The translations under genes were made by a program, and so were the position numbers. The notes beneath the pieces were generated by a model that made no database searches, was not told the DNA's origin, and was given only the letters and a program-made list of their open reading frames with translations. This document shows, piece by piece, positions 1 through 64,000 of a stretch of 64,000 nt of DNA (the first letter of the stretch is position 1; each line of letters begins with the position of its first letter). The DNA comes from Phytoamicus setariae (GTDB lineage Bacteria; Pseudomonadota; Alphaproteobacteria; Rhizobiales; Rhizobiaceae). Location: contig NZ_JAEQNC010000003.1 of NCBI RefSeq assembly GCF_016722925.1, positions 248,001-312,000 on the forward strand. Reading direction: 5' to 3'.

Positions 1-1
1 C

Positions 2-538
2 GGCACCAAGCTCGAACTCTGCGAGATTTCCGACGACAGCGCCTTCAATCGGACCATCATCATCGGATCGAAGGCGCCCATCGATACTACCCAATGCCCG
101 CTGTCGCTCGACCTTGATGATAGCGGCGCGACCGGAACCTGGAGCAAGGGAGACAAAAAATATCCCGTCACGCTCAGGAAAGTTGCGATGCTGGACGATA
201 CTGGCGACGGGCAGATCGACGGAACTGTTGAGATCCCCTTCTGGGCACAGACGGCCACTCACATGTTTTCCGGAATTTATGCGAACACCCCCGCCGGCAT
301 TTGCATGGAGAGGATGCAGATCATCAATAAGAGCAGCACGAAGATCGATCAGCAGATCGACTTCGACAGCAATGATTGCAACGCGGGCATGCTCATGACG
401 CCGATATACCTGAATGTCGAGAAGCAGGCGAATGGCGATGGCGACATCGTTTTCGTGAATTTCAGGGATAACCGGGCCGGATATACGATGGACTATGTCT
501 TCGATTCCGCGACCAGGAAATTTGTTCTAAAGAATTAA
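2..538 (+). CDS. Hypothetical protein, 5'-truncated by window edge
   Basis: An open frame enters the window at base 2 and ends at the TAA at 536-538, giving the last 178 residues of a longer protein. I recognise no family. The visible part is hydrophilic, rich in Asp, Thr and Gly, with four cysteines, and contains a DDTGDGQIDG stretch that looks like an EF-hand or dockerin-type calcium loop; this is only a resemblance. No membrane segment is visible in this part. The gene is followed by about 300 bases without a gene, so it ends its own transcription unit. The start, signal peptide and true length cannot be judged from this window. Confidence 0.6.
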   Translation, partial: GTKLELCEISDDSAFNRTIIIGSKAPIDTTQCPLSLDLDDSGATGTWSKGDKKYPVTLRKVAMLDDTGDGQIDGTVEIPFWAQTATHMFSGIYANTPAGICMERMQIINKSSTKIDQQIDFDSNDCNAGMLMTPIYLNVEKQANGDGDIVFVNFRDNRAGYTMDYVFDSATRKFVLKN

Positions 539-783
539 TTTTTGCAATGCTGGGCCAACCTGCCGTAGGGCCATTATCAGATGCGCTTGGGCACGCTGGG
601 CGCACTCCTCGCTGCCCGTCGTCGCCTCGCTCCTGCGGGCTCGTTGCCAAAGCCCTCAAGCGTCTCGCTGCGAATATTTTTTCGATTCTCGAGTATCCTT
701 TCAACTCCTTGACGCGACAACGAATTTTGAAATCCTCCTGCATCAGGACGCTGAATCGAAATATTCATTTTCATCTCAACCTA
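539..783. other. Intergenic stretch without a recognised gene
   Basis: Together with the promoter region that follows, this separates the unknown partial gene from the Rieske oxygenase. It contains short overlapping frames on both strands, but none has a convincing ribosome binding site or protein-like composition. I see no clear terminator hairpin with a T-run and no repeat shared with the rest of the window. Confidence 0.5.
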
Positions 784-826
784 TTCCAATTACATGACAA
801 TCATGATTATATTGAATGAACATTCA
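784..826 (+). promoter_or_regulatory. Promoter with 14-bp palindromic operator, copy 1
   Basis: TGAATGAACATTCA at 813-826 is exactly the reverse complement of the site at 3989-4002; the only asymmetry is the two central bases. A possible -10 (TATATT, 808-813) directly abuts it and a weak -35 (TTCCAA, 784-789) lies upstream, so a protein bound here would cover the -10 and start of transcription. That geometry fits a repressor. The TetR-family regulator encoded at 2421-3125 is the natural candidate because its own operon carries the other copy. Operator identity is seen directly; the regulator assignment is inference. Confidence 0.65.
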
Positions 827-845
827 GCAAATATCGGAGCGAGAC

Positions 846-2060
846 ATGAACGAGCTGGTGCGTGACCTGAGCATCCCGAACGACTGGGACCGTCGCGGCC
901 TGCCCGGCTGGACCTATCATAGCGACGCGCTGTTCGAACTCGAAAAGCAGCATATATTCCGCGAACACTGGCAGATTGCCTGCCATATTTCCGACCTTCC
1001 CAATCCGGGCAACTACCTGACGCTCGATCTCGTCGGCGAGCGGGCGCTGATCCTGCGCGGCCAGGACGGAGAAATCCGCGCATTCCACAATATCTGCAAG
1101 CATCGCGGCTCGCGGCTGGTGGCCGACGACAAAGGCGCCTGCCGTAATGCGCTGGTCTGTCCCTTCCACGGCTGGGTCTACAATCTCGACGGCACCTTGC
1201 GTGGCCCCTCCCGCCCCAACACCTTCCCGCCGATGGACAAAGTGGAATTCGGCCTGACACGGCTCGAAACTGAAATCTGGATGGGGTTCGTGTTCATTCG
1301 CTTCGAAAAGGGCCCGCAGGGCTCGGTCGCCGAGTTGCTCAAGCCGTTCTCGGACGAACTCGGCCACTACCAGCCGGAGAGTGTCGTGCCGGCAAATGAC
1401 GCTATCTGGAGCCAGATTTCCGAAGTCAACTGGAAGTCCGTGCGCGATGTCGACAATGAGGGCTACCACGTCGCCATGGCCCATCCGGCGCTGCAGGATC
1501 TCTATGGCTCTACCTATTACGACGAGCCCTTCGTCAATGGCATCTGCCGGTCGTTTGCGACGTTCAACCCGCATGCCGGCCGCCGCTGGAGCGTGAGAAA
1601 CTACGTCAAGATCACCGAGGAGCCACAGCGTTTGCCCGAACCGCTCAAGAAGGCCTGGATTTATTACGGGATGTTTCCCAACGCCGTGATCGCGGTGACG
1701 CCGGAGACGGTGCAGTTCTATCAGGAATTTCCGCTCTCGAAGGGCCGGACTCTGCTGCGCGGCGCCGTCTATCGATATCCAGAGGAAACGCGCCGCCAAC
1801 GTATCGCCCGTTATCTCGCCATGCGTATCGATCGCGACACGCAGGCGGAAGACGTCCAGCTCACAATCTGGTCTAACGAGGCGATGGCTTCGAAAAACTT
1901 CTCGAGCTTCTACCTCTCCGACCTCGAATACGGCGTCCGCACGCACCATGACCATTTGCGCGCCGTGTTACCGGTCATGACGCTCGACAAGGCCCCACAT
2001 GAAAGCGAGATCACCGAGGTCAACCGCGCGATGCGCAAGGCAAACGGGCTTGCGGGCTGA
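846..2060 (+). CDS. Rieske 2Fe-2S oxygenase, large subunit
   Basis: A 404-residue ring-hydroxylating-dioxygenase-type alpha subunit. The Rieske cluster ligands are C84-x-H86 and C105-x2-H108 (CKHRG and CPFHGW), followed by the mononuclear iron region NEGYHVAMAHP with H208 and H213. Relatives include GbcA and stachydrine demethylase, which hydroxylate N-methyl groups of betaines, as well as true aromatic dioxygenases. I chose ATG 846 because GGAG at 836-839 is well spaced from it; an upstream in-frame ATG at 816 lies inside the palindromic operator. No beta subunit and no ferredoxin or reductase partner is encoded nearby, so electrons must come from elsewhere. Neighbouring FAD and GcvT-like genes suggest oxidative demethylation of an N-methyl compound, but the substrate is unknown. 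Confidence 0.88.
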   Translation: MNELVRDLSIPNDWDRRGLPGWTYHSDALFELEKQHIFREHWQIACHISDLPNPGNYLTLDLVGERALILRGQDGEIRAFHNICKHRGSRLVADDKGACRNALVCPFHGWVYNLDGTLRGPSRPNTFPPMDKVEFGLTRLETEIWMGFVFIRFEKGPQGSVAELLKPFSDELGHYQPESVVPANDAIWSQISEVNWKSVRDVDNEGYHVAMAHPALQDLYGSTYYDEPFVNGICRSFATFNPHAGRRWSVRNYVKITEEPQRLPEPLKKAWIYYGMFPNAVIAVTPETVQFYQEFPLSKGRTLLRGAVYRYPEETRRQRIARYLAMRIDRDTQAEDVQLTIWSNEAMASKNFSSFYLSDLEYGVRTHHDHLRAVLPVMTLDKAPHESEITEVNRAMRKANGLAG

Positions 2061-2063
2061 GGA

Positions 2064-2294
2064 TCAACCGAGCGCGGCATCCAGCAGCTGAAGAGCGCTG
2101 ATTACCGCAATCAGCAGAATCGTTGCCAACGCAACGGCCAGCAACAGTGAAAAGGGCGGCGGCCTGCGGATCTCGGCATGCCGGTCTCCCCCATGGCGCG
2201 GAAACTTCCGCTGGCCAAGGAATTTGCTGAATTTCGTCCGGAGGTGCGCCAGCCGCATCCCGGCCGGCTGAAATTGGATGACAGTCATGGTCAT
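2064..2294 (-). CDS. Possible small C-tail membrane protein
   Basis: A 76-residue frame starting MTMTVIQFQP, with a basic middle (lysines, arginines and histidines) and a single C-terminal hydrophobic segment of about 20 residues (PFSLLLAVALATILLIAV) followed by a short tail. That looks like a tail-anchored inner-membrane peptide. It ends three bases after the stop of the Rieske gene on the opposite strand and lies downstream of the TetR gene on the same strand. The ribosome binding site is weak and I know no family, so it could be a chance frame. If real, it might be co-transcribed with the methyltransferase and TetR genes. Confidence 0.35.
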   Translation of the reverse strand: MTMTVIQFQPAGMRLAHLRTKFSKFLGQRKFPRHGGDRHAEIRRPPPFSLLLAVALATILLIAVISALQLLDAALG

Positions 2295-2420
2295 GTATCG
2301 CTTCGTCTGTTGACGACGATCGGACACTAGACCCCTTGGCCATAATATTTCGATGGGAATGGCATCGGTCGGGCATAAGGAAATCATAAGGGGCCGGCAA
2401 GCGGGCCTCGATGCTCCGAG

Positions 2421-3125
2421 TTACAGCAGCCCGTTCGTGGAGAGATGCCGGGGGAATACCGCTGCGACATATTCGATGGCCGCCACCAGCGCTTTTTCGC
2501 GCGTCAGCCCGTCATTCATCATCAGCCGGAACCAGAGCCCTTCCAGCATTGAGCAGATGCCGAGCGCCATCGGCTCGGGCGCATAGTCATAGCCGCCTTC
2601 GGCTTTCAGCTCTGCGCAGAGGTCGACGAACGCATTCTGATAGTTAAGGTCCGTCGCCCCGCACAGCGCCTGGTATGTCGGGCGCGATTTTGCCTCGCCC
2701 CAGAAGGCGCACCATGCGGCAAGCTTACGCTTGGTGCAGATCTTGCGGTCGAAATCGGCATTGACCAGCGCCCACATCCGGCCCGCGGCAGATGGCTGGG
2801 CCTTCGCGAGCGCTGCATTCCAGTGACTGGCATATTCATCTGCCATATATTGCAACGTGGCGACGAGCAGCTTTTCCTTGCTTTCGAAATGGAAATTGAC
2901 GATGCCGCGCGACAGCTTGGCGCCATCGGCGACGTTGGCAAGCGTCGTATCGGAATAGCCGCGCTTGGCCAGCGAATCGATCGTCGCCTCAATCAACTGC
3001 TGCTGACGGGTTTCCTTCGACGCCTTGCGGCTCTTCTTGTCAGGTTCGACTGCCAGGGCAACATTCATGCCGATCGCCATTCCCATATCGGTCGGGCTGA
3101 TCGGTTTGTAGGCCATGTCAGACAC
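2421..3125 (-). CDS. TetR/BetI-type transcriptional regulator
   Basis: A 234-residue TetR-family protein. The helix-turn-helix lies around residues 45-90 (TTLANVADGAKLSRG followed by FHFESKEKLL), and the C-terminal ligand domain resembles BetI, the choline/betaine regulator, including WCAFWGEA and the late GLW segment. The N-terminus has about 35 extra basic residues before the HTH, so a later start is possible. Its first codons overlap the end of the methyltransferase gene by 8 bases, so the two are co-transcribed. It is the most likely ligand of the two identical palindromes at 813-826 and 3989-4002, one of which lies in front of its own operon, which would make it autoregulated. Inducer unknown. 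Confidence 0.85.
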   Translation of the reverse strand: MSDMAYKPISPTDMGMAIGMNVALAVEPDKKSRKASKETRQQQLIEATIDSLAKRGYSDTTLANVADGAKLSRGIVNFHFESKEKLLVATLQYMADEYASHWNAALAKAQPSAAGRMWALVNADFDRKICTKRKLAAWCAFWGEAKSRPTYQALCGATDLNYQNAFVDLCAELKAEGGYDYAPEPMALGICSMLEGLWFRLMMNDGLTREKALVAAIEYVAAVFPRHLSTNGLL

Positions 3126-3903
3126 CGGGTTTGATTGCTCTCAAGTGCGTAGGGCAATGCTCTCCGCTGTCAAGCACCTTTTGCATGGCAAGCCATGTAC
3201 GGATGTTCTTGTCAACAAACGCCTTGCCGGTCAGCGCCACTGCCTGGTCATATAGCTCGAATTGCAACCGTTTCAACTCGCGGGCCGCTTCCTCGCGATA
3301 CCAAGGATTGCGGCTCTGCGCCCTGACGTCGACGAACCCGGCGCGCTCCATGGCGTTGATATAACGATCGGGCGAGGCCATGCCGAAACTAAGCCCCTCG
3401 GCAGCAAGGTAGTCCTTCATGTCTGCACTCGGCTCGTCGTCATGAGCAATCAGCCAGTCGGATGCGGCAAACGTCCCACCCGGCTTGAGCACGCGGAAAA
3501 TGTCGGCAAACACGGCGTCCTTGTCGGGAATATGCACCATCGCATCCTTGGAAAAGACGACATCAAAACTTTCGTCTGCAAATGGCATCTGTCCCGGCGG
3601 CCCCTGGGTGAACTCCACCTGGCCTGCAAGCCCCGCCTTGGTGGCGCGCCGGCGCGCCTGTTCTATGACAGGCAACTCGACATCGAAGCCGACGATCTGG
3701 CTGGGCTTAAGCGTTCTGGCAATGAACAGCGCGATGCCGCCGGAGCCGCATCCGAGATCAAGCACGCGCCTGCCCCTGAGGTTTATGCCCGCCAGCACCC
3801 GCTCCACCTCGGCCGGGCCGCCGGGCGACAGGTAGCCGTCCCCCCAAAGCAGCTCAAGAAACCGCATATGGGTATCGTCATATTCCGGCTCGGCTTCCGT
3901 CAT
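3118..3903 (-). CDS. SAM-dependent N-methyltransferase, PEAMT-like
   Basis: A 261-residue class I methyltransferase. The SAM-binding motif VLDLGCGSGG is at about residues 47-56, an acidic motif II follows (GFDVELP), and the post-motif FSKDAMVHIPDKD and VLKPGG are typical of small-molecule methyltransferases. The N-terminal FLELLWGDGYLSPGG strongly resembles phosphoethanolamine/betaine-type N-methyltransferases. It is first in a leftward operon with the TetR gene (8-base overlap), divergent from the FAD-oxidoreductase operon, with the shared operator between them. A methyltransferase within a predicted demethylation regulon is unexpected; it could methylate an intermediate or make a signal. 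Family assignment is firm, substrate is inference. Confidence 0.82.
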   Translation of the reverse strand: MTEAEPEYDDTHMRFLELLWGDGYLSPGGPAEVERVLAGINLRGRRVLDLGCGSGGIALFIARTLKPSQIVGFDVELPVIEQARRRATKAGLAGQVEFTQGPPGQMPFADESFDVVFSKDAMVHIPDKDAVFADIFRVLKPGGTFAASDWLIAHDDEPSADMKDYLAAEGLSFGMASPDRYINAMERAGFVDVRAQSRNPWYREEAARELKRLQFELYDQAVALTGKAFVDKNIRTWLAMQKVLDSGEHCPTHLRAIKPGV

Positions 3904-3988
3904 GTCGATCGCCTCTGATTGGCACTTCGCCTACGCATTCGCGACATAGAAATATTAGCGTGATTTCAGATAATTGCAACATATTGAC

Positions 3989-4002
3989 TGAATGTTCATT
4001 CA
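3989..4002. promoter_or_regulatory. 14-bp palindromic operator, copy 2
   Basis: TGAATGTTCATTCA is the same site as at 813-826, read from the other strand. It sits in the divergent gap between the methyltransferase/TetR operon and the FAD-oxidoreductase operon. On the plus strand it follows a TTGACT (3984-3989) that could be a -35 box, so binding would block polymerase. An in-frame ATG at 3992 lies inside the operator and is therefore not the start of the downstream gene. Confidence 0.7.
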
Positions 4003-4063
4003 AAATAACTGGACAAGGTCCGACTTCCTATGCCAATTTTTAATCCAGAAAACGGGGAAGAGC

Positions 4064-5683
4064 ATGAAAAAGTACGACATCGTCATGATCGGAGGCGGCC
4101 ATAACGGGTTGGTTGCGGCCTGCTACCTGCAACGGGCTGGCCTGGATGTGGCCGTCGTGGAGAAGAACGCCTGGGTCGGCGGCGCGGCGACCAGTCGCAC
4201 ATTGTCATCAGGCGTCTATTACTCCAATTGCTCTTATGTCTGCTCGCTCTTTCGGCCGGAGATCATGCGCGATCTCGAATTGCCGAAGCATGGACTGCAG
4301 ATCGTTGCCTATGAAGGCGGCGCCGTCTTGACCCGCGAGGGTGGCTATCTCGCTTCCTATCGGGATCACAATCAGCATCGCCGCGAGTTCGCCCGCTACT
4401 CAGCACGCGATGCGGAAGCGTACGAGCGCTATGCCCGTGACGTGACGCGTCAGTGCCGCTTCATCCAGCCGCTGTTGATGCGCACCGCGCCCGATCCGTT
4501 CTCGTTCAAGCCGCGCGACATCAGCGAATTGATGTTCCTCGCCAAAAAGATGGGCGAGTTCAGCCCGGAGCAGATGGCACAGACGCTGCGCTTCTGGACC
4601 ATGTCGATCTCGGATTTCCTCGACGAATATTTCGAGACCGAAGTGATCAAGGCCTATCTGGCGATCTCCGGCATCATCGGCACGGCACTCGGCCCTATGT
4701 CTCCAGGCACGGCCTATGTCCTGCTGCATCACTACATGGGCGAAGTCGATGGCTCGGTCGGCGCGTGGGGCTATGCGCGCGGCGGCATGGGCGCGGTGAC
4801 GCAAGCGCTCGCCTCGTCGTTTCAGGCATCTGGCGGTACGATCCTCACCGACAGCGAGGTCAGCCAGGTCATCATCCGAAACGGCAAGGCCGAAGGCGTG
4901 GCGCTCGCCAATGGCGACGAGGTGCGCGGCAACATTGTCGTCTCCAATGCCGATGTGAAGCGCACGTTCCTCAAGCTTGTCGATGAGAAGGAACTGCCGG
5001 AAAAATTCGTTCACCGGGTAAAACACTTCAAGATGCGGGGATCGTCGGGCAAGGTGAACATCGCGCTCGACGGCCTGCCCGAATTCCCGAACTTGCCCCA
5101 CGGATCCACCTGCATCAAGGGCGACCTGCATTTCACCGATACCGTCGAGCGCATCGAGCGCGGATACGACGACTGGAAGGCCGGGCGCTGGTCTGCCGAC
5201 CCGTTCCTCGATGCGATGATCCCGACGACGCTCGACCCGACCATGGCCGAGCCGGGCAAGCACTTCATGAGCTGTTTCGTGCAATATTGTCCGCCGAAGG
5301 TCGAGGGCCGGGACTGGACGGATGCCGACCGCGACGCCTTCGCTGAAACCGTTGTCAGCCAGATCGCCGACTACTCGCCGGGGTTCCGCGACCGGATTCT
5401 CCACATGGAAGTGCGCACGCCGCGCGAGCTCGAAGCGGAAGTAGGCCTGACCGAAGGCAACATTTTTCAGGGCGAACTGACCTTCGACCAGCTGTTGTTC
5501 AACCGGCCGGTGCCCGGTTATGCGCAATATCGCAGCCCCGTCGAGGGCCTGTGGATGTGCGGCTCGTCAACCCATCCCGGCGGCGGAGTGATGGGTGCCC
5601 CGGGCCGCAACGCGGCAGCGGAAATCCTTCGCGATCTCAAGAAACCCAACAAGCACATGAGCCCCGCCCATGACATCCTTTGA
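4064..5683 (+). CDS. FAD-dependent oxidoreductase, PYROXD2/phytoene-desaturase-like (1)
   Basis: A 539-residue flavoprotein with the N-terminal dinucleotide fold VMIGGGHNGLVAA and following acidic residue (VVEKN), plus a C-terminal FAD motif GSSTHPGGGVMGAPGRNAA, the hallmark of the PYROXD2/CrtI-like group. These enzymes desaturate or oxidise C-C or C-N bonds. I chose ATG 4064 because GGGGAAGAG precedes it closely and the upstream ATG 3992 falls in the operator. It begins a four-gene operon and overlaps the next gene by 14 bases. Pairing with a second homologue and a GcvT-like protein suggests a multi-step oxidation ending in C1 transfer, similar in logic to dimethylglycine oxidase; the reaction is not known. 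Confidence 0.85.
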   Translation: MKKYDIVMIGGGHNGLVAACYLQRAGLDVAVVEKNAWVGGAATSRTLSSGVYYSNCSYVCSLFRPEIMRDLELPKHGLQIVAYEGGAVLTREGGYLASYRDHNQHRREFARYSARDAEAYERYARDVTRQCRFIQPLLMRTAPDPFSFKPRDISELMFLAKKMGEFSPEQMAQTLRFWTMSISDFLDEYFETEVIKAYLAISGIIGTALGPMSPGTAYVLLHHYMGEVDGSVGAWGYARGGMGAVTQALASSFQASGGTILTDSEVSQVIIRNGKAEGVALANGDEVRGNIVVSNADVKRTFLKLVDEKELPEKFVHRVKHFKMRGSSGKVNIALDGLPEFPNLPHGSTCIKGDLHFTDTVERIERGYDDWKAGRWSADPFLDAMIPTTLDPTMAEPGKHFMSCFVQYCPPKVEGRDWTDADRDAFAETVVSQIADYSPGFRDRILHMEVRTPRELEAEVGLTEGNIFQGELTFDQLLFNRPVPGYAQYRSPVEGLWMCGSSTHPGGGVMGAPGRNAAAEILRDLKKPNKHMSPAHDIL

Positions 5684-7193
5684 CGCAATCATCATCGGCG
5701 CCGGGCACAACGGGCTGGTCGCTGCCGGTTTCCTCGCCAAGGCGGGAAAAAAGATCCTCGTCCTGGAAGCTTCGGACAGGATCGGCGGCGCGATCAACCT
5801 TGCCCATATCGTCAACCGCCTGTCGCCCGCAGTGGTGTCTGGCCTCGCTATCGACCCAAACTCTTTAGCCGGCGAACTTTTACCAACCATCGTTCTTGAC
5901 CCCGACAAGGGGCCTGTCATTCTGCGCGGCGGCTACGGCGAAATCTTGGAAGGCGTCACCGCCGCCGAGGCGCAGGGATGGGCCGGCATGCGCAAGAAGT
6001 TGCTGATGCAAGCCGCCGTGCTGAAACGATTCCTCGCAAAGCGCCCGCCGCGACCGGGGGACATCGCGTTCAGCGATATGGTCGATCTCGGCCTCACGGG
6101 CCTCGGGCTTATCCGCAACGGCCGTGACGAGGCGCGCGATTTCGCCCGCATGGCGCTAATGAATGTCGCCGACATTGCCGACGAATACCTGACGGACGAC
6201 CGGCTAAAAGGCCTGATCGCCTTCGATGCGACGCTCGGCATCCATCTAGGCCCACGCTCGCCGACCTCACTGCTAGGGCTTTACTATCGCCTGACTGGCG
6301 AAGCCAATGGCAGCCCCGGCGGACAATTTCTTCCAAAGGGTGGCATGGCGGCAATTGCTTCCGCACTCGAAAAAGCCGCAGTGAAATATGGTGCGCAAAT
6401 CCGCCTCGATGCGCCGGTAGCAAGAATCCTCTCCGAACGCGGCAGGACGACCGGTGTGGTGCTCAATTCGGGCGAGGAGATATTGGCTCCTGTCATCGTT
6501 TCGGCGATCCACCCGGTCACGACGCTCAGGAAGCTCGCTGCGCCGGGCGAGATCGACACGCATCTGTCGACGAGCCTCAAGCATGTAAGAACCAAGGGCG
6601 ACGCTGCCAAACTGACCCTCACACTGGACAAGATCCCGGCTTTTACGGGGGTCAGTGCTGCTGATCTCAAGGGGCGACTGGTCATTGCACGCTCGATCGC
6701 CCATGTGGAGTCTGCCTTCAATCCGGCGAAATATGGCGCGTTCTCGCCGGATCCGGTGATGGAAATCACGCTGCCCAGCCTGCTCGATCCGTCGCTTGCA
6801 CCCTCGGGTGGCGCAACACTCTCGGCCATCGTCCAATATGCCCCCTATGATCTCAGGGAGGGCTGGGCAACCGGCAAGCCAAAATTCCTGGCCGCGATCA
6901 TGGATGTGCTGGAGCGTTACGCGCCGGGCATCTCCGCCTCGGTCACGTCAAGCGAATTGCTTGTGCCGCCGGATATCGAAGCGCGGTACAATATGCCGGG
7001 TGGGCACTGGCACCATGGCGAATTGCAGGTCGACCAGATGCTGCTCAACCGTCCGACCTTTGCCGTTTCGGGCTACGACACACCGCTCGCCGGCCTCTAT
7101 CTCGCCAGCGCCGGCAGCCACCCCGGCGGCGGCATATCAGGCCTGCCGGGCATGAACGCGGCCAAGCACGTTCTTTCGAGGAGACCAGCATGA
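5670..7193 (+). CDS. FAD-dependent oxidoreductase, PYROXD2/phytoene-desaturase-like (2)
   Basis: A 507-residue homologue of the gene just upstream. It has an intact FAD fold at the N-terminus (IIIGAGHNGLVAAGFLAKAG, acidic VLEAS) and the C-terminal AGSHPGGGISGLPGMNAA motif. Its start lies within the preceding gene (14-base overlap) and its stop overlaps the GcvT-like start by four bases, so all three are probably translated by coupling. It is about 30 residues shorter than its partner and diverged in the middle, where substrate binding is expected. Two such enzymes in a row could form a heteromer or perform successive oxidations. Function beyond FAD-dependent oxidation is unknown. Confidence 0.85.
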   Translation: MTSFDAIIIGAGHNGLVAAGFLAKAGKKILVLEASDRIGGAINLAHIVNRLSPAVVSGLAIDPNSLAGELLPTIVLDPDKGPVILRGGYGEILEGVTAAEAQGWAGMRKKLLMQAAVLKRFLAKRPPRPGDIAFSDMVDLGLTGLGLIRNGRDEARDFARMALMNVADIADEYLTDDRLKGLIAFDATLGIHLGPRSPTSLLGLYYRLTGEANGSPGGQFLPKGGMAAIASALEKAAVKYGAQIRLDAPVARILSERGRTTGVVLNSGEEILAPVIVSAIHPVTTLRKLAAPGEIDTHLSTSLKHVRTKGDAAKLTLTLDKIPAFTGVSAADLKGRLVIARSIAHVESAFNPAKYGAFSPDPVMEITLPSLLDPSLAPSGGATLSAIVQYAPYDLREGWATGKPKFLAAIMDVLERYAPGISASVTSSELLVPPDIEARYNMPGGHWHHGELQVDQMLLNRPTFAVSGYDTPLAGLYLASAGSHPGGGISGLPGMNAAKHVLSRRPA

Positions 7194-8422
7194 ACCAGAT
7201 CCCTGCCCTCTCCCGCAATGCCCGTGCAATCGCCGCCGGCCATGTGCTGACGCCGCTTCTCGGCACGCCCTTCTTCACCCGGCTCGAAGCGCTCAATACC
7301 AACAATGACTGGTATGCCTGGTCAGGTTACAAGGCGCCGCACACGCTCTCGGACGAAGAGTTGGAGTATTTCGCTATCCGTTCGACAGCGGCTTTGTTCG
7401 ACATCTCGCCGATGACAAAGTACCGCATATCGGGTCCGGACGCGGTGGCGTTCTGCAATCGTCTGACTGTCCGCGACGTCCGCAAGCTGGGCGTCAACCG
7501 GGTTCACTACACCGCTTGGTGCGACGACCATGGACACGTGCTGGACGATGGCACGTTGTTCCGGCTTGGTCAGGACGAGTTTCGCCTTTGCTCGCAGGAA
7601 CGTCACCTGCCGTGGCTGCTCGACAGCGCCGACGGCTTTGACGTGTCGATCGCTGACGAGAGCGCCGAAATTGCCGGTCTCGCTCTGCAGGGACCGGTCT
7701 CCTATGCCGTGCTGCGCGATGCCGGTTTCCAAGGCGTCGAAAACCTCAAACCGTTCCAGCTTGGGAGCTTCCCACATGAGGGAGGCAGCGTCACTATATC
7801 TCGTACCGGATTCACCGGCGATCTCGGCTACGAACTGTTCTGCCCGCGCGAACTGGCGCTGAGCCTCTGGGACCGGCTCTGGGCCGTCGCCGAGAAGAAC
7901 CGTATGCGGGCCATCGGCTATGCCGCTCTCAATCATGCCCGTATCGAAGCCGGTTTCATCGTCGCCAATGCCGATTTCGTCACCTCCGAGACGGCGCTGC
8001 GTGAAGACCGCTTGCGCCTGCCCGACGAGATCGGCTTGGACTGGCTGGTCGATCTGGAGAAGCCGAACTTCAATGGCCGCACAGCCATTGTCAAAGCGCG
8101 CGAGAAGAAAACGCTGAAGCACATCCTTGTGGGGCTGGAAATCGAGGGCAATGTAGCGGGCCCGCTGTCGCTGATCTACCACAAGAAGAAACGTGAGGTG
8201 GGCATTATCACCGCCTCCGCCTGGTCACCGATCCTGAAGAAGAACATTGCCATCGCCAGCCTCGAAAGGCCGTTTGGCGAGAAGATCCTGAATGATCTCT
8301 GGGTAGAAATCTATGCGCTCCGCGAGCTCAACTACCAAAAGCTGATGAAGCCGGTAAAGATCGCGCCGAGGCCGTTCCTCAAGCTCGACCGGCGCGGCGC
8401 AACTCCGCCGGGATTAACATGA
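7190..8422 (+). CDS. GcvT-like aminomethyltransferase/demethylase
   Basis: A 410-residue protein of the glycine-cleavage T-protein fold, also found in DmdA and in the C-terminal half of dimethylglycine and sarcosine dehydrogenases. The stretch GHVLDDGTLFRL matches the conserved region carrying the catalytic Asp of T-proteins, SRTGFTGDLGYELF matches the folate-domain signature, and the C-terminal GCV_T_C barrel is present. It would accept a methyl or methylene group onto tetrahydrofolate. It overlaps both neighbours by four bases (ATGA). It is not part of a glycine cleavage operon (no gcvH or gcvP here), so a specialised demethylase role fed by the two FAD enzymes is likely. Confidence 0.82.
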   Translation: MNQIPALSRNARAIAAGHVLTPLLGTPFFTRLEALNTNNDWYAWSGYKAPHTLSDEELEYFAIRSTAALFDISPMTKYRISGPDAVAFCNRLTVRDVRKLGVNRVHYTAWCDDHGHVLDDGTLFRLGQDEFRLCSQERHLPWLLDSADGFDVSIADESAEIAGLALQGPVSYAVLRDAGFQGVENLKPFQLGSFPHEGGSVTISRTGFTGDLGYELFCPRELALSLWDRLWAVAEKNRMRAIGYAALNHARIEAGFIVANADFVTSETALREDRLRLPDEIGLDWLVDLEKPNFNGRTAIVKAREKKTLKHILVGLEIEGNVAGPLSLIYHKKKREVGIITASAWSPILKKNIAIASLERPFGEKILNDLWVEIYALRELNYQKLMKPVKIAPRPFLKLDRRGATPPGLT

Positions 8423-8670
8423 TGGATGAGGAGGCGCGCCAGAACTGGCAGTTGATCCTCACGCCGACGGGCGTGGAATGGTCAGGCCGGACGCGCTATG
8501 CGGCAGCGATGTATTTCTACAAGGCGGGCGAAATGAGCGCCGAGGTGCTGGAGATTTACCGCATCTGTTCGCGCCTCGATAACGAGGACGCGATGGATGC
8601 GCTCAAGGCCTATCACATGGGGCGGGAGTGGATCGAAAAGGTGGAGAGGATGAGGACGGATTTAAGTTAG
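8419..8670 (+). CDS. Small conserved-looking protein of unknown function
   Basis: An 83-residue soluble protein that overlaps the GcvT-like gene by four bases and ends the operon. It has aromatic clusters (NWQLIL, RYAAAMYFYKAG), then a helical, charged C-terminal half. No cysteines, signal peptide or membrane segment are visible. I do not recognise a family. Its tight coupling suggests it is a subunit or chaperone of one of the flavoproteins or of the GcvT-like enzyme. A second ATG three bases on (8422) is an alternative start. Confidence 0.7.
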   Translation: MMDEEARQNWQLILTPTGVEWSGRTRYAAAMYFYKAGEMSAEVLEIYRICSRLDNEDAMDALKAYHMGREWIEKVERMRTDLS

Positions 8671-8716
8671 CGACCCTTTGAACCGCTCACAAATGGACAA
8701 GCCGAGGTTCGCAGCC

Positions 8717-8842
8717 CCCCTCATCCGGCCCTACGGGCCACCTTCTCCCCGCTGGGGAGAAGAGAGAGAGTTTGCCGCACCGTCTCGTTCCTCCTCTCCC
8801 TTGGGGAGAGGTCCGCCGAGCAAAGCGGAGGCGGGGTGAGGG
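8717..8842. repeat. RIME-like palindromic intergenic repeat A
   Basis: Two successive palindromes: CCCCTCATCCGGCC, then CTTCTCCCCGCTGGGGAGAA, then a second arm ending in GGCGGGGTGAGGG. It has the architecture of rhizobial RIME-type mosaic elements and matches the elements at 9667, 11881 and 13217. It separates two convergent operons and could act as a bidirectional terminator or RNA-stabilising structure. Confidence 0.75.
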
Positions 8843-8848
8843 AGCTTG

Positions 8849-9634
8849 CTACCGCCCCTTCCACACCGGATCGCGCTTTTCCGCGAATGCGCGCGCACCC
8901 TCGAGATTGTCGTCGCTGCCATAGAGAACGTCGACGGTCTTGAGCTGGCGGCGGGTGATCTTGTTCATCGTGTCCTGGAATTTGTTGCCTTCGGCTTCGC
9001 GCACCACTTCCTTGATTGCGGCATAGACGAGCGGCGGCCCACTTTCGAGCAGGCGGGCGAGTTCCCAGGCGCGTTCCATCAGCTTGTCGGCGGGGAGGAT
9101 CTCGTTGACGAAGCCCCAGCGATGAGCTTCCGACGCGTCGAGCCAGCGGCCGGTCAGCAGCATGTCCATGGCGATGTGGTAGGGAATGCGCTTCGGCAAT
9201 TTGATCGAGGCGGCATCGGCCACCGTGCCTGAACGAATTTCGGGCAGTGCGAAAGTCGCGTGCTCGGCGGCAAGGATCATGTCGGTCGACAGCGCGATTT
9301 CCAGTCCGCCGCCGCAGCAGATGCCGTTGATCGCCGCAATGACCGGCTTGTTGAGATCGCGTAGCTCCTGCATGCCGCCAAAACCGCCGACACCGTAATC
9401 GCCGTCGACCGCATCGCCGGCAGCAGCGGCCTTCAGGTCCCAGCCGGGGCAGAAGAATTTCGGCCCTGAACCGGTGATGATCGCCACGCGCAGGCTGTCG
9501 TCATCGCGGAAATCCTGGAAGATCTTGCCCATGATCCGGCTGGTGACCAGATCGATCGCATTGGCCTTCGGCCGATCGATGGTCACTTCGAGAATGCCGC
9601 CCTCGCGGCGGGTCTTGATCGGTTCGTCGGTCAT
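8849..9634 (-). CDS. caiD: Crotonobetainyl-CoA hydratase CaiD-like
   Basis: A 261-residue crotonase, the same length as enterobacterial CaiD. The N-terminal DRPKANAID, the oxyanion region GWDLKAAA, the NKPVIAA(I)NG segment and the C-terminal AFAEKRDPVWKGR closely match CaiD. It would hydrate crotonobetainyl-CoA to L-carnitinyl-CoA in the cytoplasm. It is last in the leftward carnitine operon, downstream of a CoA ligase and an acyl-CoA dehydrogenase that could supply crotonobetainyl-CoA from gamma-butyrobetaine. Position 101-ish GICCGGG carries two cysteines where CaiD has other residues. Family is firm; the physiological direction is inference from the operon. Confidence 0.88.
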   Translation of the reverse strand: MTDEPIKTRREGGILEVTIDRPKANAIDLVTSRIMGKIFQDFRDDDSLRVAIITGSGPKFFCPGWDLKAAAAGDAVDGDYGVGGFGGMQELRDLNKPVIAAINGICCGGGLEIALSTDMILAAEHATFALPEIRSGTVADAASIKLPKRIPYHIAMDMLLTGRWLDASEAHRWGFVNEILPADKLMERAWELARLLESGPPLVYAAIKEVVREAEGNKFQDTMNKITRRQLKTVDVLYGSDDNLEGARAFAEKRDPVWKGR

Positions 9635-9666
9635 ATCGTTTCTCTCGGTTCGGTTGCTTAGGATTG

Positions 9667-9784
9667 CCCCTCATCCGGCCTGTCGGCCACCTTCTCCCCG
9701 TTGACACGGGGAGAAGGCATTCGCGGCAAACTCGGAGCAGTTTCCCTCTCCCCGCCCTTACGGGGAGAGGGTTAGGGTGAGGGG
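9667..9784. repeat. RIME-like palindromic intergenic repeat B
   Basis: About 118 bases with the two-palindrome structure: GGCCTGTCGGCC, then CTTCTCCCCGttgacaCGGGGAGAAG, then CCCTCTCCCCGccctta CGGGGAGAGGG. It fills the gap between caiD and the CoA ligase gene in the same transcription unit and is nearly the same length and sequence as repeat C. Confidence 0.8.
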
Positions 9785-9787
9785 CGA

Positions 9788-11854
9788 TTACATTCTCATC
9801 CGCACCAGCGCATCTGCCGCCACGACGCCTTGCCCTTCGGGCAGCACCATCAGCGGATTGATGTCAAGTTCCTCGATATCAGCAGCATTGGCGATGACGA
9901 AATCGGCGGCAGCCGAGACCGCATCGATGAGTGCGGCCATGTCGCCCTTCGCCTGACCGCGATAGCCGGTCAGAAGCTTGGTGATCTTCAATCCGTCGAT
10001 CGCTTTGCAAATATCGTCTCTGGTCGTCGGCAGCGTGATGACAGCGGAATCGTCCATCAGCTCGACGAGGATACCGCCGGCTCCGATGGTCAGAACGGGC
10101 CCCGCAACCGGATCGCGAAGCGCGCCGACGATCAGTTCGGCGACCGGCCTGGCCGCCATTTTCTCGACCAGGAAGCCACGAGCGACACCCGCCATTGCTT
10201 TGGCCGCAGCGATGACGTCAGCCTCGGATGCTAGGTTGAGCTTGACCGCACCGGCCTCGGTCTTGTGAGCGACGCCCGAACCCTTGAGGGCCACGGGAAA
10301 GCCGATCTCGGCAGCAGCCTTTGCCGCCTCCTCCGGCGTGGCGACCAGCATACCCTTGGGAACCGGCAGACCGAAAGGTTTCACCACTTGCTTGGATTCA
10401 GACTCGCTGAGTGTGACTGCCTCGCCTTCGGAGGCTTCACCTTTCAGCAGCGGCAGCGGCACGGGTGCTGCCCACGCCTGGTGGATGGCATGCGCGATCT
10501 CGACGGCGACAAGCGCTTCGTCGATCCCCATGAATGGTATCACCCCGTTTTCCATCAGCATCTGCGCCACCGCCTCAGGCATGTTCTCGCCCATCGAGGC
10601 GACGACCCCGGCATTGGCGCCGGTTGCCTTGTGGGCCGCGATCATCGCGTTGACCGTGGTCATCCAGTCGGCCGGGTCGCAGCGGTCGATGCGGGGAAAG
10701 TCGAGTACGACAAGGTTCAGCGCATAGTCGCCCTGCATCATCGTCGAGAAGGCAGCCGTCAGCTTTTCACCATTGCCCCAGACAAAGGTGTGATAGTCGA
10801 GCGGGTTGGAGATCGTCACCATCTGGCCGAGCGTTTCGCGCAGCGGCTGGTATTGTTCCGGCTTCAGGTCACGAAAGCTGACCTTGCGGCCGACGCCGGC
10901 ATCGGCAATCAGCGAAGCCTCGCCACCCGAGCAGCTCATCGAGGAGACCTCGTTGCTGACAAGCGTGCCAGCGACGTGCAGCAGCTTCAGCGTTTCCAGC
11001 ATCTCGGGCAATGTGTCCACCTGGCCGATTCCCAGTCGCGCGAGCACGGCTGACGAGACCTTGTGATTGCCGGCAAGCGAGGCGGTGTGTGAAACAGTGG
11101 CCTTCTGCGCCGCTTCGGATTTTCCGACTTTCAGGGCGATTACAGGCTTCTTCAGCTCTCGTGCCCGCTGGCCGAGAAGTTCCAGCGTTTCGAGATCGTC
11201 AAAACCTTCGATATGCAGGCCGACGGCGGTGACACGCGGGTCTTCCAGCGCTGCAACGGCAAGCGCCGACAGACCTGTCTGCGCCTGGTTGCCCGCTGTC
11301 ATGAGATAGGCAAGCGGCAGGCCGCGTGCCTGCATGGAAACGTTGCAGGCGATATTGGAGGATTGGGTCAGCACTGCCACGCCGCGTTCGGTGCGGATCA
11401 TGCCATGCTGGTCCGGCCACAACAGGGCGCCATCGAGCATGTTGATGAAGCCGTAACAATTCGGGCCAACCACCGCCATGTCGCCTGCAGCCTCGACCAA
11501 GGCGGCCTGCAACTCATCACCGTCGGGCAGCTCCTTGATGGCCTCGGAGAAGCCCGAAGCGTAGCAGATCGCACCGCCCGCGCCGCGCTCGGAGAGTTCG
11601 CGCATGATGTCGATCGTCAGCGTTCGGTTGACGCCGACAAAAGCCGCATCGGGCGCGGCCGGAAGATCGGCGACCGAACGATAGCATTTGTAGCCGTGAA
11701 CCTCGTCCTTGGTCGGATGGACCGGCCAAATCTCACCGGTATAGCCCATCTTGCGGCACTGCTCGACGACCCGGCCGGCTTCCTTGCCGCCGAAGACTGC
11801 AATGGATTTCGGACGGATAAGCCGGCCAAGGGAACTAGGGGAAAGTTTTTTCAT
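9788..11854 (-). CDS. ADP-forming acyl-CoA synthetase (carnitine/betaine CoA ligase)
   Basis: A 688-residue fused NDP-forming acyl-CoA synthetase: CoA-binding Rossmann domain at the N-terminus (SIAVFGG..AGRVVEQCRKMGY), succinyl-CoA-ligase-like domains with the probable phosphorylated His in SHTASLAG, and a C-terminal ATP-grasp domain starting near GLPVPKGMLV. It would charge gamma-butyrobetaine, crotonobetaine or carnitine with CoA. Enterobacteria use AMP-forming CaiC and transferase CaiB instead, so this is a non-homologous solution. It sits between acyl-CoA dehydrogenase and caiD genes, with a palindromic repeat on each side. Substrate is inferred from context only. Confidence 0.82.
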   Translation of the reverse strand: MKKLSPSSLGRLIRPKSIAVFGGKEAGRVVEQCRKMGYTGEIWPVHPTKDEVHGYKCYRSVADLPAAPDAAFVGVNRTLTIDIMRELSERGAGGAICYASGFSEAIKELPDGDELQAALVEAAGDMAVVGPNCYGFINMLDGALLWPDQHGMIRTERGVAVLTQSSNIACNVSMQARGLPLAYLMTAGNQAQTGLSALAVAALEDPRVTAVGLHIEGFDDLETLELLGQRARELKKPVIALKVGKSEAAQKATVSHTASLAGNHKVSSAVLARLGIGQVDTLPEMLETLKLLHVAGTLVSNEVSSMSCSGGEASLIADAGVGRKVSFRDLKPEQYQPLRETLGQMVTISNPLDYHTFVWGNGEKLTAAFSTMMQGDYALNLVVLDFPRIDRCDPADWMTTVNAMIAAHKATGANAGVVASMGENMPEAVAQMLMENGVIPFMGIDEALVAVEIAHAIHQAWAAPVPLPLLKGEASEGEAVTLSESESKQVVKPFGLPVPKGMLVATPEEAAKAAAEIGFPVALKGSGVAHKTEAGAVKLNLASEADVIAAAKAMAGVARGFLVEKMAARPVAELIVGALRDPVAGPVLTIGAGGILVELMDDSAVITLPTTRDDICKAIDGLKITKLLTGYRGQAKGDMAALIDAVSAAADFVIANAADIEELDINPLMVLPEGQGVVAADALVRMRM

Positions 11855-11880
11855 GAAAGGTTCGATCTCATCTTTGTTTG

Positions 11881-11998
11881 CCCCTCATCTGGCCTGTCGG
11901 CCACCTTCGCCCCGTCATGACGGGGAGAAGGGACACGCAGCACGTTCGGAGCGGATTCCCTCTCCCCGTTCTTACGGGGAGAGGGCTCGGGTGAGCGG
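11881..11998. repeat. RIME-like palindromic intergenic repeat C
   Basis: About 118 bases, closely matching repeat B: GGCCTGTCGGCC, then CGCCCCGTCATGACGGGGAG, then CCCTCTCCCCGttcttaCGGGGAGAGGG. It lies between the acyl-CoA dehydrogenase and CoA ligase genes, which share a strand. Confidence 0.8.
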
Positions 11999-12010
11999 CA
12001 TTCTAAAGTC

Positions 12011-13171
12011 TCACGCCCCCAACGGGCGCAACAGATCGCGGCTGATGATGTGGCGCTGGATTTCGCTCGTGCCGTCCCAGATCCGCTCGACGCGAGCATC
12101 GCGCCAGAAACGGGCGAGCGGCAGGTCGTCCATCAGGCCCATGCCGCCATAGATCTGGATCGCCTCGTCGGTGACCCGCGCAAGCATTTCCGACGCGTAG
12201 AGCTTGGCGGAGGCGATTTCACGGTTGGCAGGGAGCTTCTGGTCGAGCCGCCATGCGCCCGCCAGCGTGAGCCAGTCGGCAGCATCGATCTCGGTGATCA
12301 TGTCGGCAAGCTTGAAGGAAACGCCCTGGTTGGCGCCGATCGGCTTGCCGAACTGCTTGCGCTCTGCGGCGTAAGGCAGGGCCATCTCGAACACGCGGCG
12401 GGCGCGGCCGACGCAGTTGGCGGCCACGGTCAGACGGGTGCCGTAGAGCCAGTCGTTGGCCAGATCAAAACCCTTGTGCACTTCGCCGAGGATCTGCGCC
12501 GACGACAGCCGGCAATCATCGAAATTCAGGATGCAGTTCTTGTAGCCGCGATGCGAGACGGAATCATAGCCGTCGCGGATTTCAAAACCCGGCGTGCCGC
12601 GATCGACGAGGAAGCAGGTGATCAGCTTCTTCGGGCCCTTCGGCGTCTGCTCTTCGCCGGTGGCGATAAAGACGATGACGAAATCGGCGATGTTGGCATG
12701 CGAAATGAAGTGCTTGGTGCCGTTGACGATCCAGTCCGAGCCATCCGGCTTGGCAAAGCACTTCATGCCGCGCACGTCGGAGCCGGCGCCCGGCTCGGTC
12801 ATGGCCAGCGCATCGAACTTTTCGCCCTTGGTGGCCGGGATCAGGTAGCGTTCGCGCTGTTCGGCGTTGCAGCCCATCAGGATGCCGGACGGACGGCCGA
12901 AGAACACTGTCAGCGCCATCGAGCCCCGGCCGAGTTCGCGCTCGACCAGCGTGAAAGTCAGGTGGTCGAGGCCGGCGCCGCCGACATCTTCGGGCATGTT
13001 GCATCCGAAGAAGCCGAGCTCCTTGACCTTGCGGGCGATTTCCTGGCCCATCTCGGGCGGCACGAAGCCCTGCTTTTCGACTTCGTCCTCGAGCGGATGA
13101 ATTTCGGTTTCCACGAAACTCCGCACGGTGTTGACGATCATGTCCTGTTCTTCGGTCAATCCGAAATTCAT
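12011..13171 (-). CDS. Acyl-CoA dehydrogenase, probable gamma-butyrobetainyl-CoA type
   Basis: A 386-residue acyl-CoA dehydrogenase with the flavin motifs AMTEPGAGSDVRGMK and, near the C-terminus, IYGGMGLMDDLPLARFWRDA. It would oxidise gamma-butyrobetainyl-CoA to crotonobetainyl-CoA with FAD. In the position where medium-chain enzymes have the catalytic Glu (YEGT), this protein has Asp (IWDGTSEIQR); several bacterial relatives share that. I start it at ATG 13171, which is preceded by AGGGAGGA; an in-frame ATG 24 bases upstream lacks that support. It is third in the carnitine operon. No electron-transfer flavoprotein genes are in the window. Confidence 0.83.
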   Translation of the reverse strand: MNFGLTEEQDMIVNTVRSFVETEIHPLEDEVEKQGFVPPEMGQEIARKVKELGFFGCNMPEDVGGAGLDHLTFTLVERELGRGSMALTVFFGRPSGILMGCNAEQRERYLIPATKGEKFDALAMTEPGAGSDVRGMKCFAKPDGSDWIVNGTKHFISHANIADFVIVFIATGEEQTPKGPKKLITCFLVDRGTPGFEIRDGYDSVSHRGYKNCILNFDDCRLSSAQILGEVHKGFDLANDWLYGTRLTVAANCVGRARRVFEMALPYAAERKQFGKPIGANQGVSFKLADMITEIDAADWLTLAGAWRLDQKLPANREIASAKLYASEMLARVTDEAIQIYGGMGLMDDLPLARFWRDARVERIWDGTSEIQRHIISRDLLRPLGA

Positions 13172-13216
13172 GGAGTGGTTCCTCCCTAGATCCAAGTTTC
13201 AGGGCGACGCGAAGGC

Positions 13217-13383
13217 CCCCTCATCCGGCGCTTTGCGCCACCTTCTCCCCGAGGGGGAGAAGAGGGTGATTGTTGCACCCTCTCAATTCATTCATGGCCT
13301 GGAATTTCAGGCAAGGCAGATAGAGCGAACTCCCTCTTCTCCCCACCGGGGCGAAGGTGGCGCGAATGCGCCGGATGAGGGGG
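13217..13383. repeat. RIME-like palindromic intergenic repeat D (long form)
   Basis: A 167-base inverted structure: it opens CCCCTCATCCGGCGCTTTGC and closes with the complementary GCGCCGGATGAGGGGG, with inner arms CTTCTCCCCGAGGGGGAGAAG and CTTCTCCCCACCGGGGCGAAG. The outer arms pair over the whole element, unlike repeats B and C. It lies between lcdH and the acyl-CoA dehydrogenase gene. Confidence 0.78.
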
Positions 13384-13399
13384 CGACGCTTGCGCTAAC

Positions 13400-14890
13400 T
13401 CAGCCCTTCTTCTGCCCCACATGCCGCCCAGCGCCTTCCGGCAGCGCCAATCCCGCATGTGCATCGATCAGCGGCTGCAGCTTGGCCAGAACGGCGGCGA
13501 GCGGCGGTACCGACTTGCCCTCTTTCGAGGACACATGCAGCATCAGGTGTTCGCCGGTGGCGAGCAACATGTCGTCAGAGGCGCGGTAAAGCCACATGAA
13601 AGTGTGCAGCTTCTTGCCATCGCCTGGCAGGATCTGCGCCTTGACGTAAAGCGCCTCGCCCAGCTTGGCCTCATCGAGCATCCGCACATGGTTTTCGACA
13701 GTGTAGTAGCTATGACCCTCTGCGACATAATCCATGTCCACGCCGATCAGGCGCAGCAGCGCGTCGGCGGAATCGGCGAAGCACTGGCTGTAGCGGTGTT
13801 CCGTCATATGGCCGTTGTAATCGACCCAGGACGGGTGGACTTTGGCATCGAGCAGCTTGATCGGCTCATTGCTGGCCTTGGCTTCCGGCTTCGGCGCATT
13901 CTTCCAGAGATGCTCCTCGAATTCGGAGAGCAGCTTGCCCGCACCCCAGCCCTGACCGCCATTACTGCCCTTGAGAGTCTGCATGATGCCGACGAGATTT
14001 TCGTCGCGAATGCGCTCGAGTTCGCGAAAGCCATAGGCGCCAGACTGGGCGTCGGACTGGCTGGCAATCTTGTCGACCAGTTCGTCTGTAAGATCCACCA
14101 CATCCATCAGCTTGGTCCACGGCCAGGAGAGGCACGGACCGAACTGTGCGATGAAGTGGCGCATGCCGGCTTCGCCGCCAGCGATGCGATAGGTTTCGAA
14201 CATGCCCATCTGCGCCCAGCGCATGCCGAAGGAATAGCGGATCACGTCGTCGAGCGTCTCGGTGTCGCAGATGTCGTCCTTGATCAGCCACAGGCCTTCG
14301 CGCCAGACGGCTTCGAGCAGACGGTCGCCGACGAAGGCTTCGATTTCCTTCTTGAGGATGACGCCCTTCATGCCGATCGGCGCGAGCTTTGCCTTGGCTT
14401 CCTCCAGCGTCGCCTTGCTGGTCTTTTCACCGCCGACAAGTTCGGCAAGCGGCAGCAGATAGACGGGATTGTAGGGATGTGCGACGAACATCCGCTCGGG
14501 GTGCTTCATGTCGCGCTGCAACTCGGTCGGCATGATGCCCGATGTGGACGAGCCGATCAGCGCCTTGGGGTCAGCCGCCGCGTCGATCTGGGTGATGACA
14601 TTGCGCTTGAGCTCGATCCGTTCCGGAACGCTTTCCTGGATCCAGTCGGCGCCATCAACGGCTTCCTCAATCGTCTTGCAGAAGGTCAGTTTCCCCTTCG
14701 GCGGCAAGGGCGCCATGGTCAGCATCGCGTAAGCGCGCTCGGCATTGGCCATCACTTCGCCGATGATGCGCTGCGCTTCCGGATGCGGATCGAACATGTT
14801 GGTGTCGATGCCGGCGAGCACGAAACGCGCTGCCCAGGCGCCACCGATGACGCCTCCGCCGATACAGGCTGCCTTGTTGATTTTGGTCAT
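13400..14890 (-). CDS. lcdH: L-carnitine dehydrogenase fused to betainyl-CoA thioesterase
   Basis: A 496-residue two-domain protein. The first ~330 residues are a 3-hydroxyacyl-CoA-dehydrogenase-type NAD enzyme (ACIGGGVIGGAWAARF at the N-terminus; SSTSGIMPTELQ; AHPYNPVYLLPL), as in carnitine 3-dehydrogenase. The last ~150 residues form a hot-dog thioesterase beginning near VHPSWVDYNGHM. This fusion is known in Rhizobium-type carnitine dehydrogenases. It would oxidise L-carnitine to 3-dehydrocarnitine and hydrolyse the betainyl-CoA made by the neighbouring BKACE. I start it at ATG 14890 (MTKINKAACIGG); the frame stays open upstream only because it runs through a repeat. Operon position directly after the BKACE gene supports the pathway. 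Confidence 0.92.
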   Translation of the reverse strand: MTKINKAACIGGGVIGGAWAARFVLAGIDTNMFDPHPEAQRIIGEVMANAERAYAMLTMAPLPPKGKLTFCKTIEEAVDGADWIQESVPERIELKRNVITQIDAAADPKALIGSSTSGIMPTELQRDMKHPERMFVAHPYNPVYLLPLAELVGGEKTSKATLEEAKAKLAPIGMKGVILKKEIEAFVGDRLLEAVWREGLWLIKDDICDTETLDDVIRYSFGMRWAQMGMFETYRIAGGEAGMRHFIAQFGPCLSWPWTKLMDVVDLTDELVDKIASQSDAQSGAYGFRELERIRDENLVGIMQTLKGSNGGQGWGAGKLLSEFEEHLWKNAPKPEAKASNEPIKLLDAKVHPSWVDYNGHMTEHRYSQCFADSADALLRLIGVDMDYVAEGHSYYTVENHVRMLDEAKLGEALYVKAQILPGDGKKLHTFMWLYRASDDMLLATGEHLMLHVSSKEGKSVPPLAAVLAKLQPLIDAHAGLALPEGAGRHVGQKKG

Positions 14891-14913
14891 GGTTGTTCTA
14901 CCTAGGTTTAAGA

Positions 14914-15066
14914 CCCCGCCCCAAACCCCTCCCCACAAGGGGGAGGGGCTTAACTTGCCGCCCCATATCAATTTAAATCGACATTTCAGCTTGCAGTGCG
15001 CTCAGTTTTTGGCGCGGGCAGTTGATGCAGATTAAGCCCTCCCCCTTGTGGGGAGGGTTTGGGCGG
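14914..15066. repeat. Inverted pair of GC-rich palindromic repeats E
   Basis: Two copies of a roughly 35-base palindromic unit (AACCCCTCCCCACAAGGGGG and its complement CCCTTGTGGGGAGGGTTTGG) at 14914-14953 and 15032-15066, in opposite orientation, about 80 bases apart. This is a different family from repeats A-D. The pair fills the gap between the BKACE and lcdH genes and could form a long hairpin in the transcript. Confidence 0.78.
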
Positions 15067-15077
15067 AGTGTTTCTTA

Positions 15078-15980
15078 TTACCGCTTGGTCAGCTTCAGCT
15101 TCTTGCGGACTTCTTCCGGGCCGATGATCTTGGCGCCCATGCCTTCGATCACGCCGACGGCCTTTTCGACCAGCTGTGCGTTGGTGGCCAGCACGCCCTT
15201 GGAGAGATAGAGATTGTCCTCGAGACCGACGCGGACATTGCCGCCGGCGAGGATCGACGCCGCCGGATAAGCGAGCGCATTGCGACCGATGGAGAAAGCC
15301 GAGAAGGTCCAATTGGACGGGACGTTGTTGACCATTGCCATGAACGTGTTGAGGTCATCGGGCGCACCCCAAGGAATGCCCATGCAGAGCTGGATCAGCA
15401 CCGGATCCTCGATCAGGCCCTCTTCCACCAGCTGCTTGGCAAACCACAGATGGCCGGTGTCGAAGGCTTCGATTTCCGGGCGGACGCCGAGATCGGTCAT
15501 CATCTTGGCCATGGCGCGCAGCATCGACGGCGTGTTGGTCATGACGTAATCGCCGAGCGAGAAGTTCATCGTGCCGCAATCGAGCGTGCAGATTTCCGGC
15601 AGGCATTCGGCGACATGGGAAACACGCTCGGTGGCGCCGGCCATGTCGGTGCCTTGCTCCTTGAGCGGCAGCGGACGTTCGACATCGCCGAAAATCATAT
15701 CGCCGCCCATGCCGGCGGTGAGGTTGAGCACCACGTCGACATCGGCGGAACGGATACGGTCTGTGACTTCCTTGTAGAGGTCGTTGCGGCGGCTGGCGGC
15801 GCCGGTTTCCGGATCGCGCACATGGCAATGGACCACGGCAGCACCCGCCTTGGCAGCGTCGATGGCCGATGCGGCAATCTCCTTTGGCGAACGCGGCACG
15901 TGCGGGGATTTGCCGGCGGTATCGCCCGAGCCGGTTACGGCGGCGGTGATGAAGACTTCGCGGTTCATGTTCAGTGGCAT
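15078..15980 (-). CDS. BKACE (DUF849) dehydrocarnitine cleavage enzyme
   Basis: A 300-residue beta-keto acid cleavage enzyme with the zinc-binding HCHVRDP motif near residue 51 and the Kce-like TAAVTGSGDT opening, NLTAGMGGD, and late ARILAGG-type glycine-rich segments (SILAGGNVRVGLEDN). In this family one branch cleaves 3-dehydrocarnitine with acetyl-CoA to betainyl-CoA and acetoacetate; adjacency to the carnitine dehydrogenase-thioesterase fusion supports that branch. It is the promoter-proximal gene of the leftward operon, divergent from the GlxA-type activator. A GAGGAGG lies about 11 bases before ATG 15980; ATG 15968 (MNREVFITA) is an alternative. Confidence 0.88.
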   Translation of the reverse strand: MPLNMNREVFITAAVTGSGDTAGKSPHVPRSPKEIAASAIDAAKAGAAVVHCHVRDPETGAASRRNDLYKEVTDRIRSADVDVVLNLTAGMGGDMIFGDVERPLPLKEQGTDMAGATERVSHVAECLPEICTLDCGTMNFSLGDYVMTNTPSMLRAMAKMMTDLGVRPEIEAFDTGHLWFAKQLVEEGLIEDPVLIQLCMGIPWGAPDDLNTFMAMVNNVPSNWTFSAFSIGRNALAYPAASILAGGNVRVGLEDNLYLSKGVLATNAQLVEKAVGVIEGMGAKIIGPEEVRKKLKLTKR

Positions 15981-16088
15981 TGGAAAATCATCCTCCTCGG
16001 ATCTACTGGCGCAATTAAGTTGCAGACTCGATTGCTTTGCTTTTCATTTTCGGCAATATTCTATACATAATCGGAGCCATGCTCTCTC
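15981..16088. promoter_or_regulatory. Divergent promoter region, carnitine operon / activator
   Basis: A 108-base gap that must hold both the leftward operon promoter and the rightward promoter of the GlxA-type regulator gene. A small inverted repeat GCAATTAAGTTGC lies at 16011-16023 and an AT-rich TATTCTATACATAAT at 16057-16071 could contain the -10 of the regulator gene. GGAG at 16073-16076 precedes its ATG. The binding site of the regulator is not certain. Confidence 0.45.
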
Positions 16089-17057
16089 ATGTTTGACGCA
16101 CCGCAGCATTCCATCGAGTTCGATATTCTGGCTTTTCCCGAGACGACGGTGATCCTGCTGGCCTCGGTGATCGAACCCCTGCGCGCCGCAAACCGCATCG
16201 CCGGCGAGACTTTGTACCAATGGCGCCTGCTCAGCCCGGATGGCAAGCCGGTGGAAACCACCGCCCAGATCGATATTCCGGTCGACGGTGCTTTTCACCC
16301 GGACAAGGACGCACGGCCGCTTTTCGTGGTCTCCAGCTACAATTGGAAAAAATACAGCACGCCGGCGATGAAGATGGCGCTGTCGCAAACCGCGCGGCAC
16401 CGTTCGATGATCGCCGGCATCGAATCCGGCACATGGCTGCTGGCCGAGGCAAGCCTGCTGGACAACCACCGCGTGACGCTTCACTGGGAGGATCACGACG
16501 ACTTCTCGGCGCGCTTCCCGCAGATCGAAGTGATCAAGGAACGCTTTGTCATCGACCGCAAGCGGATGACCAGCGGCGGCTCCATTCCGACACTCGACCT
16601 GATGCTCGAGATCATCCGTCGACGGCAAGGCTATTCGCTGGCGCTCGAAGTATCGCGATCCTTTCTCTATGAGCGCGATGGCGGTGGGCTTGACCTCCTG
16701 CCCTCACCCTCAGGCACGCTCGGCCATCTGGACAAGCGCCTCAATGCCGCCGTGCGCCTGATGGAGGAAAGCGTCGACCAGCCGCTTTCGCTGGAAAAGC
16801 TTGCCCGGCGTTCGGGCCTGAGCGCCCGGCACCTGCAGAGCCTGTTCAACGAGGCCTTCGGCGTCGGTCCGCACGTGCACTATCTCGCACTCCGGCTGAA
16901 CGCCGCCCGACGCCGGGTGATCGAAACCCGCACTTCGTTTGCCGACATCGCCGCCGCCACCGGCTTCAACTCGGCCTCGGCCTTCTCGCGATCTTACAGG
17001 GCGCAATTCCGGGAAAGCCCTTCCGAGACCCGCAAGCGCCTGCTCCGCAGCGGCTGA
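16089..17057 (+). CDS. GlxA/AraC-family activator, CdhR-like
   Basis: A 322-residue regulator with an N-terminal DJ-1/PfpI-like (class I amidotransferase-like) domain, including the typical GIESGTWLLAEASLLD and HWEDHDDF segments, and a C-terminal AraC-type double helix-turn-helix from about residue 220 (LEKLARRSGLSARHLQSLF, then FADIAAATGFNSASAFSRSY). CdhR and GbdR, which control carnitine and glycine betaine catabolism in Pseudomonas, belong to this architecture. Being divergent from the carnitine operon makes it the likely carnitine-responsive activator. Ligand and target are inferred from position and family. Confidence 0.85.
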   Translation: MFDAPQHSIEFDILAFPETTVILLASVIEPLRAANRIAGETLYQWRLLSPDGKPVETTAQIDIPVDGAFHPDKDARPLFVVSSYNWKKYSTPAMKMALSQTARHRSMIAGIESGTWLLAEASLLDNHRVTLHWEDHDDFSARFPQIEVIKERFVIDRKRMTSGGSIPTLDLMLEIIRRRQGYSLALEVSRSFLYERDGGGLDLLPSPSGTLGHLDKRLNAAVRLMEESVDQPLSLEKLARRSGLSARHLQSLFNEAFGVGPHVHYLALRLNAARRRVIETRTSFADIAAATGFNSASAFSRSYRAQFRESPSETRKRLLRSG

Positions 17058-17136
17058 AGGCCACCCTGCAAATTTGGGTGTTAGCCACGATGGCCGCGAC
17101 GAATCCGCATTGCCAATTTCCGGCCATTCTGCGATA

Positions 17137-17181
17137 TTGACTGAACGCACAATCAATATAAATTCGATAAATCAATATAAA
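17137..17181 (+). promoter_or_regulatory. Operator-like site and 12-bp direct repeat
   Basis: TTGACTGAACGCACAATCAA (17137-17156) matches the region around the 3989-4002 operator at 16 of 21 positions, including the TTGACTGAA start. It overlaps AATCAATATAAA at 17151-17162, repeated exactly at 17170-17181 (19-base period). Direct repeats of this spacing are typical of AraC-family binding sites, so the neighbouring GlxA-type protein may act here. The downstream gene is the aminotransferase. Confidence 0.4.
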
Positions 17182-17232
17182 ACATGATGTTGTGCGAAAA
17201 CGCCAAAATGCAGAAACTGACAGGAGGGCATC

Positions 17233-18645
17233 ATGGCTGCAAAACGGGAAGAGATGGAATTCGCCGGCAACACCCCAAACGCTGTCGAAGCGATTGCTGA
17301 AAAACATCTCGTGCAGCCTTGGCCAGTGTCCGAAACGATCGGCGCCGAAGCGCGCGGCTTCATCGAAAGCGGCGACGGCATCTACGTCACCGATGCCGAG
17401 GGCCGCCGCTTGATCGATGGCCCCGCGGGCATGTGGTGCGTCAATGTCGGCCATCGCAACAAGGAACTGTCGCAGGTCATGTACGACCAGGCGATGGCGC
17501 TGTCCTACAATTCGCCGTGGTACACGACCAACGAGCCTTCGGCGCTGCTTGCAGAACGGCTGGCCGGCCATGCGCCGGAGGGCGTGGGACACGTGTTCTA
17601 CACAACCGGCGGCTCTTCTGCAGTCGAGACGGCGTTGCGCTTCATGCAGTTCTACAACAATGTGCGTGGACGCCCGGAAAAGAAGCTGATCGTTTCGCGC
17701 GAAGGCGCTTACCACGGCTCGACCTATCTTGCCGCCTCGATGAACGGCCGGCCGCGCGATCATGACTGGATGGACAGCGCCAAAGAGCAAGTGATCAAGC
17801 TCTCCTGCCCCAATCCCTTCCGCCGCCCCAAGGGCATGACGCTGGAGGCCTACACCGATTTCCTCATCGAGGAATTCCGCGCGACGATCGAAAAGGTCGG
17901 CGCCGACCGGATCGGTGCCTTCATCGGTGAGCCGGTCATGGCCTCGGGTGGCGTCATCGTGCCGCCGCCGGGCTATCTGCCGCGCATGCGCGCACTTTGC
18001 GCCGAGCACGAAATCCTGTTCATCGCCGACGAGGTGGTGACCGCGTTCGGCCGGCTTGGCCACGTCTTCGCCTCCAAGGAGGTGTTCGGCATCGAGCCCG
18101 ACATGATCACCTTTGCCAAGGGCGTAACCTCGGGTTACTTCCCACTCGGCGGGGTGATGATCCGTTCGAAACTATTCGAGGATCTGCGTCAGTCCAACCA
18201 CAACGACGCGATGTTTGCCCACGGCCTGACCTATTCCAGCCATCCGATCGGCTGCGCGGTCGCGCTCAAGAACCTCGACATCCTCGAAGACGGGCTGCTG
18301 GCGGAGACCCGCGCCATCTCGGATCATTTCCAGTCGCGACTGAAGGCGCTGGAAGAGCTGCCACTGGTGGGCGAAGTGCGCGGACTTGGGCTTATGGCGG
18401 GCATCGAATGCGTTGCCGACCATGTCAGCAACAATCCGCTGACGCTCGATCTCGAAGTGGGCAAACGCATTGACAGGCATTGCCAGGCGCTCGGCCTGCT
18501 GGTGCGGCCACTGATCAACATGTGCGTGATGAGCCCGCCGCTGACCATCAACCGCGATCAGATCGATACGATGGCGGAAATCCTGCACAAGAGCATCGCG
18601 TTGACGCAGGATGAGTTGGTGCGTGAAGGGTTGTGGAAGGGTTGA
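17233..18645 (+). CDS. Class III (omega) aminotransferase, PLP-dependent
   Basis: A 470-residue class III aminotransferase. Visible features are the PLP-phosphate region TTGGSSAVETALR, the AYHGST motif, the Asp that contacts the pyridine nitrogen in FIADEVVTAFGR, and the PLP lysine in TFAKGVTSGYFPLGG. Relatives transfer amino groups from omega-amino acids or diamines (for example putrescine) to pyruvate. The start has a strong AGGAGGG seven bases upstream. It follows the carnitine regulator on the same strand with its own promoter region, so a link to quaternary-amine metabolism is possible but not shown. Exact substrate cannot be told by eye. Confidence 0.87.
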   Translation: MAAKREEMEFAGNTPNAVEAIAEKHLVQPWPVSETIGAEARGFIESGDGIYVTDAEGRRLIDGPAGMWCVNVGHRNKELSQVMYDQAMALSYNSPWYTTNEPSALLAERLAGHAPEGVGHVFYTTGGSSAVETALRFMQFYNNVRGRPEKKLIVSREGAYHGSTYLAASMNGRPRDHDWMDSAKEQVIKLSCPNPFRRPKGMTLEAYTDFLIEEFRATIEKVGADRIGAFIGEPVMASGGVIVPPPGYLPRMRALCAEHEILFIADEVVTAFGRLGHVFASKEVFGIEPDMITFAKGVTSGYFPLGGVMIRSKLFEDLRQSNHNDAMFAHGLTYSSHPIGCAVALKNLDILEDGLLAETRAISDHFQSRLKALEELPLVGEVRGLGLMAGIECVADHVSNNPLTLDLEVGKRIDRHCQALGLLVRPLINMCVMSPPLTINRDQIDTMAEILHKSIALTQDELVREGLWKG

Positions 18646-18720
18646 TGACAAGGCCGGGGCTTGGCCCGGCCATTGGAAAGTCGTAAGCGGTTCGTCGGCG
18701 AAGCATTTAGAGAAGCGCGT

Positions 18721-19167
18721 ATGAACCAGCAGAGCGTTCCCCTTTCCGGTACCCTCACGTCCGAAGGCCATGTCCTGACCCAGCGGGTCTATTACGAAGA
18801 CACGGACTTTTCCGGCGTTGTCTATCACGCCCGCTACCTGCATTTCCTCGAGCGCGGCCGCACAGACTTCCTGCGTTGCCTTGGCATCGAACAGGGCAAG
18901 ATGGCTGTCGCCGAGGGCAATCTCGTCTTCGTCGTCCATCGTATGGAGATCGACTTCAAGAGCCCAGCGCGGATGGACGACGTGCTGACGATCCGCACCG
19001 TGACCGAAAAGGCCGCTGGCGCCAAGCTGATCCTCGACCAGGAGATCCGCCGGAATGACATGCTTCTGATCGCCGCGCGAGTGATCGTTGCCGTCATCAA
19101 CGCCAATGGGCGACCGCAGCGCCTGCCCTCGGCCCTGGTCGAAAAGTTCACGCATCCGGCGGAATAG
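18721..19167 (+). CDS. ybgC: Acyl-CoA thioesterase YbgC
   Basis: A 148-residue hot-dog thioesterase of the 4-hydroxybenzoyl-CoA/YbgC type. The catalytic signature YYEDTDFSGVVYHARYLHFLERGR near residues 24-47 contains the Asp and His-Tyr residues expected. Enzymes of this family hydrolyse short-chain or phospholipid-linked acyl-CoA thioesters and are usually encoded beside tolQR; here it stands alone, after the aminotransferase gene, so the usual tol-pal coupling is lost. Confidence 0.87.
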   Translation: MNQQSVPLSGTLTSEGHVLTQRVYYEDTDFSGVVYHARYLHFLERGRTDFLRCLGIEQGKMAVAEGNLVFVVHRMEIDFKSPARMDDVLTIRTVTEKAAGAKLILDQEIRRNDMLLIAARVIVAVINANGRPQRLPSALVEKFTHPAE

Positions 19168-19278
19168 AGCCGTCATACGGCTGTTACGGCTGTAACAGCA
19201 TTATCGGCCCCTTCATGCGACAACGGTTTCAACAAGCGGCGAGCCGCCAGAAAAAACCAGGGATGAAGGAGGGTTCCG

Positions 19279-19506
19279 ATGCGTATTGTCACCATGGCCG
19301 CGATTGCCACATCGATCGTTGCGGGCGCAGCATTCGCGCCGGCCGTCGCCAGTTCGTACGGCCCTGCCAACGACCAGCTTCCGGCGGTGGTTCGTATCGC
19401 CGATGAATGGAACACATCCAGCACGCCGACCTGCCGACTCAAGAGAAGCTGGGGCCAGGACTACAGCGGCAAGCCATATCTCAGGAAAGTCCGCGTCTGC
19501 GCTTAA
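19279..19506 (+). CDS. Small exported protein with C-terminal cysteine pair (1)
   Basis: A 75-residue protein with a good Sec signal peptide (MRIVTMAAIATSIVAGAAFA, cleavage probably after AVAS near residue 25) and a strong AAGGAGGG five bases before the start. The mature part is about 50 residues, basic, with two cysteines; it ends in a block of the form C-x2-K-R ... G-K-x4-R-K-V-R-V-C-A. The same layout ends the 63-residue protein at 40677-40868 (... K-I-R-V-C-G). Probably a periplasmic peptide with one disulfide. Family and function unknown to me. Confidence 0.72.
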   Translation: MRIVTMAAIATSIVAGAAFAPAVASSYGPANDQLPAVVRIADEWNTSSTPTCRLKRSWGQDYSGKPYLRKVRVCA

Positions 19507-19537
19507 CCCCCCGTTCACCGAGGCGCAGCCGCCCAGA

Positions 19538-19568
19538 AGCCCGGTCCTCCGCCCTGCTGGACCGGGCT
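19538..19568. terminator. Strong hairpin, possible terminator
   Basis: AGCCCGGTCC and GGACCGGGCT form a perfect 10-base stem with an 11-base loop. It lies between the exported-protein gene (plus strand) and the 6S-like RNA (minus strand). Neither side has a good T-run, so termination is plausible but not certain. Confidence 0.5.
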
Positions 19569-19604
19569 TCGCCCGTTTCCGGCAAAGCCGTGGCATTGGA
19601 GAAT

Positions 19605-19768
19605 GGGGAAAGTGCGATCCACACAACCGGTGGGTGGTTCGATCCCTGGTGCCTACAAAGTAGGTGGGTTCCGTGTGCGCCAGCCCACAGGCCGGAACAG
19701 GGACAGCTCCCTTTAGATCGAGTATGGCCCGGGAAAATGTTACCCTGTCGAGAGGCGCAGACCGCAAC
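19605..19768 (-). ncRNA. ssrS: 6S RNA (ssrS)
   Basis: On the minus strand, directly after zapA, an uncoding stretch carries the alphaproteobacterial 6S-like core CACACGGAACCCACCTAC with the hairpin GTTCCGgccTGTG/CACACGGAAC, and outer pairing CTCGATC with GATCGAA. A TATATAG at about 19771-19777 fits a -10 for a start near 19765. 6S RNA binds RNA polymerase holoenzyme in stationary phase, and its usual alphaproteobacterial place is just after zapA. Ends are estimated. The usual downstream 5-formyltetrahydrofolate cyclo-ligase gene is not present. Confidence 0.75.
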
Positions 19769-19831
19769 TCCTATATAGACTGCCGAAGACCAAAGCGGAA
19801 GGCCATGACTGCATTTTTCGCAACGCGAAGT

Positions 19832-20203
19832 TCAGGACGTTTCCGGGGTATCATTCAACTTGGCGGAAATTGCCCGAACCTGAGACGCAAGCTCCGTCAG
19901 AACGCTTGCGACAGCCTCGTCATTCCTTTCGGCGGTCGTCGCCAAACCCTCGCGATGACGGCGATGCCCTTCGAGTTCGGCTTCAAGCGCCGCCTTGGCC
20001 CGATGTGCCTCCGAAAGCTCATCCATGATCATGATCGCCGCCATGACCGTCACCCTGAGATCGCCGATTTCGCCGAACTGGGACTTGAGGTGGCCGACAT
20101 ATTGATCGAAATTCTGCGCGAGACCGGTCAGATGCTCTTCCTGGCCCTCTTCGCAGGCCATTCGATAGGCCTTTCCGTCGATCGTCACCGTAACTTGAGC
20201 CAT
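19832..20203 (-). CDS. zapA: Cell division protein ZapA
   Basis: A 123-residue ZapA: N-terminal VTVTIDGKAYRMACEEGQE, helical core with LRVTVMAAIMIMDEL, then a charged coiled-coil tail. ZapA bundles FtsZ filaments at the division ring. It follows a DUF4164 gene on the same strand and precedes the 6S-like RNA, as in other Rhizobiales. Confidence 0.92.
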   Translation of the reverse strand: MAQVTVTIDGKAYRMACEEGQEEHLTGLAQNFDQYVGHLKSQFGEIGDLRVTVMAAIMIMDELSEAHRAKAALEAELEGHRRHREGLATTAERNDEAVASVLTELASQVRAISAKLNDTPETS

Positions 20204-20229
20204 ACTTTACTCGTTCACCAGAGCCTTGA

Positions 20230-20514
20230 TCAGCGGTCGAGAACCGCGCGAATGGTTTCCATGGCCGTCACCAGCCGCCGCGACACCTCGCGGTTGACTT
20301 CCTCGAGCCGGTTGGCCCGAAACTCCGACTGGTCGAGTTCCTGAGCGAGCCGCGAGCGGTCGGCGTGGGTGCGGCGAACCTCGCCCTCCAGCTCGGCTGA
20401 ATCGCGCTCGCGCTCAAACCTCATGTCGATGGCATGGTCCAGCTCGCCAAGCGCCTGGCGGAGCTGATCGATTGCTGCTGTGACTGCGACTCCTGCTGAC
20501 ATTGTCCCCGTCAT
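20230..20514 (-). CDS. DUF4164 coiled-coil protein
   Basis: A 94-residue, almost entirely helical, heptad-rich protein (AIDQLRQALGELDHAID ... SRLAQELDQSEFRANRLEEV). It matches the DUF4164 proteins found just upstream of zapA in rhizobia. It has no signal peptide. A role in division beside ZapA is suggested by this constant linkage but I know of no demonstrated function. MSAGV, four codons in, is an alternative start. Confidence 0.8.
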   Translation of the reverse strand: MTGTMSAGVAVTAAIDQLRQALGELDHAIDMRFERERDSAELEGEVRRTHADRSRLAQELDQSEFRANRLEEVNREVSRRLVTAMETIRAVLDR

Positions 20515-20827
20515 CCCGAAGCAGGCGAATCGCAGCCGCCCCGCTTGTGCTGTCTAAAGCAATAGTATGGGAAGGCTGCCACTTCAGTCAATCAACCAAA
20601 GCGCCGCAAAATCAGGCTATTCTGTGGAAGAGTTGGAGTCTTGCATTGAATTTGCGAAAACCCGGCCGTTGAAACCGGCTGCGTGCACCGCATGAAATTT
20701 GTCGGCGGCACGCCCAAAGCCTCAGTGATTTTATTGACTCAGCGCCGCCAACTGCTATGTGTCGCCTGCTTTGACGGCAGTCGCAATCAGGCTGCCGACC
20801 TGAAACTACGGAGCCGGCGACAAAGAT
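20515..20827. promoter_or_regulatory. Divergent intergenic region upstream of tkt
   Basis: About 313 bases between the leftward DUF4164/zapA genes and tkt. A candidate tkt promoter is TTGACT (20734-20739), 16 bases, TATGTG (20756-20761), leaving a leader of about 60 bases. I see no riboswitch-like fold and no protein-like frame. Confidence 0.35.
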
Positions 20828-22804
20828 ATGATATCACGCGACACACACGACCGGATGGCGAATGCTATCCGATTTCTGGCCATGGATGCGGTGGAAAAGG
20901 CAAATTCCGGCCACCCCGGTCTGCCTATGGGCGCAGCCGACGTGGCGACCGTGCTGTTCACCCGCTACCTGAAGTTTGATCCGAAGGCACCACACTGGGC
21001 CGACCGTGATCGCTTCATCCTGTCTGCCGGCCATGGCTCGATGCTGCTCTATGCACTCCTCTATCTGACAGGATATGAGGACATGACCATCGAGGACATC
21101 AAGGGTTTCCGCCAGCTGCACTCGAAGACAGCCGGCCATCCGGAATACGGCTATGCCGATGGCATCGAGACGACCACAGGCCCGCTCGGCCAGGGCATTG
21201 CCAACTCGGTGGGCTTTGCCTTCGCCGAACGCAAGCTGCGCGAGGAGTTCGGCGCCGATCTGCAGGATCACTACACCTATGTGATCGCCGGCGACGGCTG
21301 CCTGATGGAGGGCATCAGCCAGGAAGCTATTTCGCTGGCCGGCCACCTCAAGCTGAACAAGCTGATCGTCTTCTGGGACGATAACAACATCACCATCGAT
21401 GGCACTGTCGGCATGTCCGACTCCACCGACCAGCATGCACGTTTCCGTGCCAGCCACTGGAATACGATTGCCGTCGACGGCCACGATCCGGAAGCCATCG
21501 CAGCCGCGATCGAAGAAGCCCACAAGTCCGACAAGCCAACCCTGATCGCCTGCAAGACGACGATCGGCTTTGGCTCACCGAACAAGGCCGGCACTCACAA
21601 GGTGCACGGCTCTCCCCTCGGTGCAGACGAAATCGCCGCGACGCGCGTTGCGCTCAACTGGCCGTCGCCTGCCTTCGAGATCCCGCAGGATATCCTCGAC
21701 ATGTGGCGCCAGGCTGGCAGCCGCGGCGCTTCGGTGCACAAGGAATGGGCGAACCGCCACGCCGTTGCCAGCAAGAAGGTCGAATTCGACCGCCGTTTCG
21801 CGGGTGATCTGCCGGCGGCACTGGCTCCGGCTATTTCCGCCTACAAGCAGAAGCTTGCCGAGACCAAGCCAACCGTTGCGACCCGCAAGGCATCGGAAGA
21901 TGCGCTGGAAGTCATCAACGGCGTGGTGCCGGAAACGATCGGCGGCTCTGCCGACCTGACCGGTTCCAACAACACCAAGACCAGCCAGACAGCATCGATC
22001 ACACCGACAGACTTCTCCGGCCGCTATGTCCACTACGGCATTCGCGAGCACGGCATGGCTGCTGCGATGAACGGCATGGCGCTGCATGGCGGTCTGATCC
22101 CCTATTCGGGCGGCTTCCTGATCTTCTCGGACTATTGCCGTCCGTCGATCCGGCTTGCGGCGCTGATGGGCATCCGCGTCATCCATGTCCTGACCCACGA
22201 TTCCATCGGTCTTGGCGAAGATGGCCCGACCCACCAGCCGGTCGAACAGATGGCCGCACTGCGCGCCATCCCGAACCTAGTGATGTTCCGCCCGGCCGAT
22301 GCAACCGAAACGGCGGAATGCTGGCAGGTGGCACTGGAATCCAAGGGACATCCATCGGGCATCGCGCTGACCCGCCAGAATCTGGCGCCAGCACGCACGA
22401 CCTACTCGGAAGAAAACCTCTCCGCCAAGGGCGCCTACGTCCTGCATGAGGACGCCAGTGCCCAGGTGACGATCTTCGCTTCCGGCTCGGAAGTCGAAAT
22501 CGCCGTCAAGGCAAGGGAGCTCCTCGCCGCCAAGAACATCGCCGCTCGCGTCGTCTCTGTCCCGGCCTTCGAACTGTTCGATGCCCAGACACCAGAATAC
22601 CAGGCATCCGTGATCGGCAACGCCAAGGTGAAGGTCGGCATCGAAGCCGCCATTCGCCAGGGTTGGGATCGCTTCATCGGCACCGACGGCATCTTTGTCG
22701 GCATGAAGAGCTTTGGTGAATCGGCTCCGTACAAGGAACTCTACAAGTTCTTCGGCATCACCCCGGAAGCGGTGGTCGATGCCGTCAGCGCCAAGCTCGC
22801 CTGA
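20828..22804 (+). CDS. tkt: Transketolase
   Basis: A 658-residue transketolase, normal length. Thiamine-diphosphate motif: [13 protein letters not shown] through [11 protein letters not shown]-terminal [12 protein letters not shown]; the pyrimidine-binding domain has [19 protein letters not shown] and [19 protein letters not shown]. It exchanges two-carbon units in the pentose phosphate and Calvin-type pathways. It starts a unit followed 76 bases later by gap. Ribosome binding site is weak (GGCGACAAAG region). Confidence 0.95.
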
Positions 22805-22880
22805 TCATGCGCAGGGCCGGCGCCATGCCGGTCCTCGCCCCCAGTGAATGTTACGCAGCTTTTAAGCGGGAGAATACAGA

Positions 22881-23882
22881 ATGGCTATCAAGGTTGGCAT
22901 CAATGGCTTTGGCCGCATCGGCCGCAACGTGCTTCGGGCAATCGTCGAATCCGGTCGCACCGACATCGAAGTCGTCGCCATCAACGATCTGGGTCCGGTG
23001 GAAACCAACGCCCATCTTCTGCGCTACGATTCGGTGCATGGCAAATTCCCGCACACAGTGACCGTCGCCGGTGACACGATCGACGCCGGCCGGGGCCCGA
23101 TCAAGGTCACCGCCGTGCGTGATCCAAAGGAACTGCCCTGGGCCAACGTCGATATCGCGCTGGAATGCACGGGTATCTTCACGACCAAGGAAAAGGCGTC
23201 GGCACACCTCGCCAACGGCTCCAAGCGCGTGCTGGTTTCGGCGCCTTGCGACAACGCCGACAAGACGATCGTCTTCGGCGTCAACCACAACGCCCTGACC
23301 AAGGACGACATCGTGGTTTCCAACGCCTCGTGCACGACGAACTGCCTGGCACCGGTCGCATACGTGCTGAACAAGGCATTCGGCATCGAGAAGGGTTACA
23401 TGACCACGATCCATGCCTATACCGGCGATCAGCCGACGCTGGATACGATGCACAAGGATCTTTATCGCGCTCGCGCGGCCGCGTTGTCGATGATCCCGAC
23501 CTCGACCGGTGCCGCCAAGGCCGTCGGCCTCGTGCTGCCGGAACTGAAGGGCAAGCTCGACGGCTCGTCGATCCGCGTACCGACCCCGAACGTCTCGGTC
23601 GTCGACCTCAAGTTCATCTCCAAGAAGAGCACCACGGCTGAGGAAGTCAACGCCGCCATCAAGGCCGCGGCTGAAGGCGAACTGAAGGGCATCTTGGCTT
23701 ATTCGAACGAGCCGCTGGTCTCGATCGACTTCAACCATGACAGCCATTCGTCAAGCTTCGCTTCGGAGCAGACGAAGGTTATCGATGGCAATCTCGTGCG
23801 TATCCTCACCTGGTACGACAACGAATGGGGTTTCTCCAACCGCATGTCGGATACGGCCGTCGCGCTTGGAAAACTGCTTTAA
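22881..23882 (+). CDS. gap: Glyceraldehyde-3-phosphate dehydrogenase
   Basis: A 333-residue GAPDH with the NAD fold [15 protein letters not shown], the catalytic cysteine in [12 protein letters not shown], the [11 protein letters not shown] region and the C-terminal [12 protein letters not shown]. It oxidises glyceraldehyde-3-phosphate in glycolysis/gluconeogenesis. GCGGGAG precedes the start. It follows tkt and ends with a clear terminator at 23906. Confidence 0.97.
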
Positions 23883-23905
23883 TTCTTCCTCCGGGACCAG
23901 TCATC

Positions 23906-23936
23906 GAGGGGCGGACCAAAAGTCCGCTCCTTTTTT
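23906..23936 (+). terminator. Rho-independent terminator after gap
   Basis: GGGGCGGAC and GTCCGCTCC pair across a CAAAA-type loop, followed by six Ts. It should end the tkt-gap transcript and isolates the antiporter gene. Confidence 0.88.
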
Positions 23937-24135
23937 GTTTTCTGCTGTTGCCAGCCTTATTCTTGTCCATATAATTCATCATTGATTTGCGGCCGGCATT
24001 CGTTTTCCGGTCTTCTTATATTGCCGCACGCAGCCGGAAATACCGGCGGCGTTACGGAATCAACAATCAATAAATTTGTTCAAGGCGACCGGATATACTG
24101 CTCGCCATGATCGGCGCGTGGGGAAAGGGCGAGTT

Positions 24136-25929
24136 TTGGATTCGTTTTATCTTATCTTACTTGTTTTCAGCTCGCTGATTTTGCTTGCCGCATTTTCATC
24201 TCTTCTTGCATTCCGCTTCGGCGCCCCTCTTCTTCTTCTTTTTCTTTCCGTTGGGCTGATCGCAGGCATCGATGGCCTCGGAATCGATTTCGACGACAAC
24301 AATGCCGCCTACAAGCTGGGCTCTGTGGCACTGGCCGTAATTCTGTTCGATTCAGGTTTCGGCACGCATATAAAGGCGTTCAAGGTGGCTGCGTTGCCCG
24401 CCATGACGCTCGCCACGATCGGCGTACTCATCACGGCAAGCCTGTTTGCCTTTGCTGCCACCTGGCTACTTGATTTTTCCTTGCTCGAAGGGCTGCTGCT
24501 CGGCTCGATCGTCGCATCCACCGATGCCGCTGCCGTGTTCTTCCTGCTCCGGATTTCCGGAATCAACATCCGCGACCAGCTTACTTCGACGCTCGAAGTC
24601 GAATCCGGCACCAACGATCCGATGGCGATCTTCCTGACGGTGACACTCGTCGGATTGGTGACCGCCGGAAAAGGCCTGAGCGGCTTTGATGGCGGGGTCC
24701 TGTTCTCCTTTGTCAAGGAAATGGGCATCGGCCTCGTGTTCGGCCTGATCGGCGGCTGGCTGATCGTCGCGGCCGCCAACCGCTTTGACCAGGACCGTGG
24801 GCTGACTCCGATTCTGGTTCTGGCGCTCGCGCTGCTGGTGTTCGCGATTACAGGCACCGTCCACGGCAGCGGCTTTCTGGCCGTGTATGTCGCGGGACTG
24901 GTTGCCGGTAACCGTGAGCTCCAGCAGAAGCTTGCGATCAAACGTTTCCAGGACGGAATGACGTGGCTCGCCCAGATCGTCATGTTCGTCATGCTGGGCC
25001 TGCTGGCCACGCCCTCGCAGTTCGACGTCATCATCATTCCTGCCATCGCACTTGGCCTGTTTCTCATTTTCATCGCCAGGCCGCTGGCGATCTGGCTGTG
25101 CCTGCTGCCGTTCGACTTCGCCCAGAACGAGATCAAGTTCATCGCCTGGGTGGGCTTGCGCGGCGCGGTCTCCATCCTGCTGTCCATCCTGCCCATTCTG
25201 AGCGGCATACCGACAGGCCAGACCTATTTCAACATCACCTTCATCATCGTACTCGTGTCACTGCTGTTACAGGGCTGGACGATCAAGCCGGTGGCCAAAC
25301 GGCTGGGCCTGCTGATACCCAAGCAGACCGGCGAAGTGGACCGGCTGGAAATCGACCTGCCGCGCGCGGCCAACCACGAGCTTGTGTCTTATCGCGTCAT
25401 ACCTGACAGTCCGGTGGTCAAGGGCGCGCGAATTCCACGCTGGGCGACTCCCTCGCTGGTTATCCGCGACGGCCGCTCGCTGCGGTATCAGTATGCCGGC
25501 CGCCTGCGCGAGAACGACCTGGTTTATGTGTTCGTCACGCCCACCTTCATCCATCTGCTGGACCGGCTGTTTGCCAACCGCGCCGAGCTGGACGCGGAGG
25601 ACGAAGAATTCTTCGGCACCTTCGCGATCTCGCCGGCGCGTCCGGCGAGGGAACTCGATGCGGCCTATGGCCCGGGGCTGCTGCTGGAGACGGAAAAAGG
25701 CATGAGCGTCGGCGACATGATGCTCGCGCGGCTTGGTGGCAAGGCCGACTATGCGGACCGGGTCAGGTTCGGATCGCTGATCCTGATCGTGCGCGACATC
25801 GATGACAACAACCACATTTCTTCGGTCGGCGTCTCGATGGAGGCCGTCGAGCCTCCCAAAACGCTACCGGTGTTCCTCAACATCAGGGAAATTTCCGAGC
25901 GTATCCGCAATCGTTTCACCCGCGCCTGA
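24136..25929 (+). CDS. K+/H+ (CPA1) antiporter, NhaP2/CvrA type
   Basis: A 597-residue CPA1 antiporter with about 12 hydrophobic segments in the first 390 residues, including [10 protein letters not shown] and [12 protein letters not shown] with the conserved Asp residues of the ion path, followed by an RCK_C/TrkA_C-like domain ([19 protein letters not shown]) and a CorC/HlyC-type C-terminal domain (AYGPGLLLE ... [12 protein letters not shown]). It exports K+ or Na+ for protons. By alignment with E. coli YcgO I start it at TTG 24136, after AAAGGGCGAG; GTG 24118 is possible. It lies between gap and pgk, genes normally adjacent in relatives. Confidence 0.87.
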
Positions 25930-26018
25930 GAACGGACAAAGGCAAGGCTTGCGTCGACGGCGCACCGTCGTATATTCGCGCCGGAATCTCCCATCCCTCT
26001 CAGATACGGATACAAGTC

Positions 26019-27218
26019 ATGCCGTCCTTCAAGACCCTCGACGACCTCAACGACATCACCGGAAAACGTGTTCTGGTCCGCGTCGATCTCAACGTGCCCG
26101 TCAAGGACGGCAAGGTGACGGACACGACCCGCATCGAGCGCGTGGCACCGACGATTACCGAACTGGCCGACAAGGGCGCAAAAGTGATCCTGTTGGCGCA
26201 TTTCGGTCGCCCCAAGGGTGGACCAGAAGCAGAATTCTCGCTGTCGATCGTTGCCCCTTCGGTTGAAGCGGTGCTGGACCGCCGCGTTCATTTCGCCAGC
26301 GACTGCATCGGCGACGCTGCCGCCAAGGCCGTCGCTGGGCTCGAAAACGGCGAGGTGCTGCTGCTCGAGAACACGCGCTTCCACAAGGGCGAGGAAAAGA
26401 ACGATCCGGACTTCGTGCGAGCACTCGCTGCCAACGGCGACATCTATGTCAATGATGCGTTTTCGGCTGCGCACCGCGCCCACGCCTCGACCGAAGGCCT
26501 TGCGCATCTTCTGCCCGCCTATGCCGGGCGCACGATGCAGGCAGAACTAGAAGCACTGGAGAAAGGCCTCGGCCAACCGAAGCGCCCCGTCGTGGCAATC
26601 GTCGGCGGCGCCAAGGTCTCCAGCAAGATCGACCTGCTCAAGAACCTCGTCAAGAAGGTCGATGGGCTGGTGATCGGGGGCGGCATGGCCAATACGTTCC
26701 TGGCCGCCAAGGGCATCAATGTCGGCAAATCGCTCTGCGAACACGATCTGGCGGACACAGCACGCGAGATCATGGCGGAAGCAGCAAAGGCCGGTTGCGA
26801 GATCGTACTGCCGGTTGACGGTGTCGTGGCCCGTGAGTTCAAGGCAGGCGCCGCCAACGAAGTTGTCGCCATCGACAAGATCCCAGCCGATGCCATGGTC
26901 CTCGATGTCGGCCCGGCATCGATCAAGGCCGTCAACGCCTGGATCGGCAAGGCCGAGACGCTTGTCTGGAACGGCCCGCTTGGCGCTTTCGAAATCGAAC
27001 CGTTCGATACCGCCACGGTTTCGGCCGCCAATCATGCCGCAGAGGAAACGAAGGCCGGCAAGCTGGTGTCCGTTGCCGGCGGCGGCGATACCGTTTCCGC
27101 ACTCAATCATGCCGGAGTGGCCGATGACTTCTCATACGTCTCCACAGCTGGCGGTGCATTCCTCGAATGGATGGAAGGCAAGCCTCTTCCGGGCGTTGAC
27201 GTCCTTTCGGCCAAGTAA
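26019..27218 (+). CDS. pgk: Phosphoglycerate kinase
   Basis: A 399-residue PGK: N-terminal [58 protein letters not shown], and the C-terminal ATP segment [20 protein letters not shown] through [13 protein letters not shown]. It transfers phosphate from 1,3-bisphosphoglycerate to ADP. It is about 90 bases after the antiporter gene and ends with its own terminator. Confidence 0.97.
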
Positions 27219-27236
27219 CGGCAGCAAGGCTTGAGA

Positions 27237-27259
27237 AGGGGCGGGTAAACCCGCCCTTT
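27237..27259 (+). terminator. Terminator after pgk
   Basis: GGGCGGG and CCCGCCC form a stem with a TAAA loop at 27239-27256, followed by TTTA. It ends the pgk transcript. Confidence 0.78.
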
Positions 27260-27287
27260 ATCGGTGCAACAACACGGAAAGAGCGGC

Positions 27288-27740
27288 ATGAACAACGGTT
27301 CGGGCGTATCGTTATGGCTGATCGTCCTGCTGGTCATCGTTGTCTGGCCGCTCTTCGTGTTTCTCCTCTGGTCAGCCATCTTGTGGTTGATGTCAAAATT
27401 CGGCGGTTGGGACCGGCTGGCGAAGCTCTATGCGGCCCCAAGCAGTCCTGTGGACGGCAAGCGCCTCTCCTCGGTATCGGGCATGATCGGACTTGCCCGA
27501 TACAACAGGATACTGACGGTCACACCGACGAGCGAGGGATTCCATCTCGAAGTCCGGCGCGTTTTCCGTTATCGCCATCCACCGCTCTTCATCCCGTGGC
27601 CGGATGTCCACAATGCGCGCAAAGCCTCATTCCTGAACTGGGGCTATGTCGCCTTCGAAATCGGCGCGCCGCCTGTCGCGCGAATGAAGTTGCAGGAAAT
27701 TGCCTTCGATGGTGCGCCGGTGACAATCTCCCCGCGATAA
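27288..27740 (+). CDS. Hypothetical single-span membrane protein
   Basis: A 150-residue protein starting MNNGSGVSLWL with one long N-terminal membrane segment (IVLLVIVVWPLFVFLLWSAI) and a soluble C-terminal domain of about 115 residues with a bPH-like or PH-like strand pattern (GFHLEVRRVFRYRHPPLFIPWPDV). GGAAAGAG precedes ATG 27288. I do not recognise a named family. It sits alone between pgk and the convergent creatininase gene. Confidence 0.68.
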   Translation: MNNGSGVSLWLIVLLVIVVWPLFVFLLWSAILWLMSKFGGWDRLAKLYAAPSSPVDGKRLSSVSGMIGLARYNRILTVTPTSEGFHLEVRRVFRYRHPPLFIPWPDVHNARKASFLNWGYVAFEIGAPPVARMKLQEIAFDGAPVTISPR

Positions 27741-27747
27741 GCCCAGG

Positions 27748-28509
27748 TCACCTGAGAATCGACATGTCGAACTTCGCGACATCGTCGATCAGCTCCACAA
27801 GCCCCGTGACGGCGTGGGCAATCAGCTTCTCGCCTTTCTCGGCCGTCGCCGCCGACGCCTTGCCCGCCGCTCCATCCTCATTCAAGTCGCGCATCTTCCA
27901 GCCGAAAGCGTGCGGACCGTAAGCCCTGAGATGGATGTAGTCTCGGGCGAAATCGCTTTGCCGCGACGGGAAATCCTTGAGCTCGGAAAGCAGCACCTTG
28001 TCGGGATGCAGCGCCAGCATGACCGACGTCTCGATATCACCGCCATGGATATCCATCGCCTTGTCTTCGGCGGAGATTACCCCTGGCGGAACGCCGAAAC
28101 GCGTCCAGCTGGTCGCTACGCACAGCATGTTGAAACGAATGCGCGCCTCGGTTGCCACAATGGTCAGCAAGGGCGAGTTGCCGCCATGGGCATTGAGCAG
28201 AACCAGCTTGCGGATGCCGCTCGACGCGAGGTTTTCAGCGATGTCGATCCAGCCCTCGATGGCCTTATCCCATGACAGCGACCGCGTTCCTTCCCGGTCC
28301 GCATGTTCAACCGAATACCCGATCGGATCCGCATCAAGAAAAACCGCATCGATATCCGCCGGCAGAGCAGCTTTCAATCGCTCGGCAATCCCTTCGACAA
28401 TCAGCGTATCGGTTTCCAGCGGCAGGTGCGGGCCATGATATTCATGCGCGCCCAGCGGCAGGATAGCGATCGTTTTTGTGTTATCGCCCTCTGGCGTCTG
28501 GCCATTCAT
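27748..28509 (-). CDS. Creatininase-family amidohydrolase
   Basis: A 253-residue creatininase-family protein, with metal-binding residues visible in LPLGAHEYHGPHLPLETDT, LLNAHGGN and DIHGGDIETSVML. Family members hydrolyse creatinine, cleave formamides, or mature peptides (MftE). AAGGGGAAG precedes ATG 28509. It is divergent from a MarR gene with a palindrome between them, so it is probably under that regulator's control. No creatine or mycofactocin genes are nearby, so the substrate is open. Confidence 0.78.
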   Translation of the reverse strand: MNGQTPEGDNTKTIAILPLGAHEYHGPHLPLETDTLIVEGIAERLKAALPADIDAVFLDADPIGYSVEHADREGTRSLSWDKAIEGWIDIAENLASSGIRKLVLLNAHGGNSPLLTIVATEARIRFNMLCVATSWTRFGVPPGVISAEDKAMDIHGGDIETSVMLALHPDKVLLSELKDFPSRQSDFARDYIHLRAYGPHAFGWKMRDLNEDGAAGKASAATAEKGEKLIAHAVTGLVELIDDVAKFDMSILR

Positions 28510-28540
28510 TGCTAACAACTTCCCCTTGCCAATCCGATGG

Positions 28541-28554
28541 GTATAACGTCATAC
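28541..28554. promoter_or_regulatory. Palindromic operator between creatininase and marR genes
   Basis: GTATAACGTCATAC is a 14-base near-perfect palindrome (12 of 14 matching its own reverse complement), central in the divergent gap. MarR-type proteins bind such sites near their own genes. Confidence 0.5.
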
Positions 28555-28589
28555 AGTCAAAGCAACTTGGAGCAAGGCCCGGAGCGCAA

Positions 28590-29096
28590 ATGGTCAAGAA
28601 GGACAAGCCGAGCAAGAAGGTCAAGACCGAGAAACCCAAGGAACGCTTCGCGCACGGTGTTTTGCAGTCGGAAATGACCCGGGCGGCACGCTCGATGCGG
28701 ACTTTCCTGACCCACTCGCTGTCTGCCAGCGGCATCTATGCCGGCCAGGATGGCGTGATCTTGGCGCTTGCGCAAGCGGAGTCATTGACAGCCGGGGCAA
28801 TCGCCGGACAACTGGGTGTCAAGCCACCGACGATGACGCGAACACTTGCGCGCATGGAGGCCCAGGGATTCGTGGCCCGCTTGCCGGGCGACATCGACGG
28901 TCGCCAGATGCGAGCGACGCTGACAGAGGCCGGACGGCAGCACGTCGGCGCCATCGCATACGCCGTCAAGGCAACAGAGGCTTTTGCGCTTGCCGGGCTG
29001 ACCGAAAAGGAAATCCGGCAATTCGGCAAGGTACTGAGAAAGATCAATCAGAATTTCCAGGCAGACGGCGAAGAAGCGGAGGTAATTGGTGAATAA
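28590..29096 (+). CDS. MarR-family regulator
   Basis: A 168-residue MarR/winged-helix regulator starting MVKKDKPSKKVK, with the recognition helix region LGVKPPTMTRTLARMEAQGF and a beta-wing RLPGDIDGRQMRATLT. Start chosen at ATG 28590 after GGAG at 28581-28584; an earlier in-frame start would add an unlikely leader. It has an N-terminal lysine-rich extension of about 25 residues. It most likely controls the divergent creatininase gene. Confidence 0.83.
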   Translation: MVKKDKPSKKVKTEKPKERFAHGVLQSEMTRAARSMRTFLTHSLSASGIYAGQDGVILALAQAESLTAGAIAGQLGVKPPTMTRTLARMEAQGFVARLPGDIDGRQMRATLTEAGRQHVGAIAYAVKATEAFALAGLTEKEIRQFGKVLRKINQNFQADGEEAEVIGE

Positions 29097-29146
29097 AGAA
29101 CGCCCCGGGTGCGCCTACATGTTGCAGAGCGGCTATTATATGATAC

Positions 29147-29160
29147 CTCAATCGATTTAG
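29147..29160. promoter_or_regulatory. LacI-type operator upstream of lacI-family gene
   Basis: CTCAATCGATTTAG is a palindrome with a central CG (12 of 14 positions symmetric), the form bound by LacI/GalR proteins. It lies 62 bases before the LacI-family gene and just after an AT-rich GGCTATTATATGATA, a likely -10 area. Autoregulation is inferred. Confidence 0.5.
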
Positions 29161-29221
29161 AAATTGCGAACGGTCCCGCGACCAGCGGCGCGGGAGATCG
29201 GTATTCGCGGCGGGAGGCTGC

Positions 29222-30244
29222 ATGGCCCAGAAGATTAAACTATCGACGATCGCCGAAACGCTCGGCGTATCGACGGCCACCGTTTCGTTGGCGCTGCGGG
29301 ACAGCCCGCTGGTCGCCATCACCACTCGCGACAAGATCAAGGAGCAGGCCCGCGCGCTCGGATACATCTACAACAGACGCGCCGCGAGCCTTCGGACATC
29401 CCGCTCGGGCATTATCGGCGTCATCGTCCATGACATCATGAATCCGTTCTACGCGGAAATCCTCAAAGCGATCGAAAGTGAACTCGACCGCAGCCAGCAT
29501 ACGTTCATTCTTGCCAACCATTACGATTCCGTCGAAAAGCAGCGCAACTTCATCGAAACCATGCTGCAGCTTGGCGGCGACGGCATCATCATGTCACCGG
29601 CGATTGGCACGCCCAGCGAAGATCTGGAGCTTGCAGAGGAAAATGGTATGCCGGCCATTCTGGTGGCGCGTACCATCGACAACGTCAACCTTCCCGCATT
29701 CCGCGGCGACGACACCTACGGCATCTCGCTGGCCACAAACCATCTGATATCCCTGGGCCACAAGGTGATTGCCATGGTCGGCGGAACCGACCAGACCTCT
29801 ACGGGTCGCGACCGCTATCAGGGCTATGTGAACGCATTGAGAAAGGCCGACATCGAAGTCCTGCCCGAACTCAGGATCTCCGGCCCCCGGACACGCCAGG
29901 GCGGGTTTGAGGCAGCGGTCAACTTCCTGTCCTTGCCGCTGCGTCCAACCGCTGCGGTTTGCTGGAACGACCTGGTTGCTATCGGCCTGATGAACGGCAT
30001 CGCGCGGGCGGGCCTGCTGCCCGGCGTCGATATTTCCGTGACGGGATATGACGATCTCGAGGAAGCCTCGATCGCCACGCCCGCGCTGACCACGGTCTGG
30101 AATGGCCAGTCGGAAGTCGGTCGCCTCGCCGCCCGCGCGCTCCTCGACCGCCTTGCCGGCAGCCATGAGCCGGACGGCCTGCACCTGATCAAGCCGGAGA
30201 TGCGCATCCGCCAATCCTCCGGCCCCATGAAACCCAGGAAATAA
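29222..30244 (+). CDS. LacI/GalR-family regulator
   Basis: A 340-residue LacI protein. The N-terminal HTH is LSTIAETLGVSTATVSLALR with the hinge ALGYIYNRRAASLR, followed by a periplasmic-binding-like sensor domain (GIIGVIVHDIMNPFYAEIL ... VTGYDDLEEA). GGGAGG precedes the start. Twelve bases separate it from the hydroxyacid dehydrogenase gene, so both are one operon, and the sensed ligand is probably related to that enzyme's substrate. Confidence 0.9.
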   Translation: MAQKIKLSTIAETLGVSTATVSLALRDSPLVAITTRDKIKEQARALGYIYNRRAASLRTSRSGIIGVIVHDIMNPFYAEILKAIESELDRSQHTFILANHYDSVEKQRNFIETMLQLGGDGIIMSPAIGTPSEDLELAEENGMPAILVARTIDNVNLPAFRGDDTYGISLATNHLISLGHKVIAMVGGTDQTSTGRDRYQGYVNALRKADIEVLPELRISGPRTRQGGFEAAVNFLSLPLRPTAAVCWNDLVAIGLMNGIARAGLLPGVDISVTGYDDLEEASIATPALTTVWNGQSEVGRLAARALLDRLAGSHEPDGLHLIKPEMRIRQSSGPMKPRK

Positions 30245-30256
30245 CGGTATTTTCCA

Positions 30257-31204
30257 ATGACGACAGTTCTTCTGGTTGGCAAAGCCCATCCACGTTTTCG
30301 CGAGCGCCTCGCGCCCCATTTCGATCTCATCGAACTGCCAACCGCCGATCCTGCCGACATCACCCCCGAAATGGCTGGGAGGACCCAAGGCGTCACGACT
30401 TTCAACCAGATGACGCCGGCGCTGATCGATGCGCTGCCGAATCTGAAGATCGTCGCCAATTTCGGCGTCGGCTATGACGGCGTCGACGCAACCTATGCAG
30501 CGTCCAAAAATGTTCTGGTCACCAATACGCCGGAGGTGCTCGACGAGGAAGTCGCCGACACGACGATCGGCCTGTTGCTCAACACCGTCCGTCTGCTGCC
30601 CCAGGCGGAAAACTACCTCCGCGCCGGAAAATGGGTCAAGGAAGGCGCTTTCCGGCTGTCTCCGCTATCGCTGCGTGGCCGCCATATCGGTATGTACGGC
30701 ATGGGCCGTATCGGCCAGCAGATCGCACGGCGACTGGAAGCCTTCAACGTCAAGATCAGTTACCATACTCGCTCGCCCAGGAAGGACGTGCAGTACGACT
30801 ACCACGCCTCGCTCAAGGCGCTTGCCGAAGCGGTCGACACGCTTGTCTGCATCGTGCCGAAAACGCCCGACACCCGCCAGACGATCAACACCGAAATCCT
30901 CGGGGCACTCGGCAAGAACGGCGTGCTGATCAATGTCGGCCGTGGCTGGACGGTGAGCGAGGACGATCTTGCCAAGGCGCTGGAAAACGGCGTGATCGCA
31001 GGTGCGGGCCTCGATGTGTTCGAGGATGAACCGAACGTTCCGGAAGCCTTGATGAAGTTCGACAATGTGTCTCTGCTGCCGCACGTGGCGTCAGCATCGG
31101 TCGTCACCCGAAACGCCATGGCCGACTTGGTTTGTGACAACCTGATCGCATATTTCGAAGCAGGCAAGCCGATCACACCCGTGCCGGAAACGCCGGTGAA
31201 ATAG
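30257..31204 (+). CDS. D-2-hydroxyacid dehydrogenase
   Basis: A 315-residue D-isomer-specific 2-hydroxyacid dehydrogenase, likely a glyoxylate/hydroxypyruvate reductase type. The NAD fold GMYGMGRIGQQIARRL and the catalytic Arg (NVGRGWTVSEDDL), Glu (GLDVFEDEPNVP) and His (LLPHVASAS) are present. Co-transcribed with the LacI-type gene upstream. Substrate not determined by sequence alone. Confidence 0.88.
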   Translation: MTTVLLVGKAHPRFRERLAPHFDLIELPTADPADITPEMAGRTQGVTTFNQMTPALIDALPNLKIVANFGVGYDGVDATYAASKNVLVTNTPEVLDEEVADTTIGLLLNTVRLLPQAENYLRAGKWVKEGAFRLSPLSLRGRHIGMYGMGRIGQQIARRLEAFNVKISYHTRSPRKDVQYDYHASLKALAEAVDTLVCIVPKTPDTRQTINTEILGALGKNGVLINVGRGWTVSEDDLAKALENGVIAGAGLDVFEDEPNVPEALMKFDNVSLLPHVASASVVTRNAMADLVCDNLIAYFEAGKPITPVPETPVK

Positions 31205-31333
31205 GCGCACCTAAATTACCGACGAAGAATTAACCATATTCGCATATGCGTTAACCTTCCGGCAAGTTTTGCGCCGCATGATTCCATCACGGTGGCAGGT
31301 CATCCGATCTGCCGATGTGGTATGGAGCCTGCA

Positions 31334-31738
31334 ATGAAATTTCGAGCGCTTGGCCTTGCGGCAATCGCCGCAGGCTTCGGATATCTGATCTTGATGCCGG
31401 ACGACAAAGCGGCAACCGACCCCGTGGTCTCCTCCTCCGTCAACAGGTCCAGCGAAATCGAGTATACCGTGTCCAACATGGAGAGCGGAACCGCCTGCCT
31501 GATCGATCAGGGCAGGAGCGTTTCGGCGCGCTCGCATGAAATCAAGCCGGGCAAGGACTGCGAAGCTGTGTGGCCAGGTTTGGCAGCGGCACGCAACTGG
31601 ACGCAGAACGACGACGGCACGGTCGTCCTGACCAACGCCAACGGCGAGGCGATCCTGACACTCGGACTTGGGGACGGCGTGGATTTCGAACCACTGGAAC
31701 CCGCCAACGCCGTACTCGCCATCAACGTCGTTGGCTGA
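31334..31738 (+). CDS. Possible protease inhibitor, Inh/AprI-like
   Basis: A 134-residue protein starting MKFRALGLAAIAAGFGYLIL, a signal peptide or anchor, then a domain of about 110 residues resembling the Inh metalloprotease inhibitors and the Omp19 lipoprotein domain: cysteines in GTACLIDQ and GKDCEAVW, then ARNWTQNDDGTVVLTNANGE. I start it at ATG 31334 after GGAG. Mature location would be periplasmic. No serralysin-type protease gene is present. Assignment is by pattern only. Confidence 0.5.
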   Translation: MKFRALGLAAIAAGFGYLILMPDDKAATDPVVSSSVNRSSEIEYTVSNMESGTACLIDQGRSVSARSHEIKPGKDCEAVWPGLAAARNWTQNDDGTVVLTNANGEAILTLGLGDGVDFEPLEPANAVLAINVVG

Positions 31739-31753
31739 TCCGTATTCCTGATA

Positions 31754-33373
31754 TCAGTGACCGCCGCCTGCTGCCGCGCCGACCGGCTTGGGCTTCGACA
31801 GAAGCATGGCCATGAATACCAGGCCCGCAAACAGGATTGTCAGCAGCGTGAAAACGTCGATGAACGACTGCAAATAGGCCTGCTGCTGGACCATTCCCAT
31901 CATTTTCTTGATGGCAATCTGGGCACCGTCCATGCCGCTGGCATTGTATTTCGCGGTCAGGTTGGCAATCATGTCCATCGCCTCCGGATTGGCGAAGTTC
32001 ACATGCTCGGCCAGACGTGAGGCATGCACGGCCGTTTGCTGGGTCAGCAATGTATTGATCAGGGCCAGCCCAACCGCGCCACCGAGATTACGCGTAAGAT
32101 TGAACACACCCGAGGCTCCGCGGATGCGATCGACGGGCAGTGTGCCCAATGCAACGTTGTTGATCGGCACCATCGCCAGCATCATCGAGCCGCCACGCAG
32201 GATCTGCGGAACAAGCAGTTCCCAGAAATCCCAGTCGGCAGTCATATGGCTCATCTGCCAAGTGCCCAGGGCAAAGCCCCCGAAGCCGATCATCATCATA
32301 AACCTAGGATCGAGCTTGTTCGACAGCATGCCGGCGACCGGCGCCATGAAAAACATCGTCAGGCCCGAGACGAACATGGTTTCGCCGATCATCAGCGAAT
32401 CATAGCCCCGTATGCGGCCGAGAAACAGCGGATAGAGATAGGTCAGCCCGTAAAGGCCGATACCCATGACGAACGAGAACAATGACCCGAAGGCGAAGTT
32501 CCGGTTGGTGAAGGCACGGAGATCGACGATAGGAAAGTCCAGCGTCAAGGCACGATAGAAAAAGACGACACCGCCAATCGTCGCCGCAACCGCGCAATAG
32601 ACGATGATTTCATCATCGAACCAGCCCTTGATGTTGCCTTCTTCCAGGAAATACTCGAGCGCGCCGAGGAAAACCGCCAGTGCAAGCAGGCCCCACCAGT
32701 CGAATTTCTTCATCAGGCTGTATTCCGGCTTGTCGAAATCGATCAGCGTCCAGGTGGTGATCGCGACGATGATACCCGGAATGACGTTGATGAGAAAAAG
32801 CCAGTGCCACGAAAACAGGTTGGTCAGATAACCGCCAGCCGTAGGGCCGATGGTCGGTGCCAGCGTTGCGACGAGACCAATGATCGGCGAGACGATGTTG
32901 CGCTTCGAAGGCGGAAAGATCGTGAAGGCCGCGGCAAACACCGAGGGGATCATGCCGCCGCCGATAAAGCCCTGGATGGCGCGGTAAATGATCATCTGGT
33001 CGATGTTGGTCGCGGTGGCAGCGAGGATGCTCGCCGCCGTAAATCCAGCCGCCGATACCGAAAACAGCACGCGGGTGGAGACAATTCGCGCCAGCGTTCC
33101 CGAAAGCGGGATCATGATGACTTCTGCGATCAGGTAGGAGGTCTGGACCCAGGCGATTTCATCATTGCTGGCGCTCAGCCCCGCCTGGATTTCGGCCAGT
33201 GAGGCAGAGACAATCTGGATGTCGAGAATCGACATGAACATGCCGAACACCATCGCGAAGAAAGCGATGACGCGCCGCGTGGTCAGTTCAGGTGCGGCAT
33301 GCGCCGCCTGTGAGACGGCCGACCTTGCCGGGGGGACCTTTACCGAGGTCACGGATGCTGTTGTGGCCGCCAT
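31754..33373 (-). CDS. DHA2-family MFS multidrug transporter (EmrB type)
   Basis: A 539-residue 14-helix MFS protein. Motif C-type and DHA2 features include FMSILDIQIVSASLAEIQ in helix 1, WVQTSYLIAEVIMIPLSG and RAIQGFIGGGMIPSVF. I start at ATG 33373 after AGGGAG, which removes an implausible leader. It exports drugs or organic compounds by proton antiport. It follows the membrane fusion protein gene by about 100 bases, forming an EmrAB-like pair, and ends nearly touching the convergent Inh-like gene. Confidence 0.88.
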   Translation of the reverse strand: MAATTASVTSVKVPPARSAVSQAAHAAPELTTRRVIAFFAMVFGMFMSILDIQIVSASLAEIQAGLSASNDEIAWVQTSYLIAEVIMIPLSGTLARIVSTRVLFSVSAAGFTAASILAATATNIDQMIIYRAIQGFIGGGMIPSVFAAAFTIFPPSKRNIVSPIIGLVATLAPTIGPTAGGYLTNLFSWHWLFLINVIPGIIVAITTWTLIDFDKPEYSLMKKFDWWGLLALAVFLGALEYFLEEGNIKGWFDDEIIVYCAVAATIGGVVFFYRALTLDFPIVDLRAFTNRNFAFGSLFSFVMGIGLYGLTYLYPLFLGRIRGYDSLMIGETMFVSGLTMFFMAPVAGMLSNKLDPRFMMMIGFGGFALGTWQMSHMTADWDFWELLVPQILRGGSMMLAMVPINNVALGTLPVDRIRGASGVFNLTRNLGGAVGLALINTLLTQQTAVHASRLAEHVNFANPEAMDMIANLTAKYNASGMDGAQIAIKKMMGMVQQQAYLQSFIDVFTLLTILFAGLVFMAMLLSKPKPVGAAAGGGH

Positions 33374-33476
33374 GGCGGAGCTCCCTGCCGTCGCATTCGG
33401 GCGGCCAAAACAAATTCTGGTTTCGAATGGCGTCGCTTCCGCCGCGGCGGCGAACGGAGATGACGCAAAATCTGCC

Positions 33477-34697
33477 TTACTGGGCGGCCGCGACCTTAGC
33501 GCCTGCCGAATGGCCGGTGCGGCTGTCGATATCGACGATAACAGACAGCCCGGCGCGCAGATGACCGTCCTCAAACGCGCTCTTGGGGAGCGCGATCCGG
33601 ACCGGCAGGCGCTGGATCACCTTGGTGAAGTTGCCTGTCGCATTCTCCGGCGGCAGCAGCGAGAAGACCGAACCCGACGCCGGTGCTATCGATTCGACCC
33701 TGCCCTTGATGACGTGGTCTTCGATGGCATCGACATGGATCGAGACTTCAGCGCCCGGCTTGATCCAGGCAACCTGCGTTTCCTTGAAGTTCGCCTCGAT
33801 GTAGAGCTGATCGACAGGAACAAGTGCCGCAAGCCGCTGGCCAGGAGAGACGAGGTCGCCGGTCTGAACCGCAAGATTGCCAATCACGCCGTCGAACGGA
33901 GCCTTGAGCACGGTAAAGGAAAGGTCACGCTCTGCCTTAGCCTTGGTCAGTTCGAGCGAGCGGATCTCGCTCTCGGCTTCGGCGCGCTGCGCGGAGACGA
34001 CGGCGATATTGGCGTTTGCCGATGCGATCGCGGAGTCCGCACCGATCAAGTTTGCCTTTGCCTGGTCGAGTGCGACCTCGGCGTTGTCGCGGTCGGCAAT
34101 GGTGCCTGCGGATTTGGCTGCCAATTCGGTAGTCCGCGCGGCGGTGATCTGGGCGCCACGAAGCGTGGCTTCAAGCGCAGTCTTCTGTGCGCGGGACTGG
34201 GCAAGCGCTGCTTTCGACGCCTCGATTTGCGCGTCGAAACGGACCAGCGCCAGCTTCTGGGTGGCAATCGATGCCTCGGCCTGCTCGGCTGCAATGCTGT
34301 AGTCGCCATTGTCGAGCGTTACCAGCACATCGCCAGCCTTGACATGCTGGTTGGCAACGACGTTGACCTTAGAAACATAGCCCGTCACCTTCGGCGCGAT
34401 GTTGGCGATGTCGCCTTCGACATAGGCGTCGTCCGTGGAAACCATGAAGCGGCCATCTGTCCACCAGGCTTGACCGTACCACGCACCGCCGGCGAGTGCC
34501 GCCAGAACGATTGTCGGCAGGACAATCCGACGGGCAAACCCCTTCTTCCTGGGTTTGTTGGCAGCAGGGGCTTCCGCGACTTGGGGGCGCGCCGCCGGAG
34601 CTTCCATGGTGATCGGCGCTTCGCTTTCGGCGGAAGCTTCCGTGTTCTCATCGTCGACTGCGCGCATCTTGACGCTGCTGCTTGTTGACCTTGCCAT
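33477..34697 (-). CDS. HlyD/EmrA-type membrane fusion protein
   Basis: A 406-residue periplasmic adaptor. A Ser/Thr/Glu-rich N-terminal cytoplasmic tail is followed by one membrane anchor (RIVLPTIVLAALAGGAWYG), the lipoyl half-motifs STDDAYVEGDIANIAPKVTG and APFDGVIGNLAVQTGD, a coiled-coil hairpin about 110 residues long, and a beta-barrel domain. GGAGAG lies ahead of ATG 34697. It links the inner-membrane EmrB-like pump to an outer-membrane channel. Divergent from a TetR gene with two operators between them. Confidence 0.9.
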   Translation of the reverse strand: MARSTSSSVKMRAVDDENTEASAESEAPITMEAPAARPQVAEAPAANKPRKKGFARRIVLPTIVLAALAGGAWYGQAWWTDGRFMVSTDDAYVEGDIANIAPKVTGYVSKVNVVANQHVKAGDVLVTLDNGDYSIAAEQAEASIATQKLALVRFDAQIEASKAALAQSRAQKTALEATLRGAQITAARTTELAAKSAGTIADRDNAEVALDQAKANLIGADSAIASANANIAVVSAQRAEAESEIRSLELTKAKAERDLSFTVLKAPFDGVIGNLAVQTGDLVSPGQRLAALVPVDQLYIEANFKETQVAWIKPGAEVSIHVDAIEDHVIKGRVESIAPASGSVFSLLPPENATGNFTKVIQRLPVRIALPKSAFEDGHLRAGLSVIVDIDSRTGHSAGAKVAAAQ

Positions 34698-34732
34698 CTC
34701 AGAGGCTCTCCGCATTACGGCACAAAAACCAA

Positions 34733-34813
34733 TCGAACCGAACGGTTCAGTTCGAGTTGACATATGCCCTTTTCTGGCCCATATCAAGAGGCATTCGAAC
34801 CAATCGGTTCGAA
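34733..34813. promoter_or_regulatory. Tandem TetR operators and promoter, efflux operon
   Basis: TTCGAACCAATCGGTTCGAA (34794-34813) is a perfect 8-base inverted repeat with a four-base spacer. A second site, GAACCGAACGGTTC (34735-34748), shares the GAACC-N4-GGTTC core. Between them lies TTGACA (34757-34762), 17 bases, CATATC (34780-34785), a promoter for the tetR gene whose start would fall at the first operator. The other operator would cover the leftward emrAB-type promoter. Confidence 0.75.
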
Positions 34814-34835
34814 TCATAGAGTTTAGGAAAATGAT

Positions 34836-35516
34836 ATGACTGAATTCGGTGACAGCGCCGATTCAACCAGTGTCGCGAAACCGGAATGTCAGCCTTTCGG
34901 CAGACCCGCCGCGGGAGAAGATCCCATCAAGCGGGAACAAATTCTGGACGGCGCCCAATGCATCTTCATGCGGATGGGTTTCGATGCAGCAAGTATGAAC
35001 GACATCACCCGCGAGGCCGGCGTCTCGAAGGGCACGCTTTACGTTTATTTCAAGAACAAGGAAGATCTCTTCGCAGCGATCATCACCCGACAGAAACTGG
35101 CAATCTATGCGTTGCTCGAGGACCTGCTGGCGAAGAAACTGTCCCTCGAGGAGACGCTATACCAGTTCGGCGTGATCCTCGCCACGCATCTGCTTTCCGA
35201 AAAAGCCATCCGCGGTCAACGCATCGTGATCGGCGTCATCGACCGGATGCCGGAGCTTGCCAACACCTTTTTTGCGCACGGCCCCAACAGCGGCCCCAAC
35301 ATGTTCGCCAATTATCTGCATAAGCAGGTCGAACTCGGCAAGCTCAAGCCGATGGACGATGCGGTTCTGATTTCGCGGCAGTTCGGCGACCTCTGCCTGG
35401 CAGGTCTTTTCCGACCCCGACTATTTGGGGAGATGAAGGAGCCACCGCCAGCGGAACGGATCGAGAAGAATGTCGAGACTGCGGTTCGGCTCTTCATGAA
35501 CGCCTATGGACGATGA
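34836..35516 (+). CDS. TetR-family repressor of efflux operon
   Basis: A 226-residue TetR protein with an HTH at about residues 45-80 (NDITREAGVSKGTLYVYFKNKEDLF) after a 30-residue leader rich in Ser, Pro and Gly, and an all-helical ligand domain. Divergent from the EmrAB-type pair and adjacent to two GAACC-N4-GGTTC palindromes, so it is probably the drug-sensing repressor of both directions. Confidence 0.87.
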   Translation: MTEFGDSADSTSVAKPECQPFGRPAAGEDPIKREQILDGAQCIFMRMGFDAASMNDITREAGVSKGTLYVYFKNKEDLFAAIITRQKLAIYALLEDLLAKKLSLEETLYQFGVILATHLLSEKAIRGQRIVIGVIDRMPELANTFFAHGPNSGPNMFANYLHKQVELGKLKPMDDAVLISRQFGDLCLAGLFRPRLFGEMKEPPPAERIEKNVETAVRLFMNAYGR

Positions 35517-35721
35517 GACCGGCAGGCCAACTCGACAGCTTTTCCTTGACGCGCCAGCCTGAATATGGCCTAAGGCAGCCCTGACGGAATTGGCTCCAGA
35601 CAGCGCGGTTTCCAGCCGCTTAGGACCGATCTCCCGGTAAAGCACACGCATTCCTTACCCCGATTGCCGCTGACAAAACGTCTGGCCCGGCAATCGCTGC
35701 ATCATCCTTGGGTCTCAAAAA

Positions 35722-37176
35722 ATGACTTCTTCCGGCGTTCGCGTCCGTATCGCACCTTCCCCCACCGGCGAGCCGCATGTCGGCACAGCTTATATCGCAC
35801 TGTTCAACTATCTGTTCGCCAAGAAGATGGGCGGCGAGTTCATTCTTCGCATCGAGGATACCGATGCGACGCGCTCGACCGCCGAATTCGAACAGAAAGT
35901 GCTCGATGCGCTGAAATGGACCGGGTTGAAATGGACCGAAGGCCCCGATGTCGGCGGCCCCTACGGCCCTTATCGCCAGTCCGAACGCAAGGACATCTAC
36001 GCGCCCTACGTCGAAAAGATCGTTGCGGCCGGCCACGGTTTCCGCTGCTTCTGCACGCCCGAGCGGCTGACAGAAATGCGCGAGGCGCAGCGCGCCGCCG
36101 GCAAGCCGCCGAAATACGACGGCCATTGCCTTAACCTCACCGCCGAGGAAGTGACGTCCCGCATGGCTTCGGGCGAGCCCTCCGTCGTGCGGATGAAGAT
36201 CCCGACCGAAGGCGCCTGCAAGTTCGTCGATGGCGTCTATGGCGATGTGGAAATTCCGTGGGATGCCGTCGACATGCAGGTTCTGCTCAAGGCGGACGGC
36301 ATGCCGACCTACCACATGGCCAATGTTGTCGACGACCACCTGATGAAGATCACCCACGTCGCACGTGGCGAAGAGTGGCTGGCTTCGGTGCCCAAGCACA
36401 TCCTGATCTATCAGTATCTCGGGCTCGAGCCACCGGTGTTCATGCATCTCAGCCTGATGCGCAATGCCGACAAGTCAAAACTCTCCAAGCGCAAGAACCC
36501 GACGTCGATCTCCTATTATTCGGCACTCGGCTACCTGCCGGAAGCGCTGATGAATTTCCTCGGCCTGTTCTTCATCCAGATTGCCGAGGGCGAAGAACTG
36601 CTCGACATGGACGAGCTGACCGCCAAGTTCGACCCGGAAAACCTCTCCAAGGCTGGTGCGATCTTCGACGTACAGAAGCTCGACTGGCTGAACGGCCGCT
36701 GGCTGCGCGAAAAGCTGACGCAGGAACAGTTCCTCGCCCGCATATTCGACTGGGCATCGGAAAACTCCCGCCTGACCGAAGGCCTGAAGCTTGCGCAGTC
36801 GCGCATCTCCAAGCTGGGCGAATTGCCGCAATTAGCAGGGTTCATGCTGGCCTCCGATGTCGGCTTGACGCCTGCTTCGTTTGCCGGGCTCAAGACCCAG
36901 CCGGCCGAAACCCTCGAGATCCTGCAAACCGTTTCGGCCGATCTCGAAAAGATGATCGAGTGGAACGTCGAGTCGATCGAAGCGGAACTGCGCGCTATTT
37001 CCGACCGGATGGGCAAGAAGTTGCGCGTGGTCACCCCGCCGCTCTTCGTCGCCGTCTCCGGCAGCCAGCGTTCGCTGCCGCTGTTTGATTCGATGGCGCT
37101 GCTCGGTCGCTCCGTGGTGCGCCAGCGCCTCAAGGTCGCGGCGTCAGTGGTTGCATCGATGGTCGGCTCCGCCTGA
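35722..37176 (+). CDS. gltX: Glutamyl-tRNA synthetase
   Basis: A 484-residue class I GluRS. The HIGH-type motif is RIAPSPTGEPHVGTAYIALF near the N-terminus and the KMSKS-type motif is DKSKLSKRKNP; the anticodon-binding helical region follows. It charges tRNA-Glu. In relatives with two gltX genes this could be either copy. It is 16 bases ahead of lysS and they form an operon. Confidence 0.94.
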   Translation: MTSSGVRVRIAPSPTGEPHVGTAYIALFNYLFAKKMGGEFILRIEDTDATRSTAEFEQKVLDALKWTGLKWTEGPDVGGPYGPYRQSERKDIYAPYVEKIVAAGHGFRCFCTPERLTEMREAQRAAGKPPKYDGHCLNLTAEEVTSRMASGEPSVVRMKIPTEGACKFVDGVYGDVEIPWDAVDMQVLLKADGMPTYHMANVVDDHLMKITHVARGEEWLASVPKHILIYQYLGLEPPVFMHLSLMRNADKSKLSKRKNPTSISYYSALGYLPEALMNFLGLFFIQIAEGEELLDMDELTAKFDPENLSKAGAIFDVQKLDWLNGRWLREKLTQEQFLARIFDWASENSRLTEGLKLAQSRISKLGELPQLAGFMLASDVGLTPASFAGLKTQPAETLEILQTVSADLEKMIEWNVESIEAELRAISDRMGKKLRVVTPPLFVAVSGSQRSLPLFDSMALLGRSVVRQRLKVAASVVASMVGSA

Positions 37177-37192
37177 TAGCGAAAGAATAGAT

Positions 37193-38689
37193 ATGTCTGA
37201 ACAGAAGAACGAAACCGCCCTTTCCTCCGATGCTGCCGAAGTGCGTGCACAAAAGCTGAAGCTACTGCGCGAAAAGATCGGCGACGTCTATCCGGCGCAT
37301 TTCCACCGTACCATCACCAACGCCGAGCTTTCCGCGAAATATGAGGACCTGGCGCCCGACACCGAGACGCAGGATATCGTCACCGTTGCCGGCCGTGTCT
37401 ATTCCTCGCGCAACTCCGGCATGTTCATGGACCTGCACGACGCTTCGGGCAAGATCCAGATCTTCAGCCACAAGGACATCACCCCGGAAGCCTCGCGTGA
37501 GCTGCTTTCGCTGATCGACCTTGGCGACATCATCGGCGTGACCGGCGCGGTTCGCCGCACCAAGCGCGGCGAGCTGTCGATCAATGCGCGTGAAATCACC
37601 ATGCTCACCAAGACGCTGCTGCCGATGCCGGAAAAATATCACGGCCTGGCCGATATCGAACTGCGCTACCGCAAGCGCCATCTCGACATCCTGACCAACG
37701 AAGAATCCAAGCTGCGCTTCCAGCAGCGCAGCAAGATCCTGTCCGGTATCCGCCGGTTCATGGAAAACGACGGCTTCATGGAAGTCGAAACGCCGATGCT
37801 GCATTCGGTCTATGGCGGGGCGACTGCCGAACCGTTCAAGACCCATCACAACACGCTGAAGCTCGACATGTATCTGCGGATCGCGCCGGAGCTCTATCTC
37901 AAGCGCACGCTGGTCTCGGGACTGACCGACAAGGTGTTCGAGATCAACCGCAACTTCCGCAATGAGGGCGTGTCGACGCGGCACAATCCCGAATTCACGA
38001 TGATGGAATGCTATTGGGCCTATGCCGACTACGAGGACATCATGGACCTCGTCGAGCGGCTTTTTGCCGAGCTGGCCATGTCGATCCACGGCACCACCGA
38101 GTTTGCCTTCGGAGACAAGCAGATTTCTTTTGCGGGTCCGTTCAAGCGCGTACCGATGCCCGATGCCGTCAAGGACGCGACCGGCATTGATTTTCTCGCG
38201 ATCAAGACCGACGAGGAAGCCCGCGCCGCCGCCAAGGCTGCCGGTTTCGAAGTCGAGAAGGACGCGACCTGGGGCGAATGCCTCGCCTTCATCTTTGAGG
38301 AAAAGGTCGAGAGCACGCTGATCCAGCCATCGCACGTCACGCATTTCCCCAAGGACATCTCGCCCTTCGCCAAGGAAGTGCCGGGCGAGCCGCGGCTCGT
38401 CGAACGCTTCGAAACCTATTGCAACGCCTGGGAAATCGGCAATGCGTTTTCCGAACTCAACGATCCGGAAGAACAGCGCGCCCGCATGATTGACCAACTT
38501 CAGCAGGCTCACGCCCGTGGCGAGAAGGAAAAGCAGCTCGACGACGAGTTCCTGGATGCCATCGATCAGGGCATGCCGCCCGCCGGCGGCCTTGGCATTG
38601 GCGTCGATCGACTGATCATGCTGCTCACCAATGCGCCGTCGATTCGCGATGTCATCCTGTTTCCGGCGCGCCGCCACAAGAACGACTGA
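37193..38689 (+). CDS. lysS: Lysyl-tRNA synthetase, class II
   Basis: A 498-residue class II LysRS starting MSEQKNETALS: N-terminal OB fold (TVAGRVYSSRNSGMFMDLHD), motif 2 FRNEGVSTRHNPEFTMMECY and motif 3 GLGIGVDRLIML. The long in-frame upstream extension is overlap with gltX, so ATG 37193 is used. Terminated by the hairpin at 38714. Confidence 0.95.
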   Translation: MSEQKNETALSSDAAEVRAQKLKLLREKIGDVYPAHFHRTITNAELSAKYEDLAPDTETQDIVTVAGRVYSSRNSGMFMDLHDASGKIQIFSHKDITPEASRELLSLIDLGDIIGVTGAVRRTKRGELSINAREITMLTKTLLPMPEKYHGLADIELRYRKRHLDILTNEESKLRFQQRSKILSGIRRFMENDGFMEVETPMLHSVYGGATAEPFKTHHNTLKLDMYLRIAPELYLKRTLVSGLTDKVFEINRNFRNEGVSTRHNPEFTMMECYWAYADYEDIMDLVERLFAELAMSIHGTTEFAFGDKQISFAGPFKRVPMPDAVKDATGIDFLAIKTDEEARAAAKAAGFEVEKDATWGECLAFIFEEKVESTLIQPSHVTHFPKDISPFAKEVPGEPRLVERFETYCNAWEIGNAFSELNDPEEQRARMIDQLQQAHARGEKEKQLDDEFLDAIDQGMPPAGGLGIGVDRLIMLLTNAPSIRDVILFPARRHKND

Positions 38690-38713
38690 CCTGGCGACAC
38701 GGTCATCCGATGC

Positions 38714-38739
38714 AAAACGGGGCCTTTCGGCCCCGTTTT
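38714..38739. terminator. Bidirectional terminator after lysS
   Basis: AAAACGGGGCC, loop TTTC, GGCCCCGTTTT is a near-perfect hairpin with A- and T-runs on both sides, suited to stop both the rightward lysS and the leftward transpeptidase transcripts. Confidence 0.9.
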
Positions 38740-38743
38740 CATA

Positions 38744-39499
38744 TCAGTAGGCTGGCCCTTCCAGCGTCACCCCATCGTCCATGGGCGTACTCGCCATCAT
38801 GCCACCTGCCGAGAGGTCCGTTACCACGACCGGCGTCTTGCCCCGCACACGTTCGTAAAGATCGACGATGTCCTGGTTCATCAGGCGAACACAGCCCGAG
38901 GAAACGGACTTGCCGATCGTCCACCATTCCGGCGAACCGTGGATGCGATAAAGCGTGTCCTCGTTGTTCTGGAAAATGTAGAGCGCGCGGGCGCCGAGCG
39001 GGTTCTTGATCCCCGCATCCATACCACCATTGGCGATACTATACCGCTGCAATGCCGGCTGGCGGGCAACCATCTCGTCAGGCGGCGTCCAGCGCGGCCA
39101 TTTCCGCTTGTACTGGATAACGCCCCTGCCCGCCCATTCGAAGCCAGCGCGACCGAGCCCGACGCCGTAACGCATCGCCTTGCCGTTCGGGTAGGTGTAA
39201 TAGAGAAAGTGATTGCCGGTATCGACAACCAGCGTACCCGGTGCCTGGCCGGTTGGATCATCGACCATCTGACGATAGAATTGCGGCTTGATCTTCTGAT
39301 ACGGGATGGCTGGCAGAGGAAACTGCTCGTCGAGCTTCTCGCCATACATCATTGCATAATCTGCAGCAGGTTCGGGCAGCATCTCCTCCGCCTGCGGGCT
39401 GACCACGGCCGGCTTGGACGCGGTGGTCGCACATCCGGTCAGGGCAGACAGGGCCGCGAGGCCAGTTGTCTGCAGAAATAATCTGCGCTTGAGGTCCAC
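38744..39499 (-). CDS. L,D-transpeptidase (YkuD), lipoprotein
   Basis: A 251-residue YkuD-domain L,D-transpeptidase that forms 3-3 crosslinks or attaches proteins to peptidoglycan. The catalytic motif is HGSPEWW with SVSSGCVRLMN (Cys in SGC). I use the GTG at 39499, giving MDLKRRLFLQTTGLAALSAL then LTGC, a signal with a twin Arg and a lipobox, so a Tat-exported lipoprotein is likely. AAAGG sits ahead of this GTG; an upstream GTG at 39625 would add 42 residues with no signal features. Confidence 0.84.
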   Translation of the reverse strand: MDLKRRLFLQTTGLAALSALTGCATTASKPAVVSPQAEEMLPEPAADYAMMYGEKLDEQFPLPAIPYQKIKPQFYRQMVDDPTGQAPGTLVVDTGNHFLYYTYPNGKAMRYGVGLGRAGFEWAGRGVIQYKRKWPRWTPPDEMVARQPALQRYSIANGGMDAGIKNPLGARALYIFQNNEDTLYRIHGSPEWWTIGKSVSSGCVRLMNQDIVDLYERVRGKTPVVVTDLSAGGMMASTPMDDGVTLEGPAY

Positions 39500-39688
39500 T
39501 TCATTACCTTTCAACTCAATAATACGAATCTGGTGAAGGTAATCGCGCCTCTGCTTCCGGCTGTCGAATAACGAATGTGTGAGCCTGACATATTGCCTGC
39601 ATGTGTGGCTCAGCGGCAACCTCACGCAGGGCAGATATGCATTTAAGTAACCTCTTATATTCAGGGCGTTTCGTCAATCCCTGCCGGG

Positions 39689-40573
39689 CTAATGGGCGGC
39701 AGGCTTGGCGATATCGGACACTTCCTGCGCGGCTGCGGCACTCGCATCGCCGCTCGTGGCAGCCTCGCCTACGGCTTCTGGCTTTGGCGCTGTACCGAGG
39801 CCGACAAAGCCCAGAACGCTATCCAGGAAGGATGGCTGCTCTGCAGTTTTTTCGCCATGGTCGGCGGTTTTGGCAACATCGACAGGCGCTTCCTGGCCTT
39901 CCGGCGAAGCTGCTGCGGAATGCTCGCCGGCGACGCTGACAATCTGATCGCCCCCCTTCAGCGTGCCCTGCCCATTGGCAAAATCCGGGCGCTCGGGTTC
40001 GATGCAGCCTTCCTTGTCTGGACTATCCTTCATCGCGGTCATCAGATCCTTGATGTCCCCGAGCGCGAGATCTACCCTTTCGCCATAGAAACGACCATCC
40101 GTGGTCGGCAGTCCATCGTAGTAGCGCGCCGTAAGGGGCGTCGACATCTCGGGAAGATATTTCGGCTGCAGGGCGATGATGACCTCTGCGCCGATGGTCC
40201 GTCCGCGCATGTCGGCACGCTTCTGTGGGCCATGAGCATCGAGAACATTGACCTGGATGAGATCAACCGGATTGGATTTGGCCAGCACGCCGGCCACACG
40301 CAGTGCGGTGCGGATACGGGTCGCGCCGTCGGCGTTGTCCATCTTGACATACTTACGCAACCACAGCCGCTTGGAGGGTGTCTTCAGCACAACGGTCTGG
40401 ATCGTGGTGCACTCGGCACCCGTCGCCTTGGCTTTTCGCGGGCCGATAAGGGCGTCGCCGCCGACATAAAGGGCTGCCGCACCACTGCCGCCCAGCAGCG
40501 CCAGCATGCCCAAGGATGCAATGAGGACTTTTCTTGAAAATCTAATCTTGGGAACACCGAACTTCACACGCAA
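39689..40573 (-). CDS. Hypothetical membrane-anchored protein
   Basis: A 294-residue protein with one N-terminal membrane segment (KVLIASLGMLALLGGSGAAAL) after a basic start, then a periplasmic domain of about 165 residues with two cysteines (GAECTTIQ, KEGCIEP) and a C-terminal tail of about 70 residues rich in Ala, Glu and Pro. The periplasmic part mentions no motif I recognise. It has no co-directional close neighbour and no clear operon partner. Confidence 0.7.
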   Translation of the reverse strand: MRVKFGVPKIRFSRKVLIASLGMLALLGGSGAAALYVGGDALIGPRKAKATGAECTTIQTVVLKTPSKRLWLRKYVKMDNADGATRIRTALRVAGVLAKSNPVDLIQVNVLDAHGPQKRADMRGRTIGAEVIIALQPKYLPEMSTPLTARYYDGLPTTDGRFYGERVDLALGDIKDLMTAMKDSPDKEGCIEPERPDFANGQGTLKGGDQIVSVAGEHSAAASPEGQEAPVDVAKTADHGEKTAEQPSFLDSVLGFVGLGTAPKPEAVGEAATSGDASAAAAQEVSDIAKPAAH

Positions 40574-40676
40574 TACTCCGCCGCCCGCAAGGGCATTCCT
40601 TGAATGGATCAGGCGGACTATAATCGGCTCGGCGTTTCGGAAGATTTAACGATGCCATATGGCTTAATGGTGCGCC

Positions 40677-40868
40677 TCACCCGCAGACGCGGATCTTCTG
40701 GACGACGAGCTTGCCGTCAGCGCCGACAACGGTCACCTTGCGCATGACGCAATTTTCGCCCTCCTTCTTTACGTACCAACCGCGCTTTTTCCATGCGGCA
40801 TCGCTATCTCCGATACCCATCGACAGCGCTGCGGAGACAAGAAGCATGATTACGCCAATTCTTTTCAT
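40677..40868 (-). CDS. Small exported protein with C-terminal cysteine pair (2)
   Basis: A 63-residue protein with a signal peptide (MKRIGVIMLLVSAALSMGIG, cleavage near SDA-A), leaving a basic mature peptide of about 38 residues with two cysteines. It ends G-K-L-V-V-Q-K-I-R-V-C-G, echoing the end of the exported protein at 19279-19506 (R-K-V-R-V-C-A). Probably a periplasmic disulfide-bonded peptide. Function unknown to me; a short protein easily missed by automated calling. Confidence 0.7.
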   Translation of the reverse strand: MKRIGVIMLLVSAALSMGIGDSDAAWKKRGWYVKKEGENCVMRKVTVVGADGKLVVQKIRVCG

Positions 40869-41034
40869 GTTTTCCCCGTCGTTTGTTTAGGCGACTGTTC
40901 TGGTCTTTTTCTAGGGTTTCCTGACACAAACGGCTGTTCCCGGGGGCACAAGCGCGATTTCCCTTGCGATTTGACCCCACCTCGGCCAGAAAAGCTGCCG
41001 AAACTGACCCGCATCGAAATCTGAGGAAAATTCC

Positions 41035-42576
41035 ATGGGTGGCATGATCGAAAGCCTTAAATCCGAAACTCTCGCACTCCTGAAGACACTTGGCGTGCCG
41101 GAAAGCGCGGTAACCGGCGGAACCCTGGCCGCCCGCTCGGCCATCACAGGAGAAGTTCTCACCCAGCTCCGGTCCGATGATCGGGCCGCTGCCGATGGCG
41201 CCGTAAAGAAGGCGCAGGCCGCCTTCCTCGAATGGCGCGGCGTGCCCGCGCCCAAGCGCGGCGAACTGATCCGCCTGCTCGGCGAGGAACTGCGCGCCAA
41301 CAAGGATGCGCTCGGCCGCCTCGTCTCGATCGAAGTCGGCAAGATCGTCTCGGAAGGCCTCGGCGAAGTGCAGGAGATGATCGACATCTGCGATTTCGCC
41401 GTCGGCCTGTCCCGCCAGCTGACCGGCCTGACCATCGCCACCGAGCGTACCGACCACCGGATGATGGAAACCTGGCATCCGCTGGGTGTGACCCTGATCA
41501 TTTCCGCCTTCAACTTCCCGGTTGCCGTCTGGTCGTGGAATGCCGCACTGGCGCTGGTTGCCGGCAATTCGATCATCTGGAAGCCGTCTGAAAAGTCCTC
41601 GCTGACCGCGCTCGCCACCCAGGCGCTGTTTGAAAAGGCGCTTGGCCGCTACCGTGCTGCCGGCGGCATCGCCCCTGAAAACCTCTCACAGCTGCTGATC
41701 GGCGAGCGCGATCTCGGCGAAGCCCTGGTCGACAATCCGGCCGTGGCGCTAGTCTCTGCCACCGGTTCGACTGCCATGGGCCGCCAGGTCGGTCCACGCG
41801 TCGCTGCCCGCTTCGGCCGCTCGATCCTCGAACTCGGCGGCAACAATGCCGCCATCGTCGGCCCGTCCGCCGATCTGGACCTGACGCTGCGTGGCGTGGC
41901 GTTCTCGGCCATGGGCACAGCTGGCCAGCGCTGCACGTCGCTGCGTCGCCTGTTCGTGCATGAGAGCGTCTATGACGCGCTGGTGCCGCGTCTCATCAAG
42001 GCCTACGGCTCGGTAAAGGTCGGCAATCCGCTGGAAACCGGCACGCTGGTCGGGCCGCTGATCGACAAGGGTGCATACGACCGGATGCAGTCGGCGCTCA
42101 CGGCTGCCAAGGCCGAAGGCGGCAAGGTGCATGGCGGCGACAAGGTCGAGATCGCATCGGCTGGCGACAGCACCTACGTGCGCCCGGCGATCGTCGAAAT
42201 GCCAAAACAATCCGGACCGATGGTGGACGAAACCTTCGCACCGATCCTCTATGTGACGAAGTATTCGGATTTCGATGCGGTGCTGGCGCTGCATAACGAC
42301 GTGCCGCAGGGCTTGTCGTCGTCGATCTTCACCAACGACATGCGCGAAGCCGAAACCTTCATCTCCGCACGCGGCTCGGATTGTGGCATCGCCAACGTCA
42401 ATATCGGCCCGTCGGGCGCTGAAATCGGCGGCGCTTTCGGTGGTGAAAAGGAAACCGGCGGCGGCCGCGAATCCGGCTCGGACGCCTGGAAGGGCTATAT
42501 GCGCCGCGCCACCAACACGCTGAACTACGGCCGCACGCTGCCGCTGGCGCAGGGCGTCAAGTTCGACGTGGAGTGA
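41035..42576 (+). CDS. amaB: ALDH7: aminoadipate semialdehyde / piperideine-6-carboxylate dehydrogenase
   Basis: A 513-residue aldehyde dehydrogenase of the ALDH7 (antiquitin) family: it aligns along its length with human ALDH7A1, including HPLGVTLIISAFNFPVAV, the catalytic Glu in ELGGNN and Cys in TAGQRCTSLRRLF, and SGAEIGGAFGGEKETGGGRE. In bacteria these oxidise alpha-aminoadipate semialdehyde in lysine catabolism (AmaB/Pcd). No lysine-catabolic neighbour is present. GAGGAAAA precedes ATG 41035. Confidence 0.87.
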   Translation: MGGMIESLKSETLALLKTLGVPESAVTGGTLAARSAITGEVLTQLRSDDRAAADGAVKKAQAAFLEWRGVPAPKRGELIRLLGEELRANKDALGRLVSIEVGKIVSEGLGEVQEMIDICDFAVGLSRQLTGLTIATERTDHRMMETWHPLGVTLIISAFNFPVAVWSWNAALALVAGNSIIWKPSEKSSLTALATQALFEKALGRYRAAGGIAPENLSQLLIGERDLGEALVDNPAVALVSATGSTAMGRQVGPRVAARFGRSILELGGNNAAIVGPSADLDLTLRGVAFSAMGTAGQRCTSLRRLFVHESVYDALVPRLIKAYGSVKVGNPLETGTLVGPLIDKGAYDRMQSALTAAKAEGGKVHGGDKVEIASAGDSTYVRPAIVEMPKQSGPMVDETFAPILYVTKYSDFDAVLALHNDVPQGLSSSIFTNDMREAETFISARGSDCGIANVNIGPSGAEIGGAFGGEKETGGGRESGSDAWKGYMRRATNTLNYGRTLPLAQGVKFDVE

Positions 42577-42605
42577 TCTTCTCGCTTCACAGCAAGGAAC
42601 AACAA

Positions 42606-42635
42606 AAGGGCCATGTCCTGCCGGACATGGCCCTT
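42606..42635. terminator. Terminator between ALDH7 and dioxygenase genes
   Basis: AAGGGCCATGTCC and GGACATGGCCCTT form a 13-base perfect stem with a four-base loop between convergent genes. Confidence 0.8.
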
Positions 42636-42658
42636 CTGGCATATTAAAAGTCGTTGTC

Positions 42659-43468
42659 TCAGGACAGGATGAAAGAACGCATCGAAATCGAGCCCATGTC
42701 GAAGGACTCGTTGAAGAAGCTGACCTTCTCATCCTCAGCCATCACGGCGAGCGGATAGAGGATAGGCAGAAAATGCTCGATGGTCGGATGTGACAGCGCA
42801 GCAACGCGGCCAAGCTTGCCAATGTCCAGCACCTTGCCGGTATCGCGGGTGGCGATCGCATCGGCCATATACTGGTCAAATTCCACAGCCCAATCGAATT
42901 TCTGGCCATTCATGCTGAGCGCACGCAGATTGTGCACGACATTGCCGGAGCCGATGATCAGCACGCCCTTTTCACGCAGCGCCTTCAATTCCTCTGCGAG
43001 CCGGAAATGCTCGTCCAGGTCCTTCGATAGGTCGAGCGATAATTGGTAGACCGGAATATCCGCCTTGGGGAACATCTGGATCAGCACCGACCAGGCGCCA
43101 TGGTCGAGACCCCAGCGTTCGTCTGAATGGGCGTGGCTTTCCTCCAGCAGGTCGATCGTCGCCTGAGCAAAATCCGGCGCACCCGGCGCATTGTATTGTT
43201 GGGCGAAAAGCTCCGGCGGAAAGCCACCGAAATCGTGGATGGTCTTGGGGTTCGTGCCGATATGCACCAGCGTTGCACCGCGTGTCATCCAATGCGCCGA
43301 AACCACGAGGATCGCCTTCGGCACTGGCAAGCCCTCGCCGATGTGACGCCACTCGCGACTATACTCATTGTCGAGAATGGCGTTCATCGGACTGCCATGG
43401 CCGACGAACAGCGCCGGCATGCGCGGTGTGGACTGAAGATTTGCAAATGCGTTGCTGAGCGAAGCCAT
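42659..43468 (-). CDS. LigB-type extradiol dioxygenase (DODA/YgiD-like)
   Basis: A 269-residue class III extradiol dioxygenase, length typical of YgiD-type DOPA dioxygenase. Metal ligands visible in ALFVGHGSPMNA, VVSAHWMTRG and GLDHGAWS. It would open catechol rings such as DOPA. Start at ATG 43468 after GGAGGT. Convergent with ALDH7 gene, no obvious pathway partner. Confidence 0.85.
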   Translation of the reverse strand: MASLSNAFANLQSTPRMPALFVGHGSPMNAILDNEYSREWRHIGEGLPVPKAILVVSAHWMTRGATLVHIGTNPKTIHDFGGFPPELFAQQYNAPGAPDFAQATIDLLEESHAHSDERWGLDHGAWSVLIQMFPKADIPVYQLSLDLSKDLDEHFRLAEELKALREKGVLIIGSGNVVHNLRALSMNGQKFDWAVEFDQYMADAIATRDTGKVLDIGKLGRVAALSHPTIEHFLPILYPLAVMAEDEKVSFFNESFDMGSISMRSFILS

Positions 43469-43624
43469 GATTACCTCCGACGGCCCGAATGTCCGTCTAC
43501 TTGGAGACAGATATAGCGTACGCCAGTTGTTCACGATAGAAGTGCTTCAGTCGACATATCGTTCCTGAATTGCAAACAATCCAGCGCCGCCAGCGATACC
43601 GTGACTGGCGGCATATGGTTGTTG

Positions 43625-44878
43625 TCAGATCCACGAGTGCAATGGTGGCTCTATGCCGTTGAGGTAATATTGCCCCACTGCGTGGTATTTCCAACGAACC
43701 GGATCGTGCAGCGTATGGGTGCGCGCATCACGCCAGAACCGGTCGAAATTGTGCTCGCCGAGCGTCGAGCGCGTTCCCGCGAGCTCGAACAATTTTGATC
43801 CGGCAAGCAGCGCGATATCGGTCGTCAGCACCTTGGCTTCTGCGACCGCGATCTTCGCCAATCCGATGGATTGCGTATTGGTTTCGGCAATCGTTGCATC
43901 GAGCTGACGTCCGGCCCTCTCGAGCAACGCTTCCGCAGCATGCAGGCGGATGACGATGTCACCGACATTGGCAATCGTAAAGGGATCGTCGGACGCACGA
44001 TCCTGGCCGCTATCGATCCACGGACGGGCGTGATTCTTCACCAGTTCAATGGTCGCTTCCAGCGCTCCGCGCGCAATGCCGGCATCGATGGCAGCATGGA
44101 TAAGCTGGCTTTGCGGGCCGACCGCGCTCTGGTTCTCGTAGACGATATGGGCCGGCAGCAGCCTCGACGGGTCAATCCGCACCCGGTCGAGCTTGACCGT
44201 GCCGCTCGCGGTGGTCCGCTGGCCGAAAGCCGACCAGTCGTTGATCACGGTCAACCCGCCCGCATCGCGATCGGCAACCGCAACCACGACATGGCCGTCC
44301 TCATCCAGCGCCACGATCGGCACGAGATGGGCAAACAGGGCGCCCGTTGAATAGAACTTCTCGCCTGTCACCAGAAAGCCATCGCCATCCCTGATGATGC
44401 GTGTCTCGAACACCTCGACATTCTTGCCTTTGAATTCCGAAAAGGCATTGCCGAGCCGGTAGCCCGCCAGCACTTTGCCGAACAGATCCCGCCTCTGTGC
44501 CTCGCTGCCGGTCAGTCGGATGACGTCGATGATCTCGAAACTGTTCTGCGAAATCTGGGTCAGCGACGGATCGCCGGATGCGAGCGTCGCAAACACCTTT
44601 GCCAGCGTCACCTGGGAGACACCGGCACCGCCATACGCCTTTGGTATGGTGATGCCCCAGAGCCCGCTCTGAGAGAAGATGTCGACCTCACCGAAAGGCA
44701 GAAGCCGCGCGCGATCGCGTTCCCGCGCGCCGGCGGCAAAGATTGGCTTCAACCGCTCGGCGACCGAGAGTGCTTCCGCATCATCGGCGATCACATGTGC
44801 TGGTCTCGATGGCTTCTGCGGGCTCCATCCCGGTTCTCCGGCGAGAGGAATTGGCTGCGTTGCCGCTCTGACTGTCAT
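43625..44878 (-). CDS. SfnB/DszC-like flavin monooxygenase (1)
   Basis: A 417-residue acyl-CoA-dehydrogenase-fold flavoprotein of the SfnB/DszC group: LWGITIPKAYGGAGVSQVTLA, GEKFYSTGALFAHL, LGEHNFDRFWRDARTHTLHDP. These are reduced-FMN-dependent oxygenases linked to sulfone and organosulfur use under sulfate starvation. It is last in the leftward operon with MetNIQ and a DszA-like enzyme. No flavin reductase gene was found in the window. Confidence 0.85.
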   Translation of the reverse strand: MTVRAATQPIPLAGEPGWSPQKPSRPAHVIADDAEALSVAERLKPIFAAGARERDRARLLPFGEVDIFSQSGLWGITIPKAYGGAGVSQVTLAKVFATLASGDPSLTQISQNSFEIIDVIRLTGSEAQRRDLFGKVLAGYRLGNAFSEFKGKNVEVFETRIIRDGDGFLVTGEKFYSTGALFAHLVPIVALDEDGHVVVAVADRDAGGLTVINDWSAFGQRTTASGTVKLDRVRIDPSRLLPAHIVYENQSAVGPQSQLIHAAIDAGIARGALEATIELVKNHARPWIDSGQDRASDDPFTIANVGDIVIRLHAAEALLERAGRQLDATIAETNTQSIGLAKIAVAEAKVLTTDIALLAGSKLFELAGTRSTLGEHNFDRFWRDARTHTLHDPVRWKYHAVGQYYLNGIEPPLHSWI

Positions 44879-44966
44879 GCTGGTTTTCCTGAAATCGGGG
44901 CTGAAATGGCGGCGGGAGTGTGTGTGGGTGCCCCGCCGCCGGATGTGCAGTAAGAATTGCCAAGGA

Positions 44967-45779
44967 TCAGAACGCAGCGATAATCTGGCCCTTGTAGTGT
45001 TGCTTGATGAAATTGCGGGTTTCGTCGCTGTTCAGCGCCTTGGCGAGAATGGCGATGCGCGGGTCGTCCCTGGTTTCCGGACGGGTGACGAGATACTCGC
45101 TCCAGACGTTGTAGCCATCCTGGCCGCGGTCGGCGAGCAGCGCCTTTGAGATGTCGAGCTTGGCTTCGAAGACGTAGTTGCCGTTCAGGGCACCGAGATC
45201 GACTTCGCTCAGCGCCCTCGGCAGCATCGCGGATTCAAGCTCGACGATCTTGAGGTTCTTCGGGTTCTCGACCACATCCTTGATCGTCGGCAGCACGTCG
45301 TCCGGCGAGGTCAGTTCGGCCTTGCCCTTGACCTTGATCAGGCCGAGCTTCTGCAACAACAGCAGGCCGCGGCCGCCATTGACAGGATCGTTGGGGATCG
45401 CAACGGTCGCCCCCTCGGCAAGCTGGTCGATGGCGGTGATCTTGGTCGAATAGGCGACGAAAGGCTCGATATGCACCGGCACGATCGGCACGAGATTGGT
45501 GCCCCGCTGCTTGTTGTAGTCGTTCAGGAATGGCCGGTACTGATAGTAGTTGGCGTCGAGCTCGCCCGAGACCAGCTGTGCATTGGGCTGGATGTAGTCG
45601 GTAAAGACGCGGATATCGAGCTCGAGGCCTTGCTTGGCGACGATCGGCTTGACGAACTCGAGGATTTCGGCGTGCGGGATGGCGGTGGCGCCGACCACCA
45701 GCTTTTCGGCGGCAGACGCATTCTGGGCGAGGCCGATGGCCAGCGTGGCGGCAACGGCGAAAGTCTTGAAGAGGTTCAT
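44967..45779 (-). CDS. metQ: MetQ-type periplasmic binding protein
   Basis: A 270-residue NlpA/MetQ solute-binding protein for methionine or a related sulfur compound. The signal peptide MNLFKTFAVAATLAIG ends in QNASAAEK, with no lipobox cysteine, so it may be soluble periplasmic rather than a lipoprotein. Core motifs VFTDYIQPNAQL, ELDANYYQYRPFL and AIPNDPVNGGRGL fit the family. The neighbouring monooxygenases suggest an organosulfur ligand. Confidence 0.9.
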   Translation of the reverse strand: MNLFKTFAVAATLAIGLAQNASAAEKLVVGATAIPHAEILEFVKPIVAKQGLELDIRVFTDYIQPNAQLVSGELDANYYQYRPFLNDYNKQRGTNLVPIVPVHIEPFVAYSTKITAIDQLAEGATVAIPNDPVNGGRGLLLLQKLGLIKVKGKAELTSPDDVLPTIKDVVENPKNLKIVELESAMLPRALSEVDLGALNGNYVFEAKLDISKALLADRGQDGYNVWSEYLVTRPETRDDPRIAILAKALNSDETRNFIKQHYKGQIIAAF

Positions 45780-45797
45780 CGGGTGTTTCTCCTTGGG

Positions 45798-46457
45798 CTA
45801 TTTTCGTGAAAAGCGGGTGACGAGGTGATTGCCGCTCGCCTGGATGAGCTGGACGAGCACGACGAGGATCGAAACGCAGACGAGCATGATTTCGGTCTGG
45901 AAGCGCTGGTAGCCGTAACGGATGGCAAGATCGCCGAGACCGCCGCCGCCGATGGCACCTGACATGGCTGTGTAATCGACAAGCACGATCGCGGTGACGG
46001 TTATGGCGGCCACAAGGCTGGGCAGGGCCTCGGGAAGGACCGCGCGGATGATCGTCTGGAGCATGGTCGCGCCCATCGCTTCACTCGCCTCGATGACGCC
46101 GCGATCGACGTCGCGCAGCGCGGTTTCCACCAAGCGTGCGAAGAACGGGGCCGTGCCGACGACGAGCGGGAAGATGACGCCGCGGATGCCGAGCGAGGTA
46201 CCTGTGACTAGAACCGTGACCGGCATCAGCACGATCAGCAGAATGATGAAAGGCACGGAACGGATAACGCCGATCACCACCGACAGCGCACCATAGGCGA
46301 CCGGCTGGTCCAGCATCTGCTTGCGGCCGGTGAGGAACAGCAGGATGCCGAGCGGCAGGCCAAGCAACACGGTGAGCACGAGAGCCCCGCTGACCATGGC
46401 GAGCGTTTGCAGCACTGCGGCCGATATGTCGCCCCAATAGATATTCTCAAACGACAT
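45798..46457 (-). CDS. metI: MetI-type ABC permease
   Basis: A 219-residue permease with five to six membrane helices (AVLQTLAMVSGALVLTVLLG at the start) and the EAA-like loop EASEAMGATMLQTIIRAVLP. It forms the membrane channel of the MetNIQ importer. It starts at ATG 46457 (MSFENIYW) overlapping the metN end by 11 bases. Confidence 0.92.
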   Translation of the reverse strand: MSFENIYWGDISAAVLQTLAMVSGALVLTVLLGLPLGILLFLTGRKQMLDQPVAYGALSVVIGVIRSVPFIILLIVLMPVTVLVTGTSLGIRGVIFPLVVGTAPFFARLVETALRDVDRGVIEASEAMGATMLQTIIRAVLPEALPSLVAAITVTAIVLVDYTAMSGAIGGGGLGDLAIRYGYQRFQTEIMLVCVSILVVLVQLIQASGNHLVTRFSRK

Positions 46458-47526
46458 GGGCAAGCTCCGGCTGAGAAAGGGGATGGCCCGGGTTTGTCGC
46501 TCCGGTACGAGGTGACGCCAGAATCTCGACGTCAACGCCGCGAGCCTTGAGCGCGGCAAGCGCGCCGACCGGATCGGCGCCGGAAAGGCTGATGGTAAAC
46601 TGGGCATAGGGCGTCTGCCTGATATGCCCCACGCGGCCCGAAAGGATCGCGTAGTCGACGCCAAACTCGCGCGACATGCGGGCCAGCACCGGCTGGCGGG
46701 CGGCTTCATCGACCAGCGTGATGCGTGCGACGTGCCCGGTCGCGCCGGTGGTGGGCGACGGACTCCGATGTGCCTGGTCGGGCTCGGCCTCGCGCAACAG
46801 TCCGAGTGTCGCGGCATGTTTCGGATGCAGGAAGACATCCCTGACGGTGCCGGTTTCCACGATGCGCCCATGATCGATGACCGCGACCTTGTCGCAGGCA
46901 TGGCGAATGACGTCCATTTCATGGGTAATGATGACGATCGTGACGCCGAGGTCACGATTGATTTCCTGCAGAAGATCGAGAACTGAGAGCGTGGTCTGCG
47001 GATCGAGCGCGCTGGTTGCCTCGTCGCAGAGCAGCACCGACGGTTCGCAGGCGAGCGCGCGGGCAATGCCGACGCGCTGCTTCTGGCCACCGGAAAGCTG
47101 GCGGGGATATTTGGCGGCATGGTCCGTCAGGCCCACCCGATCAAGGAGCCTTGCGACACGGGCGGCGATCTCAGCCTTGTCGTAGATACCGGCGAGTTCC
47201 AGCGGATAGGCCACGTTGGCCGCGACCGTACGCGCGCTCAACAGGTTGAAATGTTGGAAGACCATACCGATCTTGCGCCGGAGCGCACGCAGTTGCGCGC
47301 CTTGAACACCCGTGACGCGCTCGCCATCGACGAACACGTCCCCGCCTGTCGGCCGCTCAAGCAGGTTGATCAATCGCACGAGCGTCGATTTTCCGGCGCC
47401 CGACGAGCCGATGATACCGAAGATCTCGCCGCGGTCAATCGTCAGGTCGATACCGGAAAGCGCACTCACGGACCCTCCGACAGTGGCAAAACTCTTCGTT
47501 ATGTTGGTGAGTCTGATCATCGTCAT
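46447..47526 (-). CDS. metN: MetN-type ABC ATPase
   Basis: A 359-residue ABC ATPase: Walker A GSSGAGKST, signature LSGGQKQRVGIARA, Walker B VLLCDEATSALD, and a C-terminal NIL regulatory domain (about residues 270-345) that in MetN binds methionine for transinhibition. Start at ATG 47526, five bases after the preceding gene's stop; ATG 47520 is equally possible. Confidence 0.92.
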   Translation of the reverse strand: MTMIRLTNITKSFATVGGSVSALSGIDLTIDRGEIFGIIGSSGAGKSTLVRLINLLERPTGGDVFVDGERVTGVQGAQLRALRRKIGMVFQHFNLLSARTVAANVAYPLELAGIYDKAEIAARVARLLDRVGLTDHAAKYPRQLSGGQKQRVGIARALACEPSVLLCDEATSALDPQTTLSVLDLLQEINRDLGVTIVIITHEMDVIRHACDKVAVIDHGRIVETGTVRDVFLHPKHAATLGLLREAEPDQAHRSPSPTTGATGHVARITLVDEAARQPVLARMSREFGVDYAILSGRVGHIRQTPYAQFTISLSGADPVGALAALKARGVDVEILASPRTGATNPGHPLSQPELAHVV

Positions 47527-47531
47527 ACCGA

Positions 47532-48770
47532 TCAGGTTGGGCTCTGGCCGATGCGCCACTGGTAGGGTGGAGGTGTGCCATTGACGGCGAAATCACCGAT
47601 GATCCGATCCTTGTAGATGCGTGGATTGTGCGAAGAGAGCGTGCGGGCATTGCGCCAATGGCGGTCGAGACCGGCCGGTTTCTTGGTCGCCGAGGCGCCG
47701 AGGGCGTCAAACAGAAGCGTCGAGGATTGCAGCACGAGGTCGGAAACCACCGTTTGCGCCTGTGCCGTCTCGAGCTCGGCGATGGCGTTGGCCTTCTCTT
47801 CGCTATCCGGGTCGTTGACGAAGCGGGTATCGAAGGCGCGCTGCAAGGCATTGGCCGCCTGCAGCACGATCGCCCCGGCCGAATAGGCTGCCCCGCGGAT
47901 GCGCCCGACCACCTGCAGCACCTGCGGGTCTTGGCTAGAACGGGTCGCGGCGGCATGCGAATAGGAGCGGCGGCGTTCGGCTACGGCCTTGGCGACGTCG
48001 TTGGTGATCGCGCGGCCAATGCCGGCAAGCGTGGCGAGATGATAGAGTTGGTAGAAGGCGGAGGAATACCTGAAGCGCTCTTCGTCGATGACGATGTCGT
48101 CATCGGTGACGGCGACATTGGTGAAGGTCGTCGTGCCGCTGGCAGTCAGCACCTGACCGAAACCGTCCCAATCGTCGACGATATCGACCCCGTCCGCATG
48201 CCGCCGCACCGCGACCGACACGCCTTCGCCTTGCACATTGGAGGCGCCGACATCGATCCAGTCGGCATAGAGAGAGCCGGTCGTGTAATACTTGGCGCCG
48301 TTGAGCACCTGATGGCCGTTGCTTCCCGAGACATGCGTGGCGAAGCGGTCAAGCCCCGCGCCGGGACCGACCTCCGACCATGCGCTGCCGACGATTTCGC
48401 CGCGCCCGATGCGGGCGGTCCAGACCCTACGTCGCACGGGGTCATGGCTGTTGAGGATATCTTCGGCAAACCCGAAATGCGCCCTGAGCGCCTGGGTGAC
48501 GTTCGAATCCGCCTCCGACAGTTCGACAAGCAGGTTGAAGAATTGCGGCAGGGTGACGCCGAGCCCGCCCTCGTCCTTGGGCAGGCGCAATGCGCCAAAG
48601 CCCGCTTCCTTCAACAGCCGGATCTGCTCGAAGGGCAGGGTGCGGTTCAGTTCCCGTTCGTTGGCATCTCTGGCGATCTCGGCAAAGATAGGCCGGAAGC
48701 GGTCTGCGATGGTCTCATAGTCGTCACCAGGACCTGCGCCCCAGCCGAGTTCGATCTGTGTCATTGTCAT
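47532..48770 (-). CDS. SfnB/DszC-like flavin monooxygenase (2)
   Basis: A 412-residue flavoprotein of the same acyl-CoA-dehydrogenase/DszC fold as the gene at 43625 (GFGALRLPKDEGGLGVTLPQ, GAKYYTTGSLYADW, HWRNARTLSSHNPRI), but diverged enough to suggest a different substrate. It is five bases ahead of metN and 45 bases after the DszA-like gene. Confidence 0.86.
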   Translation of the reverse strand: MTMTQIELGWGAGPGDDYETIADRFRPIFAEIARDANERELNRTLPFEQIRLLKEAGFGALRLPKDEGGLGVTLPQFFNLLVELSEADSNVTQALRAHFGFAEDILNSHDPVRRRVWTARIGRGEIVGSAWSEVGPGAGLDRFATHVSGSNGHQVLNGAKYYTTGSLYADWIDVGASNVQGEGVSVAVRRHADGVDIVDDWDGFGQVLTASGTTTFTNVAVTDDDIVIDEERFRYSSAFYQLYHLATLAGIGRAITNDVAKAVAERRRSYSHAAATRSSQDPQVLQVVGRIRGAAYSAGAIVLQAANALQRAFDTRFVNDPDSEEKANAIAELETAQAQTVVSDLVLQSSTLLFDALGASATKKPAGLDRHWRNARTLSSHNPRIYKDRIIGDFAVNGTPPPYQWRIGQSPT

Positions 48771-48815
48771 TCCGATATTTCGTGTTGGCCAGTCATGGTG
48801 TCGGATTATGCAAGC

Positions 48816-50240
48816 TCAGCTGCCGACCTTGCGAAGAGGGGCGACTGACGTGTCTGTTTCGGAGGCGCGCTTCTTGAACGCCTCGATGTCGCGGTATTGG
48901 TTGGCCGGGTGGTTGGTGCCGAGATAGGGGCCGTCGCCGAACAGTTTTTCGCGCAGCGTGCCGGGTCTGTAGGCGGTGGGATAGACGCCGCGCTTCTGCA
49001 GCTCCGGCACAAGCAGGTCGACTGCCGCCTCGAAGCTTTCAGGCGTCACCGCATAGGCGAGATTGAATCCGTCGACATCAGTTTCCTCTGCCCATTCCTG
49101 CAGGATGTCGGCGACGGTGGACGGCGAACCGACGAAGACCGGACCGACTCCACCGATACCGCCCCACTTGGCCAGTTCCTCGACCGTCCAGGTTTTATCC
49201 TTGCCGGAGAAATGCTCGATCATGGAAACGATGGCATTGGTCTCGACTTTCTTGATGTCATCGGTCGGCGCATACTGGCCGAAATCGATGCCGCTCCAGC
49301 CGGACATGAACACCAGCGAGCCGTCATAGGACGTATAGCCCTGATACTCCTCGAAGCGCTTCTGGGCCTTTTCGTCCGTCTCGTCGACGATCAGCGTGAC
49401 CAGATTGTAGATCAGCACTTTCCTGGGATCGCGTCCGGCGGCAGCAGCCTTCTGGCGTATTTCATCGACATAGGCTTTGAGCAGCGATTTGGTCGGCGCC
49501 CCGACGAACACGCATTCGGCGTGGGCGCCGGCGAAGGCCTTGCCCGGTCCGGAGGCGCCTGCCTGGTAGAGCACCGGCGTGCGTTGCGGCGAAGGCTCGG
49601 ACAGATGATAGCCGGGCACGTCGAAGAACTTGCCGCGATGGCCGATCTCGTGGACCTTGGTCGGGTCCGTAAAGATGCCGCGGATCGGATCGCGTTGCAC
49701 GGCGCCTTCTTCCCAGCTGCCCTCGAACAGCTTGTAGAGCACTTCGACATACTCTTCCGCGACTTCATAACGGTTGTCGTGGCCGCGAAGGCCGCCCTGA
49801 CCGATATTCTTGGCGCCGCTTTCGAGGTAGGAGGTGACGATGTTCCAGCCGACGCGCCCCTTGGTGTGATGGTCGGCCGTCGAAAGCCGGCGAGCGAATG
49901 TATAGGGATGCTCGAAGGACGTGGACGCGGTGATGCCGATGCCCAGATGCTCGGTGGCCAGTGCGATTGGGGCTGCGAGCTGCAGTGGATCGTTGACCGG
50001 GATCTGCGCCGCCTGTTCGATGGCGTGGTAATTGGAGCCCTTGTAGACATCGTAGTAGCCGATCACATCGGCGATGAAGATGCCATCGAAAATCCCTCGC
50101 TCCAAGGTACGGGCCAAATCCTGCCAATAGTCCAGGTCTTTGTATTTCCACGATTTGTCACGCGGGTGCTTCCAGAGACCGGGCGACTGGTGACCGACAC
50201 AATTCATGTCGAAAGCGTTGAACCGGATTGTGCGAGCCAT
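48816..50240 (-). CDS. LLM monooxygenase, NtaA/SnaA/DszA family
   Basis: A 474-residue luciferase-like monooxygenase of the NtaA/SnaA/DszA class (NCVGHQSPGLWKHP start, STSFEHPYTFARRLSTADHH, TSYLESGAKNIGQ, QAGASGPGKAFAGAHAECVF). Such enzymes use reduced FMN and oxygen to break C-S or C-N bonds. First gene of the leftward sulfur operon. Start at ATG 50240 after AGGAGA. Confidence 0.88.
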   Translation of the reverse strand: MARTIRFNAFDMNCVGHQSPGLWKHPRDKSWKYKDLDYWQDLARTLERGIFDGIFIADVIGYYDVYKGSNYHAIEQAAQIPVNDPLQLAAPIALATEHLGIGITASTSFEHPYTFARRLSTADHHTKGRVGWNIVTSYLESGAKNIGQGGLRGHDNRYEVAEEYVEVLYKLFEGSWEEGAVQRDPIRGIFTDPTKVHEIGHRGKFFDVPGYHLSEPSPQRTPVLYQAGASGPGKAFAGAHAECVFVGAPTKSLLKAYVDEIRQKAAAAGRDPRKVLIYNLVTLIVDETDEKAQKRFEEYQGYTSYDGSLVFMSGWSGIDFGQYAPTDDIKKVETNAIVSMIEHFSGKDKTWTVEELAKWGGIGGVGPVFVGSPSTVADILQEWAEETDVDGFNLAYAVTPESFEAAVDLLVPELQKRGVYPTAYRPGTLREKLFGDGPYLGTNHPANQYRDIEAFKKRASETDTSVAPLRKVGS

Positions 50241-50310
50241 GGAATTCTCCTGCGTTGTCGGGCCGCCGAGCGGCACTTTCAACACGGAAAATAGCGAAAA
50301 TCCGGAGAAA

Positions 50311-50361
50311 CAAAAGTTAGTATATATTTTTTATAGATTTTATTTTGAAATATTTTTCTAT
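50311..50361. promoter_or_regulatory. AT-rich promoter region of sulfur operon
   Basis: A strikingly AT-rich stretch in GC-rich DNA, with TATATA and TATACT elements on the minus strand, about 70-120 bases ahead of the DszA-like gene. The exact -35/-10 pair is not clear. It probably carries the sulfate-starvation promoter. Confidence 0.5.
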
Positions 50362-50407
50362 GCGGCTATGCGAAATCAAGCCCGGGGACACCGCAAAACC
50401 CAAATTG

Positions 50408-52111
50408 TCAGGATGAACGCATCGCGCTGCCTTCAAGCGAGCGCGACACCATAATCACCGGTATGAGCCCTGCCAGGATGATGATGATTGCCGGGATCGA
50501 AGCGTCTTCCACCTTGGAGCGCGATGCGTCCTCGTAGACCAGCGTCGCCAGCGTGCTGAAGTTGAAAGGCCGCAGCAGGATCGTCGCCGAAAGCTCCTTG
50601 ATGGTCTCGATGAACACCAGCAGGCCCGCGGTCAACACGGCAGGTCGCATCGCCGGCACCAGGATGGTCCGCAAGGTCTGCCCCGCGGTGCGCCCAAGCA
50701 TGCGCGAGGCATGGTCCAGACTCGTCGGCAACTTGTGAAACCCGGATTCCACCGTGCCCTCGGCCATGGTCAGGAACCGCGACGTCAGAGCATAGATGAT
50801 GGCGATCATGGTTCCGGAAAGGAGCAACCCGGTCCGGACCCCGAAAATATTTTTTACGACGGCAGAAATCTGATTGTCGAGCGCGGCAAGCGGTATTAGC
50901 ACGCCGATGGCAAGCACAGTGCCGGGCACCGCGTAGCCGAAGGTGGCAGACCGCGCGGCGATCGCGGTAATCCTGTTGCGGCCGGCCCGTGCGGAATAAG
51001 CCAGCACGAATGCCAGGCATACCGTAATAACCGCAGTGAACGTGCCGAGCATGATGGTATTGGTCAGCCCCTTCAACAGCTTGGCCGAGTAGAACAGGTC
51101 AAGGCGCTTGATAGCGTAGCTGCCGAGCACCACTACCGGCACGATGAAGCCGCCGAGCACCGGAGCGAAACAGGCGAGGAATGCCAGCCAACCACGCACG
51201 CCCGTCAGTTTCGTACGCACGGAATCGTGCACGCTGGAGGTCGTCTTGCTGCCCGAAAACCGCTGACTGCGGCGGGCATGTCGCTCGACCAGGATCAGCA
51301 CCGCTACGAAAACCAGCATCACGGCAGCGATCTGCGCCGCTCCTGCCAGGCTGCCGCGATTGAGCCACGTATCGTAGATCGCGAAGGTCAGCGTATTGAC
51401 ACCCAGATACTCCACCGCGCCGATATCATTGAGTGTCTCCATCATCACCAGCGTCAGCCCGGCGGCAATCGCCGGCCGCGCCATCGGCAGTTGCACGGTG
51501 AAGAACACCTTGAGCGGCGAGGCACCAAGCGTGCGCGCCACATCGGCTGCGGACCGGCCCTGCAACAGAAACATCGAGCGGCTGGAGAGATAGACATAGG
51601 GATAGAGAACTGCACCCATCACGAGCACGGCGCCGGATAGCGAGCGGATGTCGGGGAACCAGTATTGCTGCGGAGTGGCAAACCCGAAGATAGCGCGGAC
51701 CGCCTCCTGCAAAGGGCCTGTATAGTCGAAGAACTCACCTGCGGCATAAGCAGCGAGATATGTGGGCATGGCCAATGGCAACACCAGCGCCACCGCCAGC
51801 ATCCTGCGAAAGGGAAACTCAAATGTCACCGTCAGCCAGGCGGTGAGAATGCCGGTTACAGCCGTCGAGGCGCCAACCAGCAGCAGCAGTGCCAGCGTGC
51901 GCCAGAGCGCGCGTGGCAGAATGGTTTCGGCGACATGGGCAAGATCCGAGGTGCCGGTGGAAAGTGCGAGCCAGACGATGGCGAACAGCGGCAGCATGAC
52001 CACCAGCGAGATAGCCATGGTGCCAAGCGCGAGGAGTCGGTGATGTTGCCGCAACCGCGGCTTGCCCGGATGCACGGGGCTTATCATGGTTTGATCGGAC
52101 AATTCATCCAT
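50408..52111 (-). CDS. FbpB-type iron ABC permease (orphan)
   Basis: A 567-residue double-length ABC permease with two blocks of about six helices, each with an EAA-like loop (ADVARTLGASPLKVFFTVQLP and DHASRMLGRTAGQTLRTILVP), typical of FbpB/ThiP-type Fe3+ or thiamine importers. No binding protein or ATPase lies beside it. Start uncertain: ATG 52111 (MDELSDQT) or ATG 52087. Its start lies 64 bases after the end of the kinase gene upstream. Confidence 0.8.
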   Translation of the reverse strand: MDELSDQTMISPVHPGKPRLRQHHRLLALGTMAISLVVMLPLFAIVWLALSTGTSDLAHVAETILPRALWRTLALLLLVGASTAVTGILTAWLTVTFEFPFRRMLAVALVLPLAMPTYLAAYAAGEFFDYTGPLQEAVRAIFGFATPQQYWFPDIRSLSGAVLVMGAVLYPYVYLSSRSMFLLQGRSAADVARTLGASPLKVFFTVQLPMARPAIAAGLTLVMMETLNDIGAVEYLGVNTLTFAIYDTWLNRGSLAGAAQIAAVMLVFVAVLILVERHARRSQRFSGSKTTSSVHDSVRTKLTGVRGWLAFLACFAPVLGGFIVPVVVLGSYAIKRLDLFYSAKLLKGLTNTIMLGTFTAVITVCLAFVLAYSARAGRNRITAIAARSATFGYAVPGTVLAIGVLIPLAALDNQISAVVKNIFGVRTGLLLSGTMIAIIYALTSRFLTMAEGTVESGFHKLPTSLDHASRMLGRTAGQTLRTILVPAMRPAVLTAGLLVFIETIKELSATILLRPFNFSTLATLVYEDASRSKVEDASIPAIIIILAGLIPVIMVSRSLEGSAMRSS

Positions 52112-52175
52112 TCCTGACGACCGACGCCTTCGGAGCGTCTCGCGGCCCACAGACGGACTTCTATTCGCGCAATGG

Positions 52176-55769
<3,594 letters not shown>

Positions 55770-55884
55770 GACGGACCTTGGAGACGCAGGGAATTACCGG
55801 GGCATGTCTTAATAAATTCTTAATACTCCGTCGGCTCCCGACGGTCCACAACCTTGCCCCGGAATCCGTGCAAAGGGTTAATCT

Positions 55885-55926
55885 GTTGCATCGCACTATT
55901 TTGTTGCGCTGCACAATATTGCGTGT
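55885..55926. promoter_or_regulatory. TGC-rich region upstream of phasin gene
   Basis: Repeated TGC/GCA units (TGTTGCATCGCAC, TTGTTGCGCTGCACAA, TATTGCGTG) in the 220-base divergent gap. PhaR, the repressor of phasin genes, recognises TGC-rich sites, so this is a candidate operator. No PhaR gene is in the window. Confidence 0.4.
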
Positions 55927-55991
55927 TATAGACCCTTCATAAACATATGGCACGGCTGAAGCCGTCCAGGAAACGAACAAGGAGCATGCGC

Positions 55992-56441
55992 ATGGCCACG
56001 AAGAAAACGGATGATGTCTTCTCCATTTCCTCTTTCGATCCGTCGAAGTTCAATGAGAGCTTTCGCGATTTCGCCGAGAAGAGCTCCGTAAAGTCCAAGG
56101 AAGCCCTTTCCAAGGTGAAGGAAGCGACCGAAGAAGCCGGCAAGACCGTTGAAGCAACGCTGCAGAATGCCCAGGCCGGCACGGTCGAGCTCGGCATGAA
56201 GGCAATCGAGATGCTGCGCACCAACACCGAGAATTCCTTCTCGCACCTGGAATCGCTGCTGAGCATCAAGTCTGTTTCCGAGTTTTTCGAACTTCAGACG
56301 GCGTTTTTCCGCAAGCAGGCTGAACTGGCTGTCGAACAGGCCAAGTCGCTTCAGGAAACTTCCAAGAAGGTTGCCGAGCACGTCTCCAAGCCGGGCAAGG
56401 AAGCCACTGAAAAGGCAATGTCCTCTTTCAAGCTCAGCGCC
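55992..56441 (+). CDS. phaP: Phasin
   Basis: A 150-residue phasin-2-type protein coating polyhydroxyalkanoate granules: FDPSKFNESFRDFAEKS, a helical heptad-rich core, and AELAVEQAKSLQETSKKVAE near the end. Start ATG 55992 has AAGGAG seven bases upstream; ATG 55986 would be too close to it. Divergent from the CbrA-like kinase gene. Followed by a terminator. Confidence 0.88.
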
Positions 56442-56486
56442 TGATACTCTTGTAGCAGTGTGTAAGCGTAAAGAAGCGTAGTGCGA

Positions 56487-56512
56487 GGGTCGGGATTGTT
56501 CCCGGCCCTTTT
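56487..56512. terminator. Terminator after phasin gene
   Basis: GGGTCGGG and CCCGGCCC pair (one U-G) across ATTGTT, followed by TTTT. Confidence 0.8.
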
Positions 56513-56541
56513 CATATTGATATCTTGATCGGCCCCAAGCT

Positions 56542-58032
56542 CTAGCGCTTCAAGGCGATACCTATACCCGCGGTAAAGACATCCGAGGTCGGCACATTGC
56601 TTTGGCGCGTTCTTTCCCATGTCGCGTCTGCATTGAGATCGATCGATTGCGAAAGCCCCCAGGTCAGGCCAGCACCGACATTGTACACGGTCTGGCTTGA
56701 CACTGATGCCTGCGAATAATCGCGCCAGGTGATCGAAGTCGCTAACCGCCCTGTCAATTCGTCGATGATCGCCTGCGTCAACTCCGCGGTGGTGGTGTAG
56801 GCAATTGAACCGCTGGCGCCTGCCGTCGTAGACGGCTCAAGCGCGGTCCTCAGGCCAAATGTCGCATCAGTGCCGCGACGCGGCGACCAGGTCGCATTGC
56901 CATCGAAAGTAATAGCCGACAACGCGTCCAGCCGTGGATCCTCAAATTCGGCGACGGTATAGCCAGTCGACAGCTCACCACGAAGCTTTTCGCCAAAATC
57001 CGCCTCGATCCCAGTTTTGACGGCATAGATCGTCGCATCCCTGACGTAGCCCTGGTCGTCCCGGTGCTGATCATAGATCGATTGTCCGTAGGATGCTTCC
57101 AGGAACGGGATCAACGCCGGCGAAAGCTCGTAACCGATGCGTCCTCGCAGGATCGCCGTGTTTTCGTTGCGGTCCTCCTGCGAGACAAATGTGCCGTTGG
57201 CGAGTTGCGCGTCTCCATAGGTCTGGCGCTCGAAATCCACACCGACCGTGCCGCGGATGAGCCCCATATCGTGAACAACCTCGGCGCCCGCAATGTAAGT
57301 CGACACAAGCGCCTGGTTCGTGGCACCCGATATCGCATTGGCATCGCCGACATCTTCGCGCTGCAGCGAGTAACCGGCCTTGAGGTTCGCCAGCGTCGCA
57401 TGCGAAATATCCAGTCGGAAAGCGGCATCTATCCTGCCTTCAGGATCGTCCTCGACAATACCGCTCAGCGTCTTTTGCCAAGTACCCTCGGCATCGATCC
57501 TCAATTCATGCTGCGACCAGTCCGAAACCAACGATCCCTTCAGACCGGTTTCGAGATAACTGCGCGTCCACTCGTTCTTGCCGGTGCGCGTGCGCTCCAT
57601 GCCGAGCCTCTCGCTGATCGTCGGACGCAATGTAAATGCACCGAGTGCAACGCCCGGTGCCAGATCACCGTCTGGAGGAAGCGTCGACCTTAGCCCGTCA
57701 ATGGATTCTTCGCGTGGATTTTGCTGGCGAAGCTCCCCGAGAGTGGCAGCATCGAGAGATTGCTCGGCACTTTCCTCCGTTGCGGAAACGTCAGGCGTAT
57801 CGGTTTGTGCATCAGCCTGTTCGGCATCTTCGCCCGTCGTCGCGCCGTCGGCATTATCTGTAGTGGCGTTGGAAGGACGCGATAGCCTGAGCTGCGTGTT
57901 GCTCGACGATGGATCCAGTGCCGATTGCGCCCATGATTGCTCTGGGGCCGACAGCATGCCGATCTGGACAGCCAGCACAATAGCCGGCAGGCCTTTCCGG
58001 ACGAGGTCGGACGAGGAGCGGGAACACTTCAT
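56542..58032 (-). CDS. Outer-membrane beta-barrel protein
   Basis: A 496-residue exported protein: signal peptide (LPAIVLAVQIGMLSA ... SWAQ), then an acidic Asp/Thr/Ala-rich linker of about 70 residues, then a domain of alternating amphipathic strands of barrel type, ending in a final strand (FTAGIGIALKR). This resembles the OMP_b-brl_2 porin-like proteins. It begins at the strong ATG near 58032 with no clear neighbour on the same strand. Confidence 0.75.
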   Translation of the reverse strand: MKCSRSSSDLVRKGLPAIVLAVQIGMLSAPEQSWAQSALDPSSSNTQLRLSRPSNATTDNADGATTGEDAEQADAQTDTPDVSATEESAEQSLDAATLGELRQQNPREESIDGLRSTLPPDGDLAPGVALGAFTLRPTISERLGMERTRTGKNEWTRSYLETGLKGSLVSDWSQHELRIDAEGTWQKTLSGIVEDDPEGRIDAAFRLDISHATLANLKAGYSLQREDVGDANAISGATNQALVSTYIAGAEVVHDMGLIRGTVGVDFERQTYGDAQLANGTFVSQEDRNENTAILRGRIGYELSPALIPFLEASYGQSIYDQHRDDQGYVRDATIYAVKTGIEADFGEKLRGELSTGYTVAEFEDPRLDALSAITFDGNATWSPRRGTDATFGLRTALEPSTTAGASGSIAYTTTAELTQAIIDELTGRLATSITWRDYSQASVSSQTVYNVGAGLTWGLSQSIDLNADATWERTRQSNVPTSDVFTAGIGIALKR

Positions 58033-58297
58033 TGGATAGACAGCCGGGCATTCTTCGGTTCAGCAGACATTACCTAGGGGTAAACGAGCAAGGTTAATCA
58101 ATCGTTTCCACCTACACGCGAGATACTCCTGTCGCCCACATGCAGATCATGAAAGCGGCTGATTTTGCAGGTCTAAGCCAACGAGATCTCCAACGGGGGC
58201 AAGCCGATGCTGCAATAGCCGTGAATTGGACTTGCTTTAAAACGATTGAGAAATATTCCGGTCTGGACAGGACCGAAAGAAGGAGTAAATCAACCGC

Positions 58298-59293
58298 ATG
58301 ACAGAAAACATTCTCAAGCTTCCCGACAGTGATGCGGCGCGTTCCGCAATCCGCACCATCAAAGCTGAAAAGACCGGCCTTGCCGATCTTGAACGTGCCC
58401 TCGGCAACGGACTTGCACAGCCTTTTGAGGACACCGTGCAGCGTCTGGTTTCGCTGACAGGCCGTGTTGTCGTTTCCGGCATCGGCAAGAGCGGCCATGT
58501 CGGCGCCAAGATCGCGGCGACATTCGCCTCCACCGGCACGCCCTCATTCTTCGTGCACCCGGTGGAAGCCAATCATGGCGACCTCGGCATGATTACCGCG
58601 CAGGATGCAATCCTTGCGCTATCATGGAGCGGCGAGACGTCGGAGCTCAAAGGAATCGTTGCCTACTCCAGGCGCTTTTCCATTCCGCTGATCGCCCTGA
58701 CCTCCGGTGAGAATTCGACGCTCGCGCGCGAAGCCGATATCGTGCTCTGCCTTCCCAAGTCGCAGGAAGCCTGCCCGCACGGCCTTGCTCCAACCACGTC
58801 GGCTGTGATGCAACTGGCCATCGGCGATGCACTTGCGGTGGCTTTGCTGGAGGCCCGTGGTTTCACCGCAGTGGATTTCAAGACTTTCCATCCCGGCGGC
58901 AAGCTGGGTGCGACGCTCGCCCATGTCGGTGATGTCATGCATCACGGCGACAGCCTGCCGCTGGTATCGCTCGGCACCCCAGTGCCTGAAGCAGTCATGG
59001 CGCTTTCGCTCAAGCGCTTCGGCTGCGTGGGCGTTATCGGCGAGGACGGCGTTCTGGCCGGCATCGTCACCGACGGCGACATCGCCCGCCGCCTAGACAA
59101 GAATCTCGTCGAGATGAAGGTCGAGGAGATCATGACGAAAAACCCCAAGACCGTACGCAGGAATACCCTGGCGACCAGCGCCATGGGCCTTCTCAATCTC
59201 TACAATATCTCGGCGCTGATGGTTACCGACGATGACAACCGCCCGATCGGCATCGTGCATTTCCACGATCTGCTCAGGATCGGCGTGGCTTGA
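58298..59293 (+). CDS. kdsD: Arabinose-5-phosphate isomerase (KdsD/KpsF)
   Basis: A 331-residue KdsD: SIS domain (VVSGIGKSGHVGAKIAATF, SWSGETSELKG, then the LPKSQEACPHGLAPTTSAVM block) followed by two CBS domains (GVLAGIVTDGDIARRL; LYNISALMVTDDDNRPIGI). It converts ribulose-5-phosphate to arabinose-5-phosphate for Kdo and so LPS. GGAG precedes the start by 12 bases. Confidence 0.93.
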   Translation: MTENILKLPDSDAARSAIRTIKAEKTGLADLERALGNGLAQPFEDTVQRLVSLTGRVVVSGIGKSGHVGAKIAATFASTGTPSFFVHPVEANHGDLGMITAQDAILALSWSGETSELKGIVAYSRRFSIPLIALTSGENSTLAREADIVLCLPKSQEACPHGLAPTTSAVMQLAIGDALAVALLEARGFTAVDFKTFHPGGKLGATLAHVGDVMHHGDSLPLVSLGTPVPEAVMALSLKRFGCVGVIGEDGVLAGIVTDGDIARRLDKNLVEMKVEEIMTKNPKTVRRNTLATSAMGLLNLYNISALMVTDDDNRPIGIVHFHDLLRIGVA

Positions 59294-59344
59294 CGCAAGC
59301 CGCTTGGGAGCCCCCTTCCAGTTCGCGGCAAGGGGGTTCGGAGT

Positions 59345-59803
59345 TCAGAGGGCTTCTACCTTCAGGCCGCTTCCCTCGCTGCCGACGATTTTCACTTTCG
59401 TCCCCGCCGGCAACTCCGGCCCGCTGACTGTCCAGAACGCGTCGCCTATCCGAACCCGGCCCCGGCCATTGACAATCGGGTCCGCCAAGCTCGTCGTGCG
59501 TCCGACCAGGCTCGCACCGCGATCGTTCAATGTCGGCTCTTCCGATCTGGCCCCGGAACGTTTCAGCCAGTTTCGTCCGATGAACAGGCAGACGCCTGAT
59601 AGCACCGCGAAGACCAGCCACTGCACCTGCCAGCCCCACCAGCTTGTTTCCCAGAAAAGATTGGAAAGGGCGCCGGTGAGCACGCCGGCGACGCCCACCC
59701 AGATCAGAAAGTTGCCCGGCAACGCCACTTCGGCCACCAGCAGAACAATGCCGAATATCCACCAGGCCCAGGGGCCGGCGCTATGGACAAAGTTGCTGAT
59801 CAT
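59345..59803 (-). CDS. NfeD-like membrane protein
   Basis: A 152-residue NfeD protein with two or three N-terminal membrane segments ([33 protein letters not shown]) and a C-terminal OB fold ([20 protein letters not shown]). Its gene overlaps the SPFH gene by four bases. NfeD and SPFH proteins act together in membrane microdomains or proteolysis. Confidence 0.87.
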
Positions 59804-60846
59804 GTCTGCCCACCCTGCTGTTCATTGGACCTCATGACAAAGGGATTGGTCGTGCCAGCGGTAACGGACGGCGTGGTCCTCGTTGCCTGGCGCGGCGCCG
59901 TCGGCGTCGTGCCGCCGTCACCACCGAAGACTTCCCTGGCTATGGCCCCAATGCCTCCGAGGGAGCCCACGAGCGCAGACGCTTCCATCGGCATCAGCAC
60001 GATCTTCGAGTTTCCGGCGGTACCGATCGAAGCCAGAGCTTCGGTGTATTTCTGCGCTACGAAGTAGTTGATCGCCTGCACGTTGCCGGCCGCGATGGCC
60101 TCGGACACCATTTTCGTCGCCTTGGCTTCGGCCTCGGCCAGTCGTTCGCGCGCTTCGGCCTCACGATAAGCAGCTTCGCGCTCTCCCTCCGCCTTGAGAA
60201 TGGTTGCCTGCTTGGCGCCCTCGGCCTTGAGGATCTGGGCGTTCTTCGTACCTTCGGCTTCGAGCACAAGCGCGCGCTTCTCGCGCTCGGCCTTCATCTG
60301 CCGGGCCATCGAATCGACAAGGTTCTGCGGCGGCGTAATATCCTTGATTTCGACGCGGGTGATCTTGATGCCCCAGGGACTGGCGGCCTCGTCCACCGTG
60401 CGCAGCAGCCGCTCGTTGATCGTTTCACGGTTGGAGAGCAACTCGTCGAGATCCATCGACCCCATCACCGAACGGATATTGGTCATGGTGAGGTTGAGCA
60501 GCGCCTGATTGAGATTGGAGATCTGGTAGGCCGCCTGAGCGGCGTTCAACACCTGGTAGAATGCCACGGCATCGGCCTTGACGCTGGCGTTGTCCTTGGT
60601 GATCACTTCCTGCGTGGGAACATCAAGAACCTGTTCCATCACATTCAGCTTGGCACCGATCGTGTCGATATAGGGAACGATCAGGTTGAGGCCCGGATGC
60701 AGCGTTCGCGTATAGCGTCTGAAGCGCTCCACAGTGTAGTTATAGCCTTGCGGTACGGTCTTGATACCGGCAATCAATGTCCAGATGATCAGCACGACGA
60801 TTGCGATGACGGCGTAGTCCATGCCGGTAAAGGTATCAAGATTCAT
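59800..60846 (-). CDS. SPFH/Band 7 (stomatin, QmcA-like) protein
   Basis: A 348-residue SPFH protein with one N-terminal membrane segment ([19 protein letters not shown]), a Band 7 domain ([32 protein letters not shown]) and a long charged Ala/Glu/Lys coiled coil ([20 protein letters not shown]). Start ATG 60846 after GGAGGG. Forms an operon with the nfeD-like gene. Confidence 0.9.
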
Positions 60847-61002
60847 TATTCCCTCCGAAGGCACGGATTGTTGCGGCCCGTGCCTGTTGTCTACCATAAG
60901 ACGTTGGTATCCGGCGGTTTATTTGCAAGAGGGCGCAGCCGAATGTGCCGGGAATGGCGGCTTTGCCGCCATGCCCGGACCTGCCGGACACAAATGACTG
61001 GT

Positions 61003-62037
61003 TTATATCCAGCCCATCAACTCGCGCCTCACCTGCGCCTCCAGCACATCCATGCCACCGTCGCTGTCATTGAGGCAGGGAATGTGAGCGAATTTCTCGC
61101 CGCCATTGTGATGGAAGCTTTCGGCTGCCTCACCGGCGATTTCTTCCAGCGTTTCCAGACAATCCGAAACGAAACCCGGATTGAGCACGGCGATCCGCTT
61201 GACGCCATCCTGCGCCAGCTTCTCGACTGTCTTGTCAGTGTAGGGCTTGAGCCACTCCTCCGGGCCGAACCGCGACTGGAACGTCACCATCAGCTTGCTG
61301 TCATCCCAGCCGAGCTTGTCACGCAGCAGCCGCGCCGTCTTCTGGCACTGGCAATAATAAGGGTCGCCCTTGTCGAAATAGGATTGAGGGATGCCGTGGA
61401 AGGAAGTGATCACCACTTCCGGCTCCCAGTCGAGTGTGGCCAGATGCGACGTGATCGAATTTGCCAGCGCGTCGACATAGGCCGGCTGGTCGTGATACGG
61501 CGGCACGGTGCGCAGTGCCGGTTGCCAGCGCATTGCCTTCAGCGCGTCGAATGCCTTGTCGTTGACAGTCGCCGTGGTCGCCGCCGCATATTGCGGATAG
61601 AGCGGAAACAGCAGGATGCGCTCGCACCCCTTGTCCTTCAATGCGTTCAAACGCTCGGCGATGGAAGGATTGCCGTAGCGCATGCCCCAGTCGACGACGA
61701 CATCGGGATGGTCGCGCAGCCGTTCTGCCAACTTCTCGGTCTGAGAGCGGGTGTAGGTCCTGAGATAGCTCTCATCGAGTTCCTTGTTCCAGATTGTCTC
61801 ATAGGCCTTGCCGACTTTCTGCGGGCGCTTGTTGAGAACGATGCCGAAGAGGATGGGATACCAGTAGAAAGGCGACCATTCGATCACCCGCCGGTCCATC
61901 AGGAACTCCTTGAGATAGCGGCGCATCGATTTGTAGTCGGTGCCATCGGGTGTGCCGAGATTGACGAGCAGCACCCCGATCCTGCCCCGCTTGACCGGGG
62001 GATGACTGGCGGGGAAAAGCGGCTCGGCGTCGGTCAT
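61003..62037 (-). CDS. hemH: Ferrochelatase
   Basis: A 344-residue ferrochelatase: VLLVNLGTPDG at the start, WGMRYGNPSI, ITSFHGIPQSYFDKGD with the metal His, and TFQSRFGPEEWLKPYT. It inserts ferrous iron into protoporphyrin IX, the last step of haem synthesis. Confidence 0.94.
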   Translation of the reverse strand: MTDAEPLFPASHPPVKRGRIGVLLVNLGTPDGTDYKSMRRYLKEFLMDRRVIEWSPFYWYPILFGIVLNKRPQKVGKAYETIWNKELDESYLRTYTRSQTEKLAERLRDHPDVVVDWGMRYGNPSIAERLNALKDKGCERILLFPLYPQYAAATTATVNDKAFDALKAMRWQPALRTVPPYHDQPAYVDALANSITSHLATLDWEPEVVITSFHGIPQSYFDKGDPYYCQCQKTARLLRDKLGWDDSKLMVTFQSRFGPEEWLKPYTDKTVEKLAQDGVKRIAVLNPGFVSDCLETLEEIAGEAAESFHHNGGEKFAHIPCLNDSDGGMDVLEAQVRRELMGWI

Positions 62038-62117
62038 GTCTCATCCTTTGTTTTTCTTGTCATACGCCTGGCATCCGCGACCGGATGACGAGCCGGACCG
62101 GATATAGGAAATATGAA

Positions 62118-62139
62118 CGGCCCGGGAAAGCCCGGGCCG
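62118..62139 (-). terminator. Hairpin after 5'-nucleotidase gene
   Basis: CGGCCCGGG and CCCGGGCCG form a perfect nine-base stem with AAAG loop; on the minus strand it is followed by TTCATATTTCC, a mild U-rich tail. Confidence 0.65.
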
Positions 62140-62163
62140 CGTGGTCAGATTGACGCTCCCGCT

Positions 62164-64000
62164 CTACTTGGCAGGAATGTTGATTTCCGTGCCGATATGC
62201 AGCCGGCGGGCGCGCAAGTCGTTGTTTGCATCGGCAATCTTCTTCCAGAGCCGCCCCTCGCCATAGAACTTTCTGGCGAGATGCCAGAATGTATCGCCCT
62301 TGACGATGACGTGTTTGGTCGCGCCACCGGCGGCAAAGGCATCGCTCGCCATTGTCCCGGCTTCGGGCGCCTTGTTGGCAATGTCGGAGGCATCAGCGGG
62401 AAGCGCCGGTGCCTTGACTTCCGCCGCGGTGGCTACAACAGCAATACGACCGTCGAGATACGGCTTGTATGGCGATTGCTTGGCAATGAAAGCCGCCGTC
62501 GTGTCTTCGAGGCTCGGTCCGAAGTCATAGGCATTCACGGCCTTGTCCCTGAAAACGGCATAACCATCGCCACCGGCCCGGGTGTAATTGTTGGCGACCA
62601 CGCCGTAGGTCTTGGCATTGTCGAGCGCCACGAATTTGCCACCCTCATTGACCTCGACCGAAACAACCCGACTGCCGGCCGGCTTGGCAGGATCAAAGGT
62701 GTATTTCATCCCCGCGACTTGCGGGAAGCGGCCCTTGCCCTCCTCGATCTGGCTCAGGCCACTTTCGAGCGCAGCAAGCACATCGGCGCCCTTGAGTTGG
62801 AAGGTAGCAAGCGAATTCTGGAATGGCAGTACCGTCAGCACCTCGCCCATTGTCACCTCGCCGGTATCGATGGACGCACGCAGACCGCCCCCATTGGCAA
62901 ACGCGATCTGCATACCCTGGTCCTTGACCCGGTCGAGCATCGCGTCGGCGACAAGATTGCCCATCTCGCATTCCTTGGCGCGGCAGGTTTCACGCGAGCC
63001 GTCGATCGGCGCCGAAGTCGAACCGATCACCTTCTGCTTCAGCGCTTCGATGGGCGCGCCGAGTTCCTTGATCCGGGCGGTGACTACCTCATCCGGCTTG
63101 AAGGATGAATCGATCAGGATCGGATCGCCCTTGGCGGATTTGACGACGCCACTGTCATCGAAGACCACGTCGAGATCGCCGAGATATTTGGAATAGGAAC
63201 CGGCTTGGACGACCGGAACCTTGTAGCCACCAGGATTGTCCACCATCGTCGGATAGGGACCGGAGGCACCCTTGTCGGTATTCGACAGCAGGCTATGGGA
63301 ATGGCCGCCCACGACGATATCGACATCCGGGATCTTGGCGATGACAGCGAGGTCGCGGGGATAGCCGACATGGGTCAGCGCGATGATCTTGTTGACCCCT
63401 TGCGCCTTGAGCTTCTGCACCTCGTCGCCGATTGCCTTGTCGTCGATGCCGATCATGATGTTGGGACCCGGCGACGCAAGCGTGTCGGTGTCGTTGGCAA
63501 CCGCACCAACGATACCGATCTTCTGGCCGCCGACATCAAGCACCAGCGAGGGAACGATCCTGTCCTTGATCTTGGATTCGTAACCCGCCACGACATTGGC
63601 AGTGACGACGGGGAATTGCACCTTGTCGAGGAAGATCTTCAATCCATCCTCGCTGTCGTCGAACTCATGATTGCCGACGGTCATGGCATCGAACTTCATC
63701 GCATTGAGGAACTCGGCTTCTGCCGCACCTTTATAGGTCGTGTAGAACAACGATCCCTGGAAATTGTCACCTGCATTCAGCAGCAGCACATTCTTGCCCG
63801 CGAGCGCCGCGCGCGTCTGGTCAATGGCAGTCTTGAGGCGCGCCGCCCCACCGAAGCATTCGTTCTTACCCTCTTCCTCGGCCGAGCAAGTTGAATCGAA
63901 TTTGTTGATTGCCTCGATGCGCGAATGGAAGTCGTTGATATGCAGGATATTCAGTTCATAGTCCGCCAGTGCGGCACCTGCCGACAGAGCAAGGCCCGAG
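62164..64000 (-). CDS. 5'-nucleotidase/UshA-like with C-terminal LysM, 5'-truncated
   Basis: At least 611 residues; the gene runs past the window edge. Reading inwards from base 64000, the frame gives the end of a signal peptide (SGLALSAGAALADYE) and the metallophosphatase motifs LHINDFHSRIE, GDNFQGSLFY, GNHEFDD and GGHSHSLL, then the 5'-nucleotidase C-terminal domain (ETCRAKECEMGNLVADAML) and a LysM domain of about 45 residues (KHVIVKGDTFWHLARKFYG) at the very end. It is a periplasmic enzyme that cleaves nucleotides, attached to peptidoglycan by LysM. Confidence 0.9.
   Translation of the reverse strand, partial: SGLALSAGAALADYELNILHINDFHSRIEAINKFDSTCSAEEEGKNECFGGAARLKTAIDQTRAALAGKNVLLLNAGDNFQGSLFYTTYKGAAEAEFLNAMKFDAMTVGNHEFDDSEDGLKIFLDKVQFPVVTANVVAGYESKIKDRIVPSLVLDVGGQKIGIVGAVANDTDTLASPGPNIMIGIDDKAIGDEVQKLKAQGVNKIIALTHVGYPRDLAVIAKIPDVDIVVGGHSHSLLSNTDKGASGPYPTMVDNPGGYKVPVVQAGSYSKYLGDLDVVFDDSGVVKSAKGDPILIDSSFKPDEVVTARIKELGAPIEALKQKVIGSTSAPIDGSRETCRAKECEMGNLVADAMLDRVKDQGMQIAFANGGGLRASIDTGEVTMGEVLTVLPFQNSLATFQLKGADVLAALESGLSQIEEGKGRFPQVAGMKYTFDPAKPAGSRVVSVEVNEGGKFVALDNAKTYGVVANNYTRAGGDGYAVFRDKAVNAYDFGPSLEDTTAAFIAKQSPYKPYLDGRIAVVATAAEVKAPALPADASDIANKAPEAGTMASDAFAAGGATKHVIVKGDTFWHLARKFYGEGRLWKKIADANNDLRARRLHIGTEINIPAK

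Follow-up and report, generated by a model that had tools for sequence, protein, structure and literature searches.

A conserved alphaproteobacterial regulon that may degrade a cationic N-methylated amine

Genes and operators at the locus

The window analysed here, a stretch of 64,000 nucleotides from one contig of Phytoamicus setariae, carries near its start seven closely spaced genes, encoding a Rieske oxygenase (RO), a TetR regulator, a SAM-dependent methyltransferase (MT), two flavoproteins (FAD1 and FAD2), a GcvT-like protein and an 83-residue protein, p83 (Table 1). An earlier note on this DNA had listed this gene set between 813 and 8670; all seven genes lie where it placed them, and those other than p83 could be assigned to families with Pfam and NCBIfam. 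We found no characterised close relative of any enzyme in the set. The tight packing that the note described is equally borne out, with overlaps of 4-14 bp (TetR/MT, 8 bp; FAD1/FAD2, 14 bp; FAD2/GcvT and GcvT/p83, 4 bp each). Open reading frames from ATG 816 (RO) and ATG 3992 (FAD1) begin within operators, and sequence and alignments together make ATG 846 and ATG 4064 the likely true starts.

Table 1. Features of the locus in the window
Feature	Position	Strand	Remarks
Operator TGAATGAACATTCA	813..826	+	upstream of Rieske gene; exact copy
Rieske oxygenase RO	846..2060	+	PF00355 + PF00848
TetR/BetI-like regulator	2421..3125	-	TetR_N + TetR_C_6
SAM-dependent methyltransferase MT, accessory member	3118..3903	-	Methyltransf_31/25/11
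Operator common to divergent TetR-MT and FAD1 units	3989..4002	-	exact copy
FAD1, CrtO/CrtI-family flavoprotein	4064..5683	+	NF045689, 306 bits
FAD2, paralogous partner of FAD1	5670..7193	+	NF045689, 194 bits
Stand-alone GcvT-like folate protein	7190..8422	+	GCV_T, 188 bits
p83, 83-aa five-helix protein	8419..8670	+	in 80/80 loci
Degenerate operator TGAACGCACAATCA	17142..17155		78 nt before aminotransferase; third-best window site
Class-III aminotransferase AT14, probable regulon member past carnitine genes	17233..18645	+	operator in relatives

In the 5.6-Mb assembly the palindrome TGAATGAACATTCA has just two perfect matches, one before RO and one between the divergent units. The earlier claim of three transcription units with identical operators thus holds for the 14-bp palindrome and for the three units, but there are two sites only, one of them common to the divergent pair. 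Of 89 related loci (L154 repeats L036), 87 have the general form TGAAN6TTCA in the 300 nt upstream of FAD1; it also stands before the class-III aminotransferase AT14 in 33/33, before PotB of a polyamine-type importer in 33/37 and before RO in 11/14, counting genes with a good N-terminal alignment and at least 200 nt of upstream sequence. Random sampling of these loci gave the motif in 342 of 20000 stretches of 300 nt (1.7%), so that chance does not explain its presence before FAD1. In relatives, a Pot-type importer and an omega-aminotransferase stand under one operator, a trait of polyamine catabolism. Within the 80 loci described below, the motif lies no more than 400 nt from FAD1 in 77; of the three others (L073, L086 and L103), L073 and L103 start inside or after the place of FAD1.

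When the window was scanned with a motif built from relatives outside the genus, the site at 813-826 scored highest, and the three top sites were unchanged whether or not four loci of the same genus were included. The third, TGAACGCACAATCA, precedes AT14, a gene overlooked in the earlier note. Its score of 19.8 compares with 14.4 for the best of 20 shuffles and 18.6 for the best of 20 first-order Markov resamples; the site is therefore weak by itself, but its position supports it. AT14 shares 78% identity with the aminotransferase that belongs to the regulon in locus L037 and scores 685 bits against NF005447, above the cut-off of 618. An amine oxidase gene in this genome carries an operator of its own. 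The shared operators define a regulon, of which AT14 is a probable member here, and gene families and operators alike lend good support to the proposal that it serves N-methyl catabolism. In soil and marine bacteria the expression of the set appears to be coordinated.

Protein families of the cassette

The nearest solved sequences to RO are CntA and Stc2-type enzymes, members of the Group V Rieske oxygenases, which also include GbcA. We aligned RO with its relatives at a minimum of 50% identity and 85% coverage (18 rows; 16 other loci are counted, since row L116 is the window itself). The Rieske ligands (C84, H86, C105 and H108, in the CxH...CxxH pattern), the bridging Glu E205 and the ligands H208 and H213 are all conserved, and the motif RDVDNEGYHV is present in 16 of the 16 other loci. 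The bridging Glu kept by RO is also described for CntA and Stc2 in PMC7948474. However, at CntA position 203, where the quaternary-amine Rieske clades are reported there to carry Tyr or Phe (Va) or Asn (Vb), RO of the window and of each of the 16 other loci has Asp, neither an aromatic residue nor Asn. RO also lacks the Cys-x-x-Cys pair presented as a trait of characterised quaternary-amine Rieske enzymes in PMC7948474 and PMC10952381. Nor does RO reach the GbcA threshold: its score to NF058607 is 137 bits, against a cut-off of 670, and covers residues 28-228 only.

Both flavoproteins match NF045689, the CrtO/CrtI family. In the AlphaFold model of FAD1, carotenoid desaturases come nearest and flavin amine oxidases next, while in Pfam the scores for DAO (56.8 bits, best stretch residues 5-115) and Amino_oxidase (55.6 bits, residues 15-522) are about equal. 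The top scores of FAD1 are to CrtO/CrtI and not to a DAO-fold FAD domain, the oxidising partner in dimethylglycine and sarcosine dehydrogenases. At least 98% conservation was seen at 188 of 539 positions of FAD1 (115 rows) and at 53 of 507 positions of FAD2, where rows L172 and L194 are one gene and further conservation alignments may contain gene duplicates. FAD2 of the window lacks a 12-residue loop beside the GG motif, a loss seen in 5 of 124 rows. Judged from sequence and model, FAD1 is likely to be the catalytic subunit of an amine dehydrogenase.

Beyond GCV_T, the GcvT-like protein matches GCV_T_C, and its best family match is TMAO demethylase (Tdm), at 239 bits. This resemblance is to the C-terminal GcvT domain of Tdm; in our searches no alignment extended beyond it. 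The aligned acids, which we take to be folate-site residues, are kept, with D120, E215 and R251 in 109/109 rows and D119 in 108/109. Downstream, p83 has no Pfam or NCBIfam match at E 0.001; its model shows five helices (pLDDT 95), for which a fold search of PDB and BFVD returned nothing under E 1. Like dimethylglycine and sarcosine dehydrogenases and heterotetrameric sarcosine oxidase, whose structures the GcvT-like protein matches, the cassette pairs FAD oxidation with a GcvT folate domain. It departs from the dehydrogenases, as the earlier note had anticipated, in that the flavoproteins are a pair of CrtI/CrtO-family paralogs with a desaturase/amine-oxidase fold, and GcvT is a chain of its own with an 83-residue partner.

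The TetR regulator has a BetI-type C-terminal domain, yet it scores only 115 bits against BetI (TIGR03384), below the cut-off of 201, and the TGAAN6TTCA operator of the cassette is unlike ATTGACG*CGTCAAT, the BetI1 palindrome given for Ruegeria pomeroyi in PMC12442346. For MT, the best NCBIfam scores are to arsenite methyltransferase (97 bits) and sarcosine/dimethylglycine N-methyltransferase (67 bits), both far below cut-offs. It belongs to the SAM methyltransferases, but the earlier label 'PEAMT-like' was loose. A demethylation pathway offers no obvious role for it.

Neighbours of the cassette in related genomes

The cassette was found in Rhizobium, Shinella, Ensifer, Mesorhizobium and Rhodobacterales. 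Synteny was compared in loci of up to 10 kb, the best 80 of 172 confirmed ones found with GcvT, a choice that gives close relatives too much weight and puts GcvT in every locus by design. Among these 80 loci, FAD1 is present in 77, FAD2 in 79, p83 in 80, TetR in 78 and MT in 66. The cassette is usually accompanied by an ABC importer of polyamine type (binding protein in 77, PotA in 73, PotC in 65, PotB in 42) and a class-III aminotransferase. In the genome studied here the best match to the importer binding protein of relatives reaches only 36%, and we therefore claim no importer ortholog for it.

We searched 36 cassette genomes, this genome being included in these and all sampled-genome counts. 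Of the 26 genomes with RO, 21 carry it no more than 21 kb from FAD1; the remaining 10 of the 36 gave no RO ortholog at E 1e-100. The linked Rieske enzymes of loci L191, L194 and L198 are only 32-33% identical to RO or its Rhodobacterales version. Neighbours that were not scanned were named by eye from their translations, without family searches, and we saw no Rieske reductase in the clusters inspected in this way. Dipeptidase, sulfatase, esterase and AcrAB families, named in this way near the cassette, vary between clades and were put aside.

A proposed pathway and its competing substrates

Methylated amines are a major nitrogen and one-carbon currency among plants, algae and bacteria. We lean towards reading the cassette as a catabolic regulon induced by its substrate, a cationic N-methylated amine that is most likely a quaternary ammonium compound and would be imported, demethylated stepwise and deaminated. 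The catalytic steps that we infer are as follows. In most relatives a Pot-type ABC importer would take up the compound, and the BetI-like TetR would let go of the palindrome that precedes the Rieske, importer, aminotransferase and FAD1 genes. RO would then remove the first methyl group from the quaternary nitrogen, after which FAD1 would dehydrogenate the remaining N-methyl groups to the iminium, with FAD2 as a structural or electron-transfer partner, and the separate GcvT would capture each carbon as 5,10-methylene-tetrahydrofolate. A multi-subunit complex would in this way do the job of the single-chain dimethylglycine dehydrogenase. Deamination of the primary amine product may fall to the class-III aminotransferase or to a flavin amine oxidase, and the aldehyde so formed may pass, in some lineages, to an aldehyde dehydrogenase.

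Is the substrate glycine betaine made by the adjoining carnitine operon, through a non-canonical demethylation, as the earlier note proposed? This is unlikely, and we give it very little weight, because the same contig carries betaine-type genes immediately upstream of the window and because, of the 32 genomes with carnitine dehydrogenase among the 36 searched, only 5 (this one included) have that gene within 30 kb of FAD1. The upstream genes are a GbcA-like Rieske gene (267 bits) and, by eye, MttB-like, choline-dehydrogenase-like and two FAD+GcvT dehydrogenase-like genes; a stronger GbcA-like gene (516 bits) lies elsewhere in the genome (G000:C34). Matches of at least 400 bits to GbcA occur in 19 of the 36 cassette genomes, and the NF058607 cut-off is passed by none of the 36, nor by any of 14 controls. 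The proposal also leaves unexplained the importer and the class-III aminotransferase, of which glycine betaine has no obvious need. On the other side, the five linked genomes (G000, G254, G255, G916 and G013) represent three lineages, carnitine-type acyl-CoA genes adjoin the cassette in G271, and G916, G013 and G271 are without a GbcA-like match above 150 bits. A pyridinium betaine such as homarine or trigonelline is neither supported nor excluded: a homarine operon is reportedly the topic of a preprint, and our searches of open-licence PMC papers listed none on a homarine or trigonelline degradation operon matching these genes.

Two other kinds of substrate are possible, though we hold neither to be probable. 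An omega-amino-acid betaine (gamma-butyrobetaine, beta-alanine betaine or delta-valerobetaine) would yield GABA, beta-alanine or 5-aminovalerate for deamination by the class-III aminotransferase. In the PDB the closest entry to the AT14 of L037 is 3i5t, an unnamed aminotransferase, followed by structures labelled 4-aminobutyrate transaminase; carnitine/butyrobetaine-type genes adjoin in some cases, and some clusters hold DMSP-lyase-like cupins; DMSP is the sulfur analogue of beta-alanine betaine. However, the importer is polyamine-type, and the binding protein of L190, which is PotF-like (316 bits to PotF, cut-off 636), keeps the acidic positions of polyamine-binding proteins (W-x-D-Y, SGD, FD), presumably the amine-binding residues; both points speak for a ligand whose cationic amines are free. 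This would suit a dication resembling a polyamine (trimethyllysine or an N-methylated diamine) that enters through Pot and ends as a diamine for aminotransferase, amine oxidase and aldehyde dehydrogenase; the Asp at the Rieske substrate position and the clusters with amine oxidase and aldehyde dehydrogenases (the latter in L140, L194 and L202) are consistent with such a ligand. Yet the L037 binding protein, from Rhizobiales, has lost those acids, and no direct evidence points to an amine dication. Somewhat less probable still is that FAD1 and FAD2 desaturate a C-C or C-N bond of the amine without N-demethylation, GcvT performing some other one-carbon or aminomethyl transfer. Their nearest families and folds are indeed carotenoid desaturases and ketolases and not DAO-fold demethylases, but the close gene overlap with a GcvT whose acids are kept, the Rieske partner in most genomes and the ranking of flavin amine oxidases directly after the desaturases by fold argue for demethylation.

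If the stepwise demethylation reading is extended to the enzymes, we would tentatively propose, at somewhat less than even confidence, a new class of folate-coupled N-demethylase. It would join two paralogous flavoproteins of CrtI/MAO fold, one catalytic and the other losing its active-site loop in some lineages, in a heteromeric complex with a free GcvT and an 83-residue helical subunit. The complex would act behind a third-clade quaternary-amine Rieske oxygenase that grips the cation via Asp203, in an undescribed alphaproteobacterial pathway of complete demethylation plus deamination. Among the titles and abstract openings that our searches of open-licence PMC papers listed for beta-alanine betaine, trimethyllysine, butyrobetaine, PYROXD2 and split GcvT, none describes this gene set. 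Were the pathway reading right, a single conserved regulon would degrade a methylated amine that has no assigned bacterial route, and a flavoprotein family named mostly for carotenoid enzymes would acquire an amine-demethylating branch. The operator, the regulator and the binding protein make the substrate directly testable. The p83 protein aligns to the N-terminal part of the DMSP_lyase-cupin proteins in L143 and L190.

The cassette and its regulon

The gene content that the earlier note assigned to this locus is borne out: the window, at G000:C23:248001-312000 (our own genome, a 5.6-Mb assembly), encodes a Rieske oxygenase (RO), a BetI-like TetR regulator, a SAM methyltransferase (MT), the flavoproteins FAD1 and FAD2, a GcvT-like protein and the small protein p83, in genes that overlap one another. 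This cassette is conserved across related loci. We picked 80 loci by similarity to GcvT, the best 80 of 172, and scored gene presence at set identity thresholds, up to 10 kb from GcvT. FAD1 (77/80), FAD2 (79/80), p83 (80/80), TetR (78/80) and MT (66/80) recur in them, and nearby lie importer genes for a polyamine-type binding protein (77/80), PotA (73/80), PotC (65/80) and PotB (42/80), as well as a flavin amine oxidase (54/80). Own genome included, 17 of 249 sampled genomes of the order have a GcvT match at E 1e-70, and FAD1 is matched in 9 of 385 from the class (E 1e-200) and 11 of 398 from the phylum (E 1e-180), all 11 in the window's class.

The sequence TGAATGAACATTCA has exactly two copies in the entire assembly, one at 813 and one at 3989. 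ATG 816 and ATG 3992 fall within these operators; translation more likely starts at 846 and 4064. In related loci, the palindrome TGAAN6TTCA occurs within 300 nt upstream of FAD1 (87/89), the class-III aminotransferase AT14 (33/33), PotB (33/37) and RO (11/14), against a background of 342 in 20000 random stretches; none precedes the binding protein gene (0/82) or the amine oxidase gene (0/55) in relatives. With a 22-mer matrix built from 42 sites of relatives outside the genus, the top window sites are at 809 (33.8), 3985 (31.0) and 17138 (19.8), the best of 20 shuffles reaching 14.4. The third site has a weak score, since the best of 20 first-order Markov resamples reaches 18.6, but its case gains from its position, 78 nt before AT14, which is 78% identical to the AT14 of L037, a related locus. 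The same matrix scores 28.9 for a site upstream of a flavin amine oxidase on another contig (G000:C1). The cassette and the operator-bearing genes form a regulon, to which RO belongs: an ortholog (E 1e-100) is present in 26 of the 36 cassette genomes, within 21 kb of FAD1 in 21 and on a different contig in 5.

Positions of the cassette and associated features
Feature	Position	Remark
RO	window 846-2060 (+)
TetR	window 2421-3125 (-)
MT	window 3118-3903 (-)
FAD1	window 4064-5683 (+)
FAD2	window 5670-7193 (+)	loop loss, also in L027, L190, L194
GcvT	window 7190-8422 (+)
p83	window 8419-8670 (+)
Carnitine-type operon	window 8849-15980	assigned by eye
AT14	window 17233-18645 (+)
Quaternary-amine island	G000:C23:235017-246623 (L132, L205)	upstream of window; mostly read by eye
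FAD1 paralog	G000:C36:103048-106130 (L134:6049-9131)	39% identity
p83-cupin fusions	L143:17628-18470; L190:22647-23498
OYE-type oxidoreductases	L193:16639-18675; L191:18325-20364	TIGR03997-like

Enzymes of the cassette

The nearest PDB entries to RO by sequence are CntA and Stc2-type enzymes, and RDVDNEGYHV is present in the window RO and all 16 other aligned loci. RO retains the bridging Glu of CntA, but has Asp at position 203 and lacks the Cys pair. Position 203 is reported to be aromatic in group Va and Asn in group Vb (PMC7948474), and the Cys pair to occur in some group V enzymes (PMC10952381). By kinship RO thus resembles a quaternary-amine Rieske enzyme, yet, with Asp at 203 and the Cys pair missing, it fails the signatures of both published clades. 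The acid at the cation site suggests that its substrate may be cationic.

The GcvT-like protein is closest to the GcvT domain of TMAO demethylase. Its D120, E215 and R251 are kept in 109 of 109 aligned rows and D119 in 108; these residues align with conserved acids of solved T-proteins, which have a folate role. FAD1 is strongly constrained (at least 98% identity at 188 of 539 positions, 115 rows) and FAD2 far less so (53 of 507, 124 rows). As modelled by AlphaFold (pLDDT 85.5, two inner stretches below 50), FAD1 best matches a carotenoid desaturase, followed by nicotine oxidoreductase, monoamine oxidases and putrescine oxidase.

In the window and in L027, FAD2 lacks 12 residues after the GG motif, beside the FAD motif; with comparable losses in L190 and G481 (L172 and L194, the same gene), this makes 5 of 124 rows, in about three separate lineages. 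Together with the difference in constraint and the FAD1 model, this suggests that FAD1 would be the catalyst and FAD2 its partner. The FAD1 paralog directly follows another class-III aminotransferase-like gene, which suggests that this flavoprotein family also pairs with aminotransferases at other sites.

The p83 model shows a five-helix fold at high confidence (pLDDT 95), for which searches of PDB and BFVD returned no match under E 1. At 28-33% identity and with 13 invariant columns, p83 aligns with the N-terminal portion of larger L190 and L143 proteins that end in a DMSP_lyase cupin; p83 is therefore a domain also found fused to cupins in related clusters.

Candidate substrates

Judging from the gene families, a cationic methylated amine would be imported, demethylated stepwise and then transaminated. 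Fuscovulum ytuae (L190) carries in a single gene run an aminotransferase, FAD1, FAD2, GcvT, two Rieske enzymes, a polyamine binding protein, an ATPase, two permeases, a cupin, an amidohydrolase and a methyltransferase. The core plus AT14 also occurs in Rhizobium sp. SL42 and Shinella zoogloeoides; in Parasedimentitalea (L191) the core comes with an AT14 of 49% identity, and the Rieske enzymes there are no orthologs of RO. L140, L194 and L202 contain linked aldehyde dehydrogenases. The binding protein of L190 can be aligned with polyamine-binding proteins across the conserved W-x-D-Y, SGD and FD positions, which contact the amine; its L037 counterpart lacks them. As candidate substrates, polyamine-like dications and omega-amino-acid betaines rank equal first, and pyridinium betaines are less likely.

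Glycine betaine, proposed in the earlier note as coming from the adjacent carnitine operon, is also less likely, since betaine-type genes lie just upstream of the window and carnitine dehydrogenase is seldom linked: of the 32 genomes encoding it, 5, from three lineages, have the gene no more than 30 kb from FAD1. The upstream island contains a GbcA-like Rieske gene (267 bits), an isocitrate-lyase-family gene and, identified by eye, an MttB-like methyltransferase, two FAD+GcvT dehydrogenase-like genes and one resembling choline dehydrogenase; G000:C34 has a stronger GbcA-like gene (516 bits). Such matches reach at least 400 bits in 19 of the 36 cassette genomes, the curated cut-off being passed in none. 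Against our preference, the carnitine-linked G916 and G013, and G271 with its adjacent acyl-CoA genes, are all without a strong GbcA-like gene, so the cassette may have a betaine role there, although further betaine demethylation systems exist (PMC12478193).

The carnitine-type operon sits between AT14 and the remaining regulon; it comprises genes for enoyl-CoA hydratase, ADP-type CoA ligase, acyl-CoA dehydrogenase, BKACE and a carnitine dehydrogenase whose C-terminal part is thioesterase-like. In some species, OYE-type NADH:flavin oxidoreductases adjoin the cassette and are possibly additional demethylases.
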